A DNA stretch of 64,000 nt from Erythrobacter sp. HKB08 (GTDB lineage: Bacteria > Pseudomonadota > Alphaproteobacteria > Sphingomonadales > Sphingomonadaceae): assembly GCF_004114695.1 (NCBI RefSeq), contig NZ_CP035310.1:1161501-1225500 (forward strand), in the 5' to 3' direction. Every line of letters begins with the position of its first letter. Within the stretch, counting starts at the first letter, position 1. The notes below the pieces were generated by a model. The model saw only the letters and a list, made by a program, of their open reading frames with translations. It was not told the DNA's origin and made no database searches. Below, in pieces: positions 1-64,000 of the stretch. The position numbers and the translations under genes were made by a program.

Positions 1-2694
1 GCCACTCGTCTCGAACCGGCCGGGCAGTTCGCGAACGTTACCGTTGATGAGCCGGACGAGCTCTTCCTCGGTCACGCCCTGGCCGTCGGTATAGGCGGTC
101 AGGTCCTTGAGCAGTTCGGTGATGGAATCGCCCGTGCGATCGGCCTGGACCGGTGCGTAGATCAGGAAGCCGAGGCGATCCTGCGGCTGCTGGAGCAGGC
201 TGCGGACGCCGTATGACCAGCCCTTGGTCTCGCGCAGGTTCATGTTGATCCGGCTGAGGAAGCTGCCGCCGAACACCTCGTTGGCCGCTGCGAGCGAGAC
301 GTTGTCGTCGGTTCCCATGCCGTCAAGCACGCGGCCGCCGAGGATCACCGACTGCGGCGAATTCGGGCGGTTGATCAGCACGATGCGCGAGCCCTGCTGG
401 GTCGGAATCGGGGCCTCGTAGGATTTCACCGGTGCGGTGACGGCGGGCGCTTCCCAATTGCCGAAGGTCTTCTCGAGCAGCGCAGTCGCTTCAGTGACCG
501 ACATGTCGCCGACCATGAAGACGCGGGCGCGGTCCGGGCGCAGCCACATCTGGTGAAAGTCGCGCAGCTCCTGCGATGTGAGCGAGGCCACGACCTCCGG
601 ATCGCCGGTGCCGGTCGGCGGCATGCCGTAAGGGTGATCCGGGCCGTAGAGGATCGGGGCGAGGGCGCGCTGGCCGATTGCCGCCGGGTTGTTCAGCTCG
701 TTCTTGATGCGGGTGAGCTGCTGGGTGCGCACGCGCTCCAGCTCGCCTTCATCGAACGCGGGATTGCGCACGAAGTCGGCCAGCAGGTCGAGCGACGGCT
801 CGAGGTTGGGAGCGAGGGCGTCGAGATCGAAATAGGTGCTGTCGGCATCCGAACGGGCGCTGATGCGCGCGCCGTAGCGTTCCTGCTCGATCGCGAACTC
901 GGTCGAATCGAGGCTGGTCGTACCTTCATTCATCGTGCTCAGCATGAGCGAGTGCAGGCCGAGCTTGTCGCGCGGGTCGGCTGCGAAACCGGCATCGAAC
1001 TGGACGCGGGTGATGACCACCTGCGCGCCGGGGCGGCGTGCGAAGTAGACTTCCATCCCGTTCGACAGGGTGGCGCGTTCGATATCCGGGAAGTCGAGCG
1101 GCTTGAGTTCGCCCACTTCCGGCAGCTGCGAACGGTCGGCCTCGGCCACGCTCGATGCGCCCTGCATCGAGATCGGGCTGGAATAGAACGCCGGGCTGGC
1201 GAGGCCGGAGCTGTCGCCGCCTTCGATCACGAAGCCGCCGCGGTTCTCGCCACCTTCCTGCCGCTCGCCGGGTTCGACGCGTAGCTTGAAGACCGGTCGT
1301 GCGAGCCAGGTGGCGGTCACATCGCGAACCTGTGCCGGGGTGAGCGTCGCAGCGCGCTCCAGCGCCTTGCGATAGGCGGCAGGGTCGCCCTGGTAGAGCA
1401 GCCCTTCGGCCAGCGTCGGTGCCTTGCCGCTGAAACCGCCGTTCTGTTCGAGGCCGCGGATTTCGCCTGCGGCATAGGTCGTTAGAGCGCGGTCGAGTTC
1501 GTCCTGCGTCGGACCTTCGACCATGAACTTGGCGATTTCCTCGTCGAGCGCGGCAGCAACCACGTCGGGATCGACGCCCGGAGCCGCATCGGCGTAGGCG
1601 GTGAACTGGCCGGCCTGGGCGAAGATCGATGCGCGCGCGACGACGCGCACGGCAAGCTTCTTCTCACGTACCAGCACGTTGTCGAGGCGCGAGGAGGCGA
1701 GGCCGCCCAGCACGATGCCGCCTGCCGAAAGCGGCAGGTAGTCGGGATTGTCGAGGCCGGGGACCGCCCACATGCGATAGATGCGCGTAGTCGCGACCTG
1801 GTCGTAGATCGTCTTCGACTTGTCTTCCGGCAGCGTCGGGACCGGCGCTTCGACCTTGCGGGTTTCAGGCCCGCGCTTGATCGCGCCGAACCACTTGGTC
1901 ACCTTCGCCTTGGCCGTGGGGGTGTCGATATCGCCCGACAGGACGAGGATCGCGTTGTTCGGGCCGTAATTGTCGCGGAACCACTGCTTCACGTCTTCCA
2001 GCGTCGCGGACGACAGGTCGTCCATCGAGCCGATGGTCGAGTGGTGATAGGGGTGGCCCGAGGGGTAGAGGTTCTCCAGCTCCTCGTACTCGACGAGGCC
2101 GTAGGGCTGGTTGTCGCCCTGGCGTTTCTCGTTCTGGACGACGCCGATCTGGTTATCGAGCTTCTCCTGCGTGACCGCGCCGAGCAAATAGCCCATGCGG
2201 TCGCTTTCGAGCATCAGCGCCCGGTCGAGCGCGCCGGTCGGCACGGTCTCGAAATAGTTGGTGCGGTCGAACCAGGTGGTGCCGTTGAAGTCGGTTGCGC
2301 CGACCTGCTGCAGCGGTTCGAAGAAGTCGCCCGGCGCGTTTTCCGAGCCGTTGAACATCAGGTGCTCGAACAGGTGGGCAAAACCCGTCTTGCCTTCCGG
2401 CTCGTGCTTCGAGCCGACGTTGTACCACACGCTGACCGCGACGATCGGGGCTTTGCGATCCTCGTGGACGAGGACGGTGAGGCCGTTGTCGAGCTGGAAC
2501 TGGTCGTAGGGGATCGAAACCTTTTCGATGAGCTCGGCAACCGGTGCCGGCTCGGCCATGTCGGCGCTTTCGGCGATCATTTCCGCTTCGTCGGTTGCCG
2601 CCTGCGCGGTGCTTTCGACGTCCGCGTAGTTCGAGCAGGCGCCAAGCGAGAATGCGATGACCGCGAGGCTCGCGGTAGCGAAGGATTTGCGCAT
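1..2694 (-). CDS. M16 family zinc protease lipoprotein (partial, C-terminus off the left edge)
   Basis: Open reading frame of about 898 codons that starts at 2694 (ATG) and runs off base 1. The N-terminus is a lipoprotein signal with lipobox SLGAC (Cys20). An acidic linker follows, then a peptidase M16 domain with the inverted zinc motif HLFEH at residues 107-111 inside GFAHLFEHLMFNG. A second M16-like half follows from about residue 540, so this is the tandem pitrilysin/insulinase-type form of about 950 residues found in Proteobacteria. It probably degrades peptides in the periplasm while anchored to the membrane. It lies 52 bases downstream of the acylase gene on the same strand, so co-transcription is possible. 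The leader just before the ATG reads GGGGACTGAAACCT, much like the leader of the TonB receptor that starts at 12594. Confidence 0.93.
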   Translation of the reverse strand, partial: MRKSFATASLAVIAFSLGACSNYADVESTAQAATDEAEMIAESADMAEPAPVAELIEKVSIPYDQFQLDNGLTVLVHEDRKAPIVAVSVWYNVGSKHEPEGKTGFAHLFEHLMFNGSENAPGDFFEPLQQVGATDFNGTTWFDRTNYFETVPTGALDRALMLESDRMGYLLGAVTQEKLDNQIGVVQNEKRQGDNQPYGLVEYEELENLYPSGHPYHHSTIGSMDDLSSATLEDVKQWFRDNYGPNNAILVLSGDIDTPTAKAKVTKWFGAIKRGPETRKVEAPVPTLPEDKSKTIYDQVATTRIYRMWAVPGLDNPDYLPLSAGGIVLGGLASSRLDNVLVREKKLAVRVVARASIFAQAGQFTAYADAAPGVDPDVVAAALDEEIAKFMVEGPTQDELDRALTTYAAGEIRGLEQNGGFSGKAPTLAEGLLYQGDPAAYRKALERAATLTPAQVRDVTATWLARPVFKLRVEPGERQEGGENRGGFVIEGGDSSGLASPAFYSSPISMQGASSVAEADRSQLPEVGELKPLDFPDIERATLSNGMEVYFARRPGAQVVITRVQFDAGFAADPRDKLGLHSLMLSTMNEGTTSLDSTEFAIEQERYGARISARSDADSTYFDLDALAPNLEPSLDLLADFVRNPAFDEGELERVRTQQLTRIKNELNNPAAIGQRALAPILYGPDHPYGMPPTGTGDPEVVASLTSQELRDFHQMWLRPDRARVFMVGDMSVTEATALLEKTFGNWEAPAVTAPVKSYEAPIPTQQGSRIVLINRPNSPQSVILGGRVLDGMGTDDNVSLAAANEVFGGSFLSRINMNLRETKGWSYGVRSLLQQPQDRLGFLIYAPVQADRTGDSITELLKDLTAYTDGQGVTEEELVRLINGNVRELPGRFETSG

Positions 2695-2746
2695 AGGTTT
2701 CAGTCCCCTTGTTGCGTGGATTGCGGTGGAATTGCTTGCAGCAGGT

Positions 2747-4969
2747 TCAGCGATTGCTGACCGTTTTTCGACGAGTGGCATTCTGCAGCGCATCAACGCG
2801 CCAGAAATGTACCGGTTTTAACTCATGTCTCACGAAGAGCGGCGCCTGGTCGGCATAATGGCGGCTGCGCGGGCGAGTGGTCGCAGCCCCGAAAGGCTGG
2901 ATCGATTCAGAGCGGACGCGCTTGCCAGGCTCCCATTCGACGAACATCACGAAGCTGTCGCCATGCCGAACCGAGAGGCGGCCATCCTCGTCGACCGACC
3001 ATGTCGTCGAGGCGCGCAACGTGTCGCTCCCGCCATCGAGCGGCAGGTCGACCGCATTCGGACCCAGCGGCTGGCGCAGGCGCAGCAGTTCGGACATCGG
3101 CGGGTCGAGGCGGCCGAAATGTTCCATCAGGTGGTCGACGCTGCGCTCCAGTTCCTCGCGCGCGTCGGGCCACTCCTTGTTCTGGTATTCCGCCGACATG
3201 AAGGGCTTGATCATCAGCAGGGCGATCGCATCCGAGCGGCCCACGCTGTCGGCGGTAAAATCCCACTGGGCGAGGAGCGCCTGCGCCTCGGCCAGCTTGG
3301 CATCGCCCGACAGGTCGAGCGCGGCCACCTCGTCGAGCATTTGGGCGAGATAGCCCGCGCGCTCGTAGGCGACATCGTATTTGATGCGCTCGAGATTGGC
3401 CCGGTCGATGACCGGCGTCGCTTCCATCAGCTTGGTCGCCCGGCGAGAGCGATTGGTCGTCTTCAGCTCCACCCCGAGTTCAGGCGCGAAGGCAGCCGGG
3501 TCGAGGTCGCTTCCCTTGCCCGCGGCGGAGAAGGGCGTGTTGTTGGCATTATAGAGCCAGCCGCTCGCGGGGTTCACGATCTGCGGGATGCGTTCGAAAT
3601 CGACGGTGCCCTGCCAGATCGCGGCGCTGTCATCGCCCGGCAGGACGCTGCGCCAGTTGTACCCCTTGGGCCGGTCGGGGATCGCGGCGTTGTAGAAATA
3701 GCCGATGTTGCCCTGCTTGTCGGCGTAGACGAAATTGGTGCTGGGAATGTCCATCCGGCCGAGGATTTCGCGAAACTCGGTCAGGTCCTTCGCCTTGTTG
3801 AGCCGGTAATAGGCATCGAGCTGGCCGAGATTGTCGATGCCGCCGTAGCGGATCGCGAAATAACCGTTGTCGTTGGCGATGACCGGACCGTGCACGCTGC
3901 GATAGACGGTTTGCGGCACCGGAAGCGTAACTGGGCCGAGCTTCACCGGCAGCACGATGTCGCGGCTTTCGAGCTCGCGCCATTCGCCATCGAGACGGTA
4001 GCGCGTCCCGCTCTCGTCCATTTCCAGCTGGTAGATGTCGACGAGGTCGGGGCGGTTGACCGTGTTGGTCCACCCGATCGTTTCGTTGTGCCCGAGGAAG
4101 GGGAAGGGGCTGCCCGGGAAGTTCGCCCCCGCATAGTGCCAGCCCTCGTTGCTCTGTACGACCAGCTCGTACCACGCGACACCGCCGCGCCACGGCTGGT
4201 GTGCGTTGGAGACGAGCCGCGTTACCCCGTCGCCCGATTTCTCCGGCGAAATAGCCCAGGCGTTGGAGCCCGCGAGCGCGCCGTCCTCGCCCATGTAGAT
4301 CGGCAGGGCGCGGCGCGAGGCGGTGGTCGCAGGCTCTTCGCCATCCATGATCGGCTCGGCATCCGGCTGCCTGGTCAGGTCCTCTTCCGGTATCGCCGGG
4401 CCGAATTCGGGGCGTAGCGGCGCACCGGAAACGAGCGGTTCGATGACGTTGTTCAGGCCGAAGAAGAACGGCTGGCGCAGTGCGAAACCCGCGGCGATAT
4501 CCTCGCCGTTCACCGGGAACAGGTTGGCGAGTTTGAGTTCGCCCGGATGTTCTTCGGCATACTGGTTGAGGCCGGTCGCATAGGCTTCGAACAGTTCGCG
4601 GGTGTCGGCCGGAAGCTTCGCATAGTGGCGCTGTGCCGTGCCGCGCGCGTCGAGCAAGTGGTAGACGTAGTCGACCTGCGCGCCTTCTTCGCCCGCGATC
4701 GCGCCATAGCGTCCGCGCGCCATGGCCATGACATCCTGCAGGGTGAAGAAGTCGTCCTCCGCATGGGCGATCGCCACCCCGTAGGCGACGTCGGCATCGG
4801 TCTCGCCATAAATGTGCGGCACGCCGAACTCGCTGCGCACGATTTCGGCTTCGTAGATGCGGGTGGTGGCGGGCGGTTCGCCAGCCTCCGCGTGGAACGG
4901 CTCCCACGTGATCAGCCCGACAAATACGACAAGCACGAATCCGAGCACGGCAAAGCCGATGCGACCCAT
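2747..4969 (-). CDS. Penicillin acylase family N-terminal-nucleophile amidohydrolase
   Basis: A 740-residue protein of the penicillin G acylase / acyl-homoserine-lactone acylase family (Ntn hydrolases). These cleave the acyl side chain from an amide and are made as a precursor that cuts itself into alpha and beta chains. A single hydrophobic segment (about residues 4-23) serves as signal or anchor. The alpha-chain motif FGVPHIYG is near residue 50. The self-cleavage junction is the Gly-Ser in ALAGSNAWA, with Ser about 235 as the nucleophile. The frame is open up to 5059, but I prefer the ATG at 4969 because AGGAG lies 7 bases upstream; the ATG at 4975 sits too close to it. Substrate is unknown: AHL, aculeacin-like lipopeptide or penicillin acylase activity cannot be told apart from sequence alone. 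Confidence 0.92.
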   Translation of the reverse strand: MGRIGFAVLGFVLVVFVGLITWEPFHAEAGEPPATTRIYEAEIVRSEFGVPHIYGETDADVAYGVAIAHAEDDFFTLQDVMAMARGRYGAIAGEEGAQVDYVYHLLDARGTAQRHYAKLPADTRELFEAYATGLNQYAEEHPGELKLANLFPVNGEDIAAGFALRQPFFFGLNNVIEPLVSGAPLRPEFGPAIPEEDLTRQPDAEPIMDGEEPATTASRRALPIYMGEDGALAGSNAWAISPEKSGDGVTRLVSNAHQPWRGGVAWYELVVQSNEGWHYAGANFPGSPFPFLGHNETIGWTNTVNRPDLVDIYQLEMDESGTRYRLDGEWRELESRDIVLPVKLGPVTLPVPQTVYRSVHGPVIANDNGYFAIRYGGIDNLGQLDAYYRLNKAKDLTEFREILGRMDIPSTNFVYADKQGNIGYFYNAAIPDRPKGYNWRSVLPGDDSAAIWQGTVDFERIPQIVNPASGWLYNANNTPFSAAGKGSDLDPAAFAPELGVELKTTNRSRRATKLMEATPVIDRANLERIKYDVAYERAGYLAQMLDEVAALDLSGDAKLAEAQALLAQWDFTADSVGRSDAIALLMIKPFMSAEYQNKEWPDAREELERSVDHLMEHFGRLDPPMSELLRLRQPLGPNAVDLPLDGGSDTLRASTTWSVDEDGRLSVRHGDSFVMFVEWEPGKRVRSESIQPFGAATTRPRSRHYADQAPLFVRHELKPVHFWRVDALQNATRRKTVSNR

Positions 4970-5096
4970 CAACATTCTCCTCTTGCTGCGCAGTGCTAGC
5001 CGGAAGCGGGGGACGGGTGAAGGGGAAAGCGATTCCTTCGGGATAAGTCGGCGAGGCATCTTCCGGTCGCCGGATTCGGCTCGCTACCCGTGTGAT

Positions 5097-6539
5097 GTGA
5101 AAGCGGAAATCACCATCGGCCACGAAATGTCGGGCGCGGACGTGCGGTTCGACATCGAGGAACTGCTCGCCACGCGCCTGCTGGTGCAGGGCAATTCGGG
5201 CAGCGGCAAGTCGCACCTCCTGCGCCGCCTGCTCGAAGAGAGCGCGAAGATGGTGCAGCAGGTGGTGATCGACCCGGAAGGCGACTTCACCTCGCTCGCC
5301 GATATCTTCGGCCATGTGGTGATCGACGGCGCGGCCTATTCGCCGCCCGAGATCGAGGCACTCGCCCGCCGGATCCGCGAGCACCGCGCGAGCGTGGTCC
5401 TCGCGCTCGAAGGGCTCGAGGTGGAGCAGCAGATCCGCTGTGCGGCGCAGTTCATCACCGCGCTTTTCGATGCCCCGCGCGAGCACTGGTATCCCGCGCT
5501 TGTCGTGGTCGACGAGGCGCAGATGTTTGCGCCTTCCGTCGCCGGCGAGATCGCGGAGGATACGCGCCGCATGACGCTTGGCGCGATGACGAACCTCATG
5601 TGCCGCGGGCGCAAGCGCGGTCTTGCCGGGATCGTCGCGACGCAGCGGCTTGCGAAACTCGCGAAGAACGTCGCTGCCGAGGCATCGAACTTCCTCATGG
5701 GGCGCACCTTCCTCGATATCGACATGGTCCGCGCGGCAGACCTGCTCGGCATGGAACGCCGCCAGGCGGAGCGTATTCGCGAGCTGGAGCGCGGGCATTT
5801 CCTTGCGCTTGGCCCGGCGATCAGCCGCAGGCCGGTCGCGGTCAAGATCGGCCCCGTCCAGTCGGGCAAGATCGCCAAGGTCGGCGGGCTGATGCCGCTC
5901 CCCGAAGCTGCGCCGGAGGACATGGAGCAATTGCTCCTGTCCGAGCTGGCCAGCGATGTCGATGAGCGGCCATCGCCTCCTCCACCCCCGCCTGCACCGA
6001 AGGTCGAGGAACTTGCGCAAAGCATCGGCTCGGCCAAGGCGGAGCCGCCGGAAGCTCCGATCGACCTCGACGGACCTTCAATCGCAGAGCAGGTGGAGGA
6101 GACCATTCTCGCCATTGCGCGCGAGGACGGCAGCACGTTCCAGTCGGCGAGCGCGCTCTACCAGACCTTCCTCCTGCGCTGCCGCAGCCAGCGCCTGATC
6201 GGGCCGCTGCCCGACATGGGCGAATTCCGCCGCCGCTTCGCCATTGCAAGCTCGGGTATCGACCGGCTGACACAAGACGACCGGCAGCGCGTCATGTCGC
6301 TTGCAGCCCATGTCGAGGACGATGTCCTCGCGCCCTTTCTCGCCATCGCGGCCGCGAATATCGAAGGCGAGAGCGCCCCGGCCGAGGAAGAACTCGCGCG
6401 GGTTTATGGTTCGAGTTCGCCCGGGCGTATCCGTCGCCTCCTCGACCATCTGGAAAAGCTCGGCCTGATCGTCATTCGCGAGGAGTTCGGCGGCGGTCGT
6501 ACCATCATGGTCCCGGGGCTGGAGCAGGGCGTCAACTGA
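5097..6539 (+). CDS. HerA/DUF87-type P-loop ATPase
   Basis: A 480-residue ATPase of the FtsK/HerA superfamily (helicase HerA central-domain, DUF87 type). Walker A is GNSGSGKS with Lys38; Walker B is in the segment ALVVVDEAQMFA near residue 140. A proline-rich linker (about 290-305) precedes a C-terminal winged-helix-like region with SSPGRIRRLLDHLEKLGL, which could bind DNA. I chose the GTG at 5097 because the conserved N-terminal strand before the P-loop starts there; the next in-frame ATG is 5127 and would trim it. In archaea HerA works with the nuclease NurA in end resection, but no NurA-like gene lies next to it here, so its partner and role are unknown. It is divergent from the acylase gene, with 127 bases between the two starts. 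Confidence 0.85.
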   Translation: MKAEITIGHEMSGADVRFDIEELLATRLLVQGNSGSGKSHLLRRLLEESAKMVQQVVIDPEGDFTSLADIFGHVVIDGAAYSPPEIEALARRIREHRASVVLALEGLEVEQQIRCAAQFITALFDAPREHWYPALVVVDEAQMFAPSVAGEIAEDTRRMTLGAMTNLMCRGRKRGLAGIVATQRLAKLAKNVAAEASNFLMGRTFLDIDMVRAADLLGMERRQAERIRELERGHFLALGPAISRRPVAVKIGPVQSGKIAKVGGLMPLPEAAPEDMEQLLLSELASDVDERPSPPPPPPAPKVEELAQSIGSAKAEPPEAPIDLDGPSIAEQVEETILAIAREDGSTFQSASALYQTFLLRCRSQRLIGPLPDMGEFRRRFAIASSGIDRLTQDDRQRVMSLAAHVEDDVLAPFLAIAAANIEGESAPAEEELARVYGSSSPGRIRRLLDHLEKLGLIVIREEFGGGRTIMVPGLEQGVN

Positions 6540-6645
6540 CGCAGCCCAAAGGCGAATTTCCGAAAAATTTGATCCAGACCCTCGCGCGCCCGCTGCAAGG
6601 TCCTATATGTCGGTAATACACCTCGCATATTTTTGCGGGAGAGGG

Positions 6646-6673
6646 CTTGTGTTGCAAATATACAACACCATAT
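6646..6673 (+). promoter_or_regulatory. Candidate RpoH (sigma-32) promoter of clpB
   Basis: CTTG at 6646-6649 and CCATAT at 6668-6673 are separated by 18 bases. This fits the alphaproteobacterial heat-shock promoter pattern (CTTG, 17-18 base spacer, CYTAT-like -10). It lies about 30 bases before the clpB start, so the leader would be short. The spacer contains an inverted repeat GTGTTG-N8-CAACAC (6649-6668). Assignment rests on the match and the downstream gene. Confidence 0.6.
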
Positions 6674-6701
6674 CGAGCGGGAATTTAGTGAGGGAATTTC
6701 G

Positions 6702-9278
<2,577 letters not shown>

Positions 9279-9314
9279 TCGAAACCCGCCTTCCGGTCCC
9301 TGCGACCGACCCAA

Positions 9315-9350
9315 CAAAAAAGGCCCCGGTTTCCCGGGGCCTTTCTTTTT
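9315..9350. terminator. Bidirectional rho-independent terminator between clpB and a TonB receptor
   Basis: Stem GGCCCCGG / CCGGGGCC around a TTTC loop, with an A-run on the left and CTTTCTTTTT on the right. The A and T runs make it usable on both strands. It sits between the convergent clpB and the receptor gene that ends at 9367. Confidence 0.9.
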
Positions 9351-9366
9351 GCAGGTCTGCCGCGAC

Positions 9367-12300
9367 TTAGAAGTCGGCAGTGAAACCGGCGAAGAAGTAA
9401 CGGCCGGTGTTGCTGAAGATACCCGAGCCTGCACCGCCGCCCGTGAGGGCGAACGGGGGAAGCTTGTCGGTCAGGTTGTCGACGCCAGCGTAGAAGTTGA
9501 ACTGGTCGTTCACCTGGAAGTCCAGGCGAATGTCGTGATACGCGCGGACCGGGTAGTACACTTCTGCGGTGAAGTCCGGGTTTGCCGGCGGAGCGGTAAC
9601 CAGTTCGCCCACCGTACAAGCCGTCGTGGTACGCGGAATGACACCGCCACCGGCACCGTCCGAGATACACTCGGTGGTGAAGGGCACGTAGTTCTCGGCA
9701 GCGCCGATGAACTGCTTGTCGATCCAGCGCATGCCATAGGACAGCGTGATCGGACCGCGACGATACGAAGCGTTGAAGTTGAACGCCCATTCCGGATCGC
9801 CCAGTTCGCCCTTCACGCGGTTCGGCAGGTCGGGGTTGTCGACATCGAGGAAGTTCGTGCGGTCGAGCACGTGCGTTGCGATGAGACGGAGGCTGATCCG
9901 GTCATCGTTGTCGAACGTGTGCGAGTAACGAACGTCGAAGTCGATACCTTCTGCGGTCAGGTTCGCATAGTTGATCGGCGCGATGTTGAGCGCGTTCGTC
10001 GTTGCGAGCGAACCGTCGGCTTCACGCGGAGCTACCAGCGGGCAGAAGTTGTTGTTCAGATCCGGCGCGTCGTAGCAGTTTGCGAGGATCTGGTTGCCGC
10101 TGATGTTCGCGATAACGCGGGCGACGTCGATGTTGTAATAGTCGACCGATGCCGAGAAACCCGGAAGGAAGCTCGGCTGGAAGACTGCACCGACGGTCCA
10201 GCTGTCCGAAGTTTCAGCCTCGAGGAACGGGTTACCGCCCTGCAGGACCGAACGGTTACCCGTCACCGGATCGGTGAAGCCCACCGGAACACCGTCGGCG
10301 CGGCAGTTCGCTTCACGCGTTGCCGTACCGTTGTTGATGTTCGCAGCATCGCACGGGTCGTTCAGGAACAGGAAGTTCTCCGTTGCCGGCGAGAACAGGT
10401 TGCTGAGCGTGGGCGATCGCACTGCGCGCGAGTAGTTCGCACGAAGGCGGAGGTCTTCGACCGGCGACCAGATCAGGTTGCCGTTGTACGCCCAGACGCC
10501 GCCGGTCTGGCCAGCACCCGAGTTGTAGTCCGAGTAACGCGCAGCACCCGACACGGTCAGTTCGTTGAAGAACGGCATGTCGGCGAGAAGCGGAATCTCG
10601 AGCTCGCCGAAGAACTCGAGAACTTCGAGTGCCGGCGGATCGAATTCGCTGAAGGCGTTGAAGAAGGTCGCGCCCGAAGCCGAGAGGGCATCCGGAACCG
10701 AGTAAGCGGTCTCACGACGCCACTCAGTACCTACGACGACCGAAACCGGACCGCCCGGAAGCTCGAAGAAGGGCGAGCTGTCGGTGCTGATGTAGGCCAG
10801 GAAGTCGTACTGCTCGGCCTTATCGTCCAGCGTCGAGTTGGTCAGGATGTAGTCGAGTGCCGCCTGGCTCGGTGCACCGAAGCCAAAGATGTTGATCGGC
10901 ACACAAGCTGCATCGTCGTTCGTCGTGTCGGCATCGGCATTGATGCGGCAGACGATCTGGCCGCTGCCGTTACGCACGGCGTCGACCGCGTTGCGCGTGT
11001 TCTGGTAGATGATCTGGTTCTGGGCAGCGAGGTTGCTTTCGAAACGACCATAGGTGAACGAAACGTCGTAGCGGGTGTTCGAAGCGATATCGCCTTCGAA
11101 GCCGGCAACGAAGCGCCAGGTTTCGCGGGTCACATCATCGTTGCGCGTACCGAAGTCGGTGTTGTTGCGGTTGATGAAGAAGCCCTGCGAAGCCGCTCCG
11201 CCGACGCCCGGCGGGAAGCCGAAGCCCTGCAGCAGCTCGTCCTGGATCTGACGCAGCGTCACAACGTCCGCCGGGTTGAGGAAGGCGTTGTCGAAATCGA
11301 CGAAGAAGAACGCAGAAGTCGCGCCATCCGCACAGCTCGGGTTGAGACCCGAAGCGCCGCTCAAACCGCCGCAGAAGCTGTTGAAGAAAGTCGGCGTGCC
11401 CTGACCGAGAGCATCGATGCGAGCATACTTCGCTTCGATGTAGGGACGGAACGCCGGGCTCACTTCGTAGCTTGCAAGCAGGTTGATGTTGTAGCGCTCG
11501 ATGTCCGGGATCAGCGTGCCTTCAGCGAGAGCCGAGCCGGTGCCGCCAACGGCGAGGCCGTTGAAGCTCTGGCCATTCTCCTCACGGAACAGGCGGCCAT
11601 TCTGGTCGAAGCGCAGGCGAGCTGCATTGCCTGCCGCGTCGCAGGCGAGCGGCTGGACCGCTGCACCGAAGATACAGAACGTCTGAACCGTACCGCCTTC
11701 AGAAATGAAGTCGAGGAACAGGTTGTCCTGCAGAACGGTGTCCGGATTGCCGTCCGAGTTGCTGAGCTCGGTGTCGCTGTCGACGGTCACGAAGCTGGTG
11801 AAGCCGATGCCGAAGCCCGAGATGTCCGGGCGCTGCGAGTTCAGCACGCGGTCGATCTTGGTATATTCACCGACAAGGGCGACGTTACCACGACCGTCTG
11901 CGAAGTTCTTACCCCAAGCGGCGGAGATGTTGTAACGGCCGTTGTCGCCGCGCTCCGAGATACCGGCCTGGCCGCTGACTTCGAAACCTTCGTAGTCGCG
12001 CTTGAGGACGAAGTTCACGACCCCTGCGATAGCGTCCGAACCGTAAACGGCCGAGGAACCGCCGGTCACGACGTCCACGCGCTCGAGCAGTTCGAACGGG
12101 ATGGTGTTCACGTCAACCTGGAAGTCGCCGGCGCTCGCCGTGATGTGGCGGCGGCCGTTGACCAGCGTCAGCGTACGGCTGGTGCCGAGGCCGCGAAGGT
12201 CGAGGATGTTGAGGCCGGTGGTGCCGATGAAGCGCTGCGAGTTCGAGGTGTTGAAGGTCGAACGAAGCGACGGAAGGTCGTTCAGCGCGTCGCCCAGGGA

Positions 12301-12594
12301 GAGGGCGCCGTCGTTGAGGAGTTCACCTGCTTCAACCGTCGTAACCGGAACCGGCGAGTCGAGGTTCGGCTTCGCGATACGCGTACCCGAAACGATGATG
12401 AGCTGCTGTTCGGCCGGAGCTTCTGCGCTGTCGCAGACGCCGTTGCCGTCGGCATCGATGCAGTCGGGAGCGTCAGCATCCGCGTCCTGCGCGTAGGCAG
12501 GCGTGGCGAATGCGGCGAGCGACATTGCCGCGAGGCCTGCGCCTGCAAAGAAACGGCCCTTCGCAAGGCCGATGGTTGAAGAGGTTTTTCTCAT
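9367..12594 (-). CDS. TonB-dependent receptor (large, Oar/CirA-like)
   Basis: A 1075-residue outer-membrane beta-barrel receptor for energy-dependent uptake of an unknown substrate. A signal peptide ends at AYA-Q (about residue 35). Next comes an acidic stretch with a calcium-loop-like segment bounded by Cys45 and Cys54 (IDADGNGVCD), then the TonB box (LIIVSGTRI, 65-73), a plug domain (about 75-190, with LRGLGTSRTLTLVNGRR) and the barrel, ending in a terminal Phe (GFTADF). There is no FecR/sigma pair and no SusD-like lipoprotein nearby, so no regulation or substrate class can be read from context. It is convergent with clpB, and transcribed away from the small secreted gene upstream and the second receptor. 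Confidence 0.95.
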   Translation of the reverse strand: MRKTSSTIGLAKGRFFAGAGLAAMSLAAFATPAYAQDADADAPDCIDADGNGVCDSAEAPAEQQLIIVSGTRIAKPNLDSPVPVTTVEAGELLNDGALSLGDALNDLPSLRSTFNTSNSQRFIGTTGLNILDLRGLGTSRTLTLVNGRRHITASAGDFQVDVNTIPFELLERVDVVTGGSSAVYGSDAIAGVVNFVLKRDYEGFEVSGQAGISERGDNGRYNISAAWGKNFADGRGNVALVGEYTKIDRVLNSQRPDISGFGIGFTSFVTVDSDTELSNSDGNPDTVLQDNLFLDFISEGGTVQTFCIFGAAVQPLACDAAGNAARLRFDQNGRLFREENGQSFNGLAVGGTGSALAEGTLIPDIERYNINLLASYEVSPAFRPYIEAKYARIDALGQGTPTFFNSFCGGLSGASGLNPSCADGATSAFFFVDFDNAFLNPADVVTLRQIQDELLQGFGFPPGVGGAASQGFFINRNNTDFGTRNDDVTRETWRFVAGFEGDIASNTRYDVSFTYGRFESNLAAQNQIIYQNTRNAVDAVRNGSGQIVCRINADADTTNDDAACVPINIFGFGAPSQAALDYILTNSTLDDKAEQYDFLAYISTDSSPFFELPGGPVSVVVGTEWRRETAYSVPDALSASGATFFNAFSEFDPPALEVLEFFGELEIPLLADMPFFNELTVSGAARYSDYNSGAGQTGGVWAYNGNLIWSPVEDLRLRANYSRAVRSPTLSNLFSPATENFLFLNDPCDAANINNGTATREANCRADGVPVGFTDPVTGNRSVLQGGNPFLEAETSDSWTVGAVFQPSFLPGFSASVDYYNIDVARVIANISGNQILANCYDAPDLNNNFCPLVAPREADGSLATTNALNIAPINYANLTAEGIDFDVRYSHTFDNDDRISLRLIATHVLDRTNFLDVDNPDLPNRVKGELGDPEWAFNFNASYRRGPITLSYGMRWIDKQFIGAAENYVPFTTECISDGAGGGVIPRTTTACTVGELVTAPPANPDFTAEVYYPVRAYHDIRLDFQVNDQFNFYAGVDNLTDKLPPFALTGGGAGSGIFSNTGRYFFAGFTADF

Positions 12595-12880
12595 GAGTTT
12601 CCAGTCCCCATAGGAAGCCGGTACGACCCGGCCGGATTGAATGAAATCATTCTTGTAAGAGCTCGCCAGCCTTCCCCAGACCGACGCGCATCGGAGGGGG
12701 ATGCTTTACCGGGGGCAGGGTATCAATCGGATTCAGGCCAAAATTCCGAGTTTGCAGGCATTCTGTGTCGCATCGGCAACACAACTGTCGCCCAGCACTG
12801 CTTTGGTGGGGTTTTTCGCCCTGAAAGCGGGTGCGGACACAGCGGTTGGCTGCGCCCTCGAAGGTAGAATCACCGAACGC
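12595..12880. other. Leader/promoter region of the TonB receptor, no gene seen
   Basis: About 286 bases between the receptor start and the terminator of the next minus-strand gene. I see no credible coding frame; the small open frames here lack a ribosome site and any recognisable product. Two symmetric elements stand out: a perfect inverted repeat GAATGA-AA-TCATTC at 12639-12652, about 45 bases upstream of the receptor ATG, and a hairpin TGTGTCGC-ATCG-GCAACACA at 12764-12783 (one mismatch). Either could be an operator or a leader structure. Confidence 0.5.
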
Positions 12881-12920
12881 AAAAAGGCCCGGTCGCGATT
12901 TGCAACCGGGCCTATTTTCT
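12881..12920 (-). terminator. Rho-independent terminator of the small secreted protein gene
   Basis: Stem GGCCCGGT (12886-12893) and ACCGGGCC (12905-12912) with an 11-base loop. On the minus strand the stem is followed by TTTTT (complement of 12881-12885). It lies 30 bases after the stop at 12951. Confidence 0.85.
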
Positions 12921-12950
12921 TGCGTCACCAAATCCGGTGCGTGCCGAGGG

Positions 12951-13496
12951 TTATTCGATCCGCCGTCCCTTGACGCCGTTCTGGCCGTTGATTCGCACCC
13001 AGTAACTACCGAGCGCCGCGCGTTCGAACTCGACCGTGTCGCCGACCTTCACCCGGGCCAGGCGCATGGGCGCATCGGCCACCCGCCACACCGCACCGCC
13101 TTCCTCGATCCGGAAAACAAACGCATCGCGTTCGTAGTAGCGGACACTGGTGATGGTGGAGGTCAACAGTTCCTTTTCGTCCTCGTCGTCGCCGCCGCCG
13201 AACAGGCCGATCTTGGGCAGGTTGAAGCCGAAGAGGCTGCGCCGCGTCTTCATGACGTCTTCGCTGTCGAGCAGCCTGACTTCGCCTTCCTCGGTGGCCT
13301 TGACGACCTGTCCGACTGCCTGGTCGTAGCAGGCAAGGCGCTCGTCATTGTTTTCAACCGCCTGGCATTCCTTGAGGCGATCTAGGTAATTGCCTTGCGA
13401 GTCAGTGGCCGATTGATCCTGTGCCTGGGCATTAAATGCCAAGAGGCCGACAGATACACACAGGCCGAGCGTCATAATCTTGCTTGAACGGGTCAC
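12951..13496 (-). CDS. Small secreted protein of unknown function
   Basis: A 181-residue exported protein with no family I can name. I chose the GTG at 13496 because GGAGG sits six bases before it; the next in-frame ATG (13475) has no such site. The signal peptide runs through CVSVGLLAFNAQAQ (cleavage near residue 26). The mature part starts with LKECQAVENNDERLACYDQA, a Cys-x(n)-R-L-x-C-Y-D pattern seen in small periplasmic proteins of sphingomonads and some secretion-associated proteins. A Gly/Asp/Glu-rich turn (GGGDDEDEKE) separates this from a C-terminal beta-rich region that looks like an SH3/OB-type barrel (about 110-181, ending WVRINGQNGVKGRRIE). It lies between two TonB receptor genes, with its own terminator. 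Confidence 0.8.
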   Translation of the reverse strand: MTRSSKIMTLGLCVSVGLLAFNAQAQDQSATDSQGNYLDRLKECQAVENNDERLACYDQAVGQVVKATEEGEVRLLDSEDVMKTRRSLFGFNLPKIGLFGGGDDEDEKELLTSTITSVRYYERDAFVFRIEEGGAVWRVADAPMRLARVKVGDTVEFERAALGSYWVRINGQNGVKGRRIE

Positions 13497-13728
13497 GAAC
13501 AACCTCCGGGAATCGGGTAATTTCTCGCCATATTGCTCGCACATGCAGGCGTGGAAACCAACTGTAACTGGAAAGTCACACTCGCCAGTTTCCCCACGCC
13601 AAACGGGCTTGCGCGATTGCGAAGAACCCTTGCGTTGGCCTAGACGGCGCACATTCGGGCGATTTGTCCGAACTGCAAACCTAGTTTGAATGGGCGCCAA
13701 GGGGGCGTTCATGGATAAGGGGATTGGA

Positions 13729-16707
13729 ATGTCCAACCGTTTTAACAAAGCCGCTCTGCTGACCGGCACGATCATGGCTGGTGCCATGGTCGCTGTTCCG
13801 GCTCATGCGCAGGATGCGGATCCGGCCATGGGCTCGGAAGCTGCAATGCAGGGCGACGACGATTTCATCATCGTCACCGGCTCGCGCATTCAGCGCCGCG
13901 TCAACGTCGAAACCGCTGCGCCGGTCGCAGTCGTCGATGCCGAGGAATTCGAACTGTCGGGTACCGTCAACGTCGAGAACGTTGTCAACACCCTCCCGCA
14001 GGTCATTCCGGGCTTCACCTCGAACTCGAACAACCCGGGTACCGGTACCGCTACGCTGAACCTTCGTGGTCTCGGCTCGGCCCGTACGCTGGTTCTCGTC
14101 AACGGCCGCCGCTGGCTGTCGTACGACACCTCGCAGATCGTCGACCTTAACACGATCCCGAACTTCCTGCTCGACAGCGTCGACGTCGTTACCGGCGGTG
14201 CTTCGGCAGTCTACGGTTCGGACGCTATGTCGGGCGTCGTCAACTTCCGCCTCAAGGACGTCGATGGCGTCGAACTGGGCGGCCAGTACTCGATCACCGA
14301 GCGTGGCGACGGCGAGCGCTATCAGCTGCACGGTGCAATCGGCACCTCGTTCGACGATGGTCGCGGTAGCGCAACCGTCTTCGCCGAGTACTACAACCGT
14401 TCGTCCATCTTCCAGGGCGACCGCGCGTTCTCGAACTTCGCGCTGGGCGGTGAAAGCTTCGGCCTCGACCTGCTCCAGTTCGGTTCGTCGACCGTTCCGC
14501 AGGGCCGTTTCAACGCTCCGGGCAGCGTCGTCATTGACGCAGCGGGCAATACGGCACCGCTCGCTTCGGGTCTCGTCATCGACGACGGTATCTTCGACAC
14601 CCCGGGCGCTCCGCGTCGCCGTGCCGGCGACACCTACAACTACGCACCGGTCAACTACCTGCAGATCCCGCAGGAGCGTTACCTCCTCGGCGGTTACGCA
14701 GACTACGAGTTCACCGACGGCCACGAGTTCTACACGGAAGTTGCTTTCGTCAACAACCGCGTCGCTCAGGAGCTGGCGGCTACTCCGGTCACCGGTACGT
14801 TCAACATCGATATCGCTACTGTCTCGCCGTTCCTGAGCCAGCAGACGATCAACGAACTCAACATTCTGGACCAGCGTGAAGCCGCTGCCAGCGCTCAGCG
14901 TGTTGCAAACGGCCTTTCGCCGCTTTCGACCGCCGAGCTCGGCGTCGTCAGCGCATTCGTCCAGCGTCGTGTTCTCGAAACCGGCCCGCGTAACAGCCTC
15001 GACGAGCGTAACGCTTTCCGTGTGCTCGGCGGTGTCCGCGGTTCGATCACCGACAACCTGAACTACGATGCCTACTACATGTATGCTCGTACGCGTAACG
15101 CCAACGTCCAGCAGGGTAACGTCTCGCGCTCGGCCTTCCAGGCTGGCCTCGACGGCACCGGTACGCCGATCAACATCTTCGGCCTCAACACCCTGACGCC
15201 GGCAATGGTCGATGCGTTCAGCATCCAGGCACAGAACGGCGACATCTCGACCATGGAAGTTGCTTCGGGCGCCATCTCCGGCTTCCTCGGCAACCTCGGC
15301 ATGGGCGGTGACGACATCGGCTTCGCAGTCGGTGCCGAGTATCGCAAGGTCGGCTCGCGCTTCATTCCGGACACCGCGCTTTCGTCGGGTGACGTCATCG
15401 GCTTCAACGCCGGCGATGCAACCGAAGGTAGCTACGACGTCAAGGAACTGTTCGCCGAGCTCAACATTCCGATCCTCGGTCCGGAATCGGGCGTCGAACG
15501 TCTCGAAATCACCGGTGCGGCTCGCTACTCCGACTACTCGCTCGACGCGGTTGGCGGTGTGTGGACCTATGCCGGCGGCATCGAGTTCGCTCCGATCCCC
15601 GACGTTACGCTGCGCGGTCAGTACCAGCGTGCAGTTCGCGCTCCGAACGTGGGCGAGCTGTTCGGTGGTCAGGCCATCGGCTTCCCGGGCGCAACCGACC
15701 CGTGTGCTGATGCGAACTTCATCGCGAACAACCCGGGTGCAGACCAGGTCTGTATCGCTACGGGTGTTCCGGCTGCAAACGTCGGTAACGCTGCAGTGGT
15801 TCAGCTGAACCCGCAGATCCCGGCTCTGTTCGGTGGTAACCCGAACCTGCAGGAAGAAACCTCGACCAGCTGGACCGCCGGTGTCGTTCTGCAGCCGCAG
15901 TTCGTTCCGGGTCTGACGATCACGGCCGACTACTTCGACATCGTGATCGAAGACGCGATCTCGATCGCTGGTGGTAGCCTCCAGGGCCTGATGAACCTCT
16001 GCTACGGCGACGTGCAGGACGTTAACAGCCCGGTCTGCCGTCCGTTCGTTGGTATCCGTAACAACGACGGTGCCATCACGGTCGACGCTCCGCCGCTGGT
16101 CGCTGGCGTCAACATCGCAGAACTCGGCGTCTCGGGTGTCGACCTTCAGGTCAACTACACCACGACGCTTCCGTTCTCGCTCCTGACCGACACCGGTGAG
16201 CAGCGCTTCAACCTGAACTTCCTCGGCACCTGGACGGAGAGCTCCTTCTTCCAGCCGGTCGCTGCGCTTCCGCGTACGATCGAATGTGCTGGCGAGTTCG
16301 GCGGCGAGTGCGGCGAACCGACCCCGTCGTTCAAGTGGACGGCACGCGCCTCGTTCATCGATGGTCCGCTGACCACCTCGATCCGCTGGCGTCACCTGAG
16401 CGGTGTTGAAGACGATGACGTGGATGTCCTCTACACGGACTTCAACGGTATCGAGCGCATCAACGCTTACGACCTGGTCGACCTGACCTTCTCGTTCGAA
16501 GCTAACGAGAACATCACGGTTGCCCTGGGTGTGAACAACCTGTTCGACACTCTCCCGGGTACGCCTGAGTTCGACGCGAACGGCTTCGTCACGAACCGTC
16601 CGAACTCGCTGCTGCTTGGTGACAACCAGGAGCAGGCCAACACCTACCCGAGCACCTACGACGTGCTTGGTCGCGACTTCTTCGCTTCGGTCTCGGTTAA
16701 GTTCTAA
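13729..16707 (+). CDS. TonB-dependent receptor with high-expression codon use
   Basis: A 992-residue outer-membrane receptor. The signal peptide ends at AHA-Q (residue 28), the TonB box is FIIVTGSRI (46-54), then plug domain (LNLRGLGSARTLVLVNGRR near 110) and barrel ending FFASVSVKF with the terminal Phe needed for outer-membrane assembly. I chose ATG 13729 because AAGGGG lies about seven bases upstream; an in-frame ATG at 13711 with GGGGG before it is a possible alternative. Codon use differs from neighbours: many GGT, CGT, GCT, GTT and AAC codons, the pattern of very highly expressed genes. It shares its general design with the receptor at 9367-12594 but is clearly a different paralogue. 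The substrate is unknown. Confidence 0.95.
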   Translation: MSNRFNKAALLTGTIMAGAMVAVPAHAQDADPAMGSEAAMQGDDDFIIVTGSRIQRRVNVETAAPVAVVDAEEFELSGTVNVENVVNTLPQVIPGFTSNSNNPGTGTATLNLRGLGSARTLVLVNGRRWLSYDTSQIVDLNTIPNFLLDSVDVVTGGASAVYGSDAMSGVVNFRLKDVDGVELGGQYSITERGDGERYQLHGAIGTSFDDGRGSATVFAEYYNRSSIFQGDRAFSNFALGGESFGLDLLQFGSSTVPQGRFNAPGSVVIDAAGNTAPLASGLVIDDGIFDTPGAPRRRAGDTYNYAPVNYLQIPQERYLLGGYADYEFTDGHEFYTEVAFVNNRVAQELAATPVTGTFNIDIATVSPFLSQQTINELNILDQREAAASAQRVANGLSPLSTAELGVVSAFVQRRVLETGPRNSLDERNAFRVLGGVRGSITDNLNYDAYYMYARTRNANVQQGNVSRSAFQAGLDGTGTPINIFGLNTLTPAMVDAFSIQAQNGDISTMEVASGAISGFLGNLGMGGDDIGFAVGAEYRKVGSRFIPDTALSSGDVIGFNAGDATEGSYDVKELFAELNIPILGPESGVERLEITGAARYSDYSLDAVGGVWTYAGGIEFAPIPDVTLRGQYQRAVRAPNVGELFGGQAIGFPGATDPCADANFIANNPGADQVCIATGVPAANVGNAAVVQLNPQIPALFGGNPNLQEETSTSWTAGVVLQPQFVPGLTITADYFDIVIEDAISIAGGSLQGLMNLCYGDVQDVNSPVCRPFVGIRNNDGAITVDAPPLVAGVNIAELGVSGVDLQVNYTTTLPFSLLTDTGEQRFNLNFLGTWTESSFFQPVAALPRTIECAGEFGGECGEPTPSFKWTARASFIDGPLTTSIRWRHLSGVEDDDVDVLYTDFNGIERINAYDLVDLTFSFEANENITVALGVNNLFDTLPGTPEFDANGFVTNRPNSLLLGDNQEQANTYPSTYDVLGRDFFASVSVKF

Positions 16708-16736
16708 TCGACACCGCTGCGAAGCAGCACGAAATC

Positions 16737-16771
16737 GGGCGGCGAACCTTCGGGTTCGCCGCCCTTTTTCT
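16737..16771 (+). terminator. Strong rho-independent terminator after the TonB receptor
   Basis: A perfect 12-base stem GGGCGGCGAACC / GGTTCGCCGCCC (16737-16748 and 16753-16764) closed by a UUCG tetraloop and followed by TTTTTCTTT. One of the best-formed terminators in the window. Confidence 0.95.
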
Positions 16772-16848
16772 TTGCGCTACCAACAAGCGCGCATGAGCAG
16801 GCTCGGCGCCGCTAGCGCGAGCTGGCCAGGATTTTGAGATACGGTGAG

Positions 16849-17760
16849 CTAGTCCGCGTGGCGGAAGACGCGGAAGTCCGCGAAGGGCGCGGCGTCCGGA
16901 CCCTCGCGCAGGGGCGTCGAGGAAACCTGCTGCAATCCGCCCGCAGTGCAGGCGGCAAGGAAGGCGATCTCGTCCTTCGTCGTATTGCAAGCCGCTTCGA
17001 GCGAGGCGATCCGCCCAAGCTCGTTCTTCGCCTTGAGCGCAATCGTATCGAGCGTGCGGGCGACATTTGCCGGAAGGTCGCGCTGACCCATCATCAGGGT
17101 CTGGCGAATGGCTTCCGATATTTCCCAAGCAGCTGACCGGGCACCGAAACGCTGCGCCCCTTCAAGCGGAGCGCTGGCGATCTTCGGCGGGAAGATGGCT
17201 ATGCCGGTGCCGCGCAGCGCAAGGCTGCGCTTGGCGATGGCGAAGAGGTCCTGCTCTTCCACCACCCATGCAATCTGCTCGCGGCGCGCCAGATTGTGGG
17301 CGAGGATCGGTCCATCGGCGCGGTGCGTCATGAAGGCGATCGCGCCACCGGGTTCGACCACCCGGGCAATCTCGCGGGCGGCCTTTTCCGTGTCACCATA
17401 TTCGAAACCGAACTGGCTGACTGCGGCTGAAAAGAAGTCGTCGCGAAAGGGCAAGTCTTCCATGGCGACGCTGGTATGGATCTTGGCCTTGGTCGGCGGC
17501 GCGGGAAGCTCCTGTGCCAGGTCGCAGCCGGTCAGCTTCAGGTCGCCCCTGTTTTCGGCAATCCAGCCGAGCACGCGGCCGTCACCGGTCGCGATGTCGA
17601 GCAGCCGGGCTTTCTGTGGCAGGCCCTTGGCGAACTCCACCCAGGCCGACTGCTGGACGGCATCGATGCCCTGCCAGCCTGCGGGAAGGCAGCCGCCCCC
17701 ATCGCTCTCGACATTATCGGCCCAGAAGTCGTTCCATGCAGACGCGTGATCTTTCCCCAT
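16849..17760 (-). CDS. Class I SAM-dependent methyltransferase
   Basis: A 303-residue protein with a Rossmann-type methyltransferase domain in its N-terminal half. Motif I is LDIATGDGR at residues 54-62, preceded by the usual helix; motif II acidic residue is in TGCD, and a motif IV-like segment is VSQFGFEYGD. The rest is helical and unlike the methyltransferases I know by name, so the substrate (small molecule, quinone or protein) cannot be stated. It is the last gene of a three-gene minus-strand run: its start at 17760 is only 5 bases after the stop of the TPR oxygenase gene. This tight spacing suggests it acts with the two oxygenases. Confidence 0.85.
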   Translation of the reverse strand: MGKDHASAWNDFWADNVESDGGGCLPAGWQGIDAVQQSAWVEFAKGLPQKARLLDIATGDGRVLGWIAENRGDLKLTGCDLAQELPAPPTKAKIHTSVAMEDLPFRDDFFSAAVSQFGFEYGDTEKAAREIARVVEPGGAIAFMTHRADGPILAHNLARREQIAWVVEEQDLFAIAKRSLALRGTGIAIFPPKIASAPLEGAQRFGARSAAWEISEAIRQTLMMGQRDLPANVARTLDTIALKAKNELGRIASLEAACNTTKDEIAFLAACTAGGLQQVSSTPLREGPDAAPFADFRVFRHAD

Positions 17761-17765
17761 GGCGA

Positions 17766-19451
17766 CTAACCTTGCACGAGGCTGACGTCGAAAGCCACCG
17801 TCATCCGGCGTGCCGATTCAAACGGGCGTGTGCCGTGGTAGAGTGTGCTCGGGAACAGGGCGAGATGCGCCTCTCGCGGTTCGATCATGCGGATCGGGCC
17901 GAGATCGAGCCGCAAGTCGGGCGGGGGCCTGCCGAGTTCCAGCCAGCCCGCATGCGAATCGTCTCCGCCCAGTTCAGGAAGCTGGCAGTAAAGCGCGGAG
18001 GAGATCACCCCCTGCGGGTGGATATGCGAGGTATGGAAATCCCCGCCGCCCGACAGGCGCACCGACCAGGAACCGGTGATGTGCCACGGAGCGTCACGAT
18101 GCCGCAGGATCGGATGCGCTGGATCGGCAGGAGGCATCTTCGAGCGGTGCTCCTCGACCGTCGCGAGAATGGCCTCGTGCAAGGCGGCGATCTCGGGCTC
18201 GGTACGGTGGAACAGGATCCCGCGTGTCTGGCTCCCTCCGCGCAGGGACTGGCCGAGCGGCAGCGGTGAATTGTCATGCAGGCGGTGGAGCAGTGCGATG
18301 GCAGGCGGCAGCACGCGTTCGGCGTCATGCAGCGGCCTCAGCTCGTGGAGCCCCTCCTGGTGATGGAGCCATTCCTCGCGCGGATCGCCGGTCAGACGCC
18401 AGACGATACCGCGCAGCGCCCATGCGCCGATATCATCGGGTGAATGCGCAACTGCCTTGTCGAGCAAGGCTTCCGCCAGGTCGTATTCGCCGCGCCTGAT
18501 CCGGTGGCGCGTCTCGTGGACATGCCAGTCGAGCGCATCGATCTGGAATTCGGCGAAGATTTCCTCCGCCCGGTCATCATCACCTGCAGCCCCGGCGTAG
18601 ACAGCCTCGAGCAAGGCGAAATGCGGCTTGTCGGGAAACGCCTTGTGCGCCCGCGCCGCGACTTCGGTCGCCTGCTCGTTATAGTCGAGCCCTGCGAGCG
18701 TCCTGCACCACGCGTCGAGGATGTTCGGGTCCTGCGGAACTTTCGCGGCGGCGTCGCCATAGTGCGAGGTGAAGTCCTCCTCGCCGGCCGCAAGCCGCAA
18801 CTGCGCGAGGAATTGCAATCCTTCGGGCCACGCAGGGGCCTGCTGGACGACCTGCTCCATGATATTGCGCGCGCCGGTCGTCTCGCCGAGCACATCGAGC
18901 GCCTGCGCCTTGCCGAGCCAGAGGTATGGATTGCCCGGATCGTGCTGCAGCGCGCGGTCGAAGCGGGCGAGGGCGTCGGCCTCTCCGCGCTCCAGCGCGA
19001 CGCTGGCGCGGCCGACGAGCGCCTTGGGCCGCGCGGGCTCTATGGACAACGCGCGGTCGTACCATTTCGCTGCAGCCTCGGCATGGCCCGCGCCGCGCTC
19101 CGCATTGGCGCGGGTCGAACAGTAATGCGCGAAGGCTGCCGCCTGCGTCTCGATCCGCTTGAGCACTTTGAGCGCATCATGGTGACGGTTCGCATTCGAC
19201 AGCGCGATTGCCTGGTCGATTGCGAAGTCGAATTGTCCCGGGGCCAGTTCATATGCCTTGCCGAAGTGCTCAGCCGCCTCGACCGGTTCGCCGAGGGACA
19301 GGAGCACATTGCCCGCACCATGCCACAGCTGAGCTTCGCGCGGATAGGCGGCGAGGGCATCGCGCAGGATGGCGTGGGCTCCGGCATTGTCGCCCGATTG
19401 AGCGGCCGCGGCGGCCTTGTTGTACCAGCCCTGTGCGGACAGTCCGCTCAT
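17766..19451 (-). CDS. TPR-repeat protein with C-terminal 2-oxoglutarate/Fe(II) oxygenase domain
   Basis: A 561-residue fusion. Residues 1 to about 390 are tetratricopeptide-type helical repeats (for example AREAQLWHGAGNVLLSLGEP and AWPEGLQFLAQLRLAAGEE regions), a protein-binding scaffold. The C-terminal part (about 400-561) matches putative 2OG-Fe(II) oxygenases: HTSHIHPQGVISSALY with His473/476/478 for the metal, distal His539 in TLYHGT, and Arg548/549 in SARRMTV for 2-oxoglutarate. It most likely hydroxylates a bound protein or peptide, but the target is unknown. Its ATG overlaps the stop of the upstream oxygenase gene as ATGA (19448-19451), so the two should be translationally coupled. 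No signal peptide, so cytoplasmic. Confidence 0.9.
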   Translation of the reverse strand: MSGLSAQGWYNKAAAAAQSGDNAGAHAILRDALAAYPREAQLWHGAGNVLLSLGEPVEAAEHFGKAYELAPGQFDFAIDQAIALSNANRHHDALKVLKRIETQAAAFAHYCSTRANAERGAGHAEAAAKWYDRALSIEPARPKALVGRASVALERGEADALARFDRALQHDPGNPYLWLGKAQALDVLGETTGARNIMEQVVQQAPAWPEGLQFLAQLRLAAGEEDFTSHYGDAAAKVPQDPNILDAWCRTLAGLDYNEQATEVAARAHKAFPDKPHFALLEAVYAGAAGDDDRAEEIFAEFQIDALDWHVHETRHRIRRGEYDLAEALLDKAVAHSPDDIGAWALRGIVWRLTGDPREEWLHHQEGLHELRPLHDAERVLPPAIALLHRLHDNSPLPLGQSLRGGSQTRGILFHRTEPEIAALHEAILATVEEHRSKMPPADPAHPILRHRDAPWHITGSWSVRLSGGGDFHTSHIHPQGVISSALYCQLPELGGDDSHAGWLELGRPPPDLRLDLGPIRMIEPREAHLALFPSTLYHGTRPFESARRMTVAFDVSLVQG

Positions 19452-20191
19452 CGGTCGCGCACCCACCCGGTGATTGCGTAGCGCCCGACCGGCGCGAAGG
19501 GCGCGACATACTGCACCGAGTGCAATTGCGGCACGAGGAACATGTTGAGCGCGTTGAAGCGCGGACGGTAGCCTTCGATGATGTCGCCATCCTCGTTGTG
19601 GAACACCAGGTGGCCGCCCCAGTCGGGCTTCCAGTCGTCGATGGTGAAGTTCATCACATAGGCGATGCGCCACCCTTCGGCGACGTGGCTGTCGCTGTGC
19701 TGTGCGAGGAAGTGGTTCTGCGCATAGAGCGTCGCCTGTCCGTCGGCCTTTACCAGCTCCTTCAGCCCGGTGACGTCGCGCACCAGGTCGAGAAAGCCGG
19801 GGGCGTTGATATATTCGAGCAGCAATTCGTGCGGGCCGCCGGGCGCGAAACCTTTCTGCACCGCCTGCACGAGGCTGAACTGGGCATAGCGAAAGCCGTA
19901 GTCGCCGCCGCGCACGGCATCGTCGACCGCCTTGTAGAGTTCCTGCAAGCGGCGCTGGCCGTTGGGCGTGCGTAGCTGGGCGGGAAGCACCTGCTGCGGC
20001 CCTGGCGGATCGGCGATCCCCGCCTGCGCCGCGATGCCCCACGGCGTTTGCTGGGAGAGGATATTGCGGATCTCCTCCGCCGTCTCGCGCGTCAGGAAGT
20101 CGCGGATCTGGATGCGCTTGTTGCGCGCGAACTCCTCCGCCAGCGCCGCGCGATCGAGTGCCGGATTGATTTCGAACAGTGCCTTGACCAT
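19448..20191 (-). CDS. 2-oxoglutarate/Fe(II)-dependent oxygenase (predicted prolyl-hydroxylase type)
   Basis: A 247-residue cytoplasmic protein with the full double-stranded beta-helix signature: His165-x-Asp167 in QHSDSHVAEGWR, distal His224 in QLHSVQYVAP and Arg237 in GRYAITGWVR. The HSVxxVxP...GRxAITGW segment is typical of the predicted proline hydroxylases related to yeast Tpa1/Ofd1, which modify a ribosomal protein or a transcription factor. I chose ATG 20191 (MVKALFEINP); a longer frame reaches 20251 but adds only basic residues. First gene of the operon that continues into the TPR oxygenase (overlap ATGA) and the methyltransferase. It is divergent from the thiolase gene, with 183 bases between them. 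Confidence 0.9.
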   Translation of the reverse strand: MVKALFEINPALDRAALAEEFARNKRIQIRDFLTRETAEEIRNILSQQTPWGIAAQAGIADPPGPQQVLPAQLRTPNGQRRLQELYKAVDDAVRGGDYGFRYAQFSLVQAVQKGFAPGGPHELLLEYINAPGFLDLVRDVTGLKELVKADGQATLYAQNHFLAQHSDSHVAEGWRIAYVMNFTIDDWKPDWGGHLVFHNEDGDIIEGYRPRFNALNMFLVPQLHSVQYVAPFAPVGRYAITGWVRDR

Positions 20192-20297
20192 CTCCGCGCA
20201 CACTAGGCCGCTACGCCTTGCTCGCAAGAGGGCTGCCATAAAGATGCGCAACTATCGGGGTAGGGCAGGCCGCATCCGGAGTCGCAGGTCATAGCGC

Positions 20298-20326
20298 TTG
20301 ACCCCTCAGGCAGCGCGACCTAACGC
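20298..20326 (+). promoter_or_regulatory. Possible housekeeping promoter of the thiolase cassette
   Basis: TTGACC at 20298-20303 and TAACGC at 20321-20326, spaced 17 bases, about 50 bases before the thiolase ATG. The -35 is good, the -10 weak. Based on pattern only. Confidence 0.35.
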
Positions 20327-20374
20327 TTACGCAAACGGAAAGTCAGAAGACAAATTCCACCGGGAGAATCGAGA

Positions 20375-21547
20375 ATGCCTGAAGCCTATATCGTCGAAGC
20401 CGTGCGCACGGCCGGTGGCCGCCGCGGCGGTCGTCTTGCCGGGGTCCACCCGGTCGATCTCGCAGCCAAGTCGCTCGATGCAGTGATGGAGCGCAGCGGG
20501 CTCGAAGCGAAAGTCATCGACGATGTGGTGATGGGCTGCGTCAGCCAGGGCGGCGAACAGGCGATGCAGGTCGGCCGCAACGCCGTCCTTGCAGCAAAGC
20601 ACCTCGGCGAAGGCGTTCCCGCCGTCACCATCGACCGCCAGTGCGGTTCCTCGCAGCAGGCGATCCAGTTCGCCGCGCAGGCCGTGATGAGCGGAACGCA
20701 GGACATCGTCATCGCCAGCGGCGTCGAAAGCATGAGCCGCGTGCCGATGGGCTCGACTGCCATGTTCCACATGAAAGAGGGGCTGGGTAACTACAAGTCG
20801 CCGGGTCTCGAAGAGAAATATCCGGGCATCCAGTGGTCCCAGTTCATGGGCGCCGAGATGATCGTCAAGAAGCACGGCTTCACCAAGGACGACCTCGACC
20901 GCTTCGCCCTCGGCAGTCACCAGAAAGCGATCGAAGCGACCAATTCGGGCGCATTCGAGAACGAAATCGTCCCCGTAAAGATCGAGACGCCCGAAGGCAC
21001 CGAGATGCACACGGTGGACGAAGGCATCCGCTTCGACGCGACGCTGGAAAGCATTGCGAGCGTCAAGCTGCTGAACCCGGAAGGCACGATCACCGCGGCA
21101 ACGTCGAGCCAGATCTGCGACGGTTCGAGCGCGGTCCTGGTCGTGTCGGAACGCGCGCTCAAGGAACACAACCTCAAGCCGCTCGCCCGCATTCACAACC
21201 TGACGGTTACCGCAGGCGACCCGGTCATCATGCTCGAAGAACCGCTCTTCGCGACCGACCGCGCTCTCCAGCGCGCGGGCATGAACATCGGCGACATCGA
21301 CCTGTACGAAGTGAACGAGGCCTTTGCCCCGGTTCCGCTCGCATGGCTCAAGCATACCGGCGCCGACCCGGACAAGCTCAACGTCCACGGCGGTGCGATC
21401 GCGCTCGGCCACCCGCTCGGCGCATCGGGCACCAAGCTGATGGCGACGCTGGTCCACGCGCTGCACCGCCACGGCAAGAAATACGGTCTCCAGACGATGT
21501 GCGAAGGCGGCGGCGTCGCCAACGTCACGATCATCGAAGCACTTTGA
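20375..21547 (+). CDS. Acetyl-CoA C-acyltransferase (thiolase)
   Basis: A 390-residue thiolase catalysing CoA-dependent cleavage of 3-ketoacyl-CoA, or the reverse condensation, in the cytoplasm. All catalytic residues are in place: nucleophile Cys90 in DRQCGSSQQ, His346 in GHPLGASG and Cys376 in MCEGGGVAN. Length is normal for the family. The N-terminal insert lacks a marked biosynthetic PhaA signature, and it sits with a short-chain dehydrogenase, a crotonase and a MarR regulator. I therefore favour a degradative role in beta-oxidation of a specific acyl-CoA. It is followed after 29 bases by the dehydrogenase gene, almost certainly on the same transcript. Confidence 0.95.
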   Translation: MPEAYIVEAVRTAGGRRGGRLAGVHPVDLAAKSLDAVMERSGLEAKVIDDVVMGCVSQGGEQAMQVGRNAVLAAKHLGEGVPAVTIDRQCGSSQQAIQFAAQAVMSGTQDIVIASGVESMSRVPMGSTAMFHMKEGLGNYKSPGLEEKYPGIQWSQFMGAEMIVKKHGFTKDDLDRFALGSHQKAIEATNSGAFENEIVPVKIETPEGTEMHTVDEGIRFDATLESIASVKLLNPEGTITAATSSQICDGSSAVLVVSERALKEHNLKPLARIHNLTVTAGDPVIMLEEPLFATDRALQRAGMNIGDIDLYEVNEAFAPVPLAWLKHTGADPDKLNVHGGAIALGHPLGASGTKLMATLVHALHRHGKKYGLQTMCEGGGVANVTIIEAL

Positions 21548-21576
21548 TTCACCCCCCATTTCGAGAGGATTTTTCC

Positions 21577-22362
21577 ATGGAAGTTTCAGCCAATACTCCT
21601 GCCGTCGTAACCGGCGGTGCATCCGGCCTCGGTGAAGCCACCGCCCGCGCGCTCGCTGCCAAGGGCGCGAAGGTCGCCATCTTCGACATGAACGAAGAGA
21701 AGGGCGAAGCGGTCGCGAAGGACATCGGCGGCGTGTTCTGCAAGGTCAATGTGACCAGCGACGAAGACGTCGATGCAGGTTTCGCCAAGGCGCGCGAAGC
21801 GCATGGCCAGGAACGCATTCTCGTCAACTGCGCAGGCATCGGCAACGCGATCAAGACCGCCAGCCGCGACAAGCAGTCGGGCGAAATCAAGCACTTCCCG
21901 CTCAGCGCGTTCGACTTCGTGATCCAGGTGAACCTCATCGGCACCTTCCGCTGCATCGCCAAGTCGGCTGCGGGCATGATGACCCTCGATCCGCTGACCG
22001 ACGAGGGCGATCGCGGCGCGATCGTCAACACCGCTTCGGTCGCTGCCGAAGACGGCCAGATGGGCCAGGCGGCCTACTCGGCGTCGAAGGGCGGCGTCGT
22101 CGGCATGACCCTGCCGATCGCGCGCGACCTTATGCGCGAAGGTATCCGCGTGAACACCATCCTGCCGGGCATCTTCAACACCCCGCTGATGAACGCCGCG
22201 CCGCCGCAGGTGAAGGAAGCGCTGGCCGCATCGGTCCCGTTCCCCAAGCGTCTCGGCTACCCCGAGGAATACGCCAATCTCGCCATGTGCATGATCGAGA
22301 CCGGCTATTTCAACGGCGAGGATGTCCGCCTCGACGGCGCCATCCGCATGGCACCGCGCTAA
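21577..22362 (+). CDS. Short-chain dehydrogenase (3-hydroxyacyl-CoA dehydrogenase type 2-like)
   Basis: A 261-residue classical SDR. The NAD(P)-binding motif is TGGASGLG at 12-19, NCAG near 84-87, and the catalytic Ser154, Tyr167 and Lys171 (YSASK) are all present. Asp37 after the second beta strand (IFDMNEEK) favours NAD. SDRs with this N-terminus next to a thiolase are usually 3-hydroxyacyl-CoA dehydrogenases like human HSD17B10, giving the 3-ketoacyl-CoA that the thiolase then cleaves. ATG 21577 has GAGAGG about nine bases upstream. The gene ends just before a terminator-like hairpin at 22380. Confidence 0.93.
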   Translation: MEVSANTPAVVTGGASGLGEATARALAAKGAKVAIFDMNEEKGEAVAKDIGGVFCKVNVTSDEDVDAGFAKAREAHGQERILVNCAGIGNAIKTASRDKQSGEIKHFPLSAFDFVIQVNLIGTFRCIAKSAAGMMTLDPLTDEGDRGAIVNTASVAAEDGQMGQAAYSASKGGVVGMTLPIARDLMREGIRVNTILPGIFNTPLMNAAPPQVKEALAASVPFPKRLGYPEEYANLAMCMIETGYFNGEDVRLDGAIRMAPR

Positions 22363-22379
22363 GCGACAGAAAAAGGGAA

Positions 22380-22403
22380 GGGCGGCCAACGAGCCGCCCT
22401 TTT
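22380..22403 (+). terminator. Intercistronic terminator or attenuator between the dehydrogenase and crotonase genes
   Basis: Stem GGGCGGC / GCCGCCC (22380-22386 and 22393-22399) with a 6-base loop, followed by TTTTC. It lies between the stop at 22362 and the crotonase ATG at 22430, so it would split or weaken read-through to the next gene. Confidence 0.75.
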
Positions 22404-22429
22404 CATTGGCGCAATCGGGAGAGAAAAGC

Positions 22430-23302
22430 ATGGCCGACTACACGCAGATCAAGGTCGAAAAGGAAAACGGCATCGCGACCGTCACCCTGCATCGTCCGGA
22501 GAAGATGAATGCCTTCACCCGCGTGATGATGGACGAAATCATCGCCGCGATGGACGATATCGACGAGGACGACAGCGTGCGGGCGGTGATCTTCACCGGC
22601 CACGGCGACCGGGCCTTCTGCGCCGGTGCGGACCTCACTCCCGAGGGCGGGGGGCATGTCTTTTCCGACCCCAACCCGGTCGAGGACCTGTCCGATCCGC
22701 GCGTGCGCGACGGTGGCGGGCGGCTGACGCTGCGCCTGTTCGACAGCAAGAAGCCGCTGATCGCCGCCTGTAACGGGGTGGCCGTGGGCGTCGGGATTAC
22801 CATGCAGCTCGCAATGGATATCCGGCTGGCATCGGACAATGCGCGCTACGGGTTCGTGTTCGCGCGGCGCGGCATCGTTCCGGAGGCGGCTTCGAGCTGG
22901 TTCCTCCCGCGCATCGTCGGTGTGCAGCAGGCGCTCGAGTGGTGCTACACCGGCCGGATCTTCGATGCGCAGGAAGCGAAGGACGGAGGCCTGGTCCGCT
23001 CGGTCCATCCGCAGGCCGAACTGATGGATGTGGCCCGCGGCCTCGCGCGCGAGATCGCCGACAATACTTCGGCCGTTTCGGTTGCGATGACCCGCGCGAT
23101 GATGTGGCGCCTGCCGTCGGGCGACCATCCGATGGCCGCACACCGGGTCGACAGCAAGGCGATCTATCGCCTCAGCCGCAGCGAAGACGCGAAGGAAGGA
23201 ATTGCCAGCTTCCTCGAAAAGCGTCCTCCGAACTATCCCGACACAGTCAGCGACAACATGCCCGACTTCTATCCCTGGTGGGATGAGCCGGAATATCGCT
23301 AG
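22430..23302 (+). CDS. Enoyl-CoA hydratase/isomerase family protein (crotonase)
   Basis: A 290-residue crotonase-fold enzyme. The oxyanion-hole motifs are FCAGADLT (near 66-73) and NGVAVGVG (near 118). The glutamate typical of hydratases is present in GIVPEAASSW, while the first hydratase glutamate position is not obvious, so isomerase or another crotonase chemistry is possible. The C-terminus is longer than in FadB-type domains and ends in PDFYPWWDEPEYR. It sits in the CoA cassette between the dehydrogenase and a MarR regulator, but behind its own hairpin, so it may have separate expression. Confidence 0.92.
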   Translation: MADYTQIKVEKENGIATVTLHRPEKMNAFTRVMMDEIIAAMDDIDEDDSVRAVIFTGHGDRAFCAGADLTPEGGGHVFSDPNPVEDLSDPRVRDGGGRLTLRLFDSKKPLIAACNGVAVGVGITMQLAMDIRLASDNARYGFVFARRGIVPEAASSWFLPRIVGVQQALEWCYTGRIFDAQEAKDGGLVRSVHPQAELMDVARGLAREIADNTSAVSVAMTRAMMWRLPSGDHPMAAHRVDSKAIYRLSRSEDAKEGIASFLEKRPPNYPDTVSDNMPDFYPWWDEPEYR

Positions 23303-23356
23303 CCCGTCCGGGGCTGGCGCTTGCCAAGTGAACCGGTTGCATTAGAAACCAAAAGC

Positions 23357-23803
23357 ATGAGCAACAGCGCCGCCCCCGAGTTCGTCCTTGCCGATTTCCT
23401 GCCGTACCAGCTTTCGGTCGCCTCCAATGCGGTGAGCAACCGGATCGCGGACGTCTATCGCAAGGAATTCGGCCTCAAGGTCACCGAGTGGCGCGTCATG
23501 GCGATGCTCGGCGATGCAGGCGCGCTTACCCAGCGCGAACTCACCGCCCGCACGCTGATGGACAAGGTCGCGGTCAATCGCGCCTGCAAGGTGCTTGCGG
23601 AGCGTGAACTGGTGCGTCGCCAGCCCAACTACCGCGACGGTCGCTCGCACCTGCTCGAACTGACCGAGGCAGGCCAGGACATGCATGCCCGCATCGTCCC
23701 GCGCGCCCGCGCGATCGAGGAAGAACTGCTGGACGCTCTGGGCGAAGAGCAGGCCGGGGCGTTCCGCTCGATGCTCGAGGAAATCCGCCAAAAGGCCGGT
23801 TGA
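23357..23803 (+). CDS. MarR family transcriptional regulator
   Basis: A 148-residue winged-helix regulator. The helix-turn-helix region is LTQRELTARTLMDKVAVNRACKVL (split here as LTQRELTART and DKVAVNRACKVL), followed by the wing with YRDGRSHLLELTEAG. MarR proteins bind as dimers and release DNA on binding a small ligand, often an aromatic acid or its CoA thioester. Placed 54 bases after the crotonase gene, it probably controls the preceding CoA cassette; this is inferred from position. ATG 23357 begins the family-like sequence. The frame is open from 23321 but without an ATG or ribosome site. Confidence 0.92.
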   Translation: MSNSAAPEFVLADFLPYQLSVASNAVSNRIADVYRKEFGLKVTEWRVMAMLGDAGALTQRELTARTLMDKVAVNRACKVLAERELVRRQPNYRDGRSHLLELTEAGQDMHARIVPRARAIEEELLDALGEEQAGAFRSMLEEIRQKAG

Positions 23804-23842
23804 AACAAACCGGCCCCGGAACCTGCGTGAGGTTCCGGGGCC
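23800..23842 (-). terminator. Terminator of the Tad pilus operon
   Basis: A 13-base perfect stem (23812-23824 and 23830-23842) with a 5-base loop. On the minus strand it is followed by GGTTTGTTTC. It lies 30 bases beyond the tadC stop at 23873 and also just after the convergent MarR gene. Confidence 0.8.
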
Positions 23843-23872
23843 GATCTCCCCCAGATCGCGTCTGGTGAGCGT

Positions 23873-24880
23873 TTAGCGCCCCGGTTGCTGTGCGAACGCG
23901 TCGCTGATCGAACAGGCCGCCGGGCCGAGAATGACGATGAACAGCACCGGCAGGATGAACATGATCAGCGGAATGGTCATGATCGCCGGCAGACGTGCTG
24001 CCTTTTCCTCGGCGCGCATCATGCGCTCGTTGCGGAATTCGGCCGACAGTACGCGCAGCGCGGATGCGAGCGGCGTACCGTAGCGTTCGGTCTGGACCAT
24101 CGTCGTCACCACGCCGCGAACCGATTCCAGATCGACACGGTAAGCGAGGTTGTCGAATGCCATCTTGCGCTCGCCGAGGAACGACAGCTCGATCGCGGTC
24201 AGGGCGAATTCGTCACCCAGTTCCGGATAGGCGCGGCCCAGTTCCTTGGCGACGCGGTTGAACGCAGCGTCGACGGTGAGACCGGCTTCGGCGCAGATGA
24301 CAAGGAGGTCGAGTGCGTCCGGCAGGCCCTTGCGGATTTCGCCGGTGCGCTTGCTGGCCTTGTTCTTCAGGAAGATTTCCGGGCCCTTGTAGCCCGCAAA
24401 GACCATCACGCTGAGCGCGCCGACACGCTTGATGCCGCCCCAGTCGGGGAAATAGTCGATCACGTAGATGAACAGGAATGCCAGCAGGCCGAGGACGATC
24501 GGCAGCACCATGCGTGCCGCGATAACCAGGACCGCGAGTTCCTTGTTGCGGTAGCCGGCATGCGCCAGCTTCTGCTGGATTTCCTCGATCTGGCTCTGCT
24601 GGAGGACTTTCATCCCCTCCAGCGTGTCCTTCATCTTCTCGGTCTGGTCGGTCTTGCGAACGAGGCTGGTGCGCTTCTTCGCATTCGACTTGACGATGCC
24701 TGCCTTGAGCTCGTCGCGGCGCTCGTTGAGTGCCTTGACGCGCTTGGCCATCGGATCCTTGACCGTAACCGCCGCGTAGACGGCAAGCATCACTGCCGCT
24801 GCCGCGATCCCAGCGAGGATCGAGCCGACGACGATGACGTCGAAGCCGAGAAGGGTCGGGCCGGGTTGCTGACTGATCAT
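23873..24880 (-). CDS. tadC: Tad pilus inner-membrane protein TadC (type II secretion F domain)
   Basis: A 335-residue inner-membrane platform protein. An N-terminal transmembrane helix (about 13-36) is followed by a charged, partly coiled cytoplasmic segment, two helices near 117-137 and 150-165, the GspF/T2SF domain (PDALDLLVICAEAGLTVDAA, about 200-300) and a C-terminal helix (AIMTIPLIMFILPVLFIVIL). With TadB it forms the platform on which the Flp pilin fibre is built by the motor ATPase. Last gene of the locus, 16 bases after tadB. Confidence 0.93.
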   Translation of the reverse strand: MISQQPGPTLLGFDVIVVGSILAGIAAAAVMLAVYAAVTVKDPMAKRVKALNERRDELKAGIVKSNAKKRTSLVRKTDQTEKMKDTLEGMKVLQQSQIEEIQQKLAHAGYRNKELAVLVIAARMVLPIVLGLLAFLFIYVIDYFPDWGGIKRVGALSVMVFAGYKGPEIFLKNKASKRTGEIRKGLPDALDLLVICAEAGLTVDAAFNRVAKELGRAYPELGDEFALTAIELSFLGERKMAFDNLAYRVDLESVRGVVTTMVQTERYGTPLASALRVLSAEFRNERMMRAEEKAARLPAIMTIPLIMFILPVLFIVILGPAACSISDAFAQQPGR

Positions 24881-24896
24881 TGTATCCGTCCCTACC

Positions 24897-25868
24897 TCAA
24901 ATCTCGAAGCTGACCATTTTGGCCATGATGAAGGCGCCGATGCTCATCCACACCATGCCGCCCAGGCCTGCGACGATCAGGCGATCGTCCTCGAAGAAGC
25001 CGCCGATGTAGCTCGGGTTGATCCACCAGATCATCGCGAAGACGATGAAGGGCAGGGCACCCACGATGTAGGCCGACGCTTTCGATTCCGAGCTCATCGC
25101 CCTGATCTTGAGCTTCATCTGCGAACGCTTGCGCAGGACGTCTGCCAGGTTGGAGAGCGTCTCCGCGAGGTTACCACCCGTTTCGCGCTGGATGGCGAGG
25201 GTGATGCAGAAGAAGTTGAATTCCGGGATGCCGAGACGGTCCGCCGTTTCCTGGAGCGATTCCTCCATCGTGCGGCCGATCTTGATACGCTCGGTGATGC
25301 CCTTGAATTCGATGCCGACCGGGCCGGGAACTTCCTGCGCGACGACCGCGAGGGTCTCGGTTACCGGAAGGCCGGAGCGAAGGCCGCGAACCAGCAGCTC
25401 GATCGCGTCGGGAAACTTCGCGGTGAACTGGTTGGTGCGTTTCTTGATCTGGTGGTTGACCACCATGTGGGGCAGGCCTGCGCCGACAACGAGGCCGACA
25501 CCGAGCGAGAGCAGCAGGGCGCCCGAACGCAGGTACACTACCACGGCTACCATCAGCATGAGGCCGAGCGACGCGTAGAGATACTGCGAAATCGACCAGC
25601 CCTTGCCGGTCCGGTCGAGGCGAACGGCAAGCGCATCGATGCGCGATCCCGAGCCGGCGACCTTGTGCGCCTTGGGCTTGCGGGCCGCGATCGCTTTCTT
25701 GAGCTGCGATTCAACCTTGGTGTTGGTGCTTTCGGAGTGGCGATAGCGCACAGCCTGGAGCCTGCGCTGGCTTTCCTTCGCCGCCGATGGGCCTGACAGC
25801 ACGGTGTATCCGACGACCATGAGGGCCATCAGTCCACCAGCAATCAGCAGGAGCTGGATAATGCTCAT
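24897..25868 (-). CDS. tadB: Tad pilus inner-membrane protein TadB (type II secretion F domain)
   Basis: A 323-residue paralogue of TadC: N-terminal helix (3-24), basic linker, two central helices (about 98-140), the T2SF domain with FPDAIELLVRGLRSGLPVTE and QRETGGNLAETLSNLADVLR, and two C-terminal helices. TadB and TadC normally follow the ATPase gene cpaF/tadA, and the ATPase pushes on them. Here the preceding gene is cpaE, with a 78-base gap holding a GC-rich hairpin instead. Confidence 0.93.
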   Translation of the reverse strand: MSIIQLLLIAGGLMALMVVGYTVLSGPSAAKESQRRLQAVRYRHSESTNTKVESQLKKAIAARKPKAHKVAGSGSRIDALAVRLDRTGKGWSISQYLYASLGLMLMVAVVVYLRSGALLLSLGVGLVVGAGLPHMVVNHQIKKRTNQFTAKFPDAIELLVRGLRSGLPVTETLAVVAQEVPGPVGIEFKGITERIKIGRTMEESLQETADRLGIPEFNFFCITLAIQRETGGNLAETLSNLADVLRKRSQMKLKIRAMSSESKASAYIVGALPFIVFAMIWWINPSYIGGFFEDDRLIVAGLGGMVWMSIGAFIMAKMVSFEI

Positions 25869-25914
25869 GCCTTCGACCTGCCTTTCCTAACGCGTCAAAT
25901 TCGAGGGCGGTTCG

Positions 25915-25935
25915 GCGGGGGCACCGGGCCCCCGC
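25915..25935 (-). other. GC-rich intercistronic hairpin in the cpaE-tadB gap
   Basis: Stem GCGGGGGC / GCCCCCGC (25915-25922 and 25928-25935) with a 5-base loop and no T-run on either strand. It lies right after the cpaE stop. It could protect the upstream message end, reduce read-through, or be a scar where another gene once was. There is no direct evidence for any of these. Confidence 0.6.
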
Positions 25936-25946
25936 GTCATCGCCGA

Positions 25947-27236
25947 TTACTCGGCAGGTTCCTGGACAGGAGCCTGCTTCTTGCTCTTCTTGGCGAGCAG
26001 CGACTTGAAGTCGAAACCGCCAAGCAGCGACTTCTTCTCCGGCTCGTCGCCGTCGACGATCTCTTCCGAAGCGCCGAGGATGCGGTCGCCGAGTTGCTTG
26101 ATCGCAGCCGTCGACTTGCTTCCGCCATTGGCCTCGAGGAACGTCTGGCCGAGCTTGGCTGCGGCAATGGCGCCCTTGAGATCGTAGGGGATCGACACGT
26201 CGATCTTGCGTTCGATCGATGCTTCGAAGTCAGCCTTGCTGATTTCCGCCTGGTTGCCCTGGACCTTGTTCGCCACGATCAGCGGGGTCGCATGGGCGGC
26301 GTTGGTCTTGAGCCACGAGAGGATACGGATCGTGTCGCGCGCCGAGGCGAGCGTCATTTCCGTAGCCAGCACGATGACGTTCACGTCTGCCAGCACATGC
26401 GGGAAGTTGATCAGCATGTTGCGCGGCAGGTCGACGACCGTCATTTCGAACGCCTGGCGGAATTCCTCCTCCAGCTGCACGAAGGCCGACCCGTCGGTCA
26501 TCAGCGGCGCGCTGATCGGCGCTTCCGCAGAGAGGATCGCGAGGTTCTCGTTCGCGCGGATCATGGCGCGTTCGATGAACAGCCCGTCGATACGGCTCGG
26601 GTTGTCGATCGCATCGGTCAGGCCGCGGCCCGGCTCGAGATCGAGCGCGAGGGCACCGGTGCCGAAGTGAACGTCGAGGTCGAGCAGCGCGGTCGGCAGC
26701 TTCTTTTCCTCGCTGAACAGCCAGGAAAGCGAAGTTGCCAGCATCGATGCACCGACACCGCCGCGCGTACCGACGACAGCCGTCGAGACGTGGCGCTTGG
26801 CCGCTTCCGGATCGCTTGCGCGCGGGGCCGAGAAGACCGCCTGCGCCTGGTTGAGCGAATCACGCACCTGGCCGGCCGAAAGCGGCTTGAGCAGGTAGTC
26901 GTGGATGCCGCTCGCGAGCAGGTCGCGATACAGGCGGACGTCGTTGACCTGGCCGACGGCGATCACGACCGTGCCGGGTTCGCAAACCTCGGCGAGGGCG
27001 TTGATGTCGTTCAGCGGATCGCCGCTTTCCGACAAGTCGACCATGAGGATGTTCGGGCTTGCCGTGACCGAGAGCGACTGGACTGCGTTACGCAGGCCGC
27101 CCTTGGCGCACTTTTCAGGCTGCCAGCCCATTTCGATGACCACCGGACGCAGGACGTCCAGCGCGGCTTCGTCGCAAATGAAGGCTGCGAAGGGATCGCG
27201 ATTACCCGAGCCGCTGGGTTTCCAAGGCGCGTTCAT
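25947..27236 (-). CDS. cpaE: Tad pilus assembly protein CpaE/TadZ (ParA/MinD-like)
   Basis: A 429-residue protein with an N-terminal receiver-like domain (about 16-135, ending in the YLLKPLS loop) and a ParA/MinD-type ATPase domain. The Walker A region GTRGGVGAS (156-164) has Arg158 in place of the signature lysine and Ala163 in place of the P-loop lysine. This atypical form is characteristic of TadZ/CpaE. TadZ marks the cell pole and recruits the other Tad proteins. A lysine-rich tail (KKSLLGGFDFKSLLAKKSKK) closes the protein. It starts 5 bases after the cpaD stop. Confidence 0.94.
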   Translation of the reverse strand: MNAPWKPSGSGNRDPFAAFICDEAALDVLRPVVIEMGWQPEKCAKGGLRNAVQSLSVTASPNILMVDLSESGDPLNDINALAEVCEPGTVVIAVGQVNDVRLYRDLLASGIHDYLLKPLSAGQVRDSLNQAQAVFSAPRASDPEAAKRHVSTAVVGTRGGVGASMLATSLSWLFSEEKKLPTALLDLDVHFGTGALALDLEPGRGLTDAIDNPSRIDGLFIERAMIRANENLAILSAEAPISAPLMTDGSAFVQLEEEFRQAFEMTVVDLPRNMLINFPHVLADVNVIVLATEMTLASARDTIRILSWLKTNAAHATPLIVANKVQGNQAEISKADFEASIERKIDVSIPYDLKGAIAAAKLGQTFLEANGGSKSTAAIKQLGDRILGASEEIVDGDEPEKKSLLGGFDFKSLLAKKSKKQAPVQEPAE

Positions 27237-27241
27237 GGCTC

Positions 27242-27889
27242 TTATTCTCCTTCACTCGTGGCAGATGCCTTCAGGCCCTGTTCGCCCGTCGGTGTCTGGT
27301 TGCGATAGCTGTCGATGGCCTTGGTGCCGGTCGAGACGACGGTCGTGCCCGAGCCGCTCTGGCCTTCGATCAGGTCTTCCGGATTGGCGACCATGGCAGC
27401 GAGGTTGCTGTTGACCGCGCAGCCGTAACCGGGCGAGGTGCCGTTGGTGTAGTTCATGTCCGAAGAGGCCGACCAGTCGGGGCAACCCGGGACCGAAGCG
27501 GTCGAACGGGTCAGCACGACGCGGGCCTGGCCCGGCTGGATCATGCCGGCGGTAACCGGGGCACCATCGCTGACGAGGATGCCGTGGCGGGCCGCGAGCT
27601 GGGCGATCGCTTCACGCGTTGCCGGGCTCATCATCGGATCTTCGATGGCCAGGCGGTCGCCGAAGCCGAGTTCCATCGCCTCAAACCAGGCAGCAAGGCG
27701 CTGCTGTTCGGGAATGGTCAGCCCACCGCTGCCGGTCTGGACGTCGAAGGTGTAGTTCGTGCGCTCGACAACCGGCTGTTTCAGGCTGTTGAGGCTCGGA
27801 TTGCTCGGCATGCCGCCGCAGGCACCCAGTGCGAGGCCCATGGAGAGCGCGAGAGCGCCGGCGAGCGTGCGTTTCGTGGTGTTGTGCAT
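27242..27889 (-). CDS. cpaD: Tad pilus lipoprotein CpaD
   Basis: A 215-residue lipoprotein with a signal peptide ending in lipobox LGAC (LALGACGGMPS). The CpaD-family features are the early NYTFDVQ segment, the PGQARVVL strand and the PGCPDWSAS motif. CpaD/TadO-type lipoproteins help the secretin CpaC insert in the outer membrane. I chose ATG 27889, with AAGGTGAG about five bases upstream; the longer frame from GTG 27907 adds MRKVSI and spoils the signal. It lies between cpaC (14-base gap) and cpaE (5-base gap). Confidence 0.92.
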   Translation of the reverse strand: MHNTTKRTLAGALALSMGLALGACGGMPSNPSLNSLKQPVVERTNYTFDVQTGSGGLTIPEQQRLAAWFEAMELGFGDRLAIEDPMMSPATREAIAQLAARHGILVSDGAPVTAGMIQPGQARVVLTRSTASVPGCPDWSASSDMNYTNGTSPGYGCAVNSNLAAMVANPEDLIEGQSGSGTTVVSTGTKAIDSYRNQTPTGEQGLKASATSEGE

Positions 27890-27903
27890 GATACTCACCT
27901 TTC

Positions 27904-29505
27904 TCACTTGAGGCTGAAGCCGGGTGCTGCTGCCGCAGCATCGGCGCGGCGGTCGGCATTGGACTTGCCGGCGTTGTCGGCCTTCGCGTTGCGCGAACCG
28001 TTGGCCCCCGGGAGGACGGCAGCGGGATCGACAAGCGAGACCTCAGGCGGCGTGGAGTCCTTGTCGCGCACGGTCGGAACCGGACGGTCGGCGACCGGGC
28101 CTTCCTTGCTCTGCTGGTAAAGCAGCTTGCTTTCGAGGACGTTGGCCGCGTTGAAGCCGTCGGTCGGCAGGCGGATGTCGTTCGCATTCACCGGCTTCAC
28201 GAGATACGGCGTCACGACGATTACCAGCTCGGTTTCGCCCTTGCGGAACTCGGTCGAGCGGAACAGGTTGCCGAGGATCGGAAGGTCGCCGACACCCGGT
28301 GCCTTGTCGATCGAGTTCTGCGCGCTGTTGCTCATCAGGCCGGCGATCATGAAACTCTGGCCGGAGCCGAGTTCGATGGTCGTTTCGGCGCGGCGGATGG
28401 TCAGAGCCGGGATCTGGAAGCCGTTGAGCGTCACTGCGCCCTGGCTCGAAAGCTCGGACACTTCCGGACGCACACGCAGCGAGATGCGGCCATTGGCGAG
28501 CACCGTCGGCGTGTAGGCGAGGCTGACACCGAACTTGCGATATTCGATCGCGGTGGTGCCGAGACCCTGGCTGATCGGAACCGGGAATTCGCCGCCGGCA
28601 AGGAAGTCTGCCGTTTCACCCGAGAGCGCAGTCAGGTTCGGCTGCGAGAGGGTGGTGACGAGGCCGTTGCGCTCGGCAAGGTCGAGGGCGCCGAGGATAT
28701 CGAGGCCCAGGAAGCTGCCGAGACCGGCGATCGTGGTGCCGCCGTCGCTATCGACGCCCGGACCGACGATTTCGGTGCCGTCGGGCAGGACGAAGGCCGG
28801 ACCTTCGACGCCCGAACCGACGCCGAGCGGGCCGTCGACGCGGTACGCGCCGTTGGCGACCGTGCGACCGGTGCCGACGCCGAAGCGGAAACCGCCCGTG
28901 CCGTCGAAGGTCGAAAGGTTCGAGCCCAGCGAGCGGACCAGCGTGCGGCTGACCTCGGCGAAGCGGACCTGCAGGTTGACCTGCAGCGGCGTCGCCATCT
29001 TGAGGCGGCTGATGACGTTGGCGTCTTCACCGACGAAGGCCTGGACGAGGCGTTCAGCCTCGGCAGCGTCTTCCGGTGCGCCGACGGTGCCCGTCAGAAG
29101 GACCGTGTTGGTGCCCATGGTAGCAACCGAGATCTGCGCTTCCGGCATCGCGAGGGCGAGCATCTGGTCGATGCTGCCGATGTTCGAGCCGACGCGGATG
29201 TTCGCCGACCAGACGATGTCGCCGCGGGCGTTGCTCGCATAGACGGTCGTCTCGCCGCCGGCCTTGCCGAAGACATAGAGCTGGCGCTGCGACTTGACCT
29301 GCACGTCGGCGATCGAGTCGTTGGCGATGAAGACGTCGGCCATCGTGCCGGGCACGGTGACCAGCTCGCCGCGACCGATCGAGAGGACGATGTCCTGCGC
29401 CGGGCTGGCGACGGTCTGGGCGTTGGCGGTGCTGGCCGGGATGCCCGACAGCGGTGCCACAGCGAGGCTGGCGAGCAGCACTGATGCGGTAAGACGGCGT
29501 TTCAT
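27904..29505 (-). CDS. cpaC: Tad pilus outer-membrane secretin CpaC/RcpA
   Basis: A 533-residue secretin of the type II/III superfamily, forming the outer-membrane pore for Flp pili. Signal peptide MKRRLTASVLLASLAVAP with cleavage after ANA-Q (about residue 27). An N-terminal pilus-assembly domain (GRGELVTVPGTMADVFIAND) and BON-like region (VLLTGTVGAPEDAAEAERLV) precede the secretin core with VGDLPILGNLFRS near 425 and the long Pro/Ala tail. I prefer ATG 29505 because it gives a normal signal peptide. ATG 29577 and GTG 29589 (overlapping the cpaB stop) would add a long N-terminus without a clear role, but tighter coupling to cpaB makes them possible. Confidence 0.92.
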   Translation of the reverse strand: MKRRLTASVLLASLAVAPLSGIPASTANAQTVASPAQDIVLSIGRGELVTVPGTMADVFIANDSIADVQVKSQRQLYVFGKAGGETTVYASNARGDIVWSANIRVGSNIGSIDQMLALAMPEAQISVATMGTNTVLLTGTVGAPEDAAEAERLVQAFVGEDANVISRLKMATPLQVNLQVRFAEVSRTLVRSLGSNLSTFDGTGGFRFGVGTGRTVANGAYRVDGPLGVGSGVEGPAFVLPDGTEIVGPGVDSDGGTTIAGLGSFLGLDILGALDLAERNGLVTTLSQPNLTALSGETADFLAGGEFPVPISQGLGTTAIEYRKFGVSLAYTPTVLANGRISLRVRPEVSELSSQGAVTLNGFQIPALTIRRAETTIELGSGQSFMIAGLMSNSAQNSIDKAPGVGDLPILGNLFRSTEFRKGETELVIVVTPYLVKPVNANDIRLPTDGFNAANVLESKLLYQQSKEGPVADRPVPTVRDKDSTPPEVSLVDPAAVLPGANGSRNAKADNAGKSNADRRADAAAAAPGFSLK

Positions 29506-29585
29506 AGTCTTGCCCCCTGGTTGGGAAGTACTTGCCTTGGTCGAGGCGAAGCGGATCGTGTTCTCGTTCTTCGTCATGATCGGCC

Positions 29586-30689
29586 TCACCGGATCACTGT
29601 TGCCTGAGCAGCCGGAAGGATGGACGCGGTGTCTTCGACGCCCTTCTTCTGCTGCTGGAGGATCGTGCGGCCGCTACCCGAGACCGGAACTTCGGTCGTG
29701 GTCTTGCCGCGGGTCACGCGGACCGACGGGCCACTCGGGACCGACGGAGCCGATGCGTAGCCCGACGAGCCGCCATAGGACGGGGCAGGGGCTGCACGCG
29801 AGCTGCGCGATTCCTTCGGCGGGACGCTGCTGCGCTGGAAGCGCGAGACGTCACCACCCGTCACGAAGCTCGAGCTCTTGTCGATCGGGCGCGACATGGC
29901 CTGGCGCAGGATGGCTTCTTCCTCTTCCGGCGTTGCATCGTCCGGGACCTTCACGTCGCCGGCAGCGATAGCCTTCTCGAGTTCGCCCTGGTTGTCGGCG
30001 ATCGAGCGCAGCGAGAGGCTGAGCGTGCCGATGGTCTGGGCGACAGCAACCTTCTCCGCGATGCGCGGGGTCACTTCGAGCGTAACCGTGCGGAAGGTCT
30101 TCACGACCGTATCGCCGGCTTCGTTGGTTTCCTGCGTGGTCGACTGGTCGGTCGCGAGCACGCGCAGGTTGGAAAGGATGGTTTCGGCCGTGCGCAGCGT
30201 GTCGTCGTCGCCCTTGACCGTCTGGGTCAGGACGAGGTCGACGCGGTCGCCCGGGAAGACGAAGCCGGCAACACCGGTCTTGTCCGACACCGGAACGGTG
30301 ACTGCGCGCATGCCCGGGCCGAGAGCCGCAGCGAGGAAGCCGCGGTCGCCTGGCTTGACGAGCGAGCCCTGCGTAACCGGCTCACCAGCGGTGATCGGGT
30401 GACGCACGACAGTGCCGAGCAGCTGCGAGACGTCCGATTCACCGTCGATGAAATAGGCGTCCTGCACCAGCTCTTCCGGCCATTGCTGGAAATTGATCGC
30501 ATCGGCCGTGATGATGGTGCCGACCGGCAGCTGGCGCTGCGCGACGAGAACCTTCGGACCTTGCGGGACCGGCGGTGCGGCCTCGGCTACGGGGGCGGAT
30601 GCCCCGGCGAACATGCTCCGGGCAGCGAGTGCCGTACCGACCGCAATGATCAGTGCACCCAGCAGCAGAACCAGCTTCTTCCTGTCCAT
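29586..30689 (-). CDS. cpaB: Tad pilus assembly protein CpaB/RcpC
   Basis: A 367-residue periplasmic protein with an N-terminal membrane anchor (5-24), an SAF/antifreeze-like domain (VLVAQRQLPVGTIITADAI, about 47-110), and the RcpC/CpaB domain (GMRAVTVPVSDKTGVAGF, about 125-235). The C-terminal 100 residues are low complexity, rich in Ser, Pro and Gly. CpaB links the secretin to the inner-membrane parts. First of the closely spaced genes after cpaA; the 86-base gap before it may hold a promoter. Confidence 0.93.
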   Translation of the reverse strand: MDRKKLVLLLGALIIAVGTALAARSMFAGASAPVAEAAPPVPQGPKVLVAQRQLPVGTIITADAINFQQWPEELVQDAYFIDGESDVSQLLGTVVRHPITAGEPVTQGSLVKPGDRGFLAAALGPGMRAVTVPVSDKTGVAGFVFPGDRVDLVLTQTVKGDDDTLRTAETILSNLRVLATDQSTTQETNEAGDTVVKTFRTVTLEVTPRIAEKVAVAQTIGTLSLSLRSIADNQGELEKAIAAGDVKVPDDATPEEEEAILRQAMSRPIDKSSSFVTGGDVSRFQRSSVPPKESRSSRAAPAPSYGGSSGYASAPSVPSGPSVRVTRGKTTTEVPVSGSGRTILQQQKKGVEDTASILPAAQATVIR

Positions 30690-30775
30690 GGCTTTTCAAG
30701 CCCCCTTGTTCGGCCCGCATGGATCGCGGGCAAAGATGATTTCTCCGCATATTCGCGAAGTGGTTAAAATCAGGT

Positions 30776-31267
30776 TCACCCGAGCCCGACGTTTGCTCCG
30801 GCAGCAGGCAGGTAATCCGTCCCAAGCACCCACAGGGCGCCGATCGCGATGGCCACTCCGTAGGGAATGGCCAGCTTGTCGCGCTGGCGTCGCATGACGT
30901 GCCAGGATCCCATCACGACCGTCAGCACCCCTCCGACGAGCGCCATGATGATAAGAAGTTTGAGAAACAGGCTCGGCGCGATCCACAGCGCGAGCGCGGT
31001 CAGCAGCTTGACGTCGCCGCCACCCATCATGCGCAGCGCGAAAAGGCCGGCGAGCACCGCGAAGGCGCCGACGGCTACCGCGAACTGAAGCGCGACGTCG
31101 GGCCACAGCGAAAGGCCGCTCGACCACCAGAAGGCGGGCGCGGCGAGCGCGATGGCACCGGTCAGCCAGTTGTCGATCTGGCGCCTGCGAATGTCCGTGA
31201 ATGCGGCGACGAGCAGTGCGATTGCCAACGCAACAAGCAGCCCGTAGTGGATAGTTTCGCCTAGCAT
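30776..31267 (-). CDS. cpaA: Prepilin peptidase CpaA/TadV
   Basis: A 163-residue integral membrane aspartyl protease that trims the Flp prepilin leader. Several hydrophobic helices span the whole length. The two catalytic aspartates are Asp25 in AFTDIRRRQIDNW and Asp85 in the GxGD-type motif MMGGGDVKLL. This is the short TadV form without the N-methylation domain of PilD. First gene of the locus; divergent from the alpha/beta hydrolase. No Flp pilin gene lies beside it. Confidence 0.93.
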   Translation of the reverse strand: MLGETIHYGLLVALAIALLVAAFTDIRRRQIDNWLTGAIALAAPAFWWSSGLSLWPDVALQFAVAVGAFAVLAGLFALRMMGGGDVKLLTALALWIAPSLFLKLLIIMALVGGVLTVVMGSWHVMRRQRDKLAIPYGVAIAIGALWVLGTDYLPAAGANVGLG

Positions 31268-31336
31268 TATTGCCCCCAGTGGTCCCCTATGGAGGCGGTG
31301 CTACAGAACAGGGCTTACCAAAAAGTAACCAACCGC

Positions 31337-31350
31337 AGGAGGTTCGCATT
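31337..31350 (+). promoter_or_regulatory. Perfect Shine-Dalgarno placed before an ATT codon
   Basis: AGGAGG at 31337-31342, then five bases, then ATT at 31348-31350 in the reading frame of the hydrolase. No ATG, GTG or TTG is suitably placed for this site, so ATT is the natural start candidate. Confidence 0.55.
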
Positions 31351-32325
31351 AGCCAAGCGCAAAAAGCCGATGTGAACCCTGCCGCCTTCGATCGCAGGGC
31401 CATTCCCGCCGAAGCGGCCGAAAGCTGCTGGATGGCCGCCGACGGGCACGCGATCCGCCGGATCGACTGGCCGGGTGCAGGGGAGACGCCGCGCGGATCG
31501 ATCCTCTTCTTCCCGGGCCGCGGCGACAATTACGAAAAATATCTCGAAACGCTGCACCACTGGCACGAGCAGGGCTGGCGCGTGACCGCGGCCGACTGGC
31601 GCGGGCAGGCAGGATCAGGCCGCCTCGGGCAGGACGCAGTGACCGGCCATGTCGACGATTTCGGCGACTGGATCGACGACCTCGCCGAATTCTGGCCGCG
31701 CTGGCGAGCCGAGACCCCTGGGCCGCATGTACTCGCGGGCCACTCGATGGGCGGGCACCTCGTGCTGCGAGGAGTGGTCGAGAAGCGCGTCGACCCGGAC
31801 GGCATCATGCTGTCCGCCCCGATGCTCGGCTATTACGGGACATTCCTTCCCGTCGGCGTGATGCGCAAGGTCGCAGGGCTGATCCGACGCTTCGGCCATC
31901 CTGCGCGCCCGGCATGGAAATGGAGCGAGAAGCCCGGCGAAATCCCGGTCGGCCGGATCAATTTACTGACCCATGACAAGGACCGCTACGAAGACGAGCT
32001 GTGGTGGCGCGAGAAGCGTCCCGAACTCGTCATGGGGCCGGGCAGCTGGGGCTGGGTCGAACAGGGCTATGCCTCGATGCAGGTGATTTTCGCGCCCGGC
32101 GCACTCGAGGCGGTGACGATCCCGACGCTTATCCTGGCGACGTCGAACGACAAGCTGGTCGATGCCAAGGCCATCGAACGCGCCGCAGCGCGCCTTCCGA
32201 ACTGCAAGCTGGTCCGCTTCGGCAAGGAAGCCCATCACGAGATCCTACGTGAGGTCGACGAGGTCCGCGACCGCGCCATCGGCGAAATGGACGCCTTCCT
32301 CGCCACGCTGGAGCGTCGGGATTGA
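31348..32325 (+). CDS. Alpha/beta hydrolase (monoacylglycerol-lipase/lysophospholipase type)
   Basis: A 325-residue serine hydrolase with the full triad: nucleophile Ser in GHSMGG (near residue 132), acid in SNDKLVD and His in KEAHHEI. The early PGRGDNYEKY segment is the oxyanion-side motif of lysophospholipase-like hydrolases (Hydrolase_4). It probably cleaves acyl esters of lipids in the cytoplasm. The start is uncertain: the best ribosome site points at an ATT codon at 31348; TTG 31270 has no ribosome site and GTG 31372 has only a weak one. Its TGA stop is overlapped by the TTG of the next frame, and the flavoenzyme ATG follows 5 bases later, so the two are co-transcribed. Confidence 0.88.
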   Translation: MSQAQKADVNPAAFDRRAIPAEAAESCWMAADGHAIRRIDWPGAGETPRGSILFFPGRGDNYEKYLETLHHWHEQGWRVTAADWRGQAGSGRLGQDAVTGHVDDFGDWIDDLAEFWPRWRAETPGPHVLAGHSMGGHLVLRGVVEKRVDPDGIMLSAPMLGYYGTFLPVGVMRKVAGLIRRFGHPARPAWKWSEKPGEIPVGRINLLTHDKDRYEDELWWREKRPELVMGPGSWGWVEQGYASMQVIFAPGALEAVTIPTLILATSNDKLVDAKAIERAAARLPNCKLVRFGKEAHHEILREVDEVRDRAIGEMDAFLATLERRD

Positions 32326-32330
32326 GCGCA

Positions 32331-33422
32331 ATGCGCTATGATTTTGCAATTGTCGGCGCTGGAATTGCAGGGGCCAGCCTCGCGGCTGAGCTATGCGGCG
32401 ATGCATCTGTCCTGCTGCTCGAGGCCGAGGACTTTCCCGGCTACCACACGACCGGCCGGTCGGCTGCGTTCTGGGAGGAATGCTATGGCGGGCCGGAACT
32501 GGTTCCCCTTACGCTCGCCTCGGGACCGCTGCTGCGCGAGTGGGGCTTCCTGAGCCCGCGCGGCGCGCTCTATGTCGGGCGCGCGCAGGATCGCCCCAAG
32601 ATCGACGACTTCTTCGAGCGCTTCGGCGATACCGGCGCGACGATCGAGCGGCTGGACGCGCGTGGCCTTGCCGCACGCGTGCCCGGACTGCGCGAGGAAT
32701 GGGCCGATGCCGTGTGGGAGCCTGCCTGCGCCGACATCGATGTCGCCGGGTTGCATGGTTCTTATCTTGCGCGCGCGCGAAGGGGCGGCGTTGCGCTCGA
32801 ATTGCGCGCAAGGGTCATCTCCGCCGAGCGCGTTGGCGGGGTATGGAAGCTCGGAACAGAGGACGGGCGCAGCTTTGAATGCGAAACGCTGGTCAATGCC
32901 GCCGGTGCCTGGGCTGACGAACTTGCCGCCATGGTCGGGGCACAGCCGCTAGGCATCACGCCGCTGCAGCGCACCGTCGCGCAAATCGAGGTCGATCCGG
33001 CCGCGCCAGCCGACCTGCCGCTGGTTCTCGACATCTCGGGAACATTCTATTTCAAGCCGGACAACGGCCGTGTCTGGCTGAGCCCGCATGACGAGACGCC
33101 GACTGTCCCGCACGACGCTGCACCAGAAGAACTCGCCGTTGCCGAGGCGATCGATCGCTTCCAGCGCGTGGTCGACTGGAAAGTGCTGCGCGTCGAGCGC
33201 AAGTGGGCCGGATTGCGCAGTTTCGCGCCCGACCGCCTGCCTGTCTATGGGCGCGATCCGAATGTCGAAGGCTTCGCCTGGTTCGCGGGGCAGGGCGGTT
33301 ACGGCATCCAGACCGCGCCGGCCGCGGCGATCCTTGCTGCCGACCTGCTCCTGGAGCGTTCGAAATCGCAGGCCGTGCGAGATGTCGATGCCGCGACATA
33401 TCTTCCTGACCGCTTGCTCTAG
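32331..33422 (+). CDS. FAD-dependent oxidoreductase of the DAO (D-amino-acid/glycine oxidase) family
   Basis: A 363-residue flavoprotein. The FAD-binding motif GAGIAGASLA lies at 9-18, a second FAD contact is in YHTTGRSAAFW (near 42-52), and the C-terminal flavin segment is GQGGYGIQTAPAAA. DAO-family members oxidise C-N bonds of amino acids or similar amines, or 2-hydroxy acids; the substrate cannot be named. I chose ATG 32331 (MRYDFAIVG). A TTG at 32322 would overlap the hydrolase stop and is possible. Confidence 0.9.
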   Translation: MRYDFAIVGAGIAGASLAAELCGDASVLLLEAEDFPGYHTTGRSAAFWEECYGGPELVPLTLASGPLLREWGFLSPRGALYVGRAQDRPKIDDFFERFGDTGATIERLDARGLAARVPGLREEWADAVWEPACADIDVAGLHGSYLARARRGGVALELRARVISAERVGGVWKLGTEDGRSFECETLVNAAGAWADELAAMVGAQPLGITPLQRTVAQIEVDPAAPADLPLVLDISGTFYFKPDNGRVWLSPHDETPTVPHDAAPEELAVAEAIDRFQRVVDWKVLRVERKWAGLRSFAPDRLPVYGRDPNVEGFAWFAGQGGYGIQTAPAAAILAADLLLERSKSQAVRDVDAATYLPDRLL

Positions 33423-33476
33423 ATTTTCCCGAACGAGCCGATAGATTGACCGGGAACTTAACAAAGGAGAGTTTTC

Positions 33477-33659
33477 ATGGCGCACCGCTTCGAGATCCGT
33501 AAGAACAAGAAGGGCGAGTTCGTTTCCTATTTCGTCTACAATTCTGAAACGATCTGGTGGACCGAAGGATACAGCTCGAAGGCAAGCGCCAAGAATGCGA
33601 TCGAGTCCGTGCTCAAGAACGGCCCGAATGCAGAGGTAGTCGACAAGTCGGCCGACTGA
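33477..33659 (+). CDS. DUF1508 (YegP-like) small protein
   Basis: A 60-residue protein made of one DUF1508 unit: FEIRKNKKGEFVSYFVYNSE, then EGYSSKASAKNAIESVLKNG. E. coli YegP has two such units; this one has one. Structures of the family show a small alpha/beta fold with no known activity; expression in stress or stationary phase is reported for relatives. An excellent ribosome site (AAAGGAGAG) lies just before the ATG. Stand-alone gene, convergent with rnhA. Confidence 0.92.
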   Translation: MAHRFEIRKNKKGEFVSYFVYNSETIWWTEGYSSKASAKNAIESVLKNGPNAEVVDKSAD

Positions 33660-33698
33660 CCGAGACTTTTCGGTAAATTCGCTAGGGGGCGTGGGCGG

Positions 33699-34142
33699 CT
33701 AGCCTGCGCCCCCTGCTTTTTCGGCCTCCGCGCTGGCGAGAGCATCGACCCGCTCGTTCTCCGGATGGCCGTTGTGGCCCTTGACCCAGTGCCAGTGGAC
33801 CGTGTGCCGTTCGGCCGCCTCGATCAGGTCGTGCCACAGGTCGGCATTGCGGACCGGCTTCTTGCTGGCGTTCTTCCAGCCGCGCTTTTTCCAGCCGTGG
33901 ACCCACTTGGTGATCCCGTCGAGGACGTATTTGCTGTCGGAGTACAGCTCGACCTCGCACGGTTCGATCAGCGCTTCGAGACCGCGGATCGCGGCGGTCA
34001 GTTCCATGCGGTTGTTGGTCGTGTCCGCTTCGCCGCCCGACAGTTCTTTCTCGTGCCGCCCCATGCGCAGCAATGCGCCCCAGCCGCCCGGGCCGGGGTT
34101 GCCCTTGCAGGCACCATCGGTGAAAATCTCGACGCGTTTCAT
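33699..34142 (-). CDS. rnhA: Ribonuclease HI
   Basis: A 147-residue RNase H1 that cuts the RNA strand of RNA-DNA hybrids. The catalytic residues are Asp9 ([14 protein letters not shown]), Glu47 (NNRMELTA), Asp69 (YSDSKYV), His123 and Asp133 ([11 protein letters not shown]), and the basic handle region ([13 protein letters not shown]) is present. Its ATG overlaps the thrB stop as ATGA, a conserved arrangement in alphaproteobacteria. Confidence 0.97.
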
Positions 34143-35128
34143 GCGCTTGCCGATAGCCCCTTCGCGCCGGAAGCGAAAATCTCTTCGCCGTGATCCGTGT
34201 AGAATTGCAGACGACGCGCAAAGTCCATCGGGTCCTTGCGTTTGACAAGCGCGGTATCGGGCGTGTCGATCCAGTCGAACGCCCGCGTCGCCATGAAGCG
34301 CAGGCAAGCCCCGCGCGCGAGGAGGGGCAGCGCGCGAAGCTCTTCCTCGCTCAGCGGGCGGCTGGATTGGTATCCTTCGACCAGCCCCCGGCCGGTCGCG
34401 GCATCGAATTCCTGCGTCTCGTCTGAGAACGACCAGGCGGCATGAGTCACCGCCAGATCGTAGGCAGCGATATCGGTGCAGGCGAAATAGAAATCGATCA
34501 GCCCGCTGACCTTGCCGCCAAGCATCAGGACGTTGTCCGGAAACAGGTCCGCATGGATTGTAGCCTGCGGCAGATGTTCCGGCCAATTGGCCATGACGTC
34601 CGGCAAGTGTCTCTCGACCACGGCGGGAAGATCGGGGTGGATCCCGGCTAGCCCGTCTTCGCCGCACTGGTCGAACAATGCCTGCCAGTCCGACGGGCGC
34701 AGGTCGTTCTTGCGGCGCGGCGCGAAGTCTTCCGAGGCCGAATGGATCGAGGCCAGCGCTGCACCGACGCTGCGTGCTTCGGCTTCGCTCGCCCTATCGA
34801 CCGACACGCCGGGCAGGAACTCGATCAGCGCGACCGCCTTGCCGTCGATCATGCGGAACGCTGCGCCCTCGCGGTCATGAATGGTGCGCGGCACAGGGCA
34901 GTCCTTGGCCGCGAGATGGTCGAGCAGTCCGAGGAAATAGGGCAGTTCATCGAGTTCGATGCGCCGCTCGTACATCGTCAGGATGAAGCGGCCTTCGCTC
35001 GTTTCCACCAGCCAGTTGCTGTTCGATACGCCTTCCGCAATGCCCTTGGCAGAGCGCAATTCGCCCACATCATAGGCCGCGATCAGCTTCTCGAGCGTAT
35101 CGGCCGACAGATGGGTGTAGACGGCCAT
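34139..35128 (-). CDS. thrB: Homoserine kinase (aminoglycoside-phosphotransferase fold)
   Basis: A 329-residue kinase of the APH-fold ThrB type used by alphaproteobacteria and pseudomonads in place of the GHMP-type ThrB. It phosphorylates L-homoserine in threonine synthesis. It begins with the family-typical MAVYTHLS. The catalytic loop is [11 protein letters not shown] (near 198) and the metal-binding loop is [10 protein letters not shown] (near 220). It lies 9 bases after ispH and overlaps rnhA by 4 bases. Confidence 0.95.
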
Positions 35129-35137
35129 GCGGCGCGG

Positions 35138-36112
35138 TTACTCGACCAGCTGGCGCGGCAGCTTGAACGTCATCTTCTCCTCGGTGGTGAGGATCGTGTG
35201 TTCTTCGATCTCGCGCCATTCGCCAAGCTTTTCGACGACCTGGCGAACCAGCGCTTCGGGTGCAGACGCGCCCGCCGTTAGGCCGAGCGTGCCGACACCT
35301 TCGAGCCACGCCGGATCGATATCGTCCGCGCTCTGGATCAGCTTTGCATCGGTTCCGCAGCGCTCGGCCACTTCGACCAGGCGCAGCGAGTTCGAGCTGT
35401 TGGGCGATCCGATCACCAGAACCAAGTCGCTTCCCGGAGCGACCTGCTTGACCGCGGCCTGCCGGTTGGAGGTTGCGTAGCAAATGTCTTCCGCCTTGGG
35501 CCCGACGATATTGGGGAAGCGCACCTTGAGCGCACGGATGACTTCGGCGGTATCGTCGACCGAAAGCGTCGTCTGGGTGAGATAGGACAGGTTGTCTTCC
35601 GGCGTGAACTGCAGGTCCGCCACGTCGGCGACCGTCTCGACCAGGGTCATCTGGCCTTCCGGCACCTGCCCCATGGTGCCGATCACTTCCGGATGGCCTT
35701 CGTGGCCGATGAAGATGATGTGCTGGCCCTTCTCGATCTGGCGTTCGGCCTGACGGTGGACCTTGCTCACCAGCGGGCAGGTCGCATCGACATAGACGAG
35801 GTTGCGCCGCTCCGCCTCGGCCGGGACCGACTTGGGCACGCCATGGGCGGAGAAGACGACCGGCGCGTCGCCCGGCACTTCGTCCAGTTCCTCGACGAAG
35901 ATCGCGCCCTTGGCGCGCAGGCTGTCGACGACATATTTGTTGTGGACGATTTCGTGGCGCACATACACCGGCGCGCCGAACTTCACGAGGGCCCGCTCCA
36001 CGATCTCGATTGCCCTGTCCACACCGGCACAAAAGCCGCGGGGGGCGGCTATGAGGAGGGTGAGGGCAGGCTTTTCGATCGTCGCGACCTTATTCTGAAA
36101 GGGGGCATTCAT
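35138..36112 (-). CDS. ispH: 4-hydroxy-3-methylbut-2-enyl diphosphate reductase
   Basis: A 324-residue iron-sulfur enzyme that makes IPP and DMAPP in the last step of the MEP isoprenoid pathway. The three cluster cysteines are Cys28 ([11 protein letters not shown]), Cys112 (DATCPLV) and Cys211 ([11 protein letters not shown]). The active-site residues of HEGHPE and [11 protein letters not shown] are also present. I chose ATG 36112; the frame also reads from a TTG at 36118. Followed by thrB and rnhA on one transcript. Confidence 0.97.
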
Positions 36113-36183
36113 ATCCAAGCCTCTAGCGCAGGCACGCAGGGGCCGCTAGGGCCATGCCGACTGAAATTCGAGGGATCGATAAT

Positions 36184-36837
36184 ATGAATGCGCGCCTGAC
36201 TGTCCTGACTGCAACACTTGCCGCTGCCGCACTTGCCGGCTGTGCGAGCGAGGGCGAACTCGCCGTCGTTGCCGAAGGTGTTGGCGTTACTGCGGTTCGT
36301 ACCGCGTGCCCCTCGGTCGGCGTGCCCGACTACACCGGCGATATCACCACGTTCCGCGCCCCCGGCGATCGCAGCGCAGGCAACATGGATGTGACCGCGA
36401 CGATCACCAACCTGCGCAGCACCTGCAATGAGAACGGCGAACAGGTCTATACCGAAGCGACGTTCGACGTGCTCGCACGCCGGACCGACGTACGCGGTGA
36501 GCGAATCGTGACCCTTCCCTATTTCACCACCGTCCTGCAGGGCGGCAGCGCGGTTCAGTCCAAGCGCGTCGGCTCCGTCACGCTGCGTTTTGCAGATGGT
36601 CAGGAGCGCGCCGAAGCGACCGGCCGCGCCGGCTCCTTCGTCGAGCGTGCGGCTGCAACCCTTCCTGCCGATATCCGCGAGCGCATCACGCGTAAGCGCA
36701 AGCCGGGCGATCCCGATGCCGCGCTCGATCCGCTGGCCGACCCGCAGGTCCGTGCAGCACTCCAGCGCGCAACCTTTGAGATGCTGATCGGCTTCCAGCT
36801 TACCGAGGACCAGCTGGCCTACAACGTCACGCGTTAA
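36184..36837 (+). CDS. Predicted lipoprotein of unknown function
   Basis: A 217-residue exported protein with a lipobox LAGCAS at about residues 18-23. The mature part is beta-rich, with two later cysteines (TACPSVG and RSTCNENGE), which may form a disulfide. A Lys/Arg-rich patch (ITRKRKPGDPDAA) comes before the C-terminal helix (RATFEMLIGFQLTEDQLAYN). I do not recognise a named family; similar proteins are common in sphingomonads. ATG 36184 gives the signal peptide; the frame opens at 36154. Followed 50 bases later by argS. Confidence 0.85.
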   Translation: MNARLTVLTATLAAAALAGCASEGELAVVAEGVGVTAVRTACPSVGVPDYTGDITTFRAPGDRSAGNMDVTATITNLRSTCNENGEQVYTEATFDVLARRTDVRGERIVTLPYFTTVLQGGSAVQSKRVGSVTLRFADGQERAEATGRAGSFVERAAATLPADIRERITRKRKPGDPDAALDPLADPQVRAALQRATFEMLIGFQLTEDQLAYNVTR

Positions 36838-36887
36838 GGCCGGCGTTCCGACCTTGCGATTCTGGCCAGTTCGGCTAGGCGCGGCGC

Positions 36888-38633
36888 ATGTCGGAAAACA
36901 CAACTCTCCACGCCGGTTTCACGGCCAAGATTCTTGCCGTTCTCGATGCGCTCGAGGCTGAAGGCGCGCTGCCGCCGGAAAGCCCGCGGACCAATGTCAC
37001 CGTAGAACCGCCGCGCGACCCCTCGCATGGCGACCTTGCGACCAATGCAGCGATGGTGCTCGCCAAGCAGGCAAAGACCAATCCGCGCGAGCTCGCCGGC
37101 AAGATCGTCGAAAAGCTGACTGCCGATCCGGACGTCGAAAGTGCCGAGATCGCCGGGCCCGGCTTCATCAACCTGCGCCTGTCCGACGCGGCGTGGCTGC
37201 GCGAGCTTGCGGCGATCGCCTCGCTCGGCGGCGATTACGGCCGCTCAACGATCGGCGGCGGCTCTCGGGTGAATGTCGAATATGTCTCGGCCAATCCGAC
37301 CGGTCCGATGCACATGGGCCACTGCCGCGGCGCAGTCGTCGGCGATGCGCTTTCCGCGCTGCTCGAGTTTGCGGGCCATGCGGTCACGCGCGAATACTAC
37401 GTCAACGATGCTGGCGGCCAGGTCGACGTGCTCGCCCGCTCCGCATACCTGCGCTACCGCGAAGCGCTCGGCGAAGACATCGGCGAAATCCCCGAGGGGC
37501 TCTATCCGGGCGCGTATCTCGTCCCGGTGGGCGAATATCTCGCGAAGGAACTGGGCGACAAATACCTCGGCGCGGACGAGGCAGACTGGCTGCCGATCTT
37601 CCGCGCCGAAGCCGTCGAAAAGATGATGGACCTGATCAAGGCGGACCTCGCCCTGCTCGGCATCCATCACGACCTGTTCTCCTCCGAGGCCGCGCTGCAT
37701 GCGGCGGGCAAGCCGGACGAGGCCGAGGCCTGGCTGCGCAAGCACGATCTCGTTTACGACGGCATCCTCGAAGCGCCCAAGGGCAAGACTCCCGAAGACT
37801 GGGAGCCGGTCGAGCTGCCGCTTTTCCGCTCGAGCCGCTTCGGCGACGACCAGGATCGCCCGATCAAGAAGAGCGACGGAAGCTGGACCTATTTCGGCGC
37901 CGACCTCGCTTATCACATGCAGAAGGCAGAGGGCGCGGACGAACTGATCGACATCTGGGGTGCCGACCATGCCGGTACGGTGAAGCGGATCAAGGCCGCC
38001 GTCGCCGCGCTCAGCGAAGGTCAGGGGCAGCCGATCCCCTTCGACGTCAAGCTGGTCCAGATGGTCCAGCTGATGCGCGCCGGCGAGCCTGTAAAGATGT
38101 CCAAGCGTTCGGGCAACTTCATCACCATCGCCAACATGGTCGATGAAGTGGGCAAGGACGTGGTGCGTTTCACCATGCTCACCCGCAAGCCCGAAGCGCA
38201 GATGGATTTCGACTTCGCCAAGGTGGTCGAAGCCTCGAAGGACAATCCGGTCTTCTACGTGCAATACGCCCATGCGCGTATCCATTCGACGCTGCGCAAG
38301 GCTGCGGCGGAGGGGATTTTGCCGTCGGATCAGGTGCTTGACCGCCTCGGCGCGGAAGAAATCGCGCTCGTCAAGGAAGCCGCGCAGTTCCCGCGTGTTG
38401 TCGAGGCGGCTGCCAAGGCGCGCGAACCGCACCGCATCGCCTTCTTCCTCTACGACCTCGCCGCCGCGTTCCACGCCTTCTGGAACATGGGCAATGACGA
38501 CCCGTCCAAGCGCGTCATCCTGACACAGGATGCGGAATTGACCGCGGCAAGGCTTTTCCTCGTGACCCAGATCGGGCAGGTTATCCGCAATGGACTGATG
38601 CTTCTCGGGGTAGAAGCTGTCGAGGAGATGTAG
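36888..38633 (+). CDS. argS: Arginyl-tRNA synthetase
   Basis: A 581-residue class I aminoacyl-tRNA synthetase charging tRNA-Arg. The N-terminal Add-1 domain (about 1-105) is followed by the HIGH-type motif HMGH in SANPTGPMHMGHCRG and by the catalytic core. KMSK is in the segment PVKMSKRSGNF, and the C-terminal anticodon-binding DALR domain starts near 455. Full length. The next gene starts 3 bases after its stop, so they are co-transcribed. Confidence 0.98.
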   Translation: MSENTTLHAGFTAKILAVLDALEAEGALPPESPRTNVTVEPPRDPSHGDLATNAAMVLAKQAKTNPRELAGKIVEKLTADPDVESAEIAGPGFINLRLSDAAWLRELAAIASLGGDYGRSTIGGGSRVNVEYVSANPTGPMHMGHCRGAVVGDALSALLEFAGHAVTREYYVNDAGGQVDVLARSAYLRYREALGEDIGEIPEGLYPGAYLVPVGEYLAKELGDKYLGADEADWLPIFRAEAVEKMMDLIKADLALLGIHHDLFSSEAALHAAGKPDEAEAWLRKHDLVYDGILEAPKGKTPEDWEPVELPLFRSSRFGDDQDRPIKKSDGSWTYFGADLAYHMQKAEGADELIDIWGADHAGTVKRIKAAVAALSEGQGQPIPFDVKLVQMVQLMRAGEPVKMSKRSGNFITIANMVDEVGKDVVRFTMLTRKPEAQMDFDFAKVVEASKDNPVFYVQYAHARIHSTLRKAAAEGILPSDQVLDRLGAEEIALVKEAAQFPRVVEAAAKAREPHRIAFFLYDLAAAFHAFWNMGNDDPSKRVILTQDAELTAARLFLVTQIGQVIRNGLMLLGVEAVEEM

Positions 38634-38635
38634 TC

Positions 38636-39385
38636 ATGGTTGCGATGGACGGGCGCGACGGCGACGAAGAAGAGTACGAAACGGCCTACGAGACGCTGCA
38701 GAATGGCGGCGAGGCCGACGAGCAGGAACTCGAGCTCGCCGATGACGACGAAAGCCTGCCGTGGCTCGATTCCGACTACGATGACGAAGAGGAGGGCGGT
38801 TACGACACCGGCCGCCTCATCGGCATGGCGCTGCTCGGCCTGCTGCTTATCGCCGCGGTTGTCGGCGGCATCTGGTGGCTGGGCAACCGCACCGGCGATG
38901 ACGACCTCGTGGCCGACGGCAGCACGATCGAAGCGCCCGAAGGTCCGGTCAAGGAACGCCCCGCCGATGCAGGCGGCAAGCAGTTCGAAGGAACCGGCAA
39001 TGTCGCGCCCGCCGTTGGTGAGGGCGAGTCCCGCGAAGGACGCCTCGCCGCGGGCGAAACGCCCAAGCCCGAAGCACGGCCGAGTATCGATGCAGCCGGC
39101 AGCAAGAATACCGGCTCGACCGGCGAAAGCGCGCAGGCTCCGGCCTCGGGCGGGTTCGGCGTGCAGGTCGGTGCATTCTCGACCCGCGAACGCGCAGTTC
39201 AGGCATGGGGCACGCTGAACCGCCAGACCGACGCTCTGTCCGGCTTCAACTACCGGGTGGTCGAGGGCAAGGTCGACGGCGGCACGGTCTATCGCCTGCA
39301 GGCGGTTGCCGGAAGCGACAGCGCAGCGCGCCAGCTGTGCAACGCGCTCAAGGCCGACGGTCTCGCCTGCCAGCTCAAGCGCTGA
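38636..39385 (+). CDS. SPOR domain protein, single-pass membrane
   Basis: A 249-residue protein with a very acidic cytoplasmic N-terminus (1-60), one transmembrane helix (about 61-82), a long Gly/Glu/Pro-rich periplasmic linker and a C-terminal SPOR domain (FGVQVGAFSTRERAVQAW onwards, about 172-249). SPOR domains bind denuded glycan strands at the division site, so it probably acts in septation or wall remodelling. Placement next to argS, then nagZ-scp-tat, is conserved in related genomes as far as I know. Confidence 0.93.
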   Translation: MVAMDGRDGDEEEYETAYETLQNGGEADEQELELADDDESLPWLDSDYDDEEEGGYDTGRLIGMALLGLLLIAAVVGGIWWLGNRTGDDDLVADGSTIEAPEGPVKERPADAGGKQFEGTGNVAPAVGEGESREGRLAAGETPKPEARPSIDAAGSKNTGSTGESAQAPASGGFGVQVGAFSTRERAVQAWGTLNRQTDALSGFNYRVVEGKVDGGTVYRLQAVAGSDSAARQLCNALKADGLACQLKR

Positions 39386-39450
39386 CGATTTCCACACCGC
39401 GCGCGAGGGGTTTGCTTGCCTAGCGACCTGCTTGCTGGGAAAGTCTCGCC

Positions 39451-40470
39451 ATGACGCCCGCCATTTTCGGGATTGCCGGACCGACGCTGTCGGATGACGA
39501 ACGCGCCTTCTTCAAGGAGGCCGATCCCGCGGGCTATATCCTCTTCGGTCGCAACTGCGAGACGCCCGACCAATTGCGCGCGCTGACCGACGACCTGCGC
39601 ACGATCCACGGGCGCGAGAAGACGCTCATTTCGATCGACCAGGAAGGCGGCAGGGTTGCCCGTCTGCGTCCGCCGCAATGGTCGCCGTTCCCGGCTGGCG
39701 AGGCATTCGACAGGCTCTACCGGATCGCTCCTGCAAGCGCGATCGAGGCGGCGCGCTGCAATGCGCGCGCAATGGGCCTCGAACTGGCCGAAATGGGCAT
39801 CACGGTCGACTATCATCCCCCGCTCGACGTCCGCCAGCCCGACGCGCATGACGTGATCGGCGACCGCGCGCTGGGTTCGGACCCGATGCAGGTTGCCGCG
39901 CTCGGCCGCGCGATCCTCGACGGGCTGGCCGAAGCGGGCGTTGCGGGCTGCGTCAAGCACATGCCGGGCCACGGCCGTACCTCGGTCGATACGCACAAGG
40001 CGCTGCCGACCGTGACGGCGAGCGAGGAAGAGCTGGAAATCGACCTCGCACCGTTCCGCACGCTGAACGACGCACCGATCGGCATGACCGGGCACCTCGT
40101 TTTCGAGGTCTGGGACAAGGAGAATCCGGCAACCCTGTCCGAAACGGTCATTCGCGAGATCATCCGCGGGAAGATCGGTTTCGACGGGCTGCTGCTGACC
40201 GACGATATTGACATGGAAGCGCTCGACGGCTCCGTGCCCGAACGGTCCGAGCGTGCCATCGCGGCCGGATGCGACGTCGTGCTCAACTGCTGGGCCAAGA
40301 TGGACGACATGCACGGCATCGTCTCACGTATTCCGTCCATGTCCGAGAAGACCGCGCAAAGGCTCGATGCCGCGCTCGCCGGCACCGGCATAGCTAGCCG
40401 CGAGATGGACAAGCAGGCGCTACTCGCCAAGCGGGACGAACTGCTTGCTCTGGCGGAGGCGGCGGCATGA
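39451..40470 (+). CDS. nagZ: Beta-N-acetylhexosaminidase NagZ (GH3)
   Basis: A 339-residue cytoplasmic glycosidase that removes GlcNAc from anhydro-muropeptides in wall recycling, making the signal molecule for AmpR-type regulators. The family signature KHMPGHGRTSVDTHKALP (near 170) carries the catalytic His on the flexible loop, and the nucleophile Asp is in LLTDDIDMEAL (near 250). IDQEGGRVARL is the substrate-binding strand. Starts the operon; its stop overlaps the scpA ATG (ATGA at 40467). Confidence 0.96.
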   Translation: MTPAIFGIAGPTLSDDERAFFKEADPAGYILFGRNCETPDQLRALTDDLRTIHGREKTLISIDQEGGRVARLRPPQWSPFPAGEAFDRLYRIAPASAIEAARCNARAMGLELAEMGITVDYHPPLDVRQPDAHDVIGDRALGSDPMQVAALGRAILDGLAEAGVAGCVKHMPGHGRTSVDTHKALPTVTASEEELEIDLAPFRTLNDAPIGMTGHLVFEVWDKENPATLSETVIREIIRGKIGFDGLLLTDDIDMEALDGSVPERSERAIAAGCDVVLNCWAKMDDMHGIVSRIPSMSEKTAQRLDAALAGTGIASREMDKQALLAKRDELLALAEAAA

Positions 40471-41273
40471 CGGAAGAGCCGATGATGCTGTCGGGCGCCG
40501 AGCCCACGAGCGACGAGGACTGGATTGCCGACGAGGCTGCCCCGGTCGACGAGAGCAAGCTCTATCTCGAACTCGACGGGTGGGAAGGTCCGCTCGACCT
40601 CCTGCTCGACCTCGCACGGCGGCAGAAGGTCGACTTGCGTTCGATTTCGATTCTCGCGCTGGTCGACCAGTATCTCGACTACATCGAGACGGCGGAGGCG
40701 CTGAAGCTCGAACTGGCGGCCGATTACCTCGTGATGGCCGCCTGGCTCGCCTATCTCAAATCGGCCATGCTGCTCCCGAAGGAGGAGCAGGAGGACCCGA
40801 GCCCCGAGGAACTCGCGCTCAAGCTGCAGCTGCGCCTCCAGCGCCTCGGTGCGATGCGCGAGGCCGCGGCACGGCTTATGGCGCGCGACCGGATCGGGCG
40901 CGACGTCTTCGTGCGGGGCGCTCCGGAAGGCCTTCGGACCGATCGCAAGACGCTGTGGCAGTGCGACTGGTACGGGCTGATCCACGCCTACGGTCAGGTC
41001 AAGGCGCGCACCGCGCCGGCGGTCCACATGGTTCGCGAACGGCCGGTCATGACGCTCGAAAGCGCGCTCGACCGCGTGTCGGCCATGCTCGGCGTGACGC
41101 TCGACTGGATGCAGCTGGAAGATTTTCTCCCGCCGCATGCCGAGCCGCGCCTGCGCCGCTCGGCGCTTGCCTCCAGCTTCGTGGCGGCGCTCGAGCTTGC
41201 CCGCACCGGAAGGGCCGAGATCGCCCAGGAAGAGACTTTCGGCCCGATGCGGCTGCGGCGGGTGAGGGCATGA
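40467..41273 (+). CDS. scpA: Segregation and condensation protein A
   Basis: A 268-residue kleisin that bridges the SMC heads in chromosome condensation. The N-terminal part has the kleisin signature YLELDGWEGPLDLLLDLARRQ (broken here as YLELDGWEGPLD and LLLDLARRQ), followed by the winged C-terminal region ending with FGPMRLRRVRA. Translation is coupled by 4-base overlaps on both sides: with nagZ upstream and scpB downstream (ATG 41270). Confidence 0.96.
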   Translation: MTEEPMMLSGAEPTSDEDWIADEAAPVDESKLYLELDGWEGPLDLLLDLARRQKVDLRSISILALVDQYLDYIETAEALKLELAADYLVMAAWLAYLKSAMLLPKEEQEDPSPEELALKLQLRLQRLGAMREAAARLMARDRIGRDVFVRGAPEGLRTDRKTLWQCDWYGLIHAYGQVKARTAPAVHMVRERPVMTLESALDRVSAMLGVTLDWMQLEDFLPPHAEPRLRRSALASSFVAALELARTGRAEIAQEETFGPMRLRRVRA

Positions 41274-41878
41274 GCGAGAAGCCTGACGATCTCGTCCGCG
41301 CAGTCGAAGCGACGCTATTCGCTGCGGAAGAAGCGATGAGCGCAGAGGCGATCGCAGGGCATCTTGGCGATGCGGACATTTCCGCCGTTCGCGAGGCGCT
41401 GCGCGCGCTGGAAGCGCATTATGCCGATCGCGGCGTCCAGCTGGTCGAGCGTTCGCGCAAATGGCATTTCCAGACCGCTTCCGACCTTGCCCACCTGCTG
41501 CGCCGCGAGCGCGAGCAGGTTCGCCGACTGAGCCGCGCCGCGACCGAGGTGCTCGCGATCATCGCCTATCACGAACCGGTCAGCCGCGCGGAAATCGAAT
41601 CGATCCGCGGCGTGCAGACATCAGGCGGCACGCTCGACGTGCTGATGGAAGCGGGCTGGGTGCGCGTCGCCGGACGGCGCGAGGTGCCGGGCAGGCCGAC
41701 GATCTACGCCACGACACCTGAATTCCTGCAGCATTTCGGCCTTTCCTCGCGCCGCGATCTTCCGGGGCTCGACGAATTGCGCGCCTCGGGCATGCTCGAT
41801 CCGGTCGATGAGGCCTACGAGGCGATGATGGAGACGCCCGAGCCTGCGGAAACCGAAGCGGCCGACGACGAAGAATAG
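41270..41878 (+). CDS. scpB: Segregation and condensation protein B
   Basis: A 202-residue partner of ScpA in the SMC complex, made of two winged-helix domains. Signature segments are VEATLFAAEEAMSAEAIA at the N-terminus, TEVLAIIAYHEPVSRAEIE (near 90) and FLQHFGLSSRRDLPGL (near 150). Acidic C-terminal tail. Start overlaps the scpA stop. Confidence 0.96.
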   Translation: MSEKPDDLVRAVEATLFAAEEAMSAEAIAGHLGDADISAVREALRALEAHYADRGVQLVERSRKWHFQTASDLAHLLRREREQVRRLSRAATEVLAIIAYHEPVSRAEIESIRGVQTSGGTLDVLMEAGWVRVAGRREVPGRPTIYATTPEFLQHFGLSSRRDLPGLDELRASGMLDPVDEAYEAMMETPEPAETEAADDEE

Positions 41879-41944
41879 CGACACCGCTGGCGCTGCCCGC
41901 GCTTAACCCCTATATTGGGCGAAACGCATTCCAAAAGGTGTACT

Positions 41945-42187
41945 ATGTCGCTCGGCCCCTGGCAGGTTATCATTATTGCCCTCGTCATCCTCGTCCTGTT
42001 CGGGCGGGGCAAGATTTCCGAGATGATGGGCGATTTCGGCAAGGGAATTAAGAGCTTCAAGCAAGGCATGGGCGAAGACGACGGCAAGGCGACCAAGCCT
42101 GCCGGTCAGATCGAAGGCCCCTCGCATGAAGCCAAGCCCGCCGGTGAGACCGTCAAGCAGGCCGAAACGCCCGACAACGCCGGCTGA
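41945..42187 (+). CDS. tatA: Sec-independent protein translocase TatA
   Basis: An 80-residue TatA: a short N-terminal transmembrane helix (GPWQVIIIALVILVLF), the FG hinge (FGRGKISEMMGDFGKGIKSF) and an amphipathic helix, then a charged tail. TatA oligomers form the pore for folded proteins. ATG 41945 has AAAAGGTG just before it. The 66-base gap after scpB may hold a separate promoter. First of tatA-tatB-tatC. Confidence 0.97.
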   Translation: MSLGPWQVIIIALVILVLFGRGKISEMMGDFGKGIKSFKQGMGEDDGKATKPAGQIEGPSHEAKPAGETVKQAETPDNAG

Positions 42188-42210
42188 TCGGGCGCAGGAG
42201 CGCTCCTTCC

Positions 42211-42564
42211 ATGTTCGATATCGGTGCGACCGAATTGCTCGTGATCGTCGTCGTGGCGATCCTTGTCATCGGTCCGAAAGACATGCCCGCCGCCATGCGC
42301 ACCGCAGGGCGCTGGGTCGGCAAGATCCGCCGCACCTCGGCCCATTTCCGCGCCGGCTTCGACGCCATGGTGCGCGAAGCGGAAATGGAGGAGATGGAGC
42401 GCAAGTGGAAAGAGCAGAACGAGCGCATCATGGCTCAGACGCCAAAAGGCGAAATGGGGCCGCTGCCCGATGCTTCCGCCAGCGCAGAAGGCGCAACGCG
42501 CGGACCTGACAGCGAGGACCCTGCGCAGCTCGATCCCCCTGCCTCTTCGGAAAAGAGCGGGTAG
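42211..42564 (+). CDS. tatB: Sec-independent protein translocase TatB
   Basis: A 117-residue TatB with the typical MFDIGATELLVIVVVAILVI start, the VIGPKDMP hinge (GPKxxP is diagnostic for TatB against TatA), and a long amphipathic, charged helix rich in Glu/Met/Lys. Receptor partner of TatC for twin-arginine signal peptides. Confidence 0.96.
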   Translation: MFDIGATELLVIVVVAILVIGPKDMPAAMRTAGRWVGKIRRTSAHFRAGFDAMVREAEMEEMERKWKEQNERIMAQTPKGEMGPLPDASASAEGATRGPDSEDPAQLDPPASSEKSG

Positions 42565-42573
42565 CGCACCGGC

Positions 42574-43362
42574 ATGGCACTCAAGATCAAGGACATCGAC
42601 GAATCGCAGGCGCCGCTGCTCGATCACCTGATCGAGTTGCGCGGACGGCTGGTGCGCTGCGTCTTCGCGCTGGCCGTAGCCTTTGCCGTGTGCCTTTATT
42701 TTGCCGACGAGATTTATGGCTTCCTTGTCCGACCGCTTGAGGCGGCATTCCCCCCGGGCGAGGGACGCCTGATCTATACGCAGCTCTACGAGGCTTTCTT
42801 CGTCGAGCTGAAGGTCGCTCTGTTCGGCGCGTTCTGCATCAGCTTCCCCATCATCGCGAACCAGCTCTGGGCGTTTGTCGCGCCGGGCCTCTACGCGAAC
42901 GAGAAGAAGGCATTCCTGCCCTTCCTGTTCGCGACGCCGGTGCTGTTCGGGGCGGGTGCTGCGCTGGCCTATTTCGTGGTCATGCCGACCGCATTCAAAT
43001 GGTTCATCGGATTCGAGGGAGTGACCGGCGGTGTCCCGCTCGAGGCGCTGCCGACGGCGGGCGCTTACCTGTCGCTGGTGATGCAGTTCATCCTGGCCTT
43101 CGGGATCAGCTTCCTGCTGCCTGTGCTGCTGCTTCTATTGAACAGGGCTGGGCTGGTGTCCCGCGCACAACTGGCGGGTGCTCGGCGCTACGTGATCGTC
43201 GGCGTGGTCGCGCTTGCTGCAATCGTAACGCCGCCTGATCCGGGCTCGCAGCTGATTCTCGCGGTTCCGCTGTTGATGCTGTTCGAAGGTTCGCTTCTGC
43301 TGATGCGCATCTTCGAGCGAGGGGCCAAGAAGAACGCCGAGCTCGAAGCGGCCGCCGACTGA
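42574..43362 (+). CDS. tatC: Sec-independent protein translocase TatC
   Basis: A 262-residue six-helix membrane protein that binds the twin-arginine signal. The start LLDHLIELRGRLVRC is the TatC hallmark, the periplasmic loops have FVAPGLYANEKKAFLPF, and the C-terminal part carries RRYVIVGVVALAAIVTPPDP. Nine bases after tatB. Last gene of the operon; a terminator follows at 43421. Confidence 0.97.
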   Translation: MALKIKDIDESQAPLLDHLIELRGRLVRCVFALAVAFAVCLYFADEIYGFLVRPLEAAFPPGEGRLIYTQLYEAFFVELKVALFGAFCISFPIIANQLWAFVAPGLYANEKKAFLPFLFATPVLFGAGAALAYFVVMPTAFKWFIGFEGVTGGVPLEALPTAGAYLSLVMQFILAFGISFLLPVLLLLLNRAGLVSRAQLAGARRYVIVGVVALAAIVTPPDPGSQLILAVPLLMLFEGSLLLMRIFERGAKKNAELEAAAD

Positions 43363-43420
43363 GCCTCGAACAGTTGGCCGGTGCGTTGCCGGTCCGATAG
43401 GCGAGATCCCGACAGCACCA

Positions 43421-43450
43421 AAAAAAACGGGGCCGATTGGCCCCGCTTTA
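43421..43450. terminator. Bidirectional terminator after tatC
   Basis: Stem CGGGGCC / GGCCCCG (43428-43434, 43439-43445) with GATT loop. An A-run of eight on the left gives a strong T-run for the minus strand; CTTTAAT follows on the plus strand. Serves tatC and the convergent small gene at 43472. Confidence 0.9.
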
Positions 43451-43471
43451 ATCTTGGTATGCGATCAGCGC

Positions 43472-43708
43472 TTACGGGCTGGTCGGGGTATCGTCGTCGT
43501 TGCCACCGGCAATCACGATGCCAGCGATGATAGCAGCAGCTGCGAGGATCGCCAGGATGATGCCAGCGCCCGAGCCGTCTTCACCACCGAGCTTGCTTTC
43601 TTCAGCAGCCGGAGCCGATGCACGGTCAGCCTGCGCGCTCTGCGCGAGTGCCGGCGAGGCAGCCATCGAAACAGCCGCGGTGGCGGCAAGCAGGTTACGG
43701 AACTTCAT
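43472..43708 (-). CDS. Small membrane/exported protein of unknown function
   Basis: A 78-residue protein: signal peptide with ALA-Q cleavage (about residue 22), a short hydrophilic stretch (SAQADRASAPAAEES), a Gly/Ala/Ile-rich hydrophobic helix (about 46-68) and an acidic tail GGNDDDTPTSP. Proteins of this design, with a signal peptide followed by one helix and an Asp-rich end, are common and unnamed in sphingomonads. ATG 43708 has GAGGAGA seven bases upstream. The long AT-rich region before it suggests strong or regulated expression. Confidence 0.85.
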   Translation of the reverse strand: MKFRNLLAATAAVSMAASPALAQSAQADRASAPAAEESKLGGEDGSGAGIILAILAAAAIIAGIVIAGGNDDDTPTSP

Positions 43709-44010
43709 CAAATCGTCTCCTCAGAGCTCTTCTTGTTAAATCTCACCGTTCAAATACGGCCTAAGGGGAAACGAGGCAACCCCCTATGTCGTCCCTGAAC
43801 CCCCGATATGTTACCGAATTGTAACACATATCGCGGTTAAATTCTTTCAACTCGTGCCTTAGGTTACCTTTTGAAATCGCAATGGTTCCCGCTGGCAATG
43901 CCATTAATTCGGCATGTGGCGGATTATCATTTCAAAACGGTTAAACCTCTCGCATTCGCAGCATTATTCGTCAGCCCGCCCCCTGTGTGAGACGAAACGA
44001 GTAGGGCAAC
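43709..44010. other. AT-rich intergenic region with an operator-like inverted repeat, no gene seen
   Basis: About 300 bases, clearly richer in A and T than the surroundings, between the small membrane protein (transcribed leftwards from 43708) and the amidohydrolase stop at 44011. It should hold the promoter of the small gene. The main structure is an imperfect inverted repeat at 43804-43833 (CGATATG-TTAC / GTAA-CACATATCG). No credible open frame or RNA gene was seen. Confidence 0.5.
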
Positions 44011-45672
44011 CTACTGGGATTCTTTGGAAAATACCCGCAATCCGCCAACCCATGTCTCCAGGACCGTCGTTTCATAGAGATCGGACGGCGAAGCGATCAT
44101 GGGGTCGCGGTCGATTACAATGAAGTCGGCGCGCTCGCCCGGGACCAGTTTTCCGAATCGCCCTTCGGCAAAAGCAGCGTAGGCTCCGTCCGAAGTAAAA
44201 CCTTTCAGCGCTTGTTCTCGCGAGACGCGTTCTTCTGCCCGCCAGCCGCCGAACGGTTCGCCATTCGCATCGGTCCGCGAGATCGCCGCAGCGAGTCCCG
44301 GGAAGGGATTCGGCGATTCGACCGGAGCGTCCGATCCAAAGGCGAGCTGACCACCGGTCTGCAAAATCGTCTGCCAGGCATAGGCGCCTTCGAGCCGGGG
44401 CTCGTCGAGGCGCGCCTCGGCCATGATGCGATCGGACGTCTGGTGGACCGGCTGCATCGAAGCGATGATCCCGTGCTCGCCGAATTTGGCGAGGTCCGAG
44501 GTGTCGACGATCTGCGCGTGCTCGATGCGCCAGCGGCGGTCGCCGCCATAGGTCGGCGCGAGTTCGCCGATCGCGTTCAGTACTTCGGCATTCGCCGCAT
44601 CGCCGATCGCATGGATCGCGAGCTGGAAGTTGTCGAGCGCCGCGCGGCTCATCAGGTTGCGCAGGCGGGTGGGGGATTGCAGTGGCAGGCCCTTGTTGCC
44701 CGCTTCGTCGGCATAGTCTTCCTTGAGCCACGCCCCGCGCGATCCCAGCGCGCCGTCGAGATAGAGCTTCACGCCATTGAGACGCAGCCGGTCGTCATAC
44801 AGCCAGGCCGAGGGGCCGGGTCCGCCGATCAGCTCCATCTGCTCGGTCCCGGACGCGTAGGAAATGATGCGCATGCGCAGCGTCCCGATGTCGCCCGCAC
44901 GGCGGAAAGCCTGCCAGTCTTCGATGCTGGTGCCCATGTCGGCGCCGGTGGTGATGCCATAGGACAAAAGGATGTCCTGCGCTTTCTGCAAGGCGAGGTC
45001 GCGATCCGCCGGTGTCGGTTCGGGCACCACGCGCTGGACGAGCGAGGATGCCGCATCGACGAAGATACCCGAGGGCTTGCGCGAACCCGGCAGCCGCTCG
45101 ATGCGCCCGCCATCCGGCGACACGCTGCTCTCGTCGATCCCAGCAGCCTTGAGAGCGGCGGTGTTGGCCCAGCCTGCATGGCCGTCCACCCGCTCGAGCC
45201 ACACCGGGCGGTCCGATACCGCCGCATCGAGCTCGGCTGCGGTCGGGAAGCGGCCGAGGCCCCACTTCACCTGGTTCCAGCCGCGCCCGATGATCCACGG
45301 GCGGCCGGGATATTCGGCTGCATAGGCGGCGATCTTAGCCTGCGCTTCCTCGAGCGAATTGGTGTCCGACAAATCGAGGGTGAGCGCGCCGAAGCCGATG
45401 CCCATCACGTGAAGGTGCGAATCGATCAGCCCGGGGATGACGAAGCGCCCATCGCCATCGACGCGGTGGTCGACCTCAGCCGGTCGGCGGTCGCCCGCAT
45501 CGAGCACCTGAAGGATGCGGCCATCGTCGTCGATCCACAGGCCAGTGAAGCGATCGACCTTGCCGTTTTCATCGATCGCAATGCCCTGGACATTGTCGAC
45601 CAGCGTGTCTGCCGATGCCGAAGTCGCGGCGAGCGCGGCGAGGCTGGCTGCCGCATATGCGAAGAATTTCAT
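44011..45672 (-). CDS. Exported amidohydrolase (YtcJ/amidohydrolase 3 type)
   Basis: A 553-residue metal-dependent hydrolase with a signal peptide (cleavage near SASA-D, residue 21). The metal motif HxH is His86 and His88 in GLIDSHLHVMG. Later ligands are in GVKLYLDGALGSRGAW (lysine), LAIHAIGDAAN and RIEHAQIVD (histidines) and the final aspartate in LAFGSDAPVESPNPF. Family members act on amide-type substrates such as N-substituted formamides; the true substrate is unknown. ATG 45672 gives the signal peptide. It is divergent from the threonine ammonia-lyase gene. Confidence 0.93.
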   Translation of the reverse strand: MKFFAYAAASLAALAATSASADTLVDNVQGIAIDENGKVDRFTGLWIDDDGRILQVLDAGDRRPAEVDHRVDGDGRFVIPGLIDSHLHVMGIGFGALTLDLSDTNSLEEAQAKIAAYAAEYPGRPWIIGRGWNQVKWGLGRFPTAAELDAAVSDRPVWLERVDGHAGWANTAALKAAGIDESSVSPDGGRIERLPGSRKPSGIFVDAASSLVQRVVPEPTPADRDLALQKAQDILLSYGITTGADMGTSIEDWQAFRRAGDIGTLRMRIISYASGTEQMELIGGPGPSAWLYDDRLRLNGVKLYLDGALGSRGAWLKEDYADEAGNKGLPLQSPTRLRNLMSRAALDNFQLAIHAIGDAANAEVLNAIGELAPTYGGDRRWRIEHAQIVDTSDLAKFGEHGIIASMQPVHQTSDRIMAEARLDEPRLEGAYAWQTILQTGGQLAFGSDAPVESPNPFPGLAAAISRTDANGEPFGGWRAEERVSREQALKGFTSDGAYAAFAEGRFGKLVPGERADFIVIDRDPMIASPSDLYETTVLETWVGGLRVFSKESQ

Positions 45673-45882
45673 CGTCGGTCGTTTCCTTCTGGAACCCTGC
45701 TTGTCGGCGCGTCGCCATGCCATTCCCGTGTCGCCTGCATTGCAGGGGCCGGGCAGTGCAATGGCTGCGCCTGAGAACATGGACAGCGGGTTAGGATAGA
45801 TTCCGGGACATGCAAATGCTTCACCCGCGCGAAGACACAATTCGGTTCCCCAATTCCGACAATTCCCCTACGTCGCGCGGCC

Positions 45883-47112
45883 ATGACGGGAAATGCACTC
45901 GAAGAACTGACTATCGACCACGTGCGCGCTGCGGCCGAACGGATTCGCGGCGCGGTGGTTCGCACGCCGACCATGTACAGCAAGACGCTGTCGGAAATTA
46001 CCGGCGCGGATATCTGGCTGAAGTTCGAGAACCTGCAGTTCACCGCCGCCTACAAGGAGCGCGGCGCGCTCAACGCCTTGCTGCAACTGACCGAGGAGCA
46101 GCGCAATCGCGGCGTGATCGCGGCCTCGGCCGGCAACCACTCGCAAGGGCTGAGCTACCACGGCACGCGTCTCGGCGTACCTGTCACCATCGTGATGCCG
46201 CGCCCGACGCCGACCGTGAAGGTCATGCAGACCGAGAGCGTCGGCGGCAACGTCGTGCTCGAAGGCGAGACTTTCGACGATGCCTATGCGCATGCGCGCA
46301 AGCTCGAGAAGGAGCTCGGCCTCACCTTCGTTCACCCGTTCGACGATCCGCATGTCGCGGCAGGGGCAGGGACGGTCGCGCTCGAAATGCTCGAGGATGC
46401 GCCCGAGCTCGACTGCATCGTCACCCCGATCGGCGGGGGCGGCCTGATTTCAGGGATGGCCACGGTCGCCAAGGCGCTGCGGCCGGAGATCGAGGTGGTC
46501 GGCGTACAGGCGGAGCTGTTCCCCTCGATGTATTCGAAGGTGAAGGGCGAAGCGCGCGATTGCGGCGGCGACACGCTGGCCGAAGGTATCGCGGTGAAGG
46601 CGCCGGGCGAGTTTACCTCGCAAATCATTGCCGAGCGGGTCGACGACATCATCCTCGTCGGGGAGGAATGGCTGGAACAGGCGGTCTCGCTGTTGCTCCA
46701 GATCGAGAAAACCGTGGTCGAGGGTGCGGGTGCTGCCGGTCTCGCCGCGGTTCTCGCCAATCCCGAGCGGTTCGCCGGCAAGACCATCGGCCTCGTGCTG
46801 TGCGGCGGCAATATCGACACCCGCCTGCTCGCCAATGTCCTGCTGCGCGATCTTGCCCGCTCGGGCCGACTCGCGCGCCTCCGCGTCACGCTGAAGGACC
46901 GCCCGGGTGCGCTTTACAAGGTGATGAAGGAGTTCGACGAGCACAACGTCAACATCATCGAGATCTACCACCAGCGTATTTTTACCAGTTTGCCGGCCAA
47001 GGGTCTCATAACCGATATCGAGTGCGAAGCGCGCGACCGTAAACAACTCGATGCGCTGATCGAGGCGTTGAGAAACAAGGGTTATTCGGTGAGTCTCGTC
47101 GAACTCAACTGA
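45883..47112 (+). CDS. ilvA: Threonine ammonia-lyase
   Basis: A 409-residue PLP enzyme converting threonine to 2-oxobutanoate. PLP lysine is Lys58 in FTAAYKERGAL, the phosphate-binding loop is PIGGGGLISG (near 185), and a C-terminal ACT domain (about 335-409, RVTLKDRPGALYKVMKEF) provides allosteric control. A single ACT domain and this length fit the TdcB-like/short IlvA form common in alphaproteobacteria, serving isoleucine synthesis or threonine breakdown. Confidence 0.94.
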   Translation: MTGNALEELTIDHVRAAAERIRGAVVRTPTMYSKTLSEITGADIWLKFENLQFTAAYKERGALNALLQLTEEQRNRGVIAASAGNHSQGLSYHGTRLGVPVTIVMPRPTPTVKVMQTESVGGNVVLEGETFDDAYAHARKLEKELGLTFVHPFDDPHVAAGAGTVALEMLEDAPELDCIVTPIGGGGLISGMATVAKALRPEIEVVGVQAELFPSMYSKVKGEARDCGGDTLAEGIAVKAPGEFTSQIIAERVDDIILVGEEWLEQAVSLLLQIEKTVVEGAGAAGLAAVLANPERFAGKTIGLVLCGGNIDTRLLANVLLRDLARSGRLARLRVTLKDRPGALYKVMKEFDEHNVNIIEIYHQRIFTSLPAKGLITDIECEARDRKQLDALIEALRNKGYSVSLVELN

Positions 47113-47261
47113 GGCTCGTTTCACCGGCCTTCTGTGCAAATTAACCCTGATCCGACCATGTTTGATGGTTAAGGGACTTTTACCGCCGCCCCGGGACGGG
47201 CATAAGAGTTGTCCTGCAAAAAGCAGCGATTCTCGCAGCTATAGAGGAACAGCTTCGACCC

Positions 47262-48089
47262 GTGTCGGCCCCAGTTCGCTTCCCCCGCTTTTTCGTCACG
47301 TCGCCTGCGCCGTGCCCCTACCTGCCGGGTAAGAGCGAACGAAAGGTCTTCACCGAGCTGAAGGGCCCGCATGCCGACGAGCTCAACGAAGCTCTCGGCC
47401 GGATCGGTTTCCGCCGCAGCCAGACCGTCGCCTACCGCCCGAGCTGCCTCGATTGCCAGGCCTGCGTTTCGGTCCGCGTCGTCGCCGACGAATTCAAGCC
47501 GAGCGCGACGCAGCGCAAGAACATCCGCCGCAACCGCGATCTCGTGACTTCGGAATGCCGCCCGTGGGCGACCGAGGAACAATTCGAGCTGCTCCAGCGC
47601 TATCTCGGCGTGCGCCACCCCGAAGGCGGGATGGCCAGCATGGACGAGATCGATTACGCGGATATGGTGGAACATACGCCGGTAACGAGCTATGTCATTG
47701 AATATAGGGAGCCCTCGGAAGGGTCGGAGCCGGGTCGCCTTGTCGGCGCCTGCCTGACCGATCGACAGGGCGACGGGTTGTCGATGATTTATTCGTTCTA
47801 CGACCCTGAGCATGAGGCAAGGTCGGGTCTTGGGAACTATATCATCCTGGATCACATTCGCCGCGCTGCGGCGCAGGGCTTGCCCTATGTCTACCTCGGT
47901 TACTGGGTCGATGGCTCCGACCGGATGCAATACAAGGTCCGCTACCGCCCGCTCGAAAAGCTCGGCCGTGGCGGGTGGGAGCGTTTCTCCCGCGACGAGC
48001 AGGACGCCGTTATCCGGCGCACCCTCGAACCCAGTAAGTCCGTGCCTGTCGACGGCATGGCGGCAAAGAACCCGACCTTCGCCAAATAA
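47262..48089 (+). CDS. bpt: Aspartate/glutamate leucyltransferase (arginyltransferase family)
   Basis: A 275-residue Bpt-type aminoacyl-tRNA protein transferase, which adds Leu to proteins with N-terminal Asp or Glu and marks them for ClpS/ClpAP. The N-terminal domain has the Cys-rich motif [14 protein letters not shown] (near 60-74). The GNAT-like C-terminal domain has [20 protein letters not shown] and [15 protein letters not shown]. The start codon is GTG at 47262, with AGAGGAA some 12 bases upstream. Downstream sequence overlaps the uncertain tamA start region. Confidence 0.94.
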
Positions 48090-50229
48090 CAGCCCTTTCC
48101 GCCTGACTGCCGCCGTCCTCGCCCTCGCGGCGATGGCGCAGCCTGCGTTTGCGCAGGATCGCAATGCGCCGCCACGGCTCGAAGACCTGATCCCGGATTC
48201 CGCGGTCGAAGACCCCGAAGCATGGGCAGGTGCGTCCGAGGAAGACGCCGTCGCGGAGGGCGAAGAGGCGGCAGCCGACGCGAGCGAACTCGATCCCGAA
48301 ACCCCGATGGCCGAATTGCCCGAGCTGTCGGTCGAATGGCCGGACGAGGTCGAACTCCCGCCTTTCGAGCCGCTCGATCCGGAAGAGGACGCCAGGCTCG
48401 CTGCGGACGACGTGCCGCTCCTTCCGCCGCTACCCGAATCCGAGCTGGTCGAAATCGACGACGAACTGGTCCTCGCCCTCCCGCAGGATGAAGCGCTGTT
48501 CCCGCAGCGCCGCGAATTCATCGAGCGTTTCTCCGGCCTGTCGACGATCGAGGAACTGGACGGCGACGACGACAGCATCGCCCAGCTTGCCGCCCGTGCG
48601 CGCGAGGACGAGGAGCTGCTCATCCAGCTGCTGCGCATCTACGGTTATTACGACGCGCAGGTCGTCCGCTCGGTCGGCGGCATACGTCCGGGCGAGGACA
48701 ATGGCGACACGCAACCGGTCGTGCGGTTCGATATCATCCCCGGCGTGCGCTACAATTTCGGCGAGATCGACCTCGGCAATCTGGCGAGCGCTCCCGATGC
48801 CGAGGCCTTGCGCGAAACCTTCGCCATCCAGACCGGCGATCCGCTGTCGAGCGACCGCATCGTCGAGCAACAGTTCGAACTCGACAAGGCCCTCGGCGAA
48901 ACCGGCTACGCCTTCGCCGAGATCGATGCGCCCGAATTGCTGATCGACCACCGCGAAGTCTCCGGCGACCTGACCATGCCGGTCGAGCCGAACGGCAAAT
49001 ATGTCTTCGGCGGGGTCGAGAGCAATCTGCCGGACTTCCTGTCGAGCCGCCACCTCCAGACCATCGCGCGTTTCGAGGAAGGCGATGTCTACCAGCGCAG
49101 CCTCCAGTTCGACCTGCGCCGCGCGATTACCTCGACCGGCCTCGTCTCGAGCGTCACGGTAACCCCGCGCGAAGTGGAAGCGCCGAGCGGGGAGGAACCG
49201 GGCGCGGTGATCCTCGATGTCGAAATGGCCAAGGCCGAACTGCGCACTATCGCGGGGGCGATCGGCTACGGTTCGGAAGATGGTTTCCAGATCCAGGCGA
49301 GCTGGGAGCATCGCAATCTGTTCCCGCCCGAAGGCGCACTCAAAGTGTCGGCCATTCTCGGCACGAAGCAGCAGCTGGCGAGCGTAAGTTTCAAGCGGAA
49401 CAATTTCCGCGCGCGCGACCAGGTGCTGACGCTCGATGCCTATGCGAGCGACATCGAAACCGACGCGGTCGAAGCGCGCACCGTGGCTTTCGTCAGCTCG
49501 TTCGAGCGGCTGTCGAACCTGCTGTTCCAGAAGCCCTTCAGCTGGTCGCTCGGCGCGGGCGTGCTCTACACTGACGAACGCAACCGAGTGATCGGCGGCG
49601 TGCCGCGGCCGCGTCAGGAATATCTGATCGGCGGCTTCTTCGGCCGCGCGACCATCGACACGAGCGATTCGTTGCTCGATCCGACCGAAGGGTTCCGCGT
49701 GACCGGATACCTTTCGCCCGAGGCGTCGCGTTCGATCGGCACGACCAGCTTCTACGTTCGCTCGCAGGTCGATGCCGCATTCTACCAGTCGGTCGGCGAA
49801 GGCACCGTGCTCGCCGGGCGCGCACGATTTGCCAGCATTCCCGGAGCCGCCCTGTTCCGCATCGCACCCTCGCGCAGGCTCTATGCCGGCGGCGGCGGAT
49901 CGATCCGTGGCTATGGCTACCAGGCAGTCGGCCCCAAGAACGATTTCGGCGAACCGACCGGCGGCCGCTCGCTGGTCGAGGTATCGGCCGAAGCGCGGAT
50001 CGACACCGGCCTGATGGACGGCGCCGTCTCCATCGTGCCCTTCATCGACGCCGGCACCGTCTCGCTCGGATCCGTCCCCGATTTCCGCTTCATCAAATAC
50101 GGCGCGGGCGTGGGCCTTCGCTATGACACGGGCTTCGGCCCGATCCGCGTCGACGTCGGCGTGCCGCTCAATCCCGACCAGTTCGACAGCAAGGTCGCGG
50201 TCTATGTTTCGCTGGGCCAGGCTTTCTGA
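48046..50229 (+). CDS. tamA: Outer-membrane translocation protein TamA (BamA/Omp85 family); start uncertain
   Basis: About 727 residues: signal-like segment [18 protein letters not shown], a long acidic spacer (about 40-160), three POTRA-like domains (about 165-420, for example [12 protein letters not shown] and [11 protein letters not shown]) and a 16-strand barrel with the Omp85 motif [12 protein letters not shown], ending VSLGQAF with terminal Phe. With TamB it forms the translocation and assembly module for outer-membrane proteins or lipids. The frame is open from 47812, but between GTG 47968 (deep inside bpt) and ATG 48133 (inside the signal peptide) there is no ATG, GTG or TTG. I mark the CTG at 48046 because it would give a normal basic signal peptide; the start needs experimental proof. 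Confidence 0.85.
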
Positions 50230-53200
50230 TGTCGGAAGAAACGGAAGACCTGCCCGAAGAGACGCCGACCAAGCGTACCAGCTGGCCGCGCCGGCTGATC
50301 AAGTGGTCGGGCCGCATCCTGCTTGCGCTTTTGCTGGTGGTCACGGCGGGGCTGCTGGTCCTCAATTCGCCGATCGGCAAGCGCTTCATCACCGACCAGA
50401 TCGCGAAGATGGCGCCTGCATCGGGCCTGCGGATCGAGATCGGCCGGATCGAGGGCGACCTTTACGACGATGCGATCCTGCACGACGTGGTGCTGTCCGA
50501 CCCGAAGGGACGCTTCCTCACCATACCGCGAGTGGAGCTCGACTGGCGCCCGCTCAACTGGTTCACGTCCGGTCTCGACGTGCGCAAGCTGGTGGCCGAG
50601 CGCGGGACGCTGCTGCGCATGCCGGAGCTCGAACCGGGCGATCCCGACGCGCCGATCCTGCCCGATTTCGACATCCGCGTGGACCGTTTCGAGATCAACG
50701 AGTTCACCATTGCCGAAGGCGTCATCGACGAGAAGAGCCATCCGCTCGACCTGTCCGGCAAGGCGGACATCCGCTCAGGCCGCGCGCTGCTCGAAACCGA
50801 GGGGCAGTTCGGCAAGACCGACAGCTTCGCATTCCTGCTCGATGCGGAACCCGATGGCGACAAGTTCGACCTGGATGCGCGCTACGACGCGGATGAAGGC
50901 GGCGTGCTGGCAACCATGCTCGGCGCCGATGCTCCCTATACCGGCAGGCTGGTCGGCGACGGCACCTGGACCAAGTGGGACGGCGCTCTGGTCGTGCGTC
51001 GGCGCGATGCCCGCTTTGCCGCCCTGACCATCGAGAACCGCGCCGGGGAGTACACCATCGCGGGGCAAATCCGCCCGGCCGGGGCGCTCGAAGGCCTGCT
51101 TGCAAATGCCAGCGGCCCGGTGCTCTCGGTAGGCGCGATCGGGACGCTGGAAGACAGCGTGCTCGACGGCGAAATCGCCCTGCGCAGCCGCGCCCTGCGC
51201 CTGTTCGCCGATGGCGCGCTCGACCTTGCGGACAATGCGGCCGAGCGGGTCGTTTTCCGCGCGAATTTGCTCGATCCGGAGCTGTTCGGCGAAAGCCTGC
51301 GCCTCGAGGATGCGCGCCTCGCGGGCACCATCGATGGCGCGTTCCGCGACCTGTCGATCACCCACCGTCTCGAAGCATCGCGCCTTGTCTCGGGCGATGT
51401 GACTGTCGCCGATATCGCCCAGGCCGGGACGGCCCGCTACGATGGCAACCGCTGGCTCCTGCCGCTCGATGCGAGTGTCGCGTCCGTCGAAACCGGCAAT
51501 GAATTTTTCGATTCACGCCTGCGCGGTGGCACGCTGGGCGGTACGCTGGTGTACACGGGCCGCGAATTGCGTTCCGACGACCTGCGCGTTGCCTTCCCCG
51601 ACCTGACAGCGCAGCTTGCGCTGTTCGGCGATCTCCCGGCCGGGAATTATGGCATTGCCGGACCGGTCAATGCGCGCGGCATCGCGCTCGAGAACATCGG
51701 CACGGCAAGCGGCACGGCGAATATCCGCCTAGGTATCCCAGCCAATGGTGCCTGGAGCCTGCAGGCCGCGCTCGATGCCAGTGTCGGACAGATCAGCAAC
51801 GACACCATCGCCAACCTCGCCGGCGATCCGATCAGGCTGGCAGGCAATCTGTCGCTGTCCTCGGGCGCGCCCATTGCGTTCAACGACTTCACCCTGCGCG
51901 CCGAGCGCCTCACCATGACGCTCGACGGGCGGATCGAGGAAGGCACGCCTTCGCTGGTCGGCAGCGGGACGCAGGCGCAATATGGCGACTTCACAGTTAC
52001 CGCGACGCTGGCCGACGATGGACCGCGCGCCGAGCTGGTTTTCGCCTCGCCGCTACCGGCCGCCGGGCTTGAGAACGTGCGCGTCGCGCTCGCGCCTTCC
52101 GAGAATGGTTTCGATATCGAGACCGAGGGCGGCTCGCTCCTCGGACCGTTCAGCGGTGAGCTCGAATTTATCTCACCCGAGGGTGGGCCGAGCAGCATCG
52201 CGATCGAAAGGCTCGATGTCTGGAAGTCGCGCGTGACCGGCAATCTCGAACTGACAGACGGCGGAGCGAACGGGCGGCTCGCGGTATCGGGCGGCGGTCT
52301 CGACGGGCGGATCGGGCTTGCAACGCGCGACGGCGGGCAGGGCTTCGCGATCGATCTCGAGGCGAACCAGGCCGAGTTCGCCGGGCCGACCACAATTCGC
52401 CTCGGGCGCGCAGACATCGAGGCGCGCGGGTTCATCCCGGGCAGCGCATCGCTCACCCGCGAGACACTGCTAGAAGGCAGCCTCTATGCCGAGGGGCTGG
52501 ACTTCGGCGGAGTGTTCCTCGGCCGGGCGGCAGCGAATGCGAATCTCAAGGGCGGACGCGGCGAAGTGACCGCTTCGCTTTCGGGCCGCCGCGGAAGCCG
52601 TTTCGGATTGCAGGTCAATGCCGACATCATGCCCGAACGCATCGCGGTCGCCGGGCGCGGCACCTATGCCGGCGAGCAGATCCGCTTCCCGCGCCGTGCG
52701 GTCTTCACGGCTCTGGGCGACGGTGGCTGGGAGCTCCAACCGACGCAGCTGTCCTATGGCGACGGCGCGACGATCGTCTCCGGCTCCTTCGGCGGAGGCG
52801 ATACGAAGCTGCGCTTGCAGATGGACGAGATGCCGCTCTCGCTGGTCGACCTCGCGGTGACCGATATCGGCCTTGGCGGGACCATCTCGGGCGTCGTCGA
52901 TTACAACGACAGCACCGGCGCTCCGCCGACCGGCGAGGCGCGGGTCAAGGTCGACGACCTCACGCGTTCCGGCCTCGTCCTCACATCGCGCCCGGTCGAC
53001 CTCGCCCTCGTGGCGGATCTGACGCCGAGCGCATTCGCCGCACGCGCGGTGATCGACGATAGCGGGAAGCGGCTCGGCCGCGTGCAGGCGCGGGTCAGCA
53101 ACATGGCCGCTTCGGGTTCGCTGTTCGACCGCGTGCTGGAAGGCGACCTGCTTGCCCAGCTGCGCTACGACGGTCCGGCGGATGCGCTCTGGCGGCTCGC

Positions 53201-54431
53201 TGCGATCGAGGGTTTCGACCTCACCGGCCCGCTCTCGGCAGCAGCCAATGCGACCGGCACGCTTGCCGATCCGCGCGTGCGCGGCTCCATCTCGAGCGAC
53301 AATTTGCGGGTCCGCAGCCTCATTTCCGGGACCGACGTGAAGAACGTCTCGGCGCGCGGCACCTTTGCCGGATCGCGTCTGCGCCTCACGCGCTTCTCCG
53401 GTTCGACCGACAATGGCGGGACCGTCTCGGGAAGCGGCACGGTGGACCTCGTCGACCTGGGCGAGCGCGGTCCGGCGATGGATATCAAGATCGCCGCGAA
53501 GAACGCGCAGTTGCTCAATGCGAATGGCCTTAGCGCGACGCTGACCGGTCCGCTGCGCATCGTCTCCAACGGCATCGGCGGAACGATTGCCGGGCGGGTG
53601 CGGGTTGATCGCGCGAACTGGCGCCTGGGTGTCGCGGCCGATGACTTGAGCCTGCCGCAAATCCGCACGCGCGAGATCAACATCCCTGCCGATATCAGGC
53701 CGCCGCGCGCTGCGAGCCAGCCGTGGCGCTATCTCGTCGATGCTACGGCGACGAGCCGGATCGATGTCGACGGCATGGGGCTCGACAGCGAGTGGGGCGC
53801 GGACATCATCCTGCGCGGCACGACCGACGACCCGCGTATCGGCGGCGAAGCGCGGGTGGTGCGCGGATCCTACAGCTTTGCGGGCACGCGGTTCGAACTG
53901 ACGCGCGGCCAGATCGACTTCGACGAAAACGTGCCGATCGACCCGCGCCTCGACATTCGCGCCGAAACGCAGAAGGACGGTCTCGATGTCACCGTGTTCG
54001 TGACCGGAAATGCGCTGCAGCCGGAAATCCGCTTCGAATCGAGCCCGCCTCTGCCCGAGGAGGAAATCCTCGCCCGCCTGCTGTTCGGCGGCTCGATCGC
54101 GAACCTCTCGGCGACCGACGCGCTGCAACTGGGTGCCGCAGTCGCGAGCCTGCGCGGCGGGGGCGGTATGGACCCGATCAACAAGCTGCGCAGCGCAATC
54201 GGCCTCGACCGCCTGCGTATCGTCAGCGCCGATCCCGCGCTCAATCGCGGCACCGGCGTCGCGCTCGGCAAGAATATCGGTCGCCGGTTCTACATCGAGA
54301 TCATCACCGACGGGCGCGGCTACAGCGCGACCGAGGTCGAGTTCCGCGTGACGAACTGGCTGTCCCTGCTCGCCACGGTCTCCACCATTGGGCGCGAGAG
54401 CGTCGTCGCGGAGATCAGCCGCGACTACTAG
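50229..54431 (+). CDS. tamB: Translocation and assembly module protein TamB
   Basis: A 1400-residue AsmA/TamB-type protein. An N-terminal anchor helix (about 28-46) is followed by a very long beta-taco made of repeating beta strands, and by the C-terminal TamB (DUF490) domain (about 1090-1400, ending EISRDY). It spans the periplasm and works with TamA; relatives carry phospholipid to the outer membrane. ATG 50229 shares bases with the tamA stop (TGATG), so the two are coupled. Its TAG stop overlaps the stop of the convergent FAS1 gene (CTAG, 54428-54431). Confidence 0.96.
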   Translation: MSEETEDLPEETPTKRTSWPRRLIKWSGRILLALLLVVTAGLLVLNSPIGKRFITDQIAKMAPASGLRIEIGRIEGDLYDDAILHDVVLSDPKGRFLTIPRVELDWRPLNWFTSGLDVRKLVAERGTLLRMPELEPGDPDAPILPDFDIRVDRFEINEFTIAEGVIDEKSHPLDLSGKADIRSGRALLETEGQFGKTDSFAFLLDAEPDGDKFDLDARYDADEGGVLATMLGADAPYTGRLVGDGTWTKWDGALVVRRRDARFAALTIENRAGEYTIAGQIRPAGALEGLLANASGPVLSVGAIGTLEDSVLDGEIALRSRALRLFADGALDLADNAAERVVFRANLLDPELFGESLRLEDARLAGTIDGAFRDLSITHRLEASRLVSGDVTVADIAQAGTARYDGNRWLLPLDASVASVETGNEFFDSRLRGGTLGGTLVYTGRELRSDDLRVAFPDLTAQLALFGDLPAGNYGIAGPVNARGIALENIGTASGTANIRLGIPANGAWSLQAALDASVGQISNDTIANLAGDPIRLAGNLSLSSGAPIAFNDFTLRAERLTMTLDGRIEEGTPSLVGSGTQAQYGDFTVTATLADDGPRAELVFASPLPAAGLENVRVALAPSENGFDIETEGGSLLGPFSGELEFISPEGGPSSIAIERLDVWKSRVTGNLELTDGGANGRLAVSGGGLDGRIGLATRDGGQGFAIDLEANQAEFAGPTTIRLGRADIEARGFIPGSASLTRETLLEGSLYAEGLDFGGVFLGRAAANANLKGGRGEVTASLSGRRGSRFGLQVNADIMPERIAVAGRGTYAGEQIRFPRRAVFTALGDGGWELQPTQLSYGDGATIVSGSFGGGDTKLRLQMDEMPLSLVDLAVTDIGLGGTISGVVDYNDSTGAPPTGEARVKVDDLTRSGLVLTSRPVDLALVADLTPSAFAARAVIDDSGKRLGRVQARVSNMAASGSLFDRVLEGDLLAQLRYDGPADALWRLAAIEGFDLTGPLSAAANATGTLADPRVRGSISSDNLRVRSLISGTDVKNVSARGTFAGSRLRLTRFSGSTDNGGTVSGSGTVDLVDLGERGPAMDIKIAAKNAQLLNANGLSATLTGPLRIVSNGIGGTIAGRVRVDRANWRLGVAADDLSLPQIRTREINIPADIRPPRAASQPWRYLVDATATSRIDVDGMGLDSEWGADIILRGTTDDPRIGGEARVVRGSYSFAGTRFELTRGQIDFDENVPIDPRLDIRAETQKDGLDVTVFVTGNALQPEIRFESSPPLPEEEILARLLFGGSIANLSATDALQLGAAVASLRGGGGMDPINKLRSAIGLDRLRIVSADPALNRGTGVALGKNIGRRFYIEIITDGRGYSATEVEFRVTNWLSLLATVSTIGRESVVAEISRDY

Positions 54432-54961
54432 TTCGCGGCGGGCTCCTCTGCGGGCAGCGAAACGAGCGGCTGGTCGATCTGCAACAGCGCGCCATTGCCG
54501 GTAATCGTTTCATCGGCTGCAAGACGCGTTGTCGCGGTGCCACCCGAATGCCGGGCCACGATGACATCCCCGTCGAGCGAGAATTCCACCGTTCCGCTGC
54601 CGAATGTCGAGACCGTCACCGGCCCGCCATTCGTCTCGATGGCCGAGCGGATCGAGGCGGAATCGAGCTGGCCGGGAAGGATATGTTCACGCAAGACGGC
54701 TGCGACGAGCGCTTCTTCGCCCTCGTTCACGCTCAGCGAGCCATTGGCCGGCGCAAGCAGCGTATAGCCGCCCGGCCCGTCGAACACGCCGGACAGGCCG
54801 GTCGCCGAAAGCGCCGCAGCAACGTCCGTCGTCAGCGAATTGCCCTCGACCGCTTCCATCATGCTGCCGGCTTCCTGCGGCCCGGCGGGATCGCTCTCGG
54901 CGGTGCACGCGGCAAGGGGAAGGGCGACGCTCGCGGCGAGCGCGATCAGGTTGCGTTTCAT
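54428..54961 (-). CDS. Fasciclin (FAS1)-domain lipoprotein
   Basis: A 177-residue lipoprotein with lipobox LAACTA near residue 19 and one FAS1 domain. The H1 motif is GGYTLLAPANGSLS, the conserved His is in LREHILPG, and the H2 strand ends LLQIDQPLV. FAS1 domains mediate adhesion in several kingdoms; single-domain lipoproteins in alphaproteobacteria have no settled role. ATG 54961 has a short leader (12 bases) from the preceding gene stop at 54973, so it is probably the second gene of a two-gene unit. Confidence 0.9.
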   Translation of the reverse strand: MKRNLIALAASVALPLAACTAESDPAGPQEAGSMMEAVEGNSLTTDVAAALSATGLSGVFDGPGGYTLLAPANGSLSVNEGEEALVAAVLREHILPGQLDSASIRSAIETNGGPVTVSTFGSGTVEFSLDGDVIVARHSGGTATTRLAADETITGNGALLQIDQPLVSLPAEEPAAN

Positions 54962-54972
54962 CGGGTTCTCCC

Positions 54973-56010
54973 TCAATCGACCAGAAGTTCGATCGCCGCC
55001 GCGACGAGGCGCGTTTCGGGGTCGATCTGGTACACATAGCCATCGGAATAACGGTAATAGGCGTCCTGCCTGTCGTAGTAGCGATCGCGATAGGCGTAGG
55101 GGACGTTGTAGACGTCGTAGCCCCTCGGAACCGGCTGCCCGACAGTGAAGTCGTCGCCCGTCAGCAGGGCGGCGATCGAGGTGATGGCCGCCGTTTCCGG
55201 ATCGACGCGGTAGACCACGTTGTTGGCGTAGCGATAGCGATCGCGCTCGAGGCCATAGTAATCGACGTAATAGTCGCGCAGCTGGACCGGCTGGTAATAG
55301 TCGGGCCACGGATTGCCGATGCTCAGCGCGCCGCCGAGCAGCGGGATCGAGGCGGAAATCCGGCCGCCGTCGCCAAGGCGCAGCAGGAAGCCGTCGTCGT
55401 AGAAGAAACGTCCGCCGCCTAGGCCGCCGTAGCCGAAGAAGTTCGGATTGTAGGCGCGCTTCTTGGCGAGGCCCGGAGGCTGGCAGCCGTTGTATTTCTT
55501 CGCGAGGCCGGGCGGGCACCCGTCGTAAAGAGCCACACGGCGATCGTAGTCGCGCAGGACCGAGAAACCGCGGTCGCTCTGGACGAAACCACCGCGGTCG
55601 TTACCGCGTCGCACGGCAGGAGCGTTACCGTTGCCATTACCGCGCCCGTTTCCGCGCGCCTCGACAGGAAGGACGCGCGAAGCGGCGCGGGACGCATTGC
55701 CGTTTCCATTGCCATTTCCGCGATTGCCCTGGGCGTTCTGGTTGCCCTGGTTCGCGCGGCGGAGATCCGGGCCGCGATCATTCCCGCGCGTCTGCACGCC
55801 GCGGTTCGCATTGCCGTTCCCGCGGTCGGCCCGGTCGTTGCCGCGCTGTTTCGCGCCGCCACCGGAGTTGCCGCGCTCTGCCTTGGCGGACTGGTTGCCC
55901 TTACCCTGACCCTGGCCCTGTCCGTTGTTCTTGCCCGGCTGGGCCGCGAGCGGGGCGAGCGCGGTCGCCGCGAGGGCGAGGCCGGCTGCCGTTGCCGTGA
56001 GAATTCGCAT
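54973..56010 (-). CDS. Exported Asn/Gly/Arg-rich low-complexity protein
   Basis: A 345-residue exported protein with a signal peptide (to about residue 24, LAAQ). Residues 25-150 are low complexity, dominated by Gly, Asn, Arg and Gln with repeats such as GNGNGNG and RGNDRG. The rest is Tyr/Asp-rich with two related units (VVYRVDPETAAITSIAALL and YVYQIDPETRLVAAAIELL) and two CxPPGLAKK-type segments (CPPGLAKK and CQPPGLAKK). No family name can be assigned. ATG 56010 has AAAGGAG eight bases upstream; a GTG at 56016 is too close to that site. Likely on the cell surface or in the periplasm. Confidence 0.85.
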   Translation of the reverse strand: MRILTATAAGLALAATALAPLAAQPGKNNGQGQGQGKGNQSAKAERGNSGGGAKQRGNDRADRGNGNANRGVQTRGNDRGPDLRRANQGNQNAQGNRGNGNGNGNASRAASRVLPVEARGNGRGNGNGNAPAVRRGNDRGGFVQSDRGFSVLRDYDRRVALYDGCPPGLAKKYNGCQPPGLAKKRAYNPNFFGYGGLGGGRFFYDDGFLLRLGDGGRISASIPLLGGALSIGNPWPDYYQPVQLRDYYVDYYGLERDRYRYANNVVYRVDPETAAITSIAALLTGDDFTVGQPVPRGYDVYNVPYAYRDRYYDRQDAYYRYSDGYVYQIDPETRLVAAAIELLVD

Positions 56011-56079
56011 TTCCACATCTCCTTTGGCAGACCAAACGGTCTCGCTGCCAACCCGGTTCCAGCAGGCTAATGCGCGTGG

Positions 56080-56682
56080 TTACCCGGACGCATAGAGTTC
56101 CGCCTCTGCCGCACGGCGGCGGGTCAGGCCCTTCAGAATGCGGCCAGCTGCACGATTCCAGCGACCGAATTCCGCCTTCGCAGCGCAGAAATCGCCGCTG
56201 CGGTGCAGCTTGGTGAGGGTCGCCCGCGCGATCGCGCCGGTATTGTAGTGGAAGCTGACCAGCGCGTCGAACTGCGCCTGCGTTGTCGGCGCGCCATCGA
56301 GTGCCCGGCCAACTTCGCGCGCATAGCGTTCGAGATCGCGCGCTAGCCGCTCGTCGCACTCGCCCTGTGTCCACACCGTGCCCGGTCCGATGCCCGTGCC
56401 GGTCGCGCCCCAGCCGATGGTCCACGGATCGCCGCCGCTTGCGGGATCTGGATAGGCCTCGACCATGCCGTCGGTTCGCAGCCGTGCGCAGCCCTCGAAC
56501 CGCTTGATGAGCGCGATGCCCTGCGGCCCGACCTGTTGGAAAGTTACACATGTTACGCTGTTCGCTTGTGTTGGCGCGTGGCCATCGAGCGCGGCATCGA
56601 GGCGGTCGACCTCGTGCTGGCGAAAGCCCCGGCCGAGAATGGCGCGAACGGTGTCGAACACGGGCTTGCGGATAGTCGTCAT
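56080..56682 (-). CDS. Lysozyme-like glycoside hydrolase family 24
   Basis: A 200-residue phage-lysozyme-type muramidase. Catalytic candidates are Glu63 (KRFEGCARL), Asp79 in EAYPDPASG and Thr88 in PWTIGWGATG, and the C-terminal half has FDALVSFHYNTGA, typical of GH24. The N-terminal 45 residues (TVRAILGRGFRQHEVDRLDAAL) form an extra helical segment seen in sphingomonad versions. No holin, spanin or other phage genes are nearby, so it is probably a domesticated lysozyme. There is no classical signal peptide. ATG 56682 preferred. Confidence 0.9.
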   Translation of the reverse strand: MTTIRKPVFDTVRAILGRGFRQHEVDRLDAALDGHAPTQANSVTCVTFQQVGPQGIALIKRFEGCARLRTDGMVEAYPDPASGGDPWTIGWGATGTGIGPGTVWTQGECDERLARDLERYAREVGRALDGAPTTQAQFDALVSFHYNTGAIARATLTKLHRSGDFCAAKAEFGRWNRAAGRILKGLTRRRAAEAELYASG

Positions 56683-56829
56683 GGCTTGGTCTCCGGGAAA
56701 AAGGGGTGGGGAGACCGGACCAGTTGGCAGAATTCTTCCGAGTAGGAAAATGCAGCGATCTATAAAAGGCATTAAGTCACTGAATTAATAGGGTAAAGCC
56801 GACGATCAGCGCGACTGCGAAGTAGCCCG

Positions 56830-56868
56830 CGCAAAGAAGAAGGGCGCCCGGATCGCTCCGGACGCCCT
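56830..56868 (-). terminator. Terminator after glnA
   Basis: Stem AGGGCG-C-CCGGA / TCCGG-A-CGCCCT (56841-56852 and 56857-56868), one mismatch, TCGC loop. On the minus strand it is followed by TCTTCTTTG. It lies 26 bases after the glnA stop. Confidence 0.8.
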
Positions 56869-56893
56869 TTCCTGTCTCGAAAAACCGAGGCGC

Positions 56894-58303
56894 TTACGCG
56901 CTGTAGTACATGTCGAACTCGACCGGGCTCGGCGTGGTTTCCCAACGCGAGACTTCTTCCCACTTGAGTTCGCAATAGGCTTCGATCTGGTCCTTGGTGA
57001 ACACGTCGCCCTTGAGCAGGAACTCGTGGTCCGCTTCGAGCGATTCCAGCGCTTCGCGCAGGCTGCCGCAGACGGTCGGAACATCGGCGAGCTCTGCCGG
57101 CGGCAGGTCGTAGAGGTTCTTGTCCATCGCTTCGCCCGGGTGGATCTTGTTCTGGATCCCGTCGAGGCCGGCCATCAGCAGCGCCGAGTAGGCGAGATAC
57201 GGGTTGGCCATCGCATCGGGGAAGCGGAACTCGACGCGCTTCGCCTTCTCGCCCGCACCGTAGGGGATGCGGCAGGAAGCGGAGCGGTTGCGCGCCGAAT
57301 AGGCGAGCAGGACCGGAGCCTCGAAGCCCGGGACCAGGCGCTTGTAGCTGTTGGTCGTCGGGTTGGTGAAGGCGTTCAGCGCCTTGGCGTGCTTGATGAC
57401 GCCGCCGATGTAATAGAGGCAGTTGTCCGACAGGCCGGCATAGCCATTGCCCGCGAAGGTCGGCTTGCCATTGTCCCAGATCGACATGTGGGTGTGCATG
57501 CCAGAGCCGTTATCGTCCTTGATCGGCTTCGGCATGAAGGTCGCGGTCTTGCCATAGGCATGGGCGACCTGGTGCACGACGTACTTGTAGATCTGCATCT
57601 GGTCGGCGGTGTGGACCAGCGTCGAGAAGGTCAGGCCGAGTTCGTGCTGGGCTGCGGCGACTTCGTGGTGGTGCTTGTCGCAGTTGAGGCCCATCTCGAT
57701 CATGGTCGCGACCATTTCGCCGCGGATGTCGACTGCGCTGTCGACCGGAGCGACCGGGAAGTAACCGCCCTTGGCGCGCGGACGGTGGGCGAGGTTGCCC
57801 GCTTCGAATTCCTTGCCCGAGTTGGTCGGCAGCTCGACATCGTCGATCGCGAAGCCCGAACCGGCATAGCCGTCTTCGAAGCGCACGTCGTCGAACATGA
57901 AGAACTCGGCTTCAGGGCCGACGTAGACGGTGTCGCCGACACCGAGTGTCTTCATGTAGTTTTCCGCGCGCTTGGCGGTCGTGCGCGGGTCGCGGCTGTA
58001 CCAGTCGCCGGTCGAGGGTTCGACGATGTCGCAGAAGACGATCATCATCGGGGTCGCGCTGAACGGGTCCATGTAGACGCGCTCGAGATCCGGCTTGAGG
58101 ATCATGTCGCTCTCGTTGATCACCTTCCAGCCGGCGATCGAGGAGCCGTCGAACATCAGGCCGTCCTCGAACTCGTCTTCGCCCATGACGCTGGCGACCA
58201 TCGAGAGGTGCTGCCATTTGCCCTTGGGATCGGTGAAACGCAGATCGACCCATTCGATCTCGTTTTCCTTGATCTGTTTCACGATGTCTTTTGCAGATGC
58301 CAT
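56894..58303 (-). CDS. glnA: Glutamine synthetase type I
   Basis: A 469-residue GSI-beta enzyme making glutamine from glutamate, ammonia and ATP as a dodecamer. Signature segments: FDGSSIAGW (near 51-59), the metal and substrate region [20 protein letters not shown], and [10 protein letters not shown]. Adenylylation site Tyr398 in KNLYDLPP is present, so GlnE and PII should control it. Second gene of glnB-glnA, 79 bases after glnB. Confidence 0.98.
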
Positions 58304-58382
58304 GTTCGATCCTCTTTGGTGTCTCAGGGCAGTGAATATCCGGCCTGTCGCGCCCGCCCCCGGGGCGCGGCGGCCCTATCGG

Positions 58383-58931
<549 letters not shown>

Positions 58932-58954
58932 TCACGGCAAGCCCTGCCTAATTT

Positions 58955-59890
58955 TTAGGCAGAAAGCGAGAGCCCCGTTTCCTCCGGCAAGCCGCACATC
59001 AGGTTGAGCGACTGGACCGCGGCCCCGCTCGCTCCCTTGCCGAGGTTGTCGAGCAAGGCGACGAGCCGCGCCTGCGAGCCATCGGCCGAGCCGTAAACTG
59101 CAAGCTTCATGCCGTCCCACGGCGCGGCATCCTTGCGCAGCAGCAGTTCGGCAGGCGCCTCGTCCGAGGTATCGACCGTCACGATTGCCGACCCGGCGTA
59201 GAATTCCGCCAGCGCATCGCGCAGGTCTCCCACTGAACCAGCCCCGCCAATCGCGCTGAGCGGCAGCGGAACTTCCACCGCCATGCCGCGCATCGCGTCG
59301 ACCACGGCGGGTGCAAAAACGGGCGGGTGGGCGAGGCCGGCATAGCGCTGCATTTCGGGCAGGTGCTTGTGCCCCATGGCGAGGCCGTAGCCGCGCCAGG
59401 CGATGCCGCGATCTTCCTCGAACCGGTCGATCAGCGCATTGCCGCCGCCGGAAAAACCCGAAACCGCGTTGACCGTAAAGGGCCAGTCGGCAGGTAGCAG
59501 CCCGGCGCGCACAAGCGGCGCGACGAGGGCGAGGAAGCCGGTCGGATAGCAGCCCGGATTGGCGACGAAACGCGCCGAGGCGACGGTCTTGCGCCCGACC
59601 AGTTCGGGAAAGCCGTAGGCCCAGCCATCGGCAACGCGGTGCGCGGTCGAGGCGTCGATCACGCGGGTCGCCGGGTTGTCGATCAGCGCGACGCTTTCGC
59701 GCGCGGCATCGTCGGGCAGGCACAGGATTGCGACGTCGCAGGCGTTGATCGCCTCGCGCCGGGCGCCGGTGTCCTTGCGCTTGTCGTCACCGAGGACGAG
59801 CAGTTCGAACTCGCTGCGGTTCGCCAGGCGGTCGCGGATTTCGAGGCCGGTCGTGCCTGCCGCGCCGTCGATAAAGATCGTGCTGGTCAC
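58955..59890 (-). CDS. argC: N-acetyl-gamma-glutamyl-phosphate reductase (type 2)
   Basis: A 311-residue NADP-dependent reductase of arginine synthesis, short type 2 form. NADP motif is DGAAGTTGLEIRDRL at 9-22, catalytic Cys114 in NPGCYPTG, and SGFSGGGNALIDRF and GHKHLPEMQRY are family typical. The start is GTG 59890, which overlaps the upstream SH3 gene stop (GTGA). Other arginine genes are not in the window. Confidence 0.96.
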   Translation of the reverse strand: MTSTIFIDGAAGTTGLEIRDRLANRSEFELLVLGDDKRKDTGARREAINACDVAILCLPDDAARESVALIDNPATRVIDASTAHRVADGWAYGFPELVGRKTVASARFVANPGCYPTGFLALVAPLVRAGLLPADWPFTVNAVSGFSGGGNALIDRFEEDRGIAWRGYGLAMGHKHLPEMQRYAGLAHPPVFAPAVVDAMRGMAVEVPLPLSAIGGAGSVGDLRDALAEFYAGSAIVTVDTSDEAPAELLLRKDAAPWDGMKLAVYGSADGSQARLVALLDNLGKGASGAAVQSLNLMCGLPEETGLSLSA

Positions 59891-60237
59891 TGCCCGTCGG
59901 GCGCGAGCGCGGAAAGCGGGATCCAGCCGCTCGGCCCTTCCGGACCGACGCAGCCCCACGCCCAGTTGCCGGCCGTATCGAGCAGTTCGAAACCGCTCCC
60001 GGCAGCAAGCGTCGCGACTTCCGTGCCGTCCTCGCGGCCTGCAAGGCGCAGGACGACATCGGCATCGCCGATCGTGCGCTGCTGCGGCACGGCATAATGC
60101 GGCACGAGGTAACGACCGGCGAGTGCGATATGCGCGATATCACCGCGCAGCGGCAGCGTACCCGGCGCGGGTCGCTTGACCGGCCCGTCGAGCCGTAGAG
60201 CCTCTGTCGGCACCTGGTACTGCTTTGCTTCGCTCAC
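59887..60237 (-). CDS. Small SH3-like domain protein
   Basis: A 116-residue cytoplasmic protein, no signal peptide. The core resembles a bacterial SH3 domain of the kind that precedes NlpC/P60 peptidases: YLVPHYAVPQQRTIGDADVVLRL region (ALAGRYLVPHYAVPQ, then LRLAGREDGTEVATLAAGS) and FELLDTAGNWAWGCVGPEGPSGWIPLSAL. Stand-alone versions with argC are found in related bacteria, role unknown. Its stop overlaps the argC GTG start, so it is likely co-translated. Upstream is the leucyl aminopeptidase gene (92-base gap). Confidence 0.8.
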   Translation of the reverse strand: MSEAKQYQVPTEALRLDGPVKRPAPGTLPLRGDIAHIALAGRYLVPHYAVPQQRTIGDADVVLRLAGREDGTEVATLAAGSGFELLDTAGNWAWGCVGPEGPSGWIPLSALAPDGQ

Positions 60238-60329
60238 TGTCGTTTCGTCTGCCTGTCTGGTGCTGGCCGCACAAGCGGTGGCGCGCGCTTATCCTCGGAT
60301 AACGTTCACGGCAAGGTCGGCGCGCAAAA

Positions 60330-61718
<1,389 letters not shown>

Positions 61719-61791
61719 GCCATTCCTACTAGCCGAACGCGCGCGCGTTCCAAGCTCGCAATTCGTGCGCGCAGTCGCTACATGGCAGCGC

Positions 61792-62622
61792 ATGACCGAA
61801 TACCAGCTGATCGAAGGCGACGAGACCGTCTACCGCGACGGGTCCATCAAGCTCCACGGGCCGGAAGGCTTCGAGGGGATGCGCAAGGCCGGACGCCTTG
61901 CCGCGACCATCCTCGACGAGATCGCGCAATATGTCGTGCCCGGCGTCACCACCGGCGAACTCGACGAGCGCATCCTGTCGATGATGCTCGACGGCGGCTC
62001 GGTGCCCGCGACCATGGGCTATCGCGGCTATGCGCACAGCTGCTGCATCTCGATCAACCACGTGGTGTGCCACGGCATCCCGAGCGAAAAGACGCTGAAG
62101 GATGGCGACATCGTCAATATCGACGTGACCCCGCTGCTCGACGGCTGGCACGGCGATACCAGCCGCATGTTCCTCGTTGGTGACGTGCCCTTGAAGGCGC
62201 GCCGACTGGTCGACGTGACCTACGAATGCCTCATGATCGGTATCGAGAAAGCCCAGCCCGGCGCGCGGCTCGGCGATATCGGTGCCGCGATCGAAGAGCA
62301 CGCCCGCCAATTCCGCTACGGCGTGGTGCGCGAGTTCTGCGGCCACGGCCTCGGCCGCCTGTTCCACGACGCGCCCGAAGTCGTCCATGCAGCGAAGGCG
62401 GGGACGGGCCCGGAGCTCAAGCCCGGCATGTTCTTCACCATCGAACCGATGATCAACCTCGGCAAGCCGTGGGTGAAGCTGCTCAACGACGGCTGGACTG
62501 CGGTGACGCGCGACAAGTCGCTTTCTGCGCAGTTCGAGCATTCGATCGGCATTACTGAAACCGGCAACGAGATCTTCACGCTGAGCCCGAAAGGACAGCA
62601 CCAGCCGCCTTACGATATCTGA
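61792..62622 (+). CDS. map: Methionine aminopeptidase type I
   Basis: A 276-residue co-translational enzyme removing the initiator Met. Five metal ligands can be placed: Asp in NIDVTPL and in WHGDTSR, His in CGHGLGR, Glu in FTIEPMI and Glu in QFEHSIG. The catalytic His is in NHVVCHGIP. ATG 61792 preferred; frames extend to 61717 but lack homology. Confidence 0.97.
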   Translation: MTEYQLIEGDETVYRDGSIKLHGPEGFEGMRKAGRLAATILDEIAQYVVPGVTTGELDERILSMMLDGGSVPATMGYRGYAHSCCISINHVVCHGIPSEKTLKDGDIVNIDVTPLLDGWHGDTSRMFLVGDVPLKARRLVDVTYECLMIGIEKAQPGARLGDIGAAIEEHARQFRYGVVREFCGHGLGRLFHDAPEVVHAAKAGTGPELKPGMFFTIEPMINLGKPWVKLLNDGWTAVTRDKSLSAQFEHSIGITETGNEIFTLSPKGQHQPPYDI

Positions 62623-62654
62623 TAGTTTCCAACCGCAATCGAGGGGGATGAGCG

Positions 62655-63113
62655 ATGAGAGACAATCTGAAACGCGCGGGGCTTTCGATCCTCGCAGGCA
62701 CCAGCCTTGCGCTGGCCGCTTGCGGAGGCGCTGGCGAGACGGCCGAGGGCGACGATCCGGGCATGCCCGAGATCACGACCTACGATGCCGACGTCGAGCC
62801 TGATACGATCGCCATACCGGACTGGTTTCCCGACACGATCTACCTTCCCGTGGATTTCCGGCCGCTCGGCAAGATGGAGATCGGGACGCGCAATTATCTC
62901 CTGCGCGGCACGACTGCGATCGACCCGGCGCAACTGATGGAAACCTACCGGACCAAGCTTGCCGAGGCGGGCTACGAGGTCACGCCGGTCGAGCGGATGG
63001 CAGAGCCTGACAGGGAAGTCGTCTTCAAGGGGAACGGGCTGGAGAGCGGACGCGTCAGCTATTCCGAGATCGACGGACGCGACCAGCTCCAGATCGATTT
63101 CGCGAAGGAATAG
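62655..63113 (+). CDS. Predicted lipoprotein of unknown function
   Basis: A 152-residue exported protein with lipobox LAAC (LALAACGGAG, Cys about 23). Acidic spacer, then segment IPDWFPDTIYLPVDFRPLG, typical of a small group of alphaproteobacterial lipoproteins in which the domain DTIYLP is followed by an alpha/beta unit (DPAQLMETYRTKLAEAGYEV). No function can be given. It lies between map and the convergent ccmB. Confidence 0.85.
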   Translation: MRDNLKRAGLSILAGTSLALAACGGAGETAEGDDPGMPEITTYDADVEPDTIAIPDWFPDTIYLPVDFRPLGKMEIGTRNYLLRGTTAIDPAQLMETYRTKLAEAGYEVTPVERMAEPDREVVFKGNGLESGRVSYSEIDGRDQLQIDFAKE

Positions 63114-63125
63114 CGGGCGGGCAGC

Positions 63126-63779
63126 CTAACCCTCGCGTGCGGCCCGGATGGCTGCGGCGCCGGCAAACGGCGTGATTGCGACCAGCACGAGACTGATAGC
63201 CGCGCACAGCGCGACGGCGCCGTAGTCCTGCCTTTCGAGCGCGCCTGCCCCGAAGATCAGCACCGGCACCGCCAGCGGGATCAGCAGGAGGCCCGACAGC
63301 GCCGCTCCGCCGCGAAGACCTGCGGTAAGCGCAGCGATTGTCACGCCGATCGCGGCGAGGCCCGGCGTCCCGGCGATAAGGCCGATGAGCACGAAATGCA
63401 GCGCCGGCCCGTCGAGGTTGAGCAGGGCTGCTGCCGGAAAGCAGGCGACCAGCAGGAATGGCGCGAAGCTTAGCCAGTGGGCGATGAGGCGGATCGCGAC
63501 GACCAGTTCCTCGCTCACGCCGCGTAGCGCCAGCTGGTCGAACACGCCTGCATCGAGGTCGGGCTGGATCAGCCGATCGAGCGGCAGGATGCTGGCAAGC
63601 AGCGCCGCGACCCAGATCACCCCGCCGCCGGTCTTGAGCAGCGTCGGCGCGTCCGGTCCGACGGCGAAGGGAAACAACATCGCCACCGCGAGGAAGAACA
63701 ATAGCGGCAGCACGCTGCCACCGCTGCGTCCGCCCGGCATGAGCGTGGCGAGGTCGCGTTTGAGCAGCGGGCCGATCAC
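63126..63779 (-). CDS. ccmB: Cytochrome c maturation permease CcmB
   Basis: A 217-residue membrane protein with six hydrophobic helices, the permease subunit of the CcmAB transporter that drives release of holo-CcmE in cytochrome c maturation. Family motif PLDRLIQPDLDAGVFDQL (near 73-90) and the helix pair AGTPGLAAIGVTIAAL are present. Start is GTG 63779, overlapping the ccmA stop (GTGA); the longer frame is a shadow of ccmA. Confidence 0.93.
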   Translation of the reverse strand: MIGPLLKRDLATLMPGGRSGGSVLPLLFFLAVAMLFPFAVGPDAPTLLKTGGGVIWVAALLASILPLDRLIQPDLDAGVFDQLALRGVSEELVVAIRLIAHWLSFAPFLLVACFPAAALLNLDGPALHFVLIGLIAGTPGLAAIGVTIAALTAGLRGGAALSGLLLIPLAVPVLIFGAGALERQDYGAVALCAAISLVLVAITPFAGAAAIRAAREG

Positions 63780-64000
63780 GCGGCGAACTCCCCGATTTCG
63801 AGGCGCGAAAGCCCGTCCATGCGGAACGGCTGGTGCGATGCGACGACCGCGATGCCGCCTGCCGCGCAATGCTCCGCCACCAGCGTCTCGACCAGCTCGA
63901 CTGCCGCGCTGTCGAGGCCGTTCAATGGCTCGTCGAGCAGCCAGATCGGGCAATGCTGGCCGAGCAGGCGGGCAAGGGCGGCGCGCTTGCGCTGGCCGGT
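63776..64000 (-). CDS. ccmA: Cytochrome c maturation ATPase CcmA (partial, N-terminus off the right edge)
   Basis: The C-terminal 74 residues of an ABC ATPase. Visible are the end of the signature region (GQRKRAALARLL), Walker B IWLLDEPLNGLD and the H-loop ASHQPF. The protein ends in EIGEFAA with a TGA that overlaps the ccmB start. The identity follows from ccmB next to it. Confidence 0.9.
   Translation of the reverse strand, partial: TGQRKRAALARLLGQHCPIWLLDEPLNGLDSAAVELVETLVAEHCAAGGIAVVASHQPFRMDGLSRLEIGEFAA

Follow-up and report, generated by a model that had tools for sequence, protein, structure and literature searches.

What do two 2-oxoglutarate (2OG) oxygenases and a methyltransferase act on when their genes are encoded together in Erythrobacter sp. 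HKB08? The window, which is the whole 64,000-nucleotide stretch of contig NZ_CP035310.1 that we analyzed, contains OXY1, TPRX, and MT on the minus strand (Table 1). The three tightly linked genes described in the first-pass annotation are all present in that order, with an ATGA overlap at the OXY1/TPRX junction and a gap of 5 bases between TPRX and MT. The annotation had overlooked TBDR1, a TonB-dependent receptor (TBDR) that proves to be the main partner, together with DUFa and TBDR2. TBDR1 and the operon lie tail to tail. DUFa gives only a weak, below-cut-off match to VasI-like proteins, and its start is the choice of the gene caller, as the reading frame stays open further upstream. TBDR2 aligns with TBDR1 in two pieces, at 34% and 47% identity.

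Table 1. Positions of the genes and domains discussed, numbered from the first letter of the window.
Feature	Position	Strand	Description
OXY1	19448..20191	-	247 aa, 2OG-Fe(II) oxygenase, Tpa1/PPHD/PHD2 fold
TPRX (TPR-oxygenase)	17766..19451	-	561 aa, TPR superhelix + C-terminal 2OG-FeII_Oxy_5
TPR part of TPRX	18363..19451	-	~residues 1-363
PF13759 domain of TPRX	17787..18071	-	residues 461-555, unusual HxH...H...R site
MT	16849..17760	-	303 aa, class I SAM methyltransferase
TBDR1	13690..16707	+	TonB-dependent receptor; Plug and barrel Pfam matches
DUFa	12951..13475	-	small secreted protein, signal-peptide-like N-terminus
TBDR2	9367..12525	-	second, more distant TonB-dependent receptor adjoining DUFa; looser member

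Two oxygenases with different active-site residues

OXY1 matches PF13661 (64.4 bits) and PF13640; at E 0.01, the only other Pfam match is PF10637, which lies below its cut-off. Its AF2 model has a pLDDT of 92.2. The metal site comprises H165 (19697-19699), D167 (19691-19693), and H224, and the 2OG arginine is R237; in an alignment of 71 rows these four residues are retained in 71, 70, 71, and 71 rows, respectively. OXY1 thus carries the 2-His-1-carboxylate Fe(II)/2OG site, HxD...H plus a 2OG-binding Arg. Its best fold match is Tpa1 (4nhk, Z 21.4, 197 residues, rmsd 2.5), followed by OGFOD1 (Z 20.0) and PPHD (Z 19.4). PHD2, PolD (9blq, Z 18.6), and PasI (9ei7, Z 17.9) are close behind, the last two of which we take to be small-molecule enzymes, and the close folds include an uncharacterized Burkholderia protein. 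Tpa1 and OGFOD1 contain a second, C-terminal double-stranded-helix domain, and the PKHD-type oxygenases PiuC, YbiX, and CciO contain a PKHD C-terminal domain. OXY1 covers only residues ∼23-248 of Tpa1 (247 aa versus 457-563 in the matched chains), and no PKHD C-terminal domain was matched in it by Pfam at E 0.01.

The fold and the HxD...H...R site that OXY1 shares with Tpa1/OGFOD1, the uS12 prolyl hydroxylase, and with PPHD, the EF-Tu prolyl hydroxylase, raise the alternative that OXY1 modifies one of these translation proteins and that its link to the receptor is incidental. We regard this as improbable. Unlike those enzymes, OXY1 is a single domain that lacks the second half of Tpa1/OGFOD1, it is only 17-21% identical to them in structural alignments, and it is encoded together with a TBDR and a TPR-oxygenase. 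The distribution also argues against this alternative, since OXY1 is patchy (70 of 246 Sphingomonadales genomes) and its would-be substrates are universal. A TBDR1-type receptor lies within 5 kb in 45 of the 70 OXY1 places; 17 of the 70 have none within that distance.

TPRX combines matches to TPR families with a match to PF13759 at 62.4 bits, well above the gathering score of 27, and scores 34.8 bits against TIGR02466, short of the cut-off of 62.5. Helices span residues 6-363 of the AF2 model (pLDDT 91.3). The site in the oxygenase domain consists of H476 (18024-18026), H478 (18018-18020), H539 (17835-17837), and R549 (17805-17807). The claim that both oxygenases keep all of their iron residues therefore holds for OXY1 but not for TPRX, which lacks the HxD/E...H of the 2-His-1-carboxylate site while retaining Arg 549. 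Both HxH...H and R549 are found in all 114 rows of the alignment, which stand for 113 places because the row from the window was entered twice. Because HxH occurs in every TPRX domain examined, a histidine replaces the usual carboxylate ligand throughout, and, judging from the sequence, the three histidines may hold the iron.

Structural comparison of the whole TPRX model finds TPR proteins nearest, TPR-AspH among them. In VIA-align, TPR proteins dominate the 50 matches listed, and the oxygenase domain alone is matched just by 3bvc (Z 17.1) and 2rg4 (Z 16.5). Both entries are titled uncharacterized; they share the domain fold and an H..HxHP motif with TPRX but are short chains of 203-216 residues. 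AspH likewise places an oxygenase domain after a TPR superhelix, and Foldseek aligns 474-507 columns at a TM of just 0.2-0.3. The abstract of PMC13168262 contrasts AspH with the usual iron triad. Unlike AspH, TPRX belongs to PF13759 rather than PF05118, for which there is no match at E 0.01, and has the HxH site; TPR-AspH genes proper are separate members of related loci. Among the titles returned by a literature search with the PF13759 family names, none concerned the function of the family.

MT matches PF08241 (44.2 bits). Among solved structures its best relative is LahSB (6uak, E 2.1e-4, 24 bits), presumably a lanthipeptide methyltransferase, and the match covers residues 46-168, the general SAM-binding part.

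Linkage of the enzymes to a receptor

The OXY1-TPRX-MT order recurs in 18 of 246 Sphingomonadales genomes, in nine genera of one family among the matches listed, and so is not confined to a few strains. It exceeds chance. Across the 113 oxygenase-5 places, 27 have the three genes in order on one strand, and in 25 of these 27 a convergent TBDR follows; 27/113 is no frequency, since an OXY1 or TBDR match guided part of the choice of loci, and L042 and L055, at least, are one genome. The pairing of TPRX with a TBDR spreads wider than the three-gene order. When we started from TBDR1-like places in Sphingomonadales, with scoring limited to the three best candidates in each genome, 38 of 43 had an enzyme of the set within 5 kb and 33 of 43 had TPRX itself, a neighborhood of the CciT-CciO kind in which a TBDR lies by a cytoplasmic 2OG oxygenase. 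DUFa was within 5 kb of 24 of the 43, and a TBDR beyond DUFa, in either orientation, also occurs in L033, L036, L038, L040, and L041. No enzyme of the set was found near the 20 other TBDR matches of this genome (18 regions fetched). Starting instead from hand-picked TPRX loci, a TBDR1-type receptor was within 5 kb in 24 of 37 (37 of 40 regions were counted, as L115-L117 had been chosen for OXY1), compared with one partial TBDR match in twenty 20-kb control regions from 20 of the same genomes. The remaining 13 loci have no such receptor in view, at least 3 of them near contig ends, and the same is true of 12 of 20 TPRX loci outside Sphingomonadales. These linkage counts rest on six-frame HMM hits because the gene caller reports some antisense ORFs. 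The near-identical pairs L042/L055 and L038/L040 were thinned for the distance correlation, spacer ORFs, and signal-peptide counts; they were not thinned for residue conservation, for the counts over the 70 OXY1 places, or for the 43- and 113-place linkage counts. The modification operon that the first-pass annotation suggested is thus supported as a conserved unit, but it is not a free-standing three-gene pathway, as it belongs with a TonB-dependent receptor.

Could joint transfer alone, with no joint function, have linked these parts? The same block is found at several chromosomal sites. In one setting, that of the window, it separates clpB from a thiolase operon; in others it adjoins recN/ligA or, in L053, has a further set of neighbors (gene names assigned by reading). 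As clpB and the thiolase operon are two flanks of one site, this interval was counted once. Once the flanking genes are removed, the distances of the four genes remain correlated with one another (partial r 0.39-0.60, n = 15), a pattern that is also expected from joint transfer alone, and TBDR distances are uncorrelated with flanking-gene distances (r 0.02 and -0.01). Against a mere mobile cassette, one receptor type occurs with varying enzymes and orientations, in other families and another class, which is hard to obtain without selection if the pairings are independent. We consider it the least probable of the explanations weighed here.

In relatives, the same slot holds a TPR-sulfotransferase, a TPR-AspH, or a Sel1-P4H. 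For one representative of each, the nearest solved relatives are a protein-tyrosine sulfotransferase (E 1.4e-14), an Asp/Asn β-hydroxylase (E 2.2e-26), and a prolyl 4-hydroxylase (E 1.3e-30), respectively. Three enzyme types carry TPRs, and one has weak, below-cut-off Sel1 repeats. Signal-peptide-like N-termini are rare in all of these enzymes (MT 0/41, sulfotransferase 0/16, Sel1-P4H 0/10, TPR-AspH 0/8, OXY1 1/60, ox5 3/105), by a crude measure that flags just 53 of 124 called TBDR genes.

What the enzymes may act on

The folds of OXY1 and the same-slot enzymes in relatives make a polypeptide the likelier substrate, in line with the protein substrate proposed earlier; we infer both that the substrate is a polypeptide and that it is a TBDR. 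Because the enzymes are coinherited with a TBDR, and because relatives fill the slot with other enzymes whose nearest solved relatives modify proteins, the likeliest reading is that they tailor an exported protein, most likely TBDR1, in the cytoplasm; we give this reading a probability of roughly 0.45. OXY1 would hydroxylate the protein, the TPR superhelix of TPRX would grip the polypeptide while its histidine-only (HxH...H) iron site oxidizes it, and MT would add a methyl group. The substrate of all three would be a protein that is synthesized and modified in the cytoplasm and then exported, most likely TBDR1 on its way to the outer membrane or possibly DUFa. Receptor function, choice of ligand, or protection may depend on the modification, and any assignment of the residues that change would be provisional. 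The convergent arrangement of TBDR1 and the operon counts against a tailoring unit, as it leaves them no common transcript. So do the TPRX and OXY1 places with no receptor of this type nearby, and the small-molecule enzymes among the close folds of OXY1.

Two candidate signatures of modification in the receptor were considered and set aside. The 17 clade-specific conserved positions (31 TBDR1-clade versus 6 outgroup sequences) include one Pro only and no Asn, Asp, or Tyr, and they reveal no modification motif, which weighs against the tailoring of TBDR1. Two TBDR1 columns appeared to track the absence of MT, Tyr 318 (Phe in 4 of 5 MT-less rows) and Glu 397, but a nested MT-less row kept both, making them uninformative.

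The author of the first-pass annotation knew of no described bacterial system with this combination of enzymes, but the pairing of a TBDR with a cytoplasmic 2OG-Fe(II) oxygenase is known from CciT-CciO, Fiu-YbiX, and PiuA-PiuC. According to PMC11870441 and PMC12004943, the function of the Caulobacter TBDR CciT strictly requires CciO. The former also states that CciT is made and targeted without CciO, which counts against receptor tailoring, and its authors discuss siderophore-related roles. There, one operon encodes one oxygenase; here, enzymes and TBDR are convergent, two oxygenases of other families (PF13661 and TPR-PF13759) are joined by a methyltransferase, and the TBDR comes from a group paired with varying enzymes. 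Beyond CciT-CciO, our literature search, in the portions of text it returned, gave no description of an OXY1-TPRX-MT-TBDR module. In such portions, halotolerance-linked clusters include both an AspH-domain protein and TBDRs without linking them together (PMC10040529), and PMC4295552 yielded nothing on TPR or TonB.

The CciT-CciO precedent supplies the main rival, in which the enzymes act on a compound imported by the TBDR or on the cell's own metallophore, as proposed for PiuC/YbiX/CciO. Siderophore synthesis and breakdown are among the options listed in PMC11870441 and PMC12004943, and the presence of PolD and PasI in the OXY1 fold list agrees with such a role. Ligand processing nevertheless seems rather unlikely to us: the unit in the window has no transporter gene to carry a ligand to cytoplasmic enzymes, most same-slot enzymes are fused to TPRs and have protein-modifying enzymes as their nearest relatives, and an RNA-family scan of 8500-24000 found no riboswitch or other RNA at gathering score.

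Lasso-peptide loci with an isopeptidase offer a parallel for another possibility, that the enzymes mature a RiPP-like peptide which the TBDR and a nearby S9 peptidase import and cut. The match of MT to LahSB and the presence of an S9 peptidase within 5 kb of 9 of the 43 TBDR1-like places are consistent with it. However, the genes flanking the operon in the window include no RiPP gene. In the MT-TBDR spacers, which have a median length of 164 bp across 24 loci, there is no conserved small ORF, and in the TBDR-DUFa spacers (18 loci) there is none common to more than 3 loci; small ORFs that are widely shared occur only antisense to the start of the thiolase gene. A peptide product is accordingly a distinctly unlikely explanation.

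Returning to the tailoring of an exported protein, we tentatively extend it to a group of outer-membrane TBDRs. In this view, repeat-guided enzymes forming an exchangeable kit would modify the receptors covalently in the cytoplasm, ahead of their export, and would set ligand choice or hide them from phages and bacteriocins. The extension is possible, if doubtful. The kit would comprise hydroxylases of the prolyl and Asp/Asn types, an enzyme resembling tyrosine sulfotransferase, an oxygenase with a histidine-only site, and a methyltransferase. To the best of our knowledge, no study has reported enzyme-made modification of bacterial outer-membrane receptors. If the receptor is the substrate, such receptors would bear modifications of this kind, and the puzzle of why a TBDR such as CciT needs a cytoplasmic oxygenase would become testable by mass spectrometry. 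The linkage gives PF13759 TPR-oxygenases with an HxH site a functional context, and the exchangeable kit, if it exists, would parallel in bacteria the modifiers of the eukaryotic secretory pathway.

Gene layout and inheritance of the unit

The first-pass annotation had called three linked minus-strand genes, a proline-hydroxylase-like oxygenase (OXY1), a TPR-oxygenase (TPRX) and a SAM methyltransferase (MT), and all three ORFs are borne out, together with their overlap and spacing. They adjoin a TonB-dependent receptor (TBDR1), a small secreted protein (DUFa) and a more distant receptor (TBDR2), and the block is bounded on one side by an ORF that we take to be clpB and on the other by a divergent thiolase/SDR/enoyl-CoA hydratase set.

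Features of the unit and its flanks in the window
Feature	Position	Strand	Description
clpB (presumed)	6702-9278		Flanking ORF
TBDR2	9367-12525	-	Second, more distant TBDR, beyond DUFa
DUFa	12951-13475	-	Small secreted protein, beyond TBDR1
TBDR1	13690-16707	+	TonB-dependent receptor, tail to tail with MT
MT	16849-17760	-	PF08241 methyltransferase, five bases past TPRX
TPRX	17766-19451	-	TPR protein with C-terminal PF13759 domain; ATGA junction with OXY1
OXY1	19448-20191	-	PF13661/PF13640 oxygenase
Thiolase operon	20375-23302		Flanking set

DUFa has two cysteines close to its N-terminus and accompanies receptors of the TBDR1 type; profile scans gave sub-threshold VasI-like matches only. Beyond DUFa there is often an S9 (prolyl-oligopeptidase-family) peptidase (L032, L034, L035, L042, L049, L057, L058, L061, L062), which in some loci adjoins a second TBDR, and the window has TBDR2 at that place. 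This layout is reminiscent of lasso-peptide receptor/isopeptidase loci.

The clpB and thiolase genes are set outside the unit because other genomes carry it in other settings or orientation: by our reading of gene names it adjoins recN/ligA in L051, L054, L056 and L059 and lies inverted beside clpB in L065 and L066, and L053 offers yet another setting. In L096, L098-L100 and the window, the space from clpB to the thiolase operon is occupied by the unit or by other TBDR/enzyme sets, as though receptor modules favoured this site. Across 15 loci sharing flanking genes, with SDR and thiolase distances partialled out, the pairwise distances of OXY1, TPRX, MT and TBDR1 correlate (partial r 0.39-0.60, permutation p 0.001-0.015), and the unit was therefore inherited as a block, which by itself is no proof of joint function. 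In the same loci, TBDR1 distances are uncorrelated with those of the flanking genes (r 0.02 and -0.01), OXY1 and TPRX distances correlate moderately with those of the thiolase (0.34 each), and the flanking genes evolve far more slowly than the unit genes.

Active sites and folds of the oxygenases

The claim that both oxygenases keep all iron residues is true of one only. OXY1 has the HxD...H...R arrangement (H165, H224 and R237 in 71/71 rows, D167 in 70/71), whereas TPRX has an invariant H476-x-H478...H539...R549 in which the carboxylate is not kept (114/114 rows, being 113 places with the window's row counted twice). The same HxHP motif occurs in the solved relatives 2rg4 and 3bvc. The extra histidine of TPRX may bind the iron. 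A 2OG oxygenase deviating from the usual triad has a precedent in AspH (PMC13168262).

AlphaFold models of both proteins are confident (pLDDT 91.3 for TPRX, 92.2 for OXY1). The best fold match of OXY1 is Tpa1 (Z 21.4, 197 residues, rmsd 2.5), followed by OGFOD1 (Z 20.0), PPHD (Z 19.4), the uncharacterised Burkholderia oxygenase 6n1f (Z 19.1) and PHD2 (Z 18.6). PolD scores level with PHD2 (Z 18.6) and PasI reaches Z 17.9; both are small-molecule enzymes, so the substrate of OXY1 cannot be read from its fold alone. TPRX matches TPR proteins, among them OGT and the TPR-oxygenase AspH. For the oxygenase domain taken by itself, the matches are two structures whose titles call them uncharacterised (Z 17.1 and 16.5).

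Distribution and link to one receptor type

Of the 246 genomes of the order Sphingomonadales, 70 have OXY1 relatives, 149 the TPRX oxygenase domain and 28 MT at E 1e-20. By our reading of the counts, 18 of the 246 have the full three-gene order; they span nine genera, all in the window's family, and include Parerythrobacter lutipelagi, P. lacustris, Parapontixanthobacter aurantiacus, Citromicrobium bathyomarinum, Alteriqipengyuania abyssalis and Erythrobacter litoralis. The loci studied contain 113 places with a TPRX-type (PF13759) oxygenase gene; fractions of these are not frequencies, because a match to OXY1 or the TBDR guided part of the choice of loci and a few genomes entered twice. In 27 of the places the gene has OXY1 upstream of it and MT downstream, all on the same strand; in 6, OXY1-TPRX and a TBDR occur without MT; 2 hold TPRX-MT and a TBDR; in 25, TPRX is accompanied by nothing but a convergent TBDR; in 1, TPRX-MT lacks a neighbouring TBDR; and the other 52 show none of these arrangements. 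The 27 complete places have a convergent TBDR next in 25 cases and a contig end in 2.

OXY1 relatives also stand as tandem duplicates or triplicates (L045:9210-10708; L073; L116; L074, with three copies at 8-10 kb). Mostly no TBDR1-type receptor is visible in these regions, an exception being L074 with one at 13 kb, and the family may therefore serve other functions. Single relatives of MT (G207:C1:1970166-1971065) and of the TBDR (G164:C1:1009816-1012767) contain an in-frame TGA and are possibly decaying copies or sequencing errors.

Starting from the receptor, with the three best candidates scored per genome, 43 places in 38/246 genomes reach E 1e-150. An enzyme of the set (OXY1, TPRX, MT or their replacements) lies within 5 kb in 38 of these and in 5 there is none; TPRX lies within that distance in 33/43, and OXY1, MT and DUFa in 24/43 each. 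Starting from TPRX, a TBDR1-type receptor lies within 5 kb in 24/37 hand-picked loci; the other 13 show none in the region covered, and of these at least 3 are close to a contig end. Control regions, twenty in number and 20 kb long, from 20 of these genomes gave one partial match, and as the profile is specific to the TBDR1 type, this control gauges that type and not all TBDRs. The window's genome has 22 PF00593 rows; near the 20 outside the window (18 regions searched), no enzyme of the set was found. In a quick TBDR tree, with some long branches and loci mostly picked via OXY1 or TPRX, TPRX lies within 3 kb in all 32 rows of the clade holding TBDR1, and adjoining clades have other enzyme combinations, or none in a few rows. 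Outside the order, 8/20 hand-picked TPRX loci have the receptor and 12/20 lack it; one of the 8, L187 from another class, has OXY1 too.

Exchangeable enzymes and candidate substrates

Beside the same receptor type, related loci carry TPR-sulfotransferases (PF13469), TPR-AspH proteins (PF05118) and PF13640 oxygenases whose Sel1 repeats are weak and score below the cut-off. The best solved relatives, for one representative each, are a protein-tyrosine sulfotransferase (E 1.4e-14), an aspartyl/asparaginyl beta-hydroxylase (E 2.2e-26) and a prolyl 4-hydroxylase (E 1.3e-30); that of MT is LahSB (E 2.1e-4), a weak match that falls in the generic SAM-binding region. These relatives modify polypeptides. 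By a crude hydrophobicity cut, signal-peptide-like N-termini are found in MT 0/41, sulfotransferase 0/16, Sel1-P4H 0/10, TPR-AspH 0/8, OXY1 1/60 and PF13759 oxygenases 3/105, and are common in DUFa (30/50) and called TBDR genes (53/124). In several genomes a family of ~334 aa also recurs beside OXY1 or TPRX (L067:7616-8620, L081:6749-7753, L050:613-1374, L111:5250-5780); the member tested (L067) has no Pfam match, and the family has a stretch that we read as resembling a sulfotransferase phosphate-binding loop.

The constant elements are a receptor made in the cytoplasm and exported, and cytoplasmic enzymes, most of them bearing peptide-binding repeats, with protein-acting relatives. On the best-supported reading, these enzymes would modify the receptor, or DUFa, in the cytoplasm before export, although no modification motif stood out in the receptor sequences. 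The main rival is that they might process the imported ligand or a metallophore, as discussed for CciT-CciO, the Caulobacter pair of a TBDR and a cytoplasmic 2OG-Fe(II) oxygenase. In that pair the receptor depends on its oxygenase but is still produced and targeted when the oxygenase is missing (PMC11870441; PMC12004943); the oxygenase is therefore not needed for targeting, a result that we read as compatible with a covalent modification needed for activity. We found no conserved small ORF in the spacers, which makes maturation of a peptide product the less likely reading.

TBDR-oxygenase pairs are already known as a kind, and in the open-access literature searched we found no description of this unit. 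It differs from the known pairs in its two other oxygenase families, its methyltransferase and its HxH site, and in a receptor type that has exchangeable relatives of protein modifiers around it.
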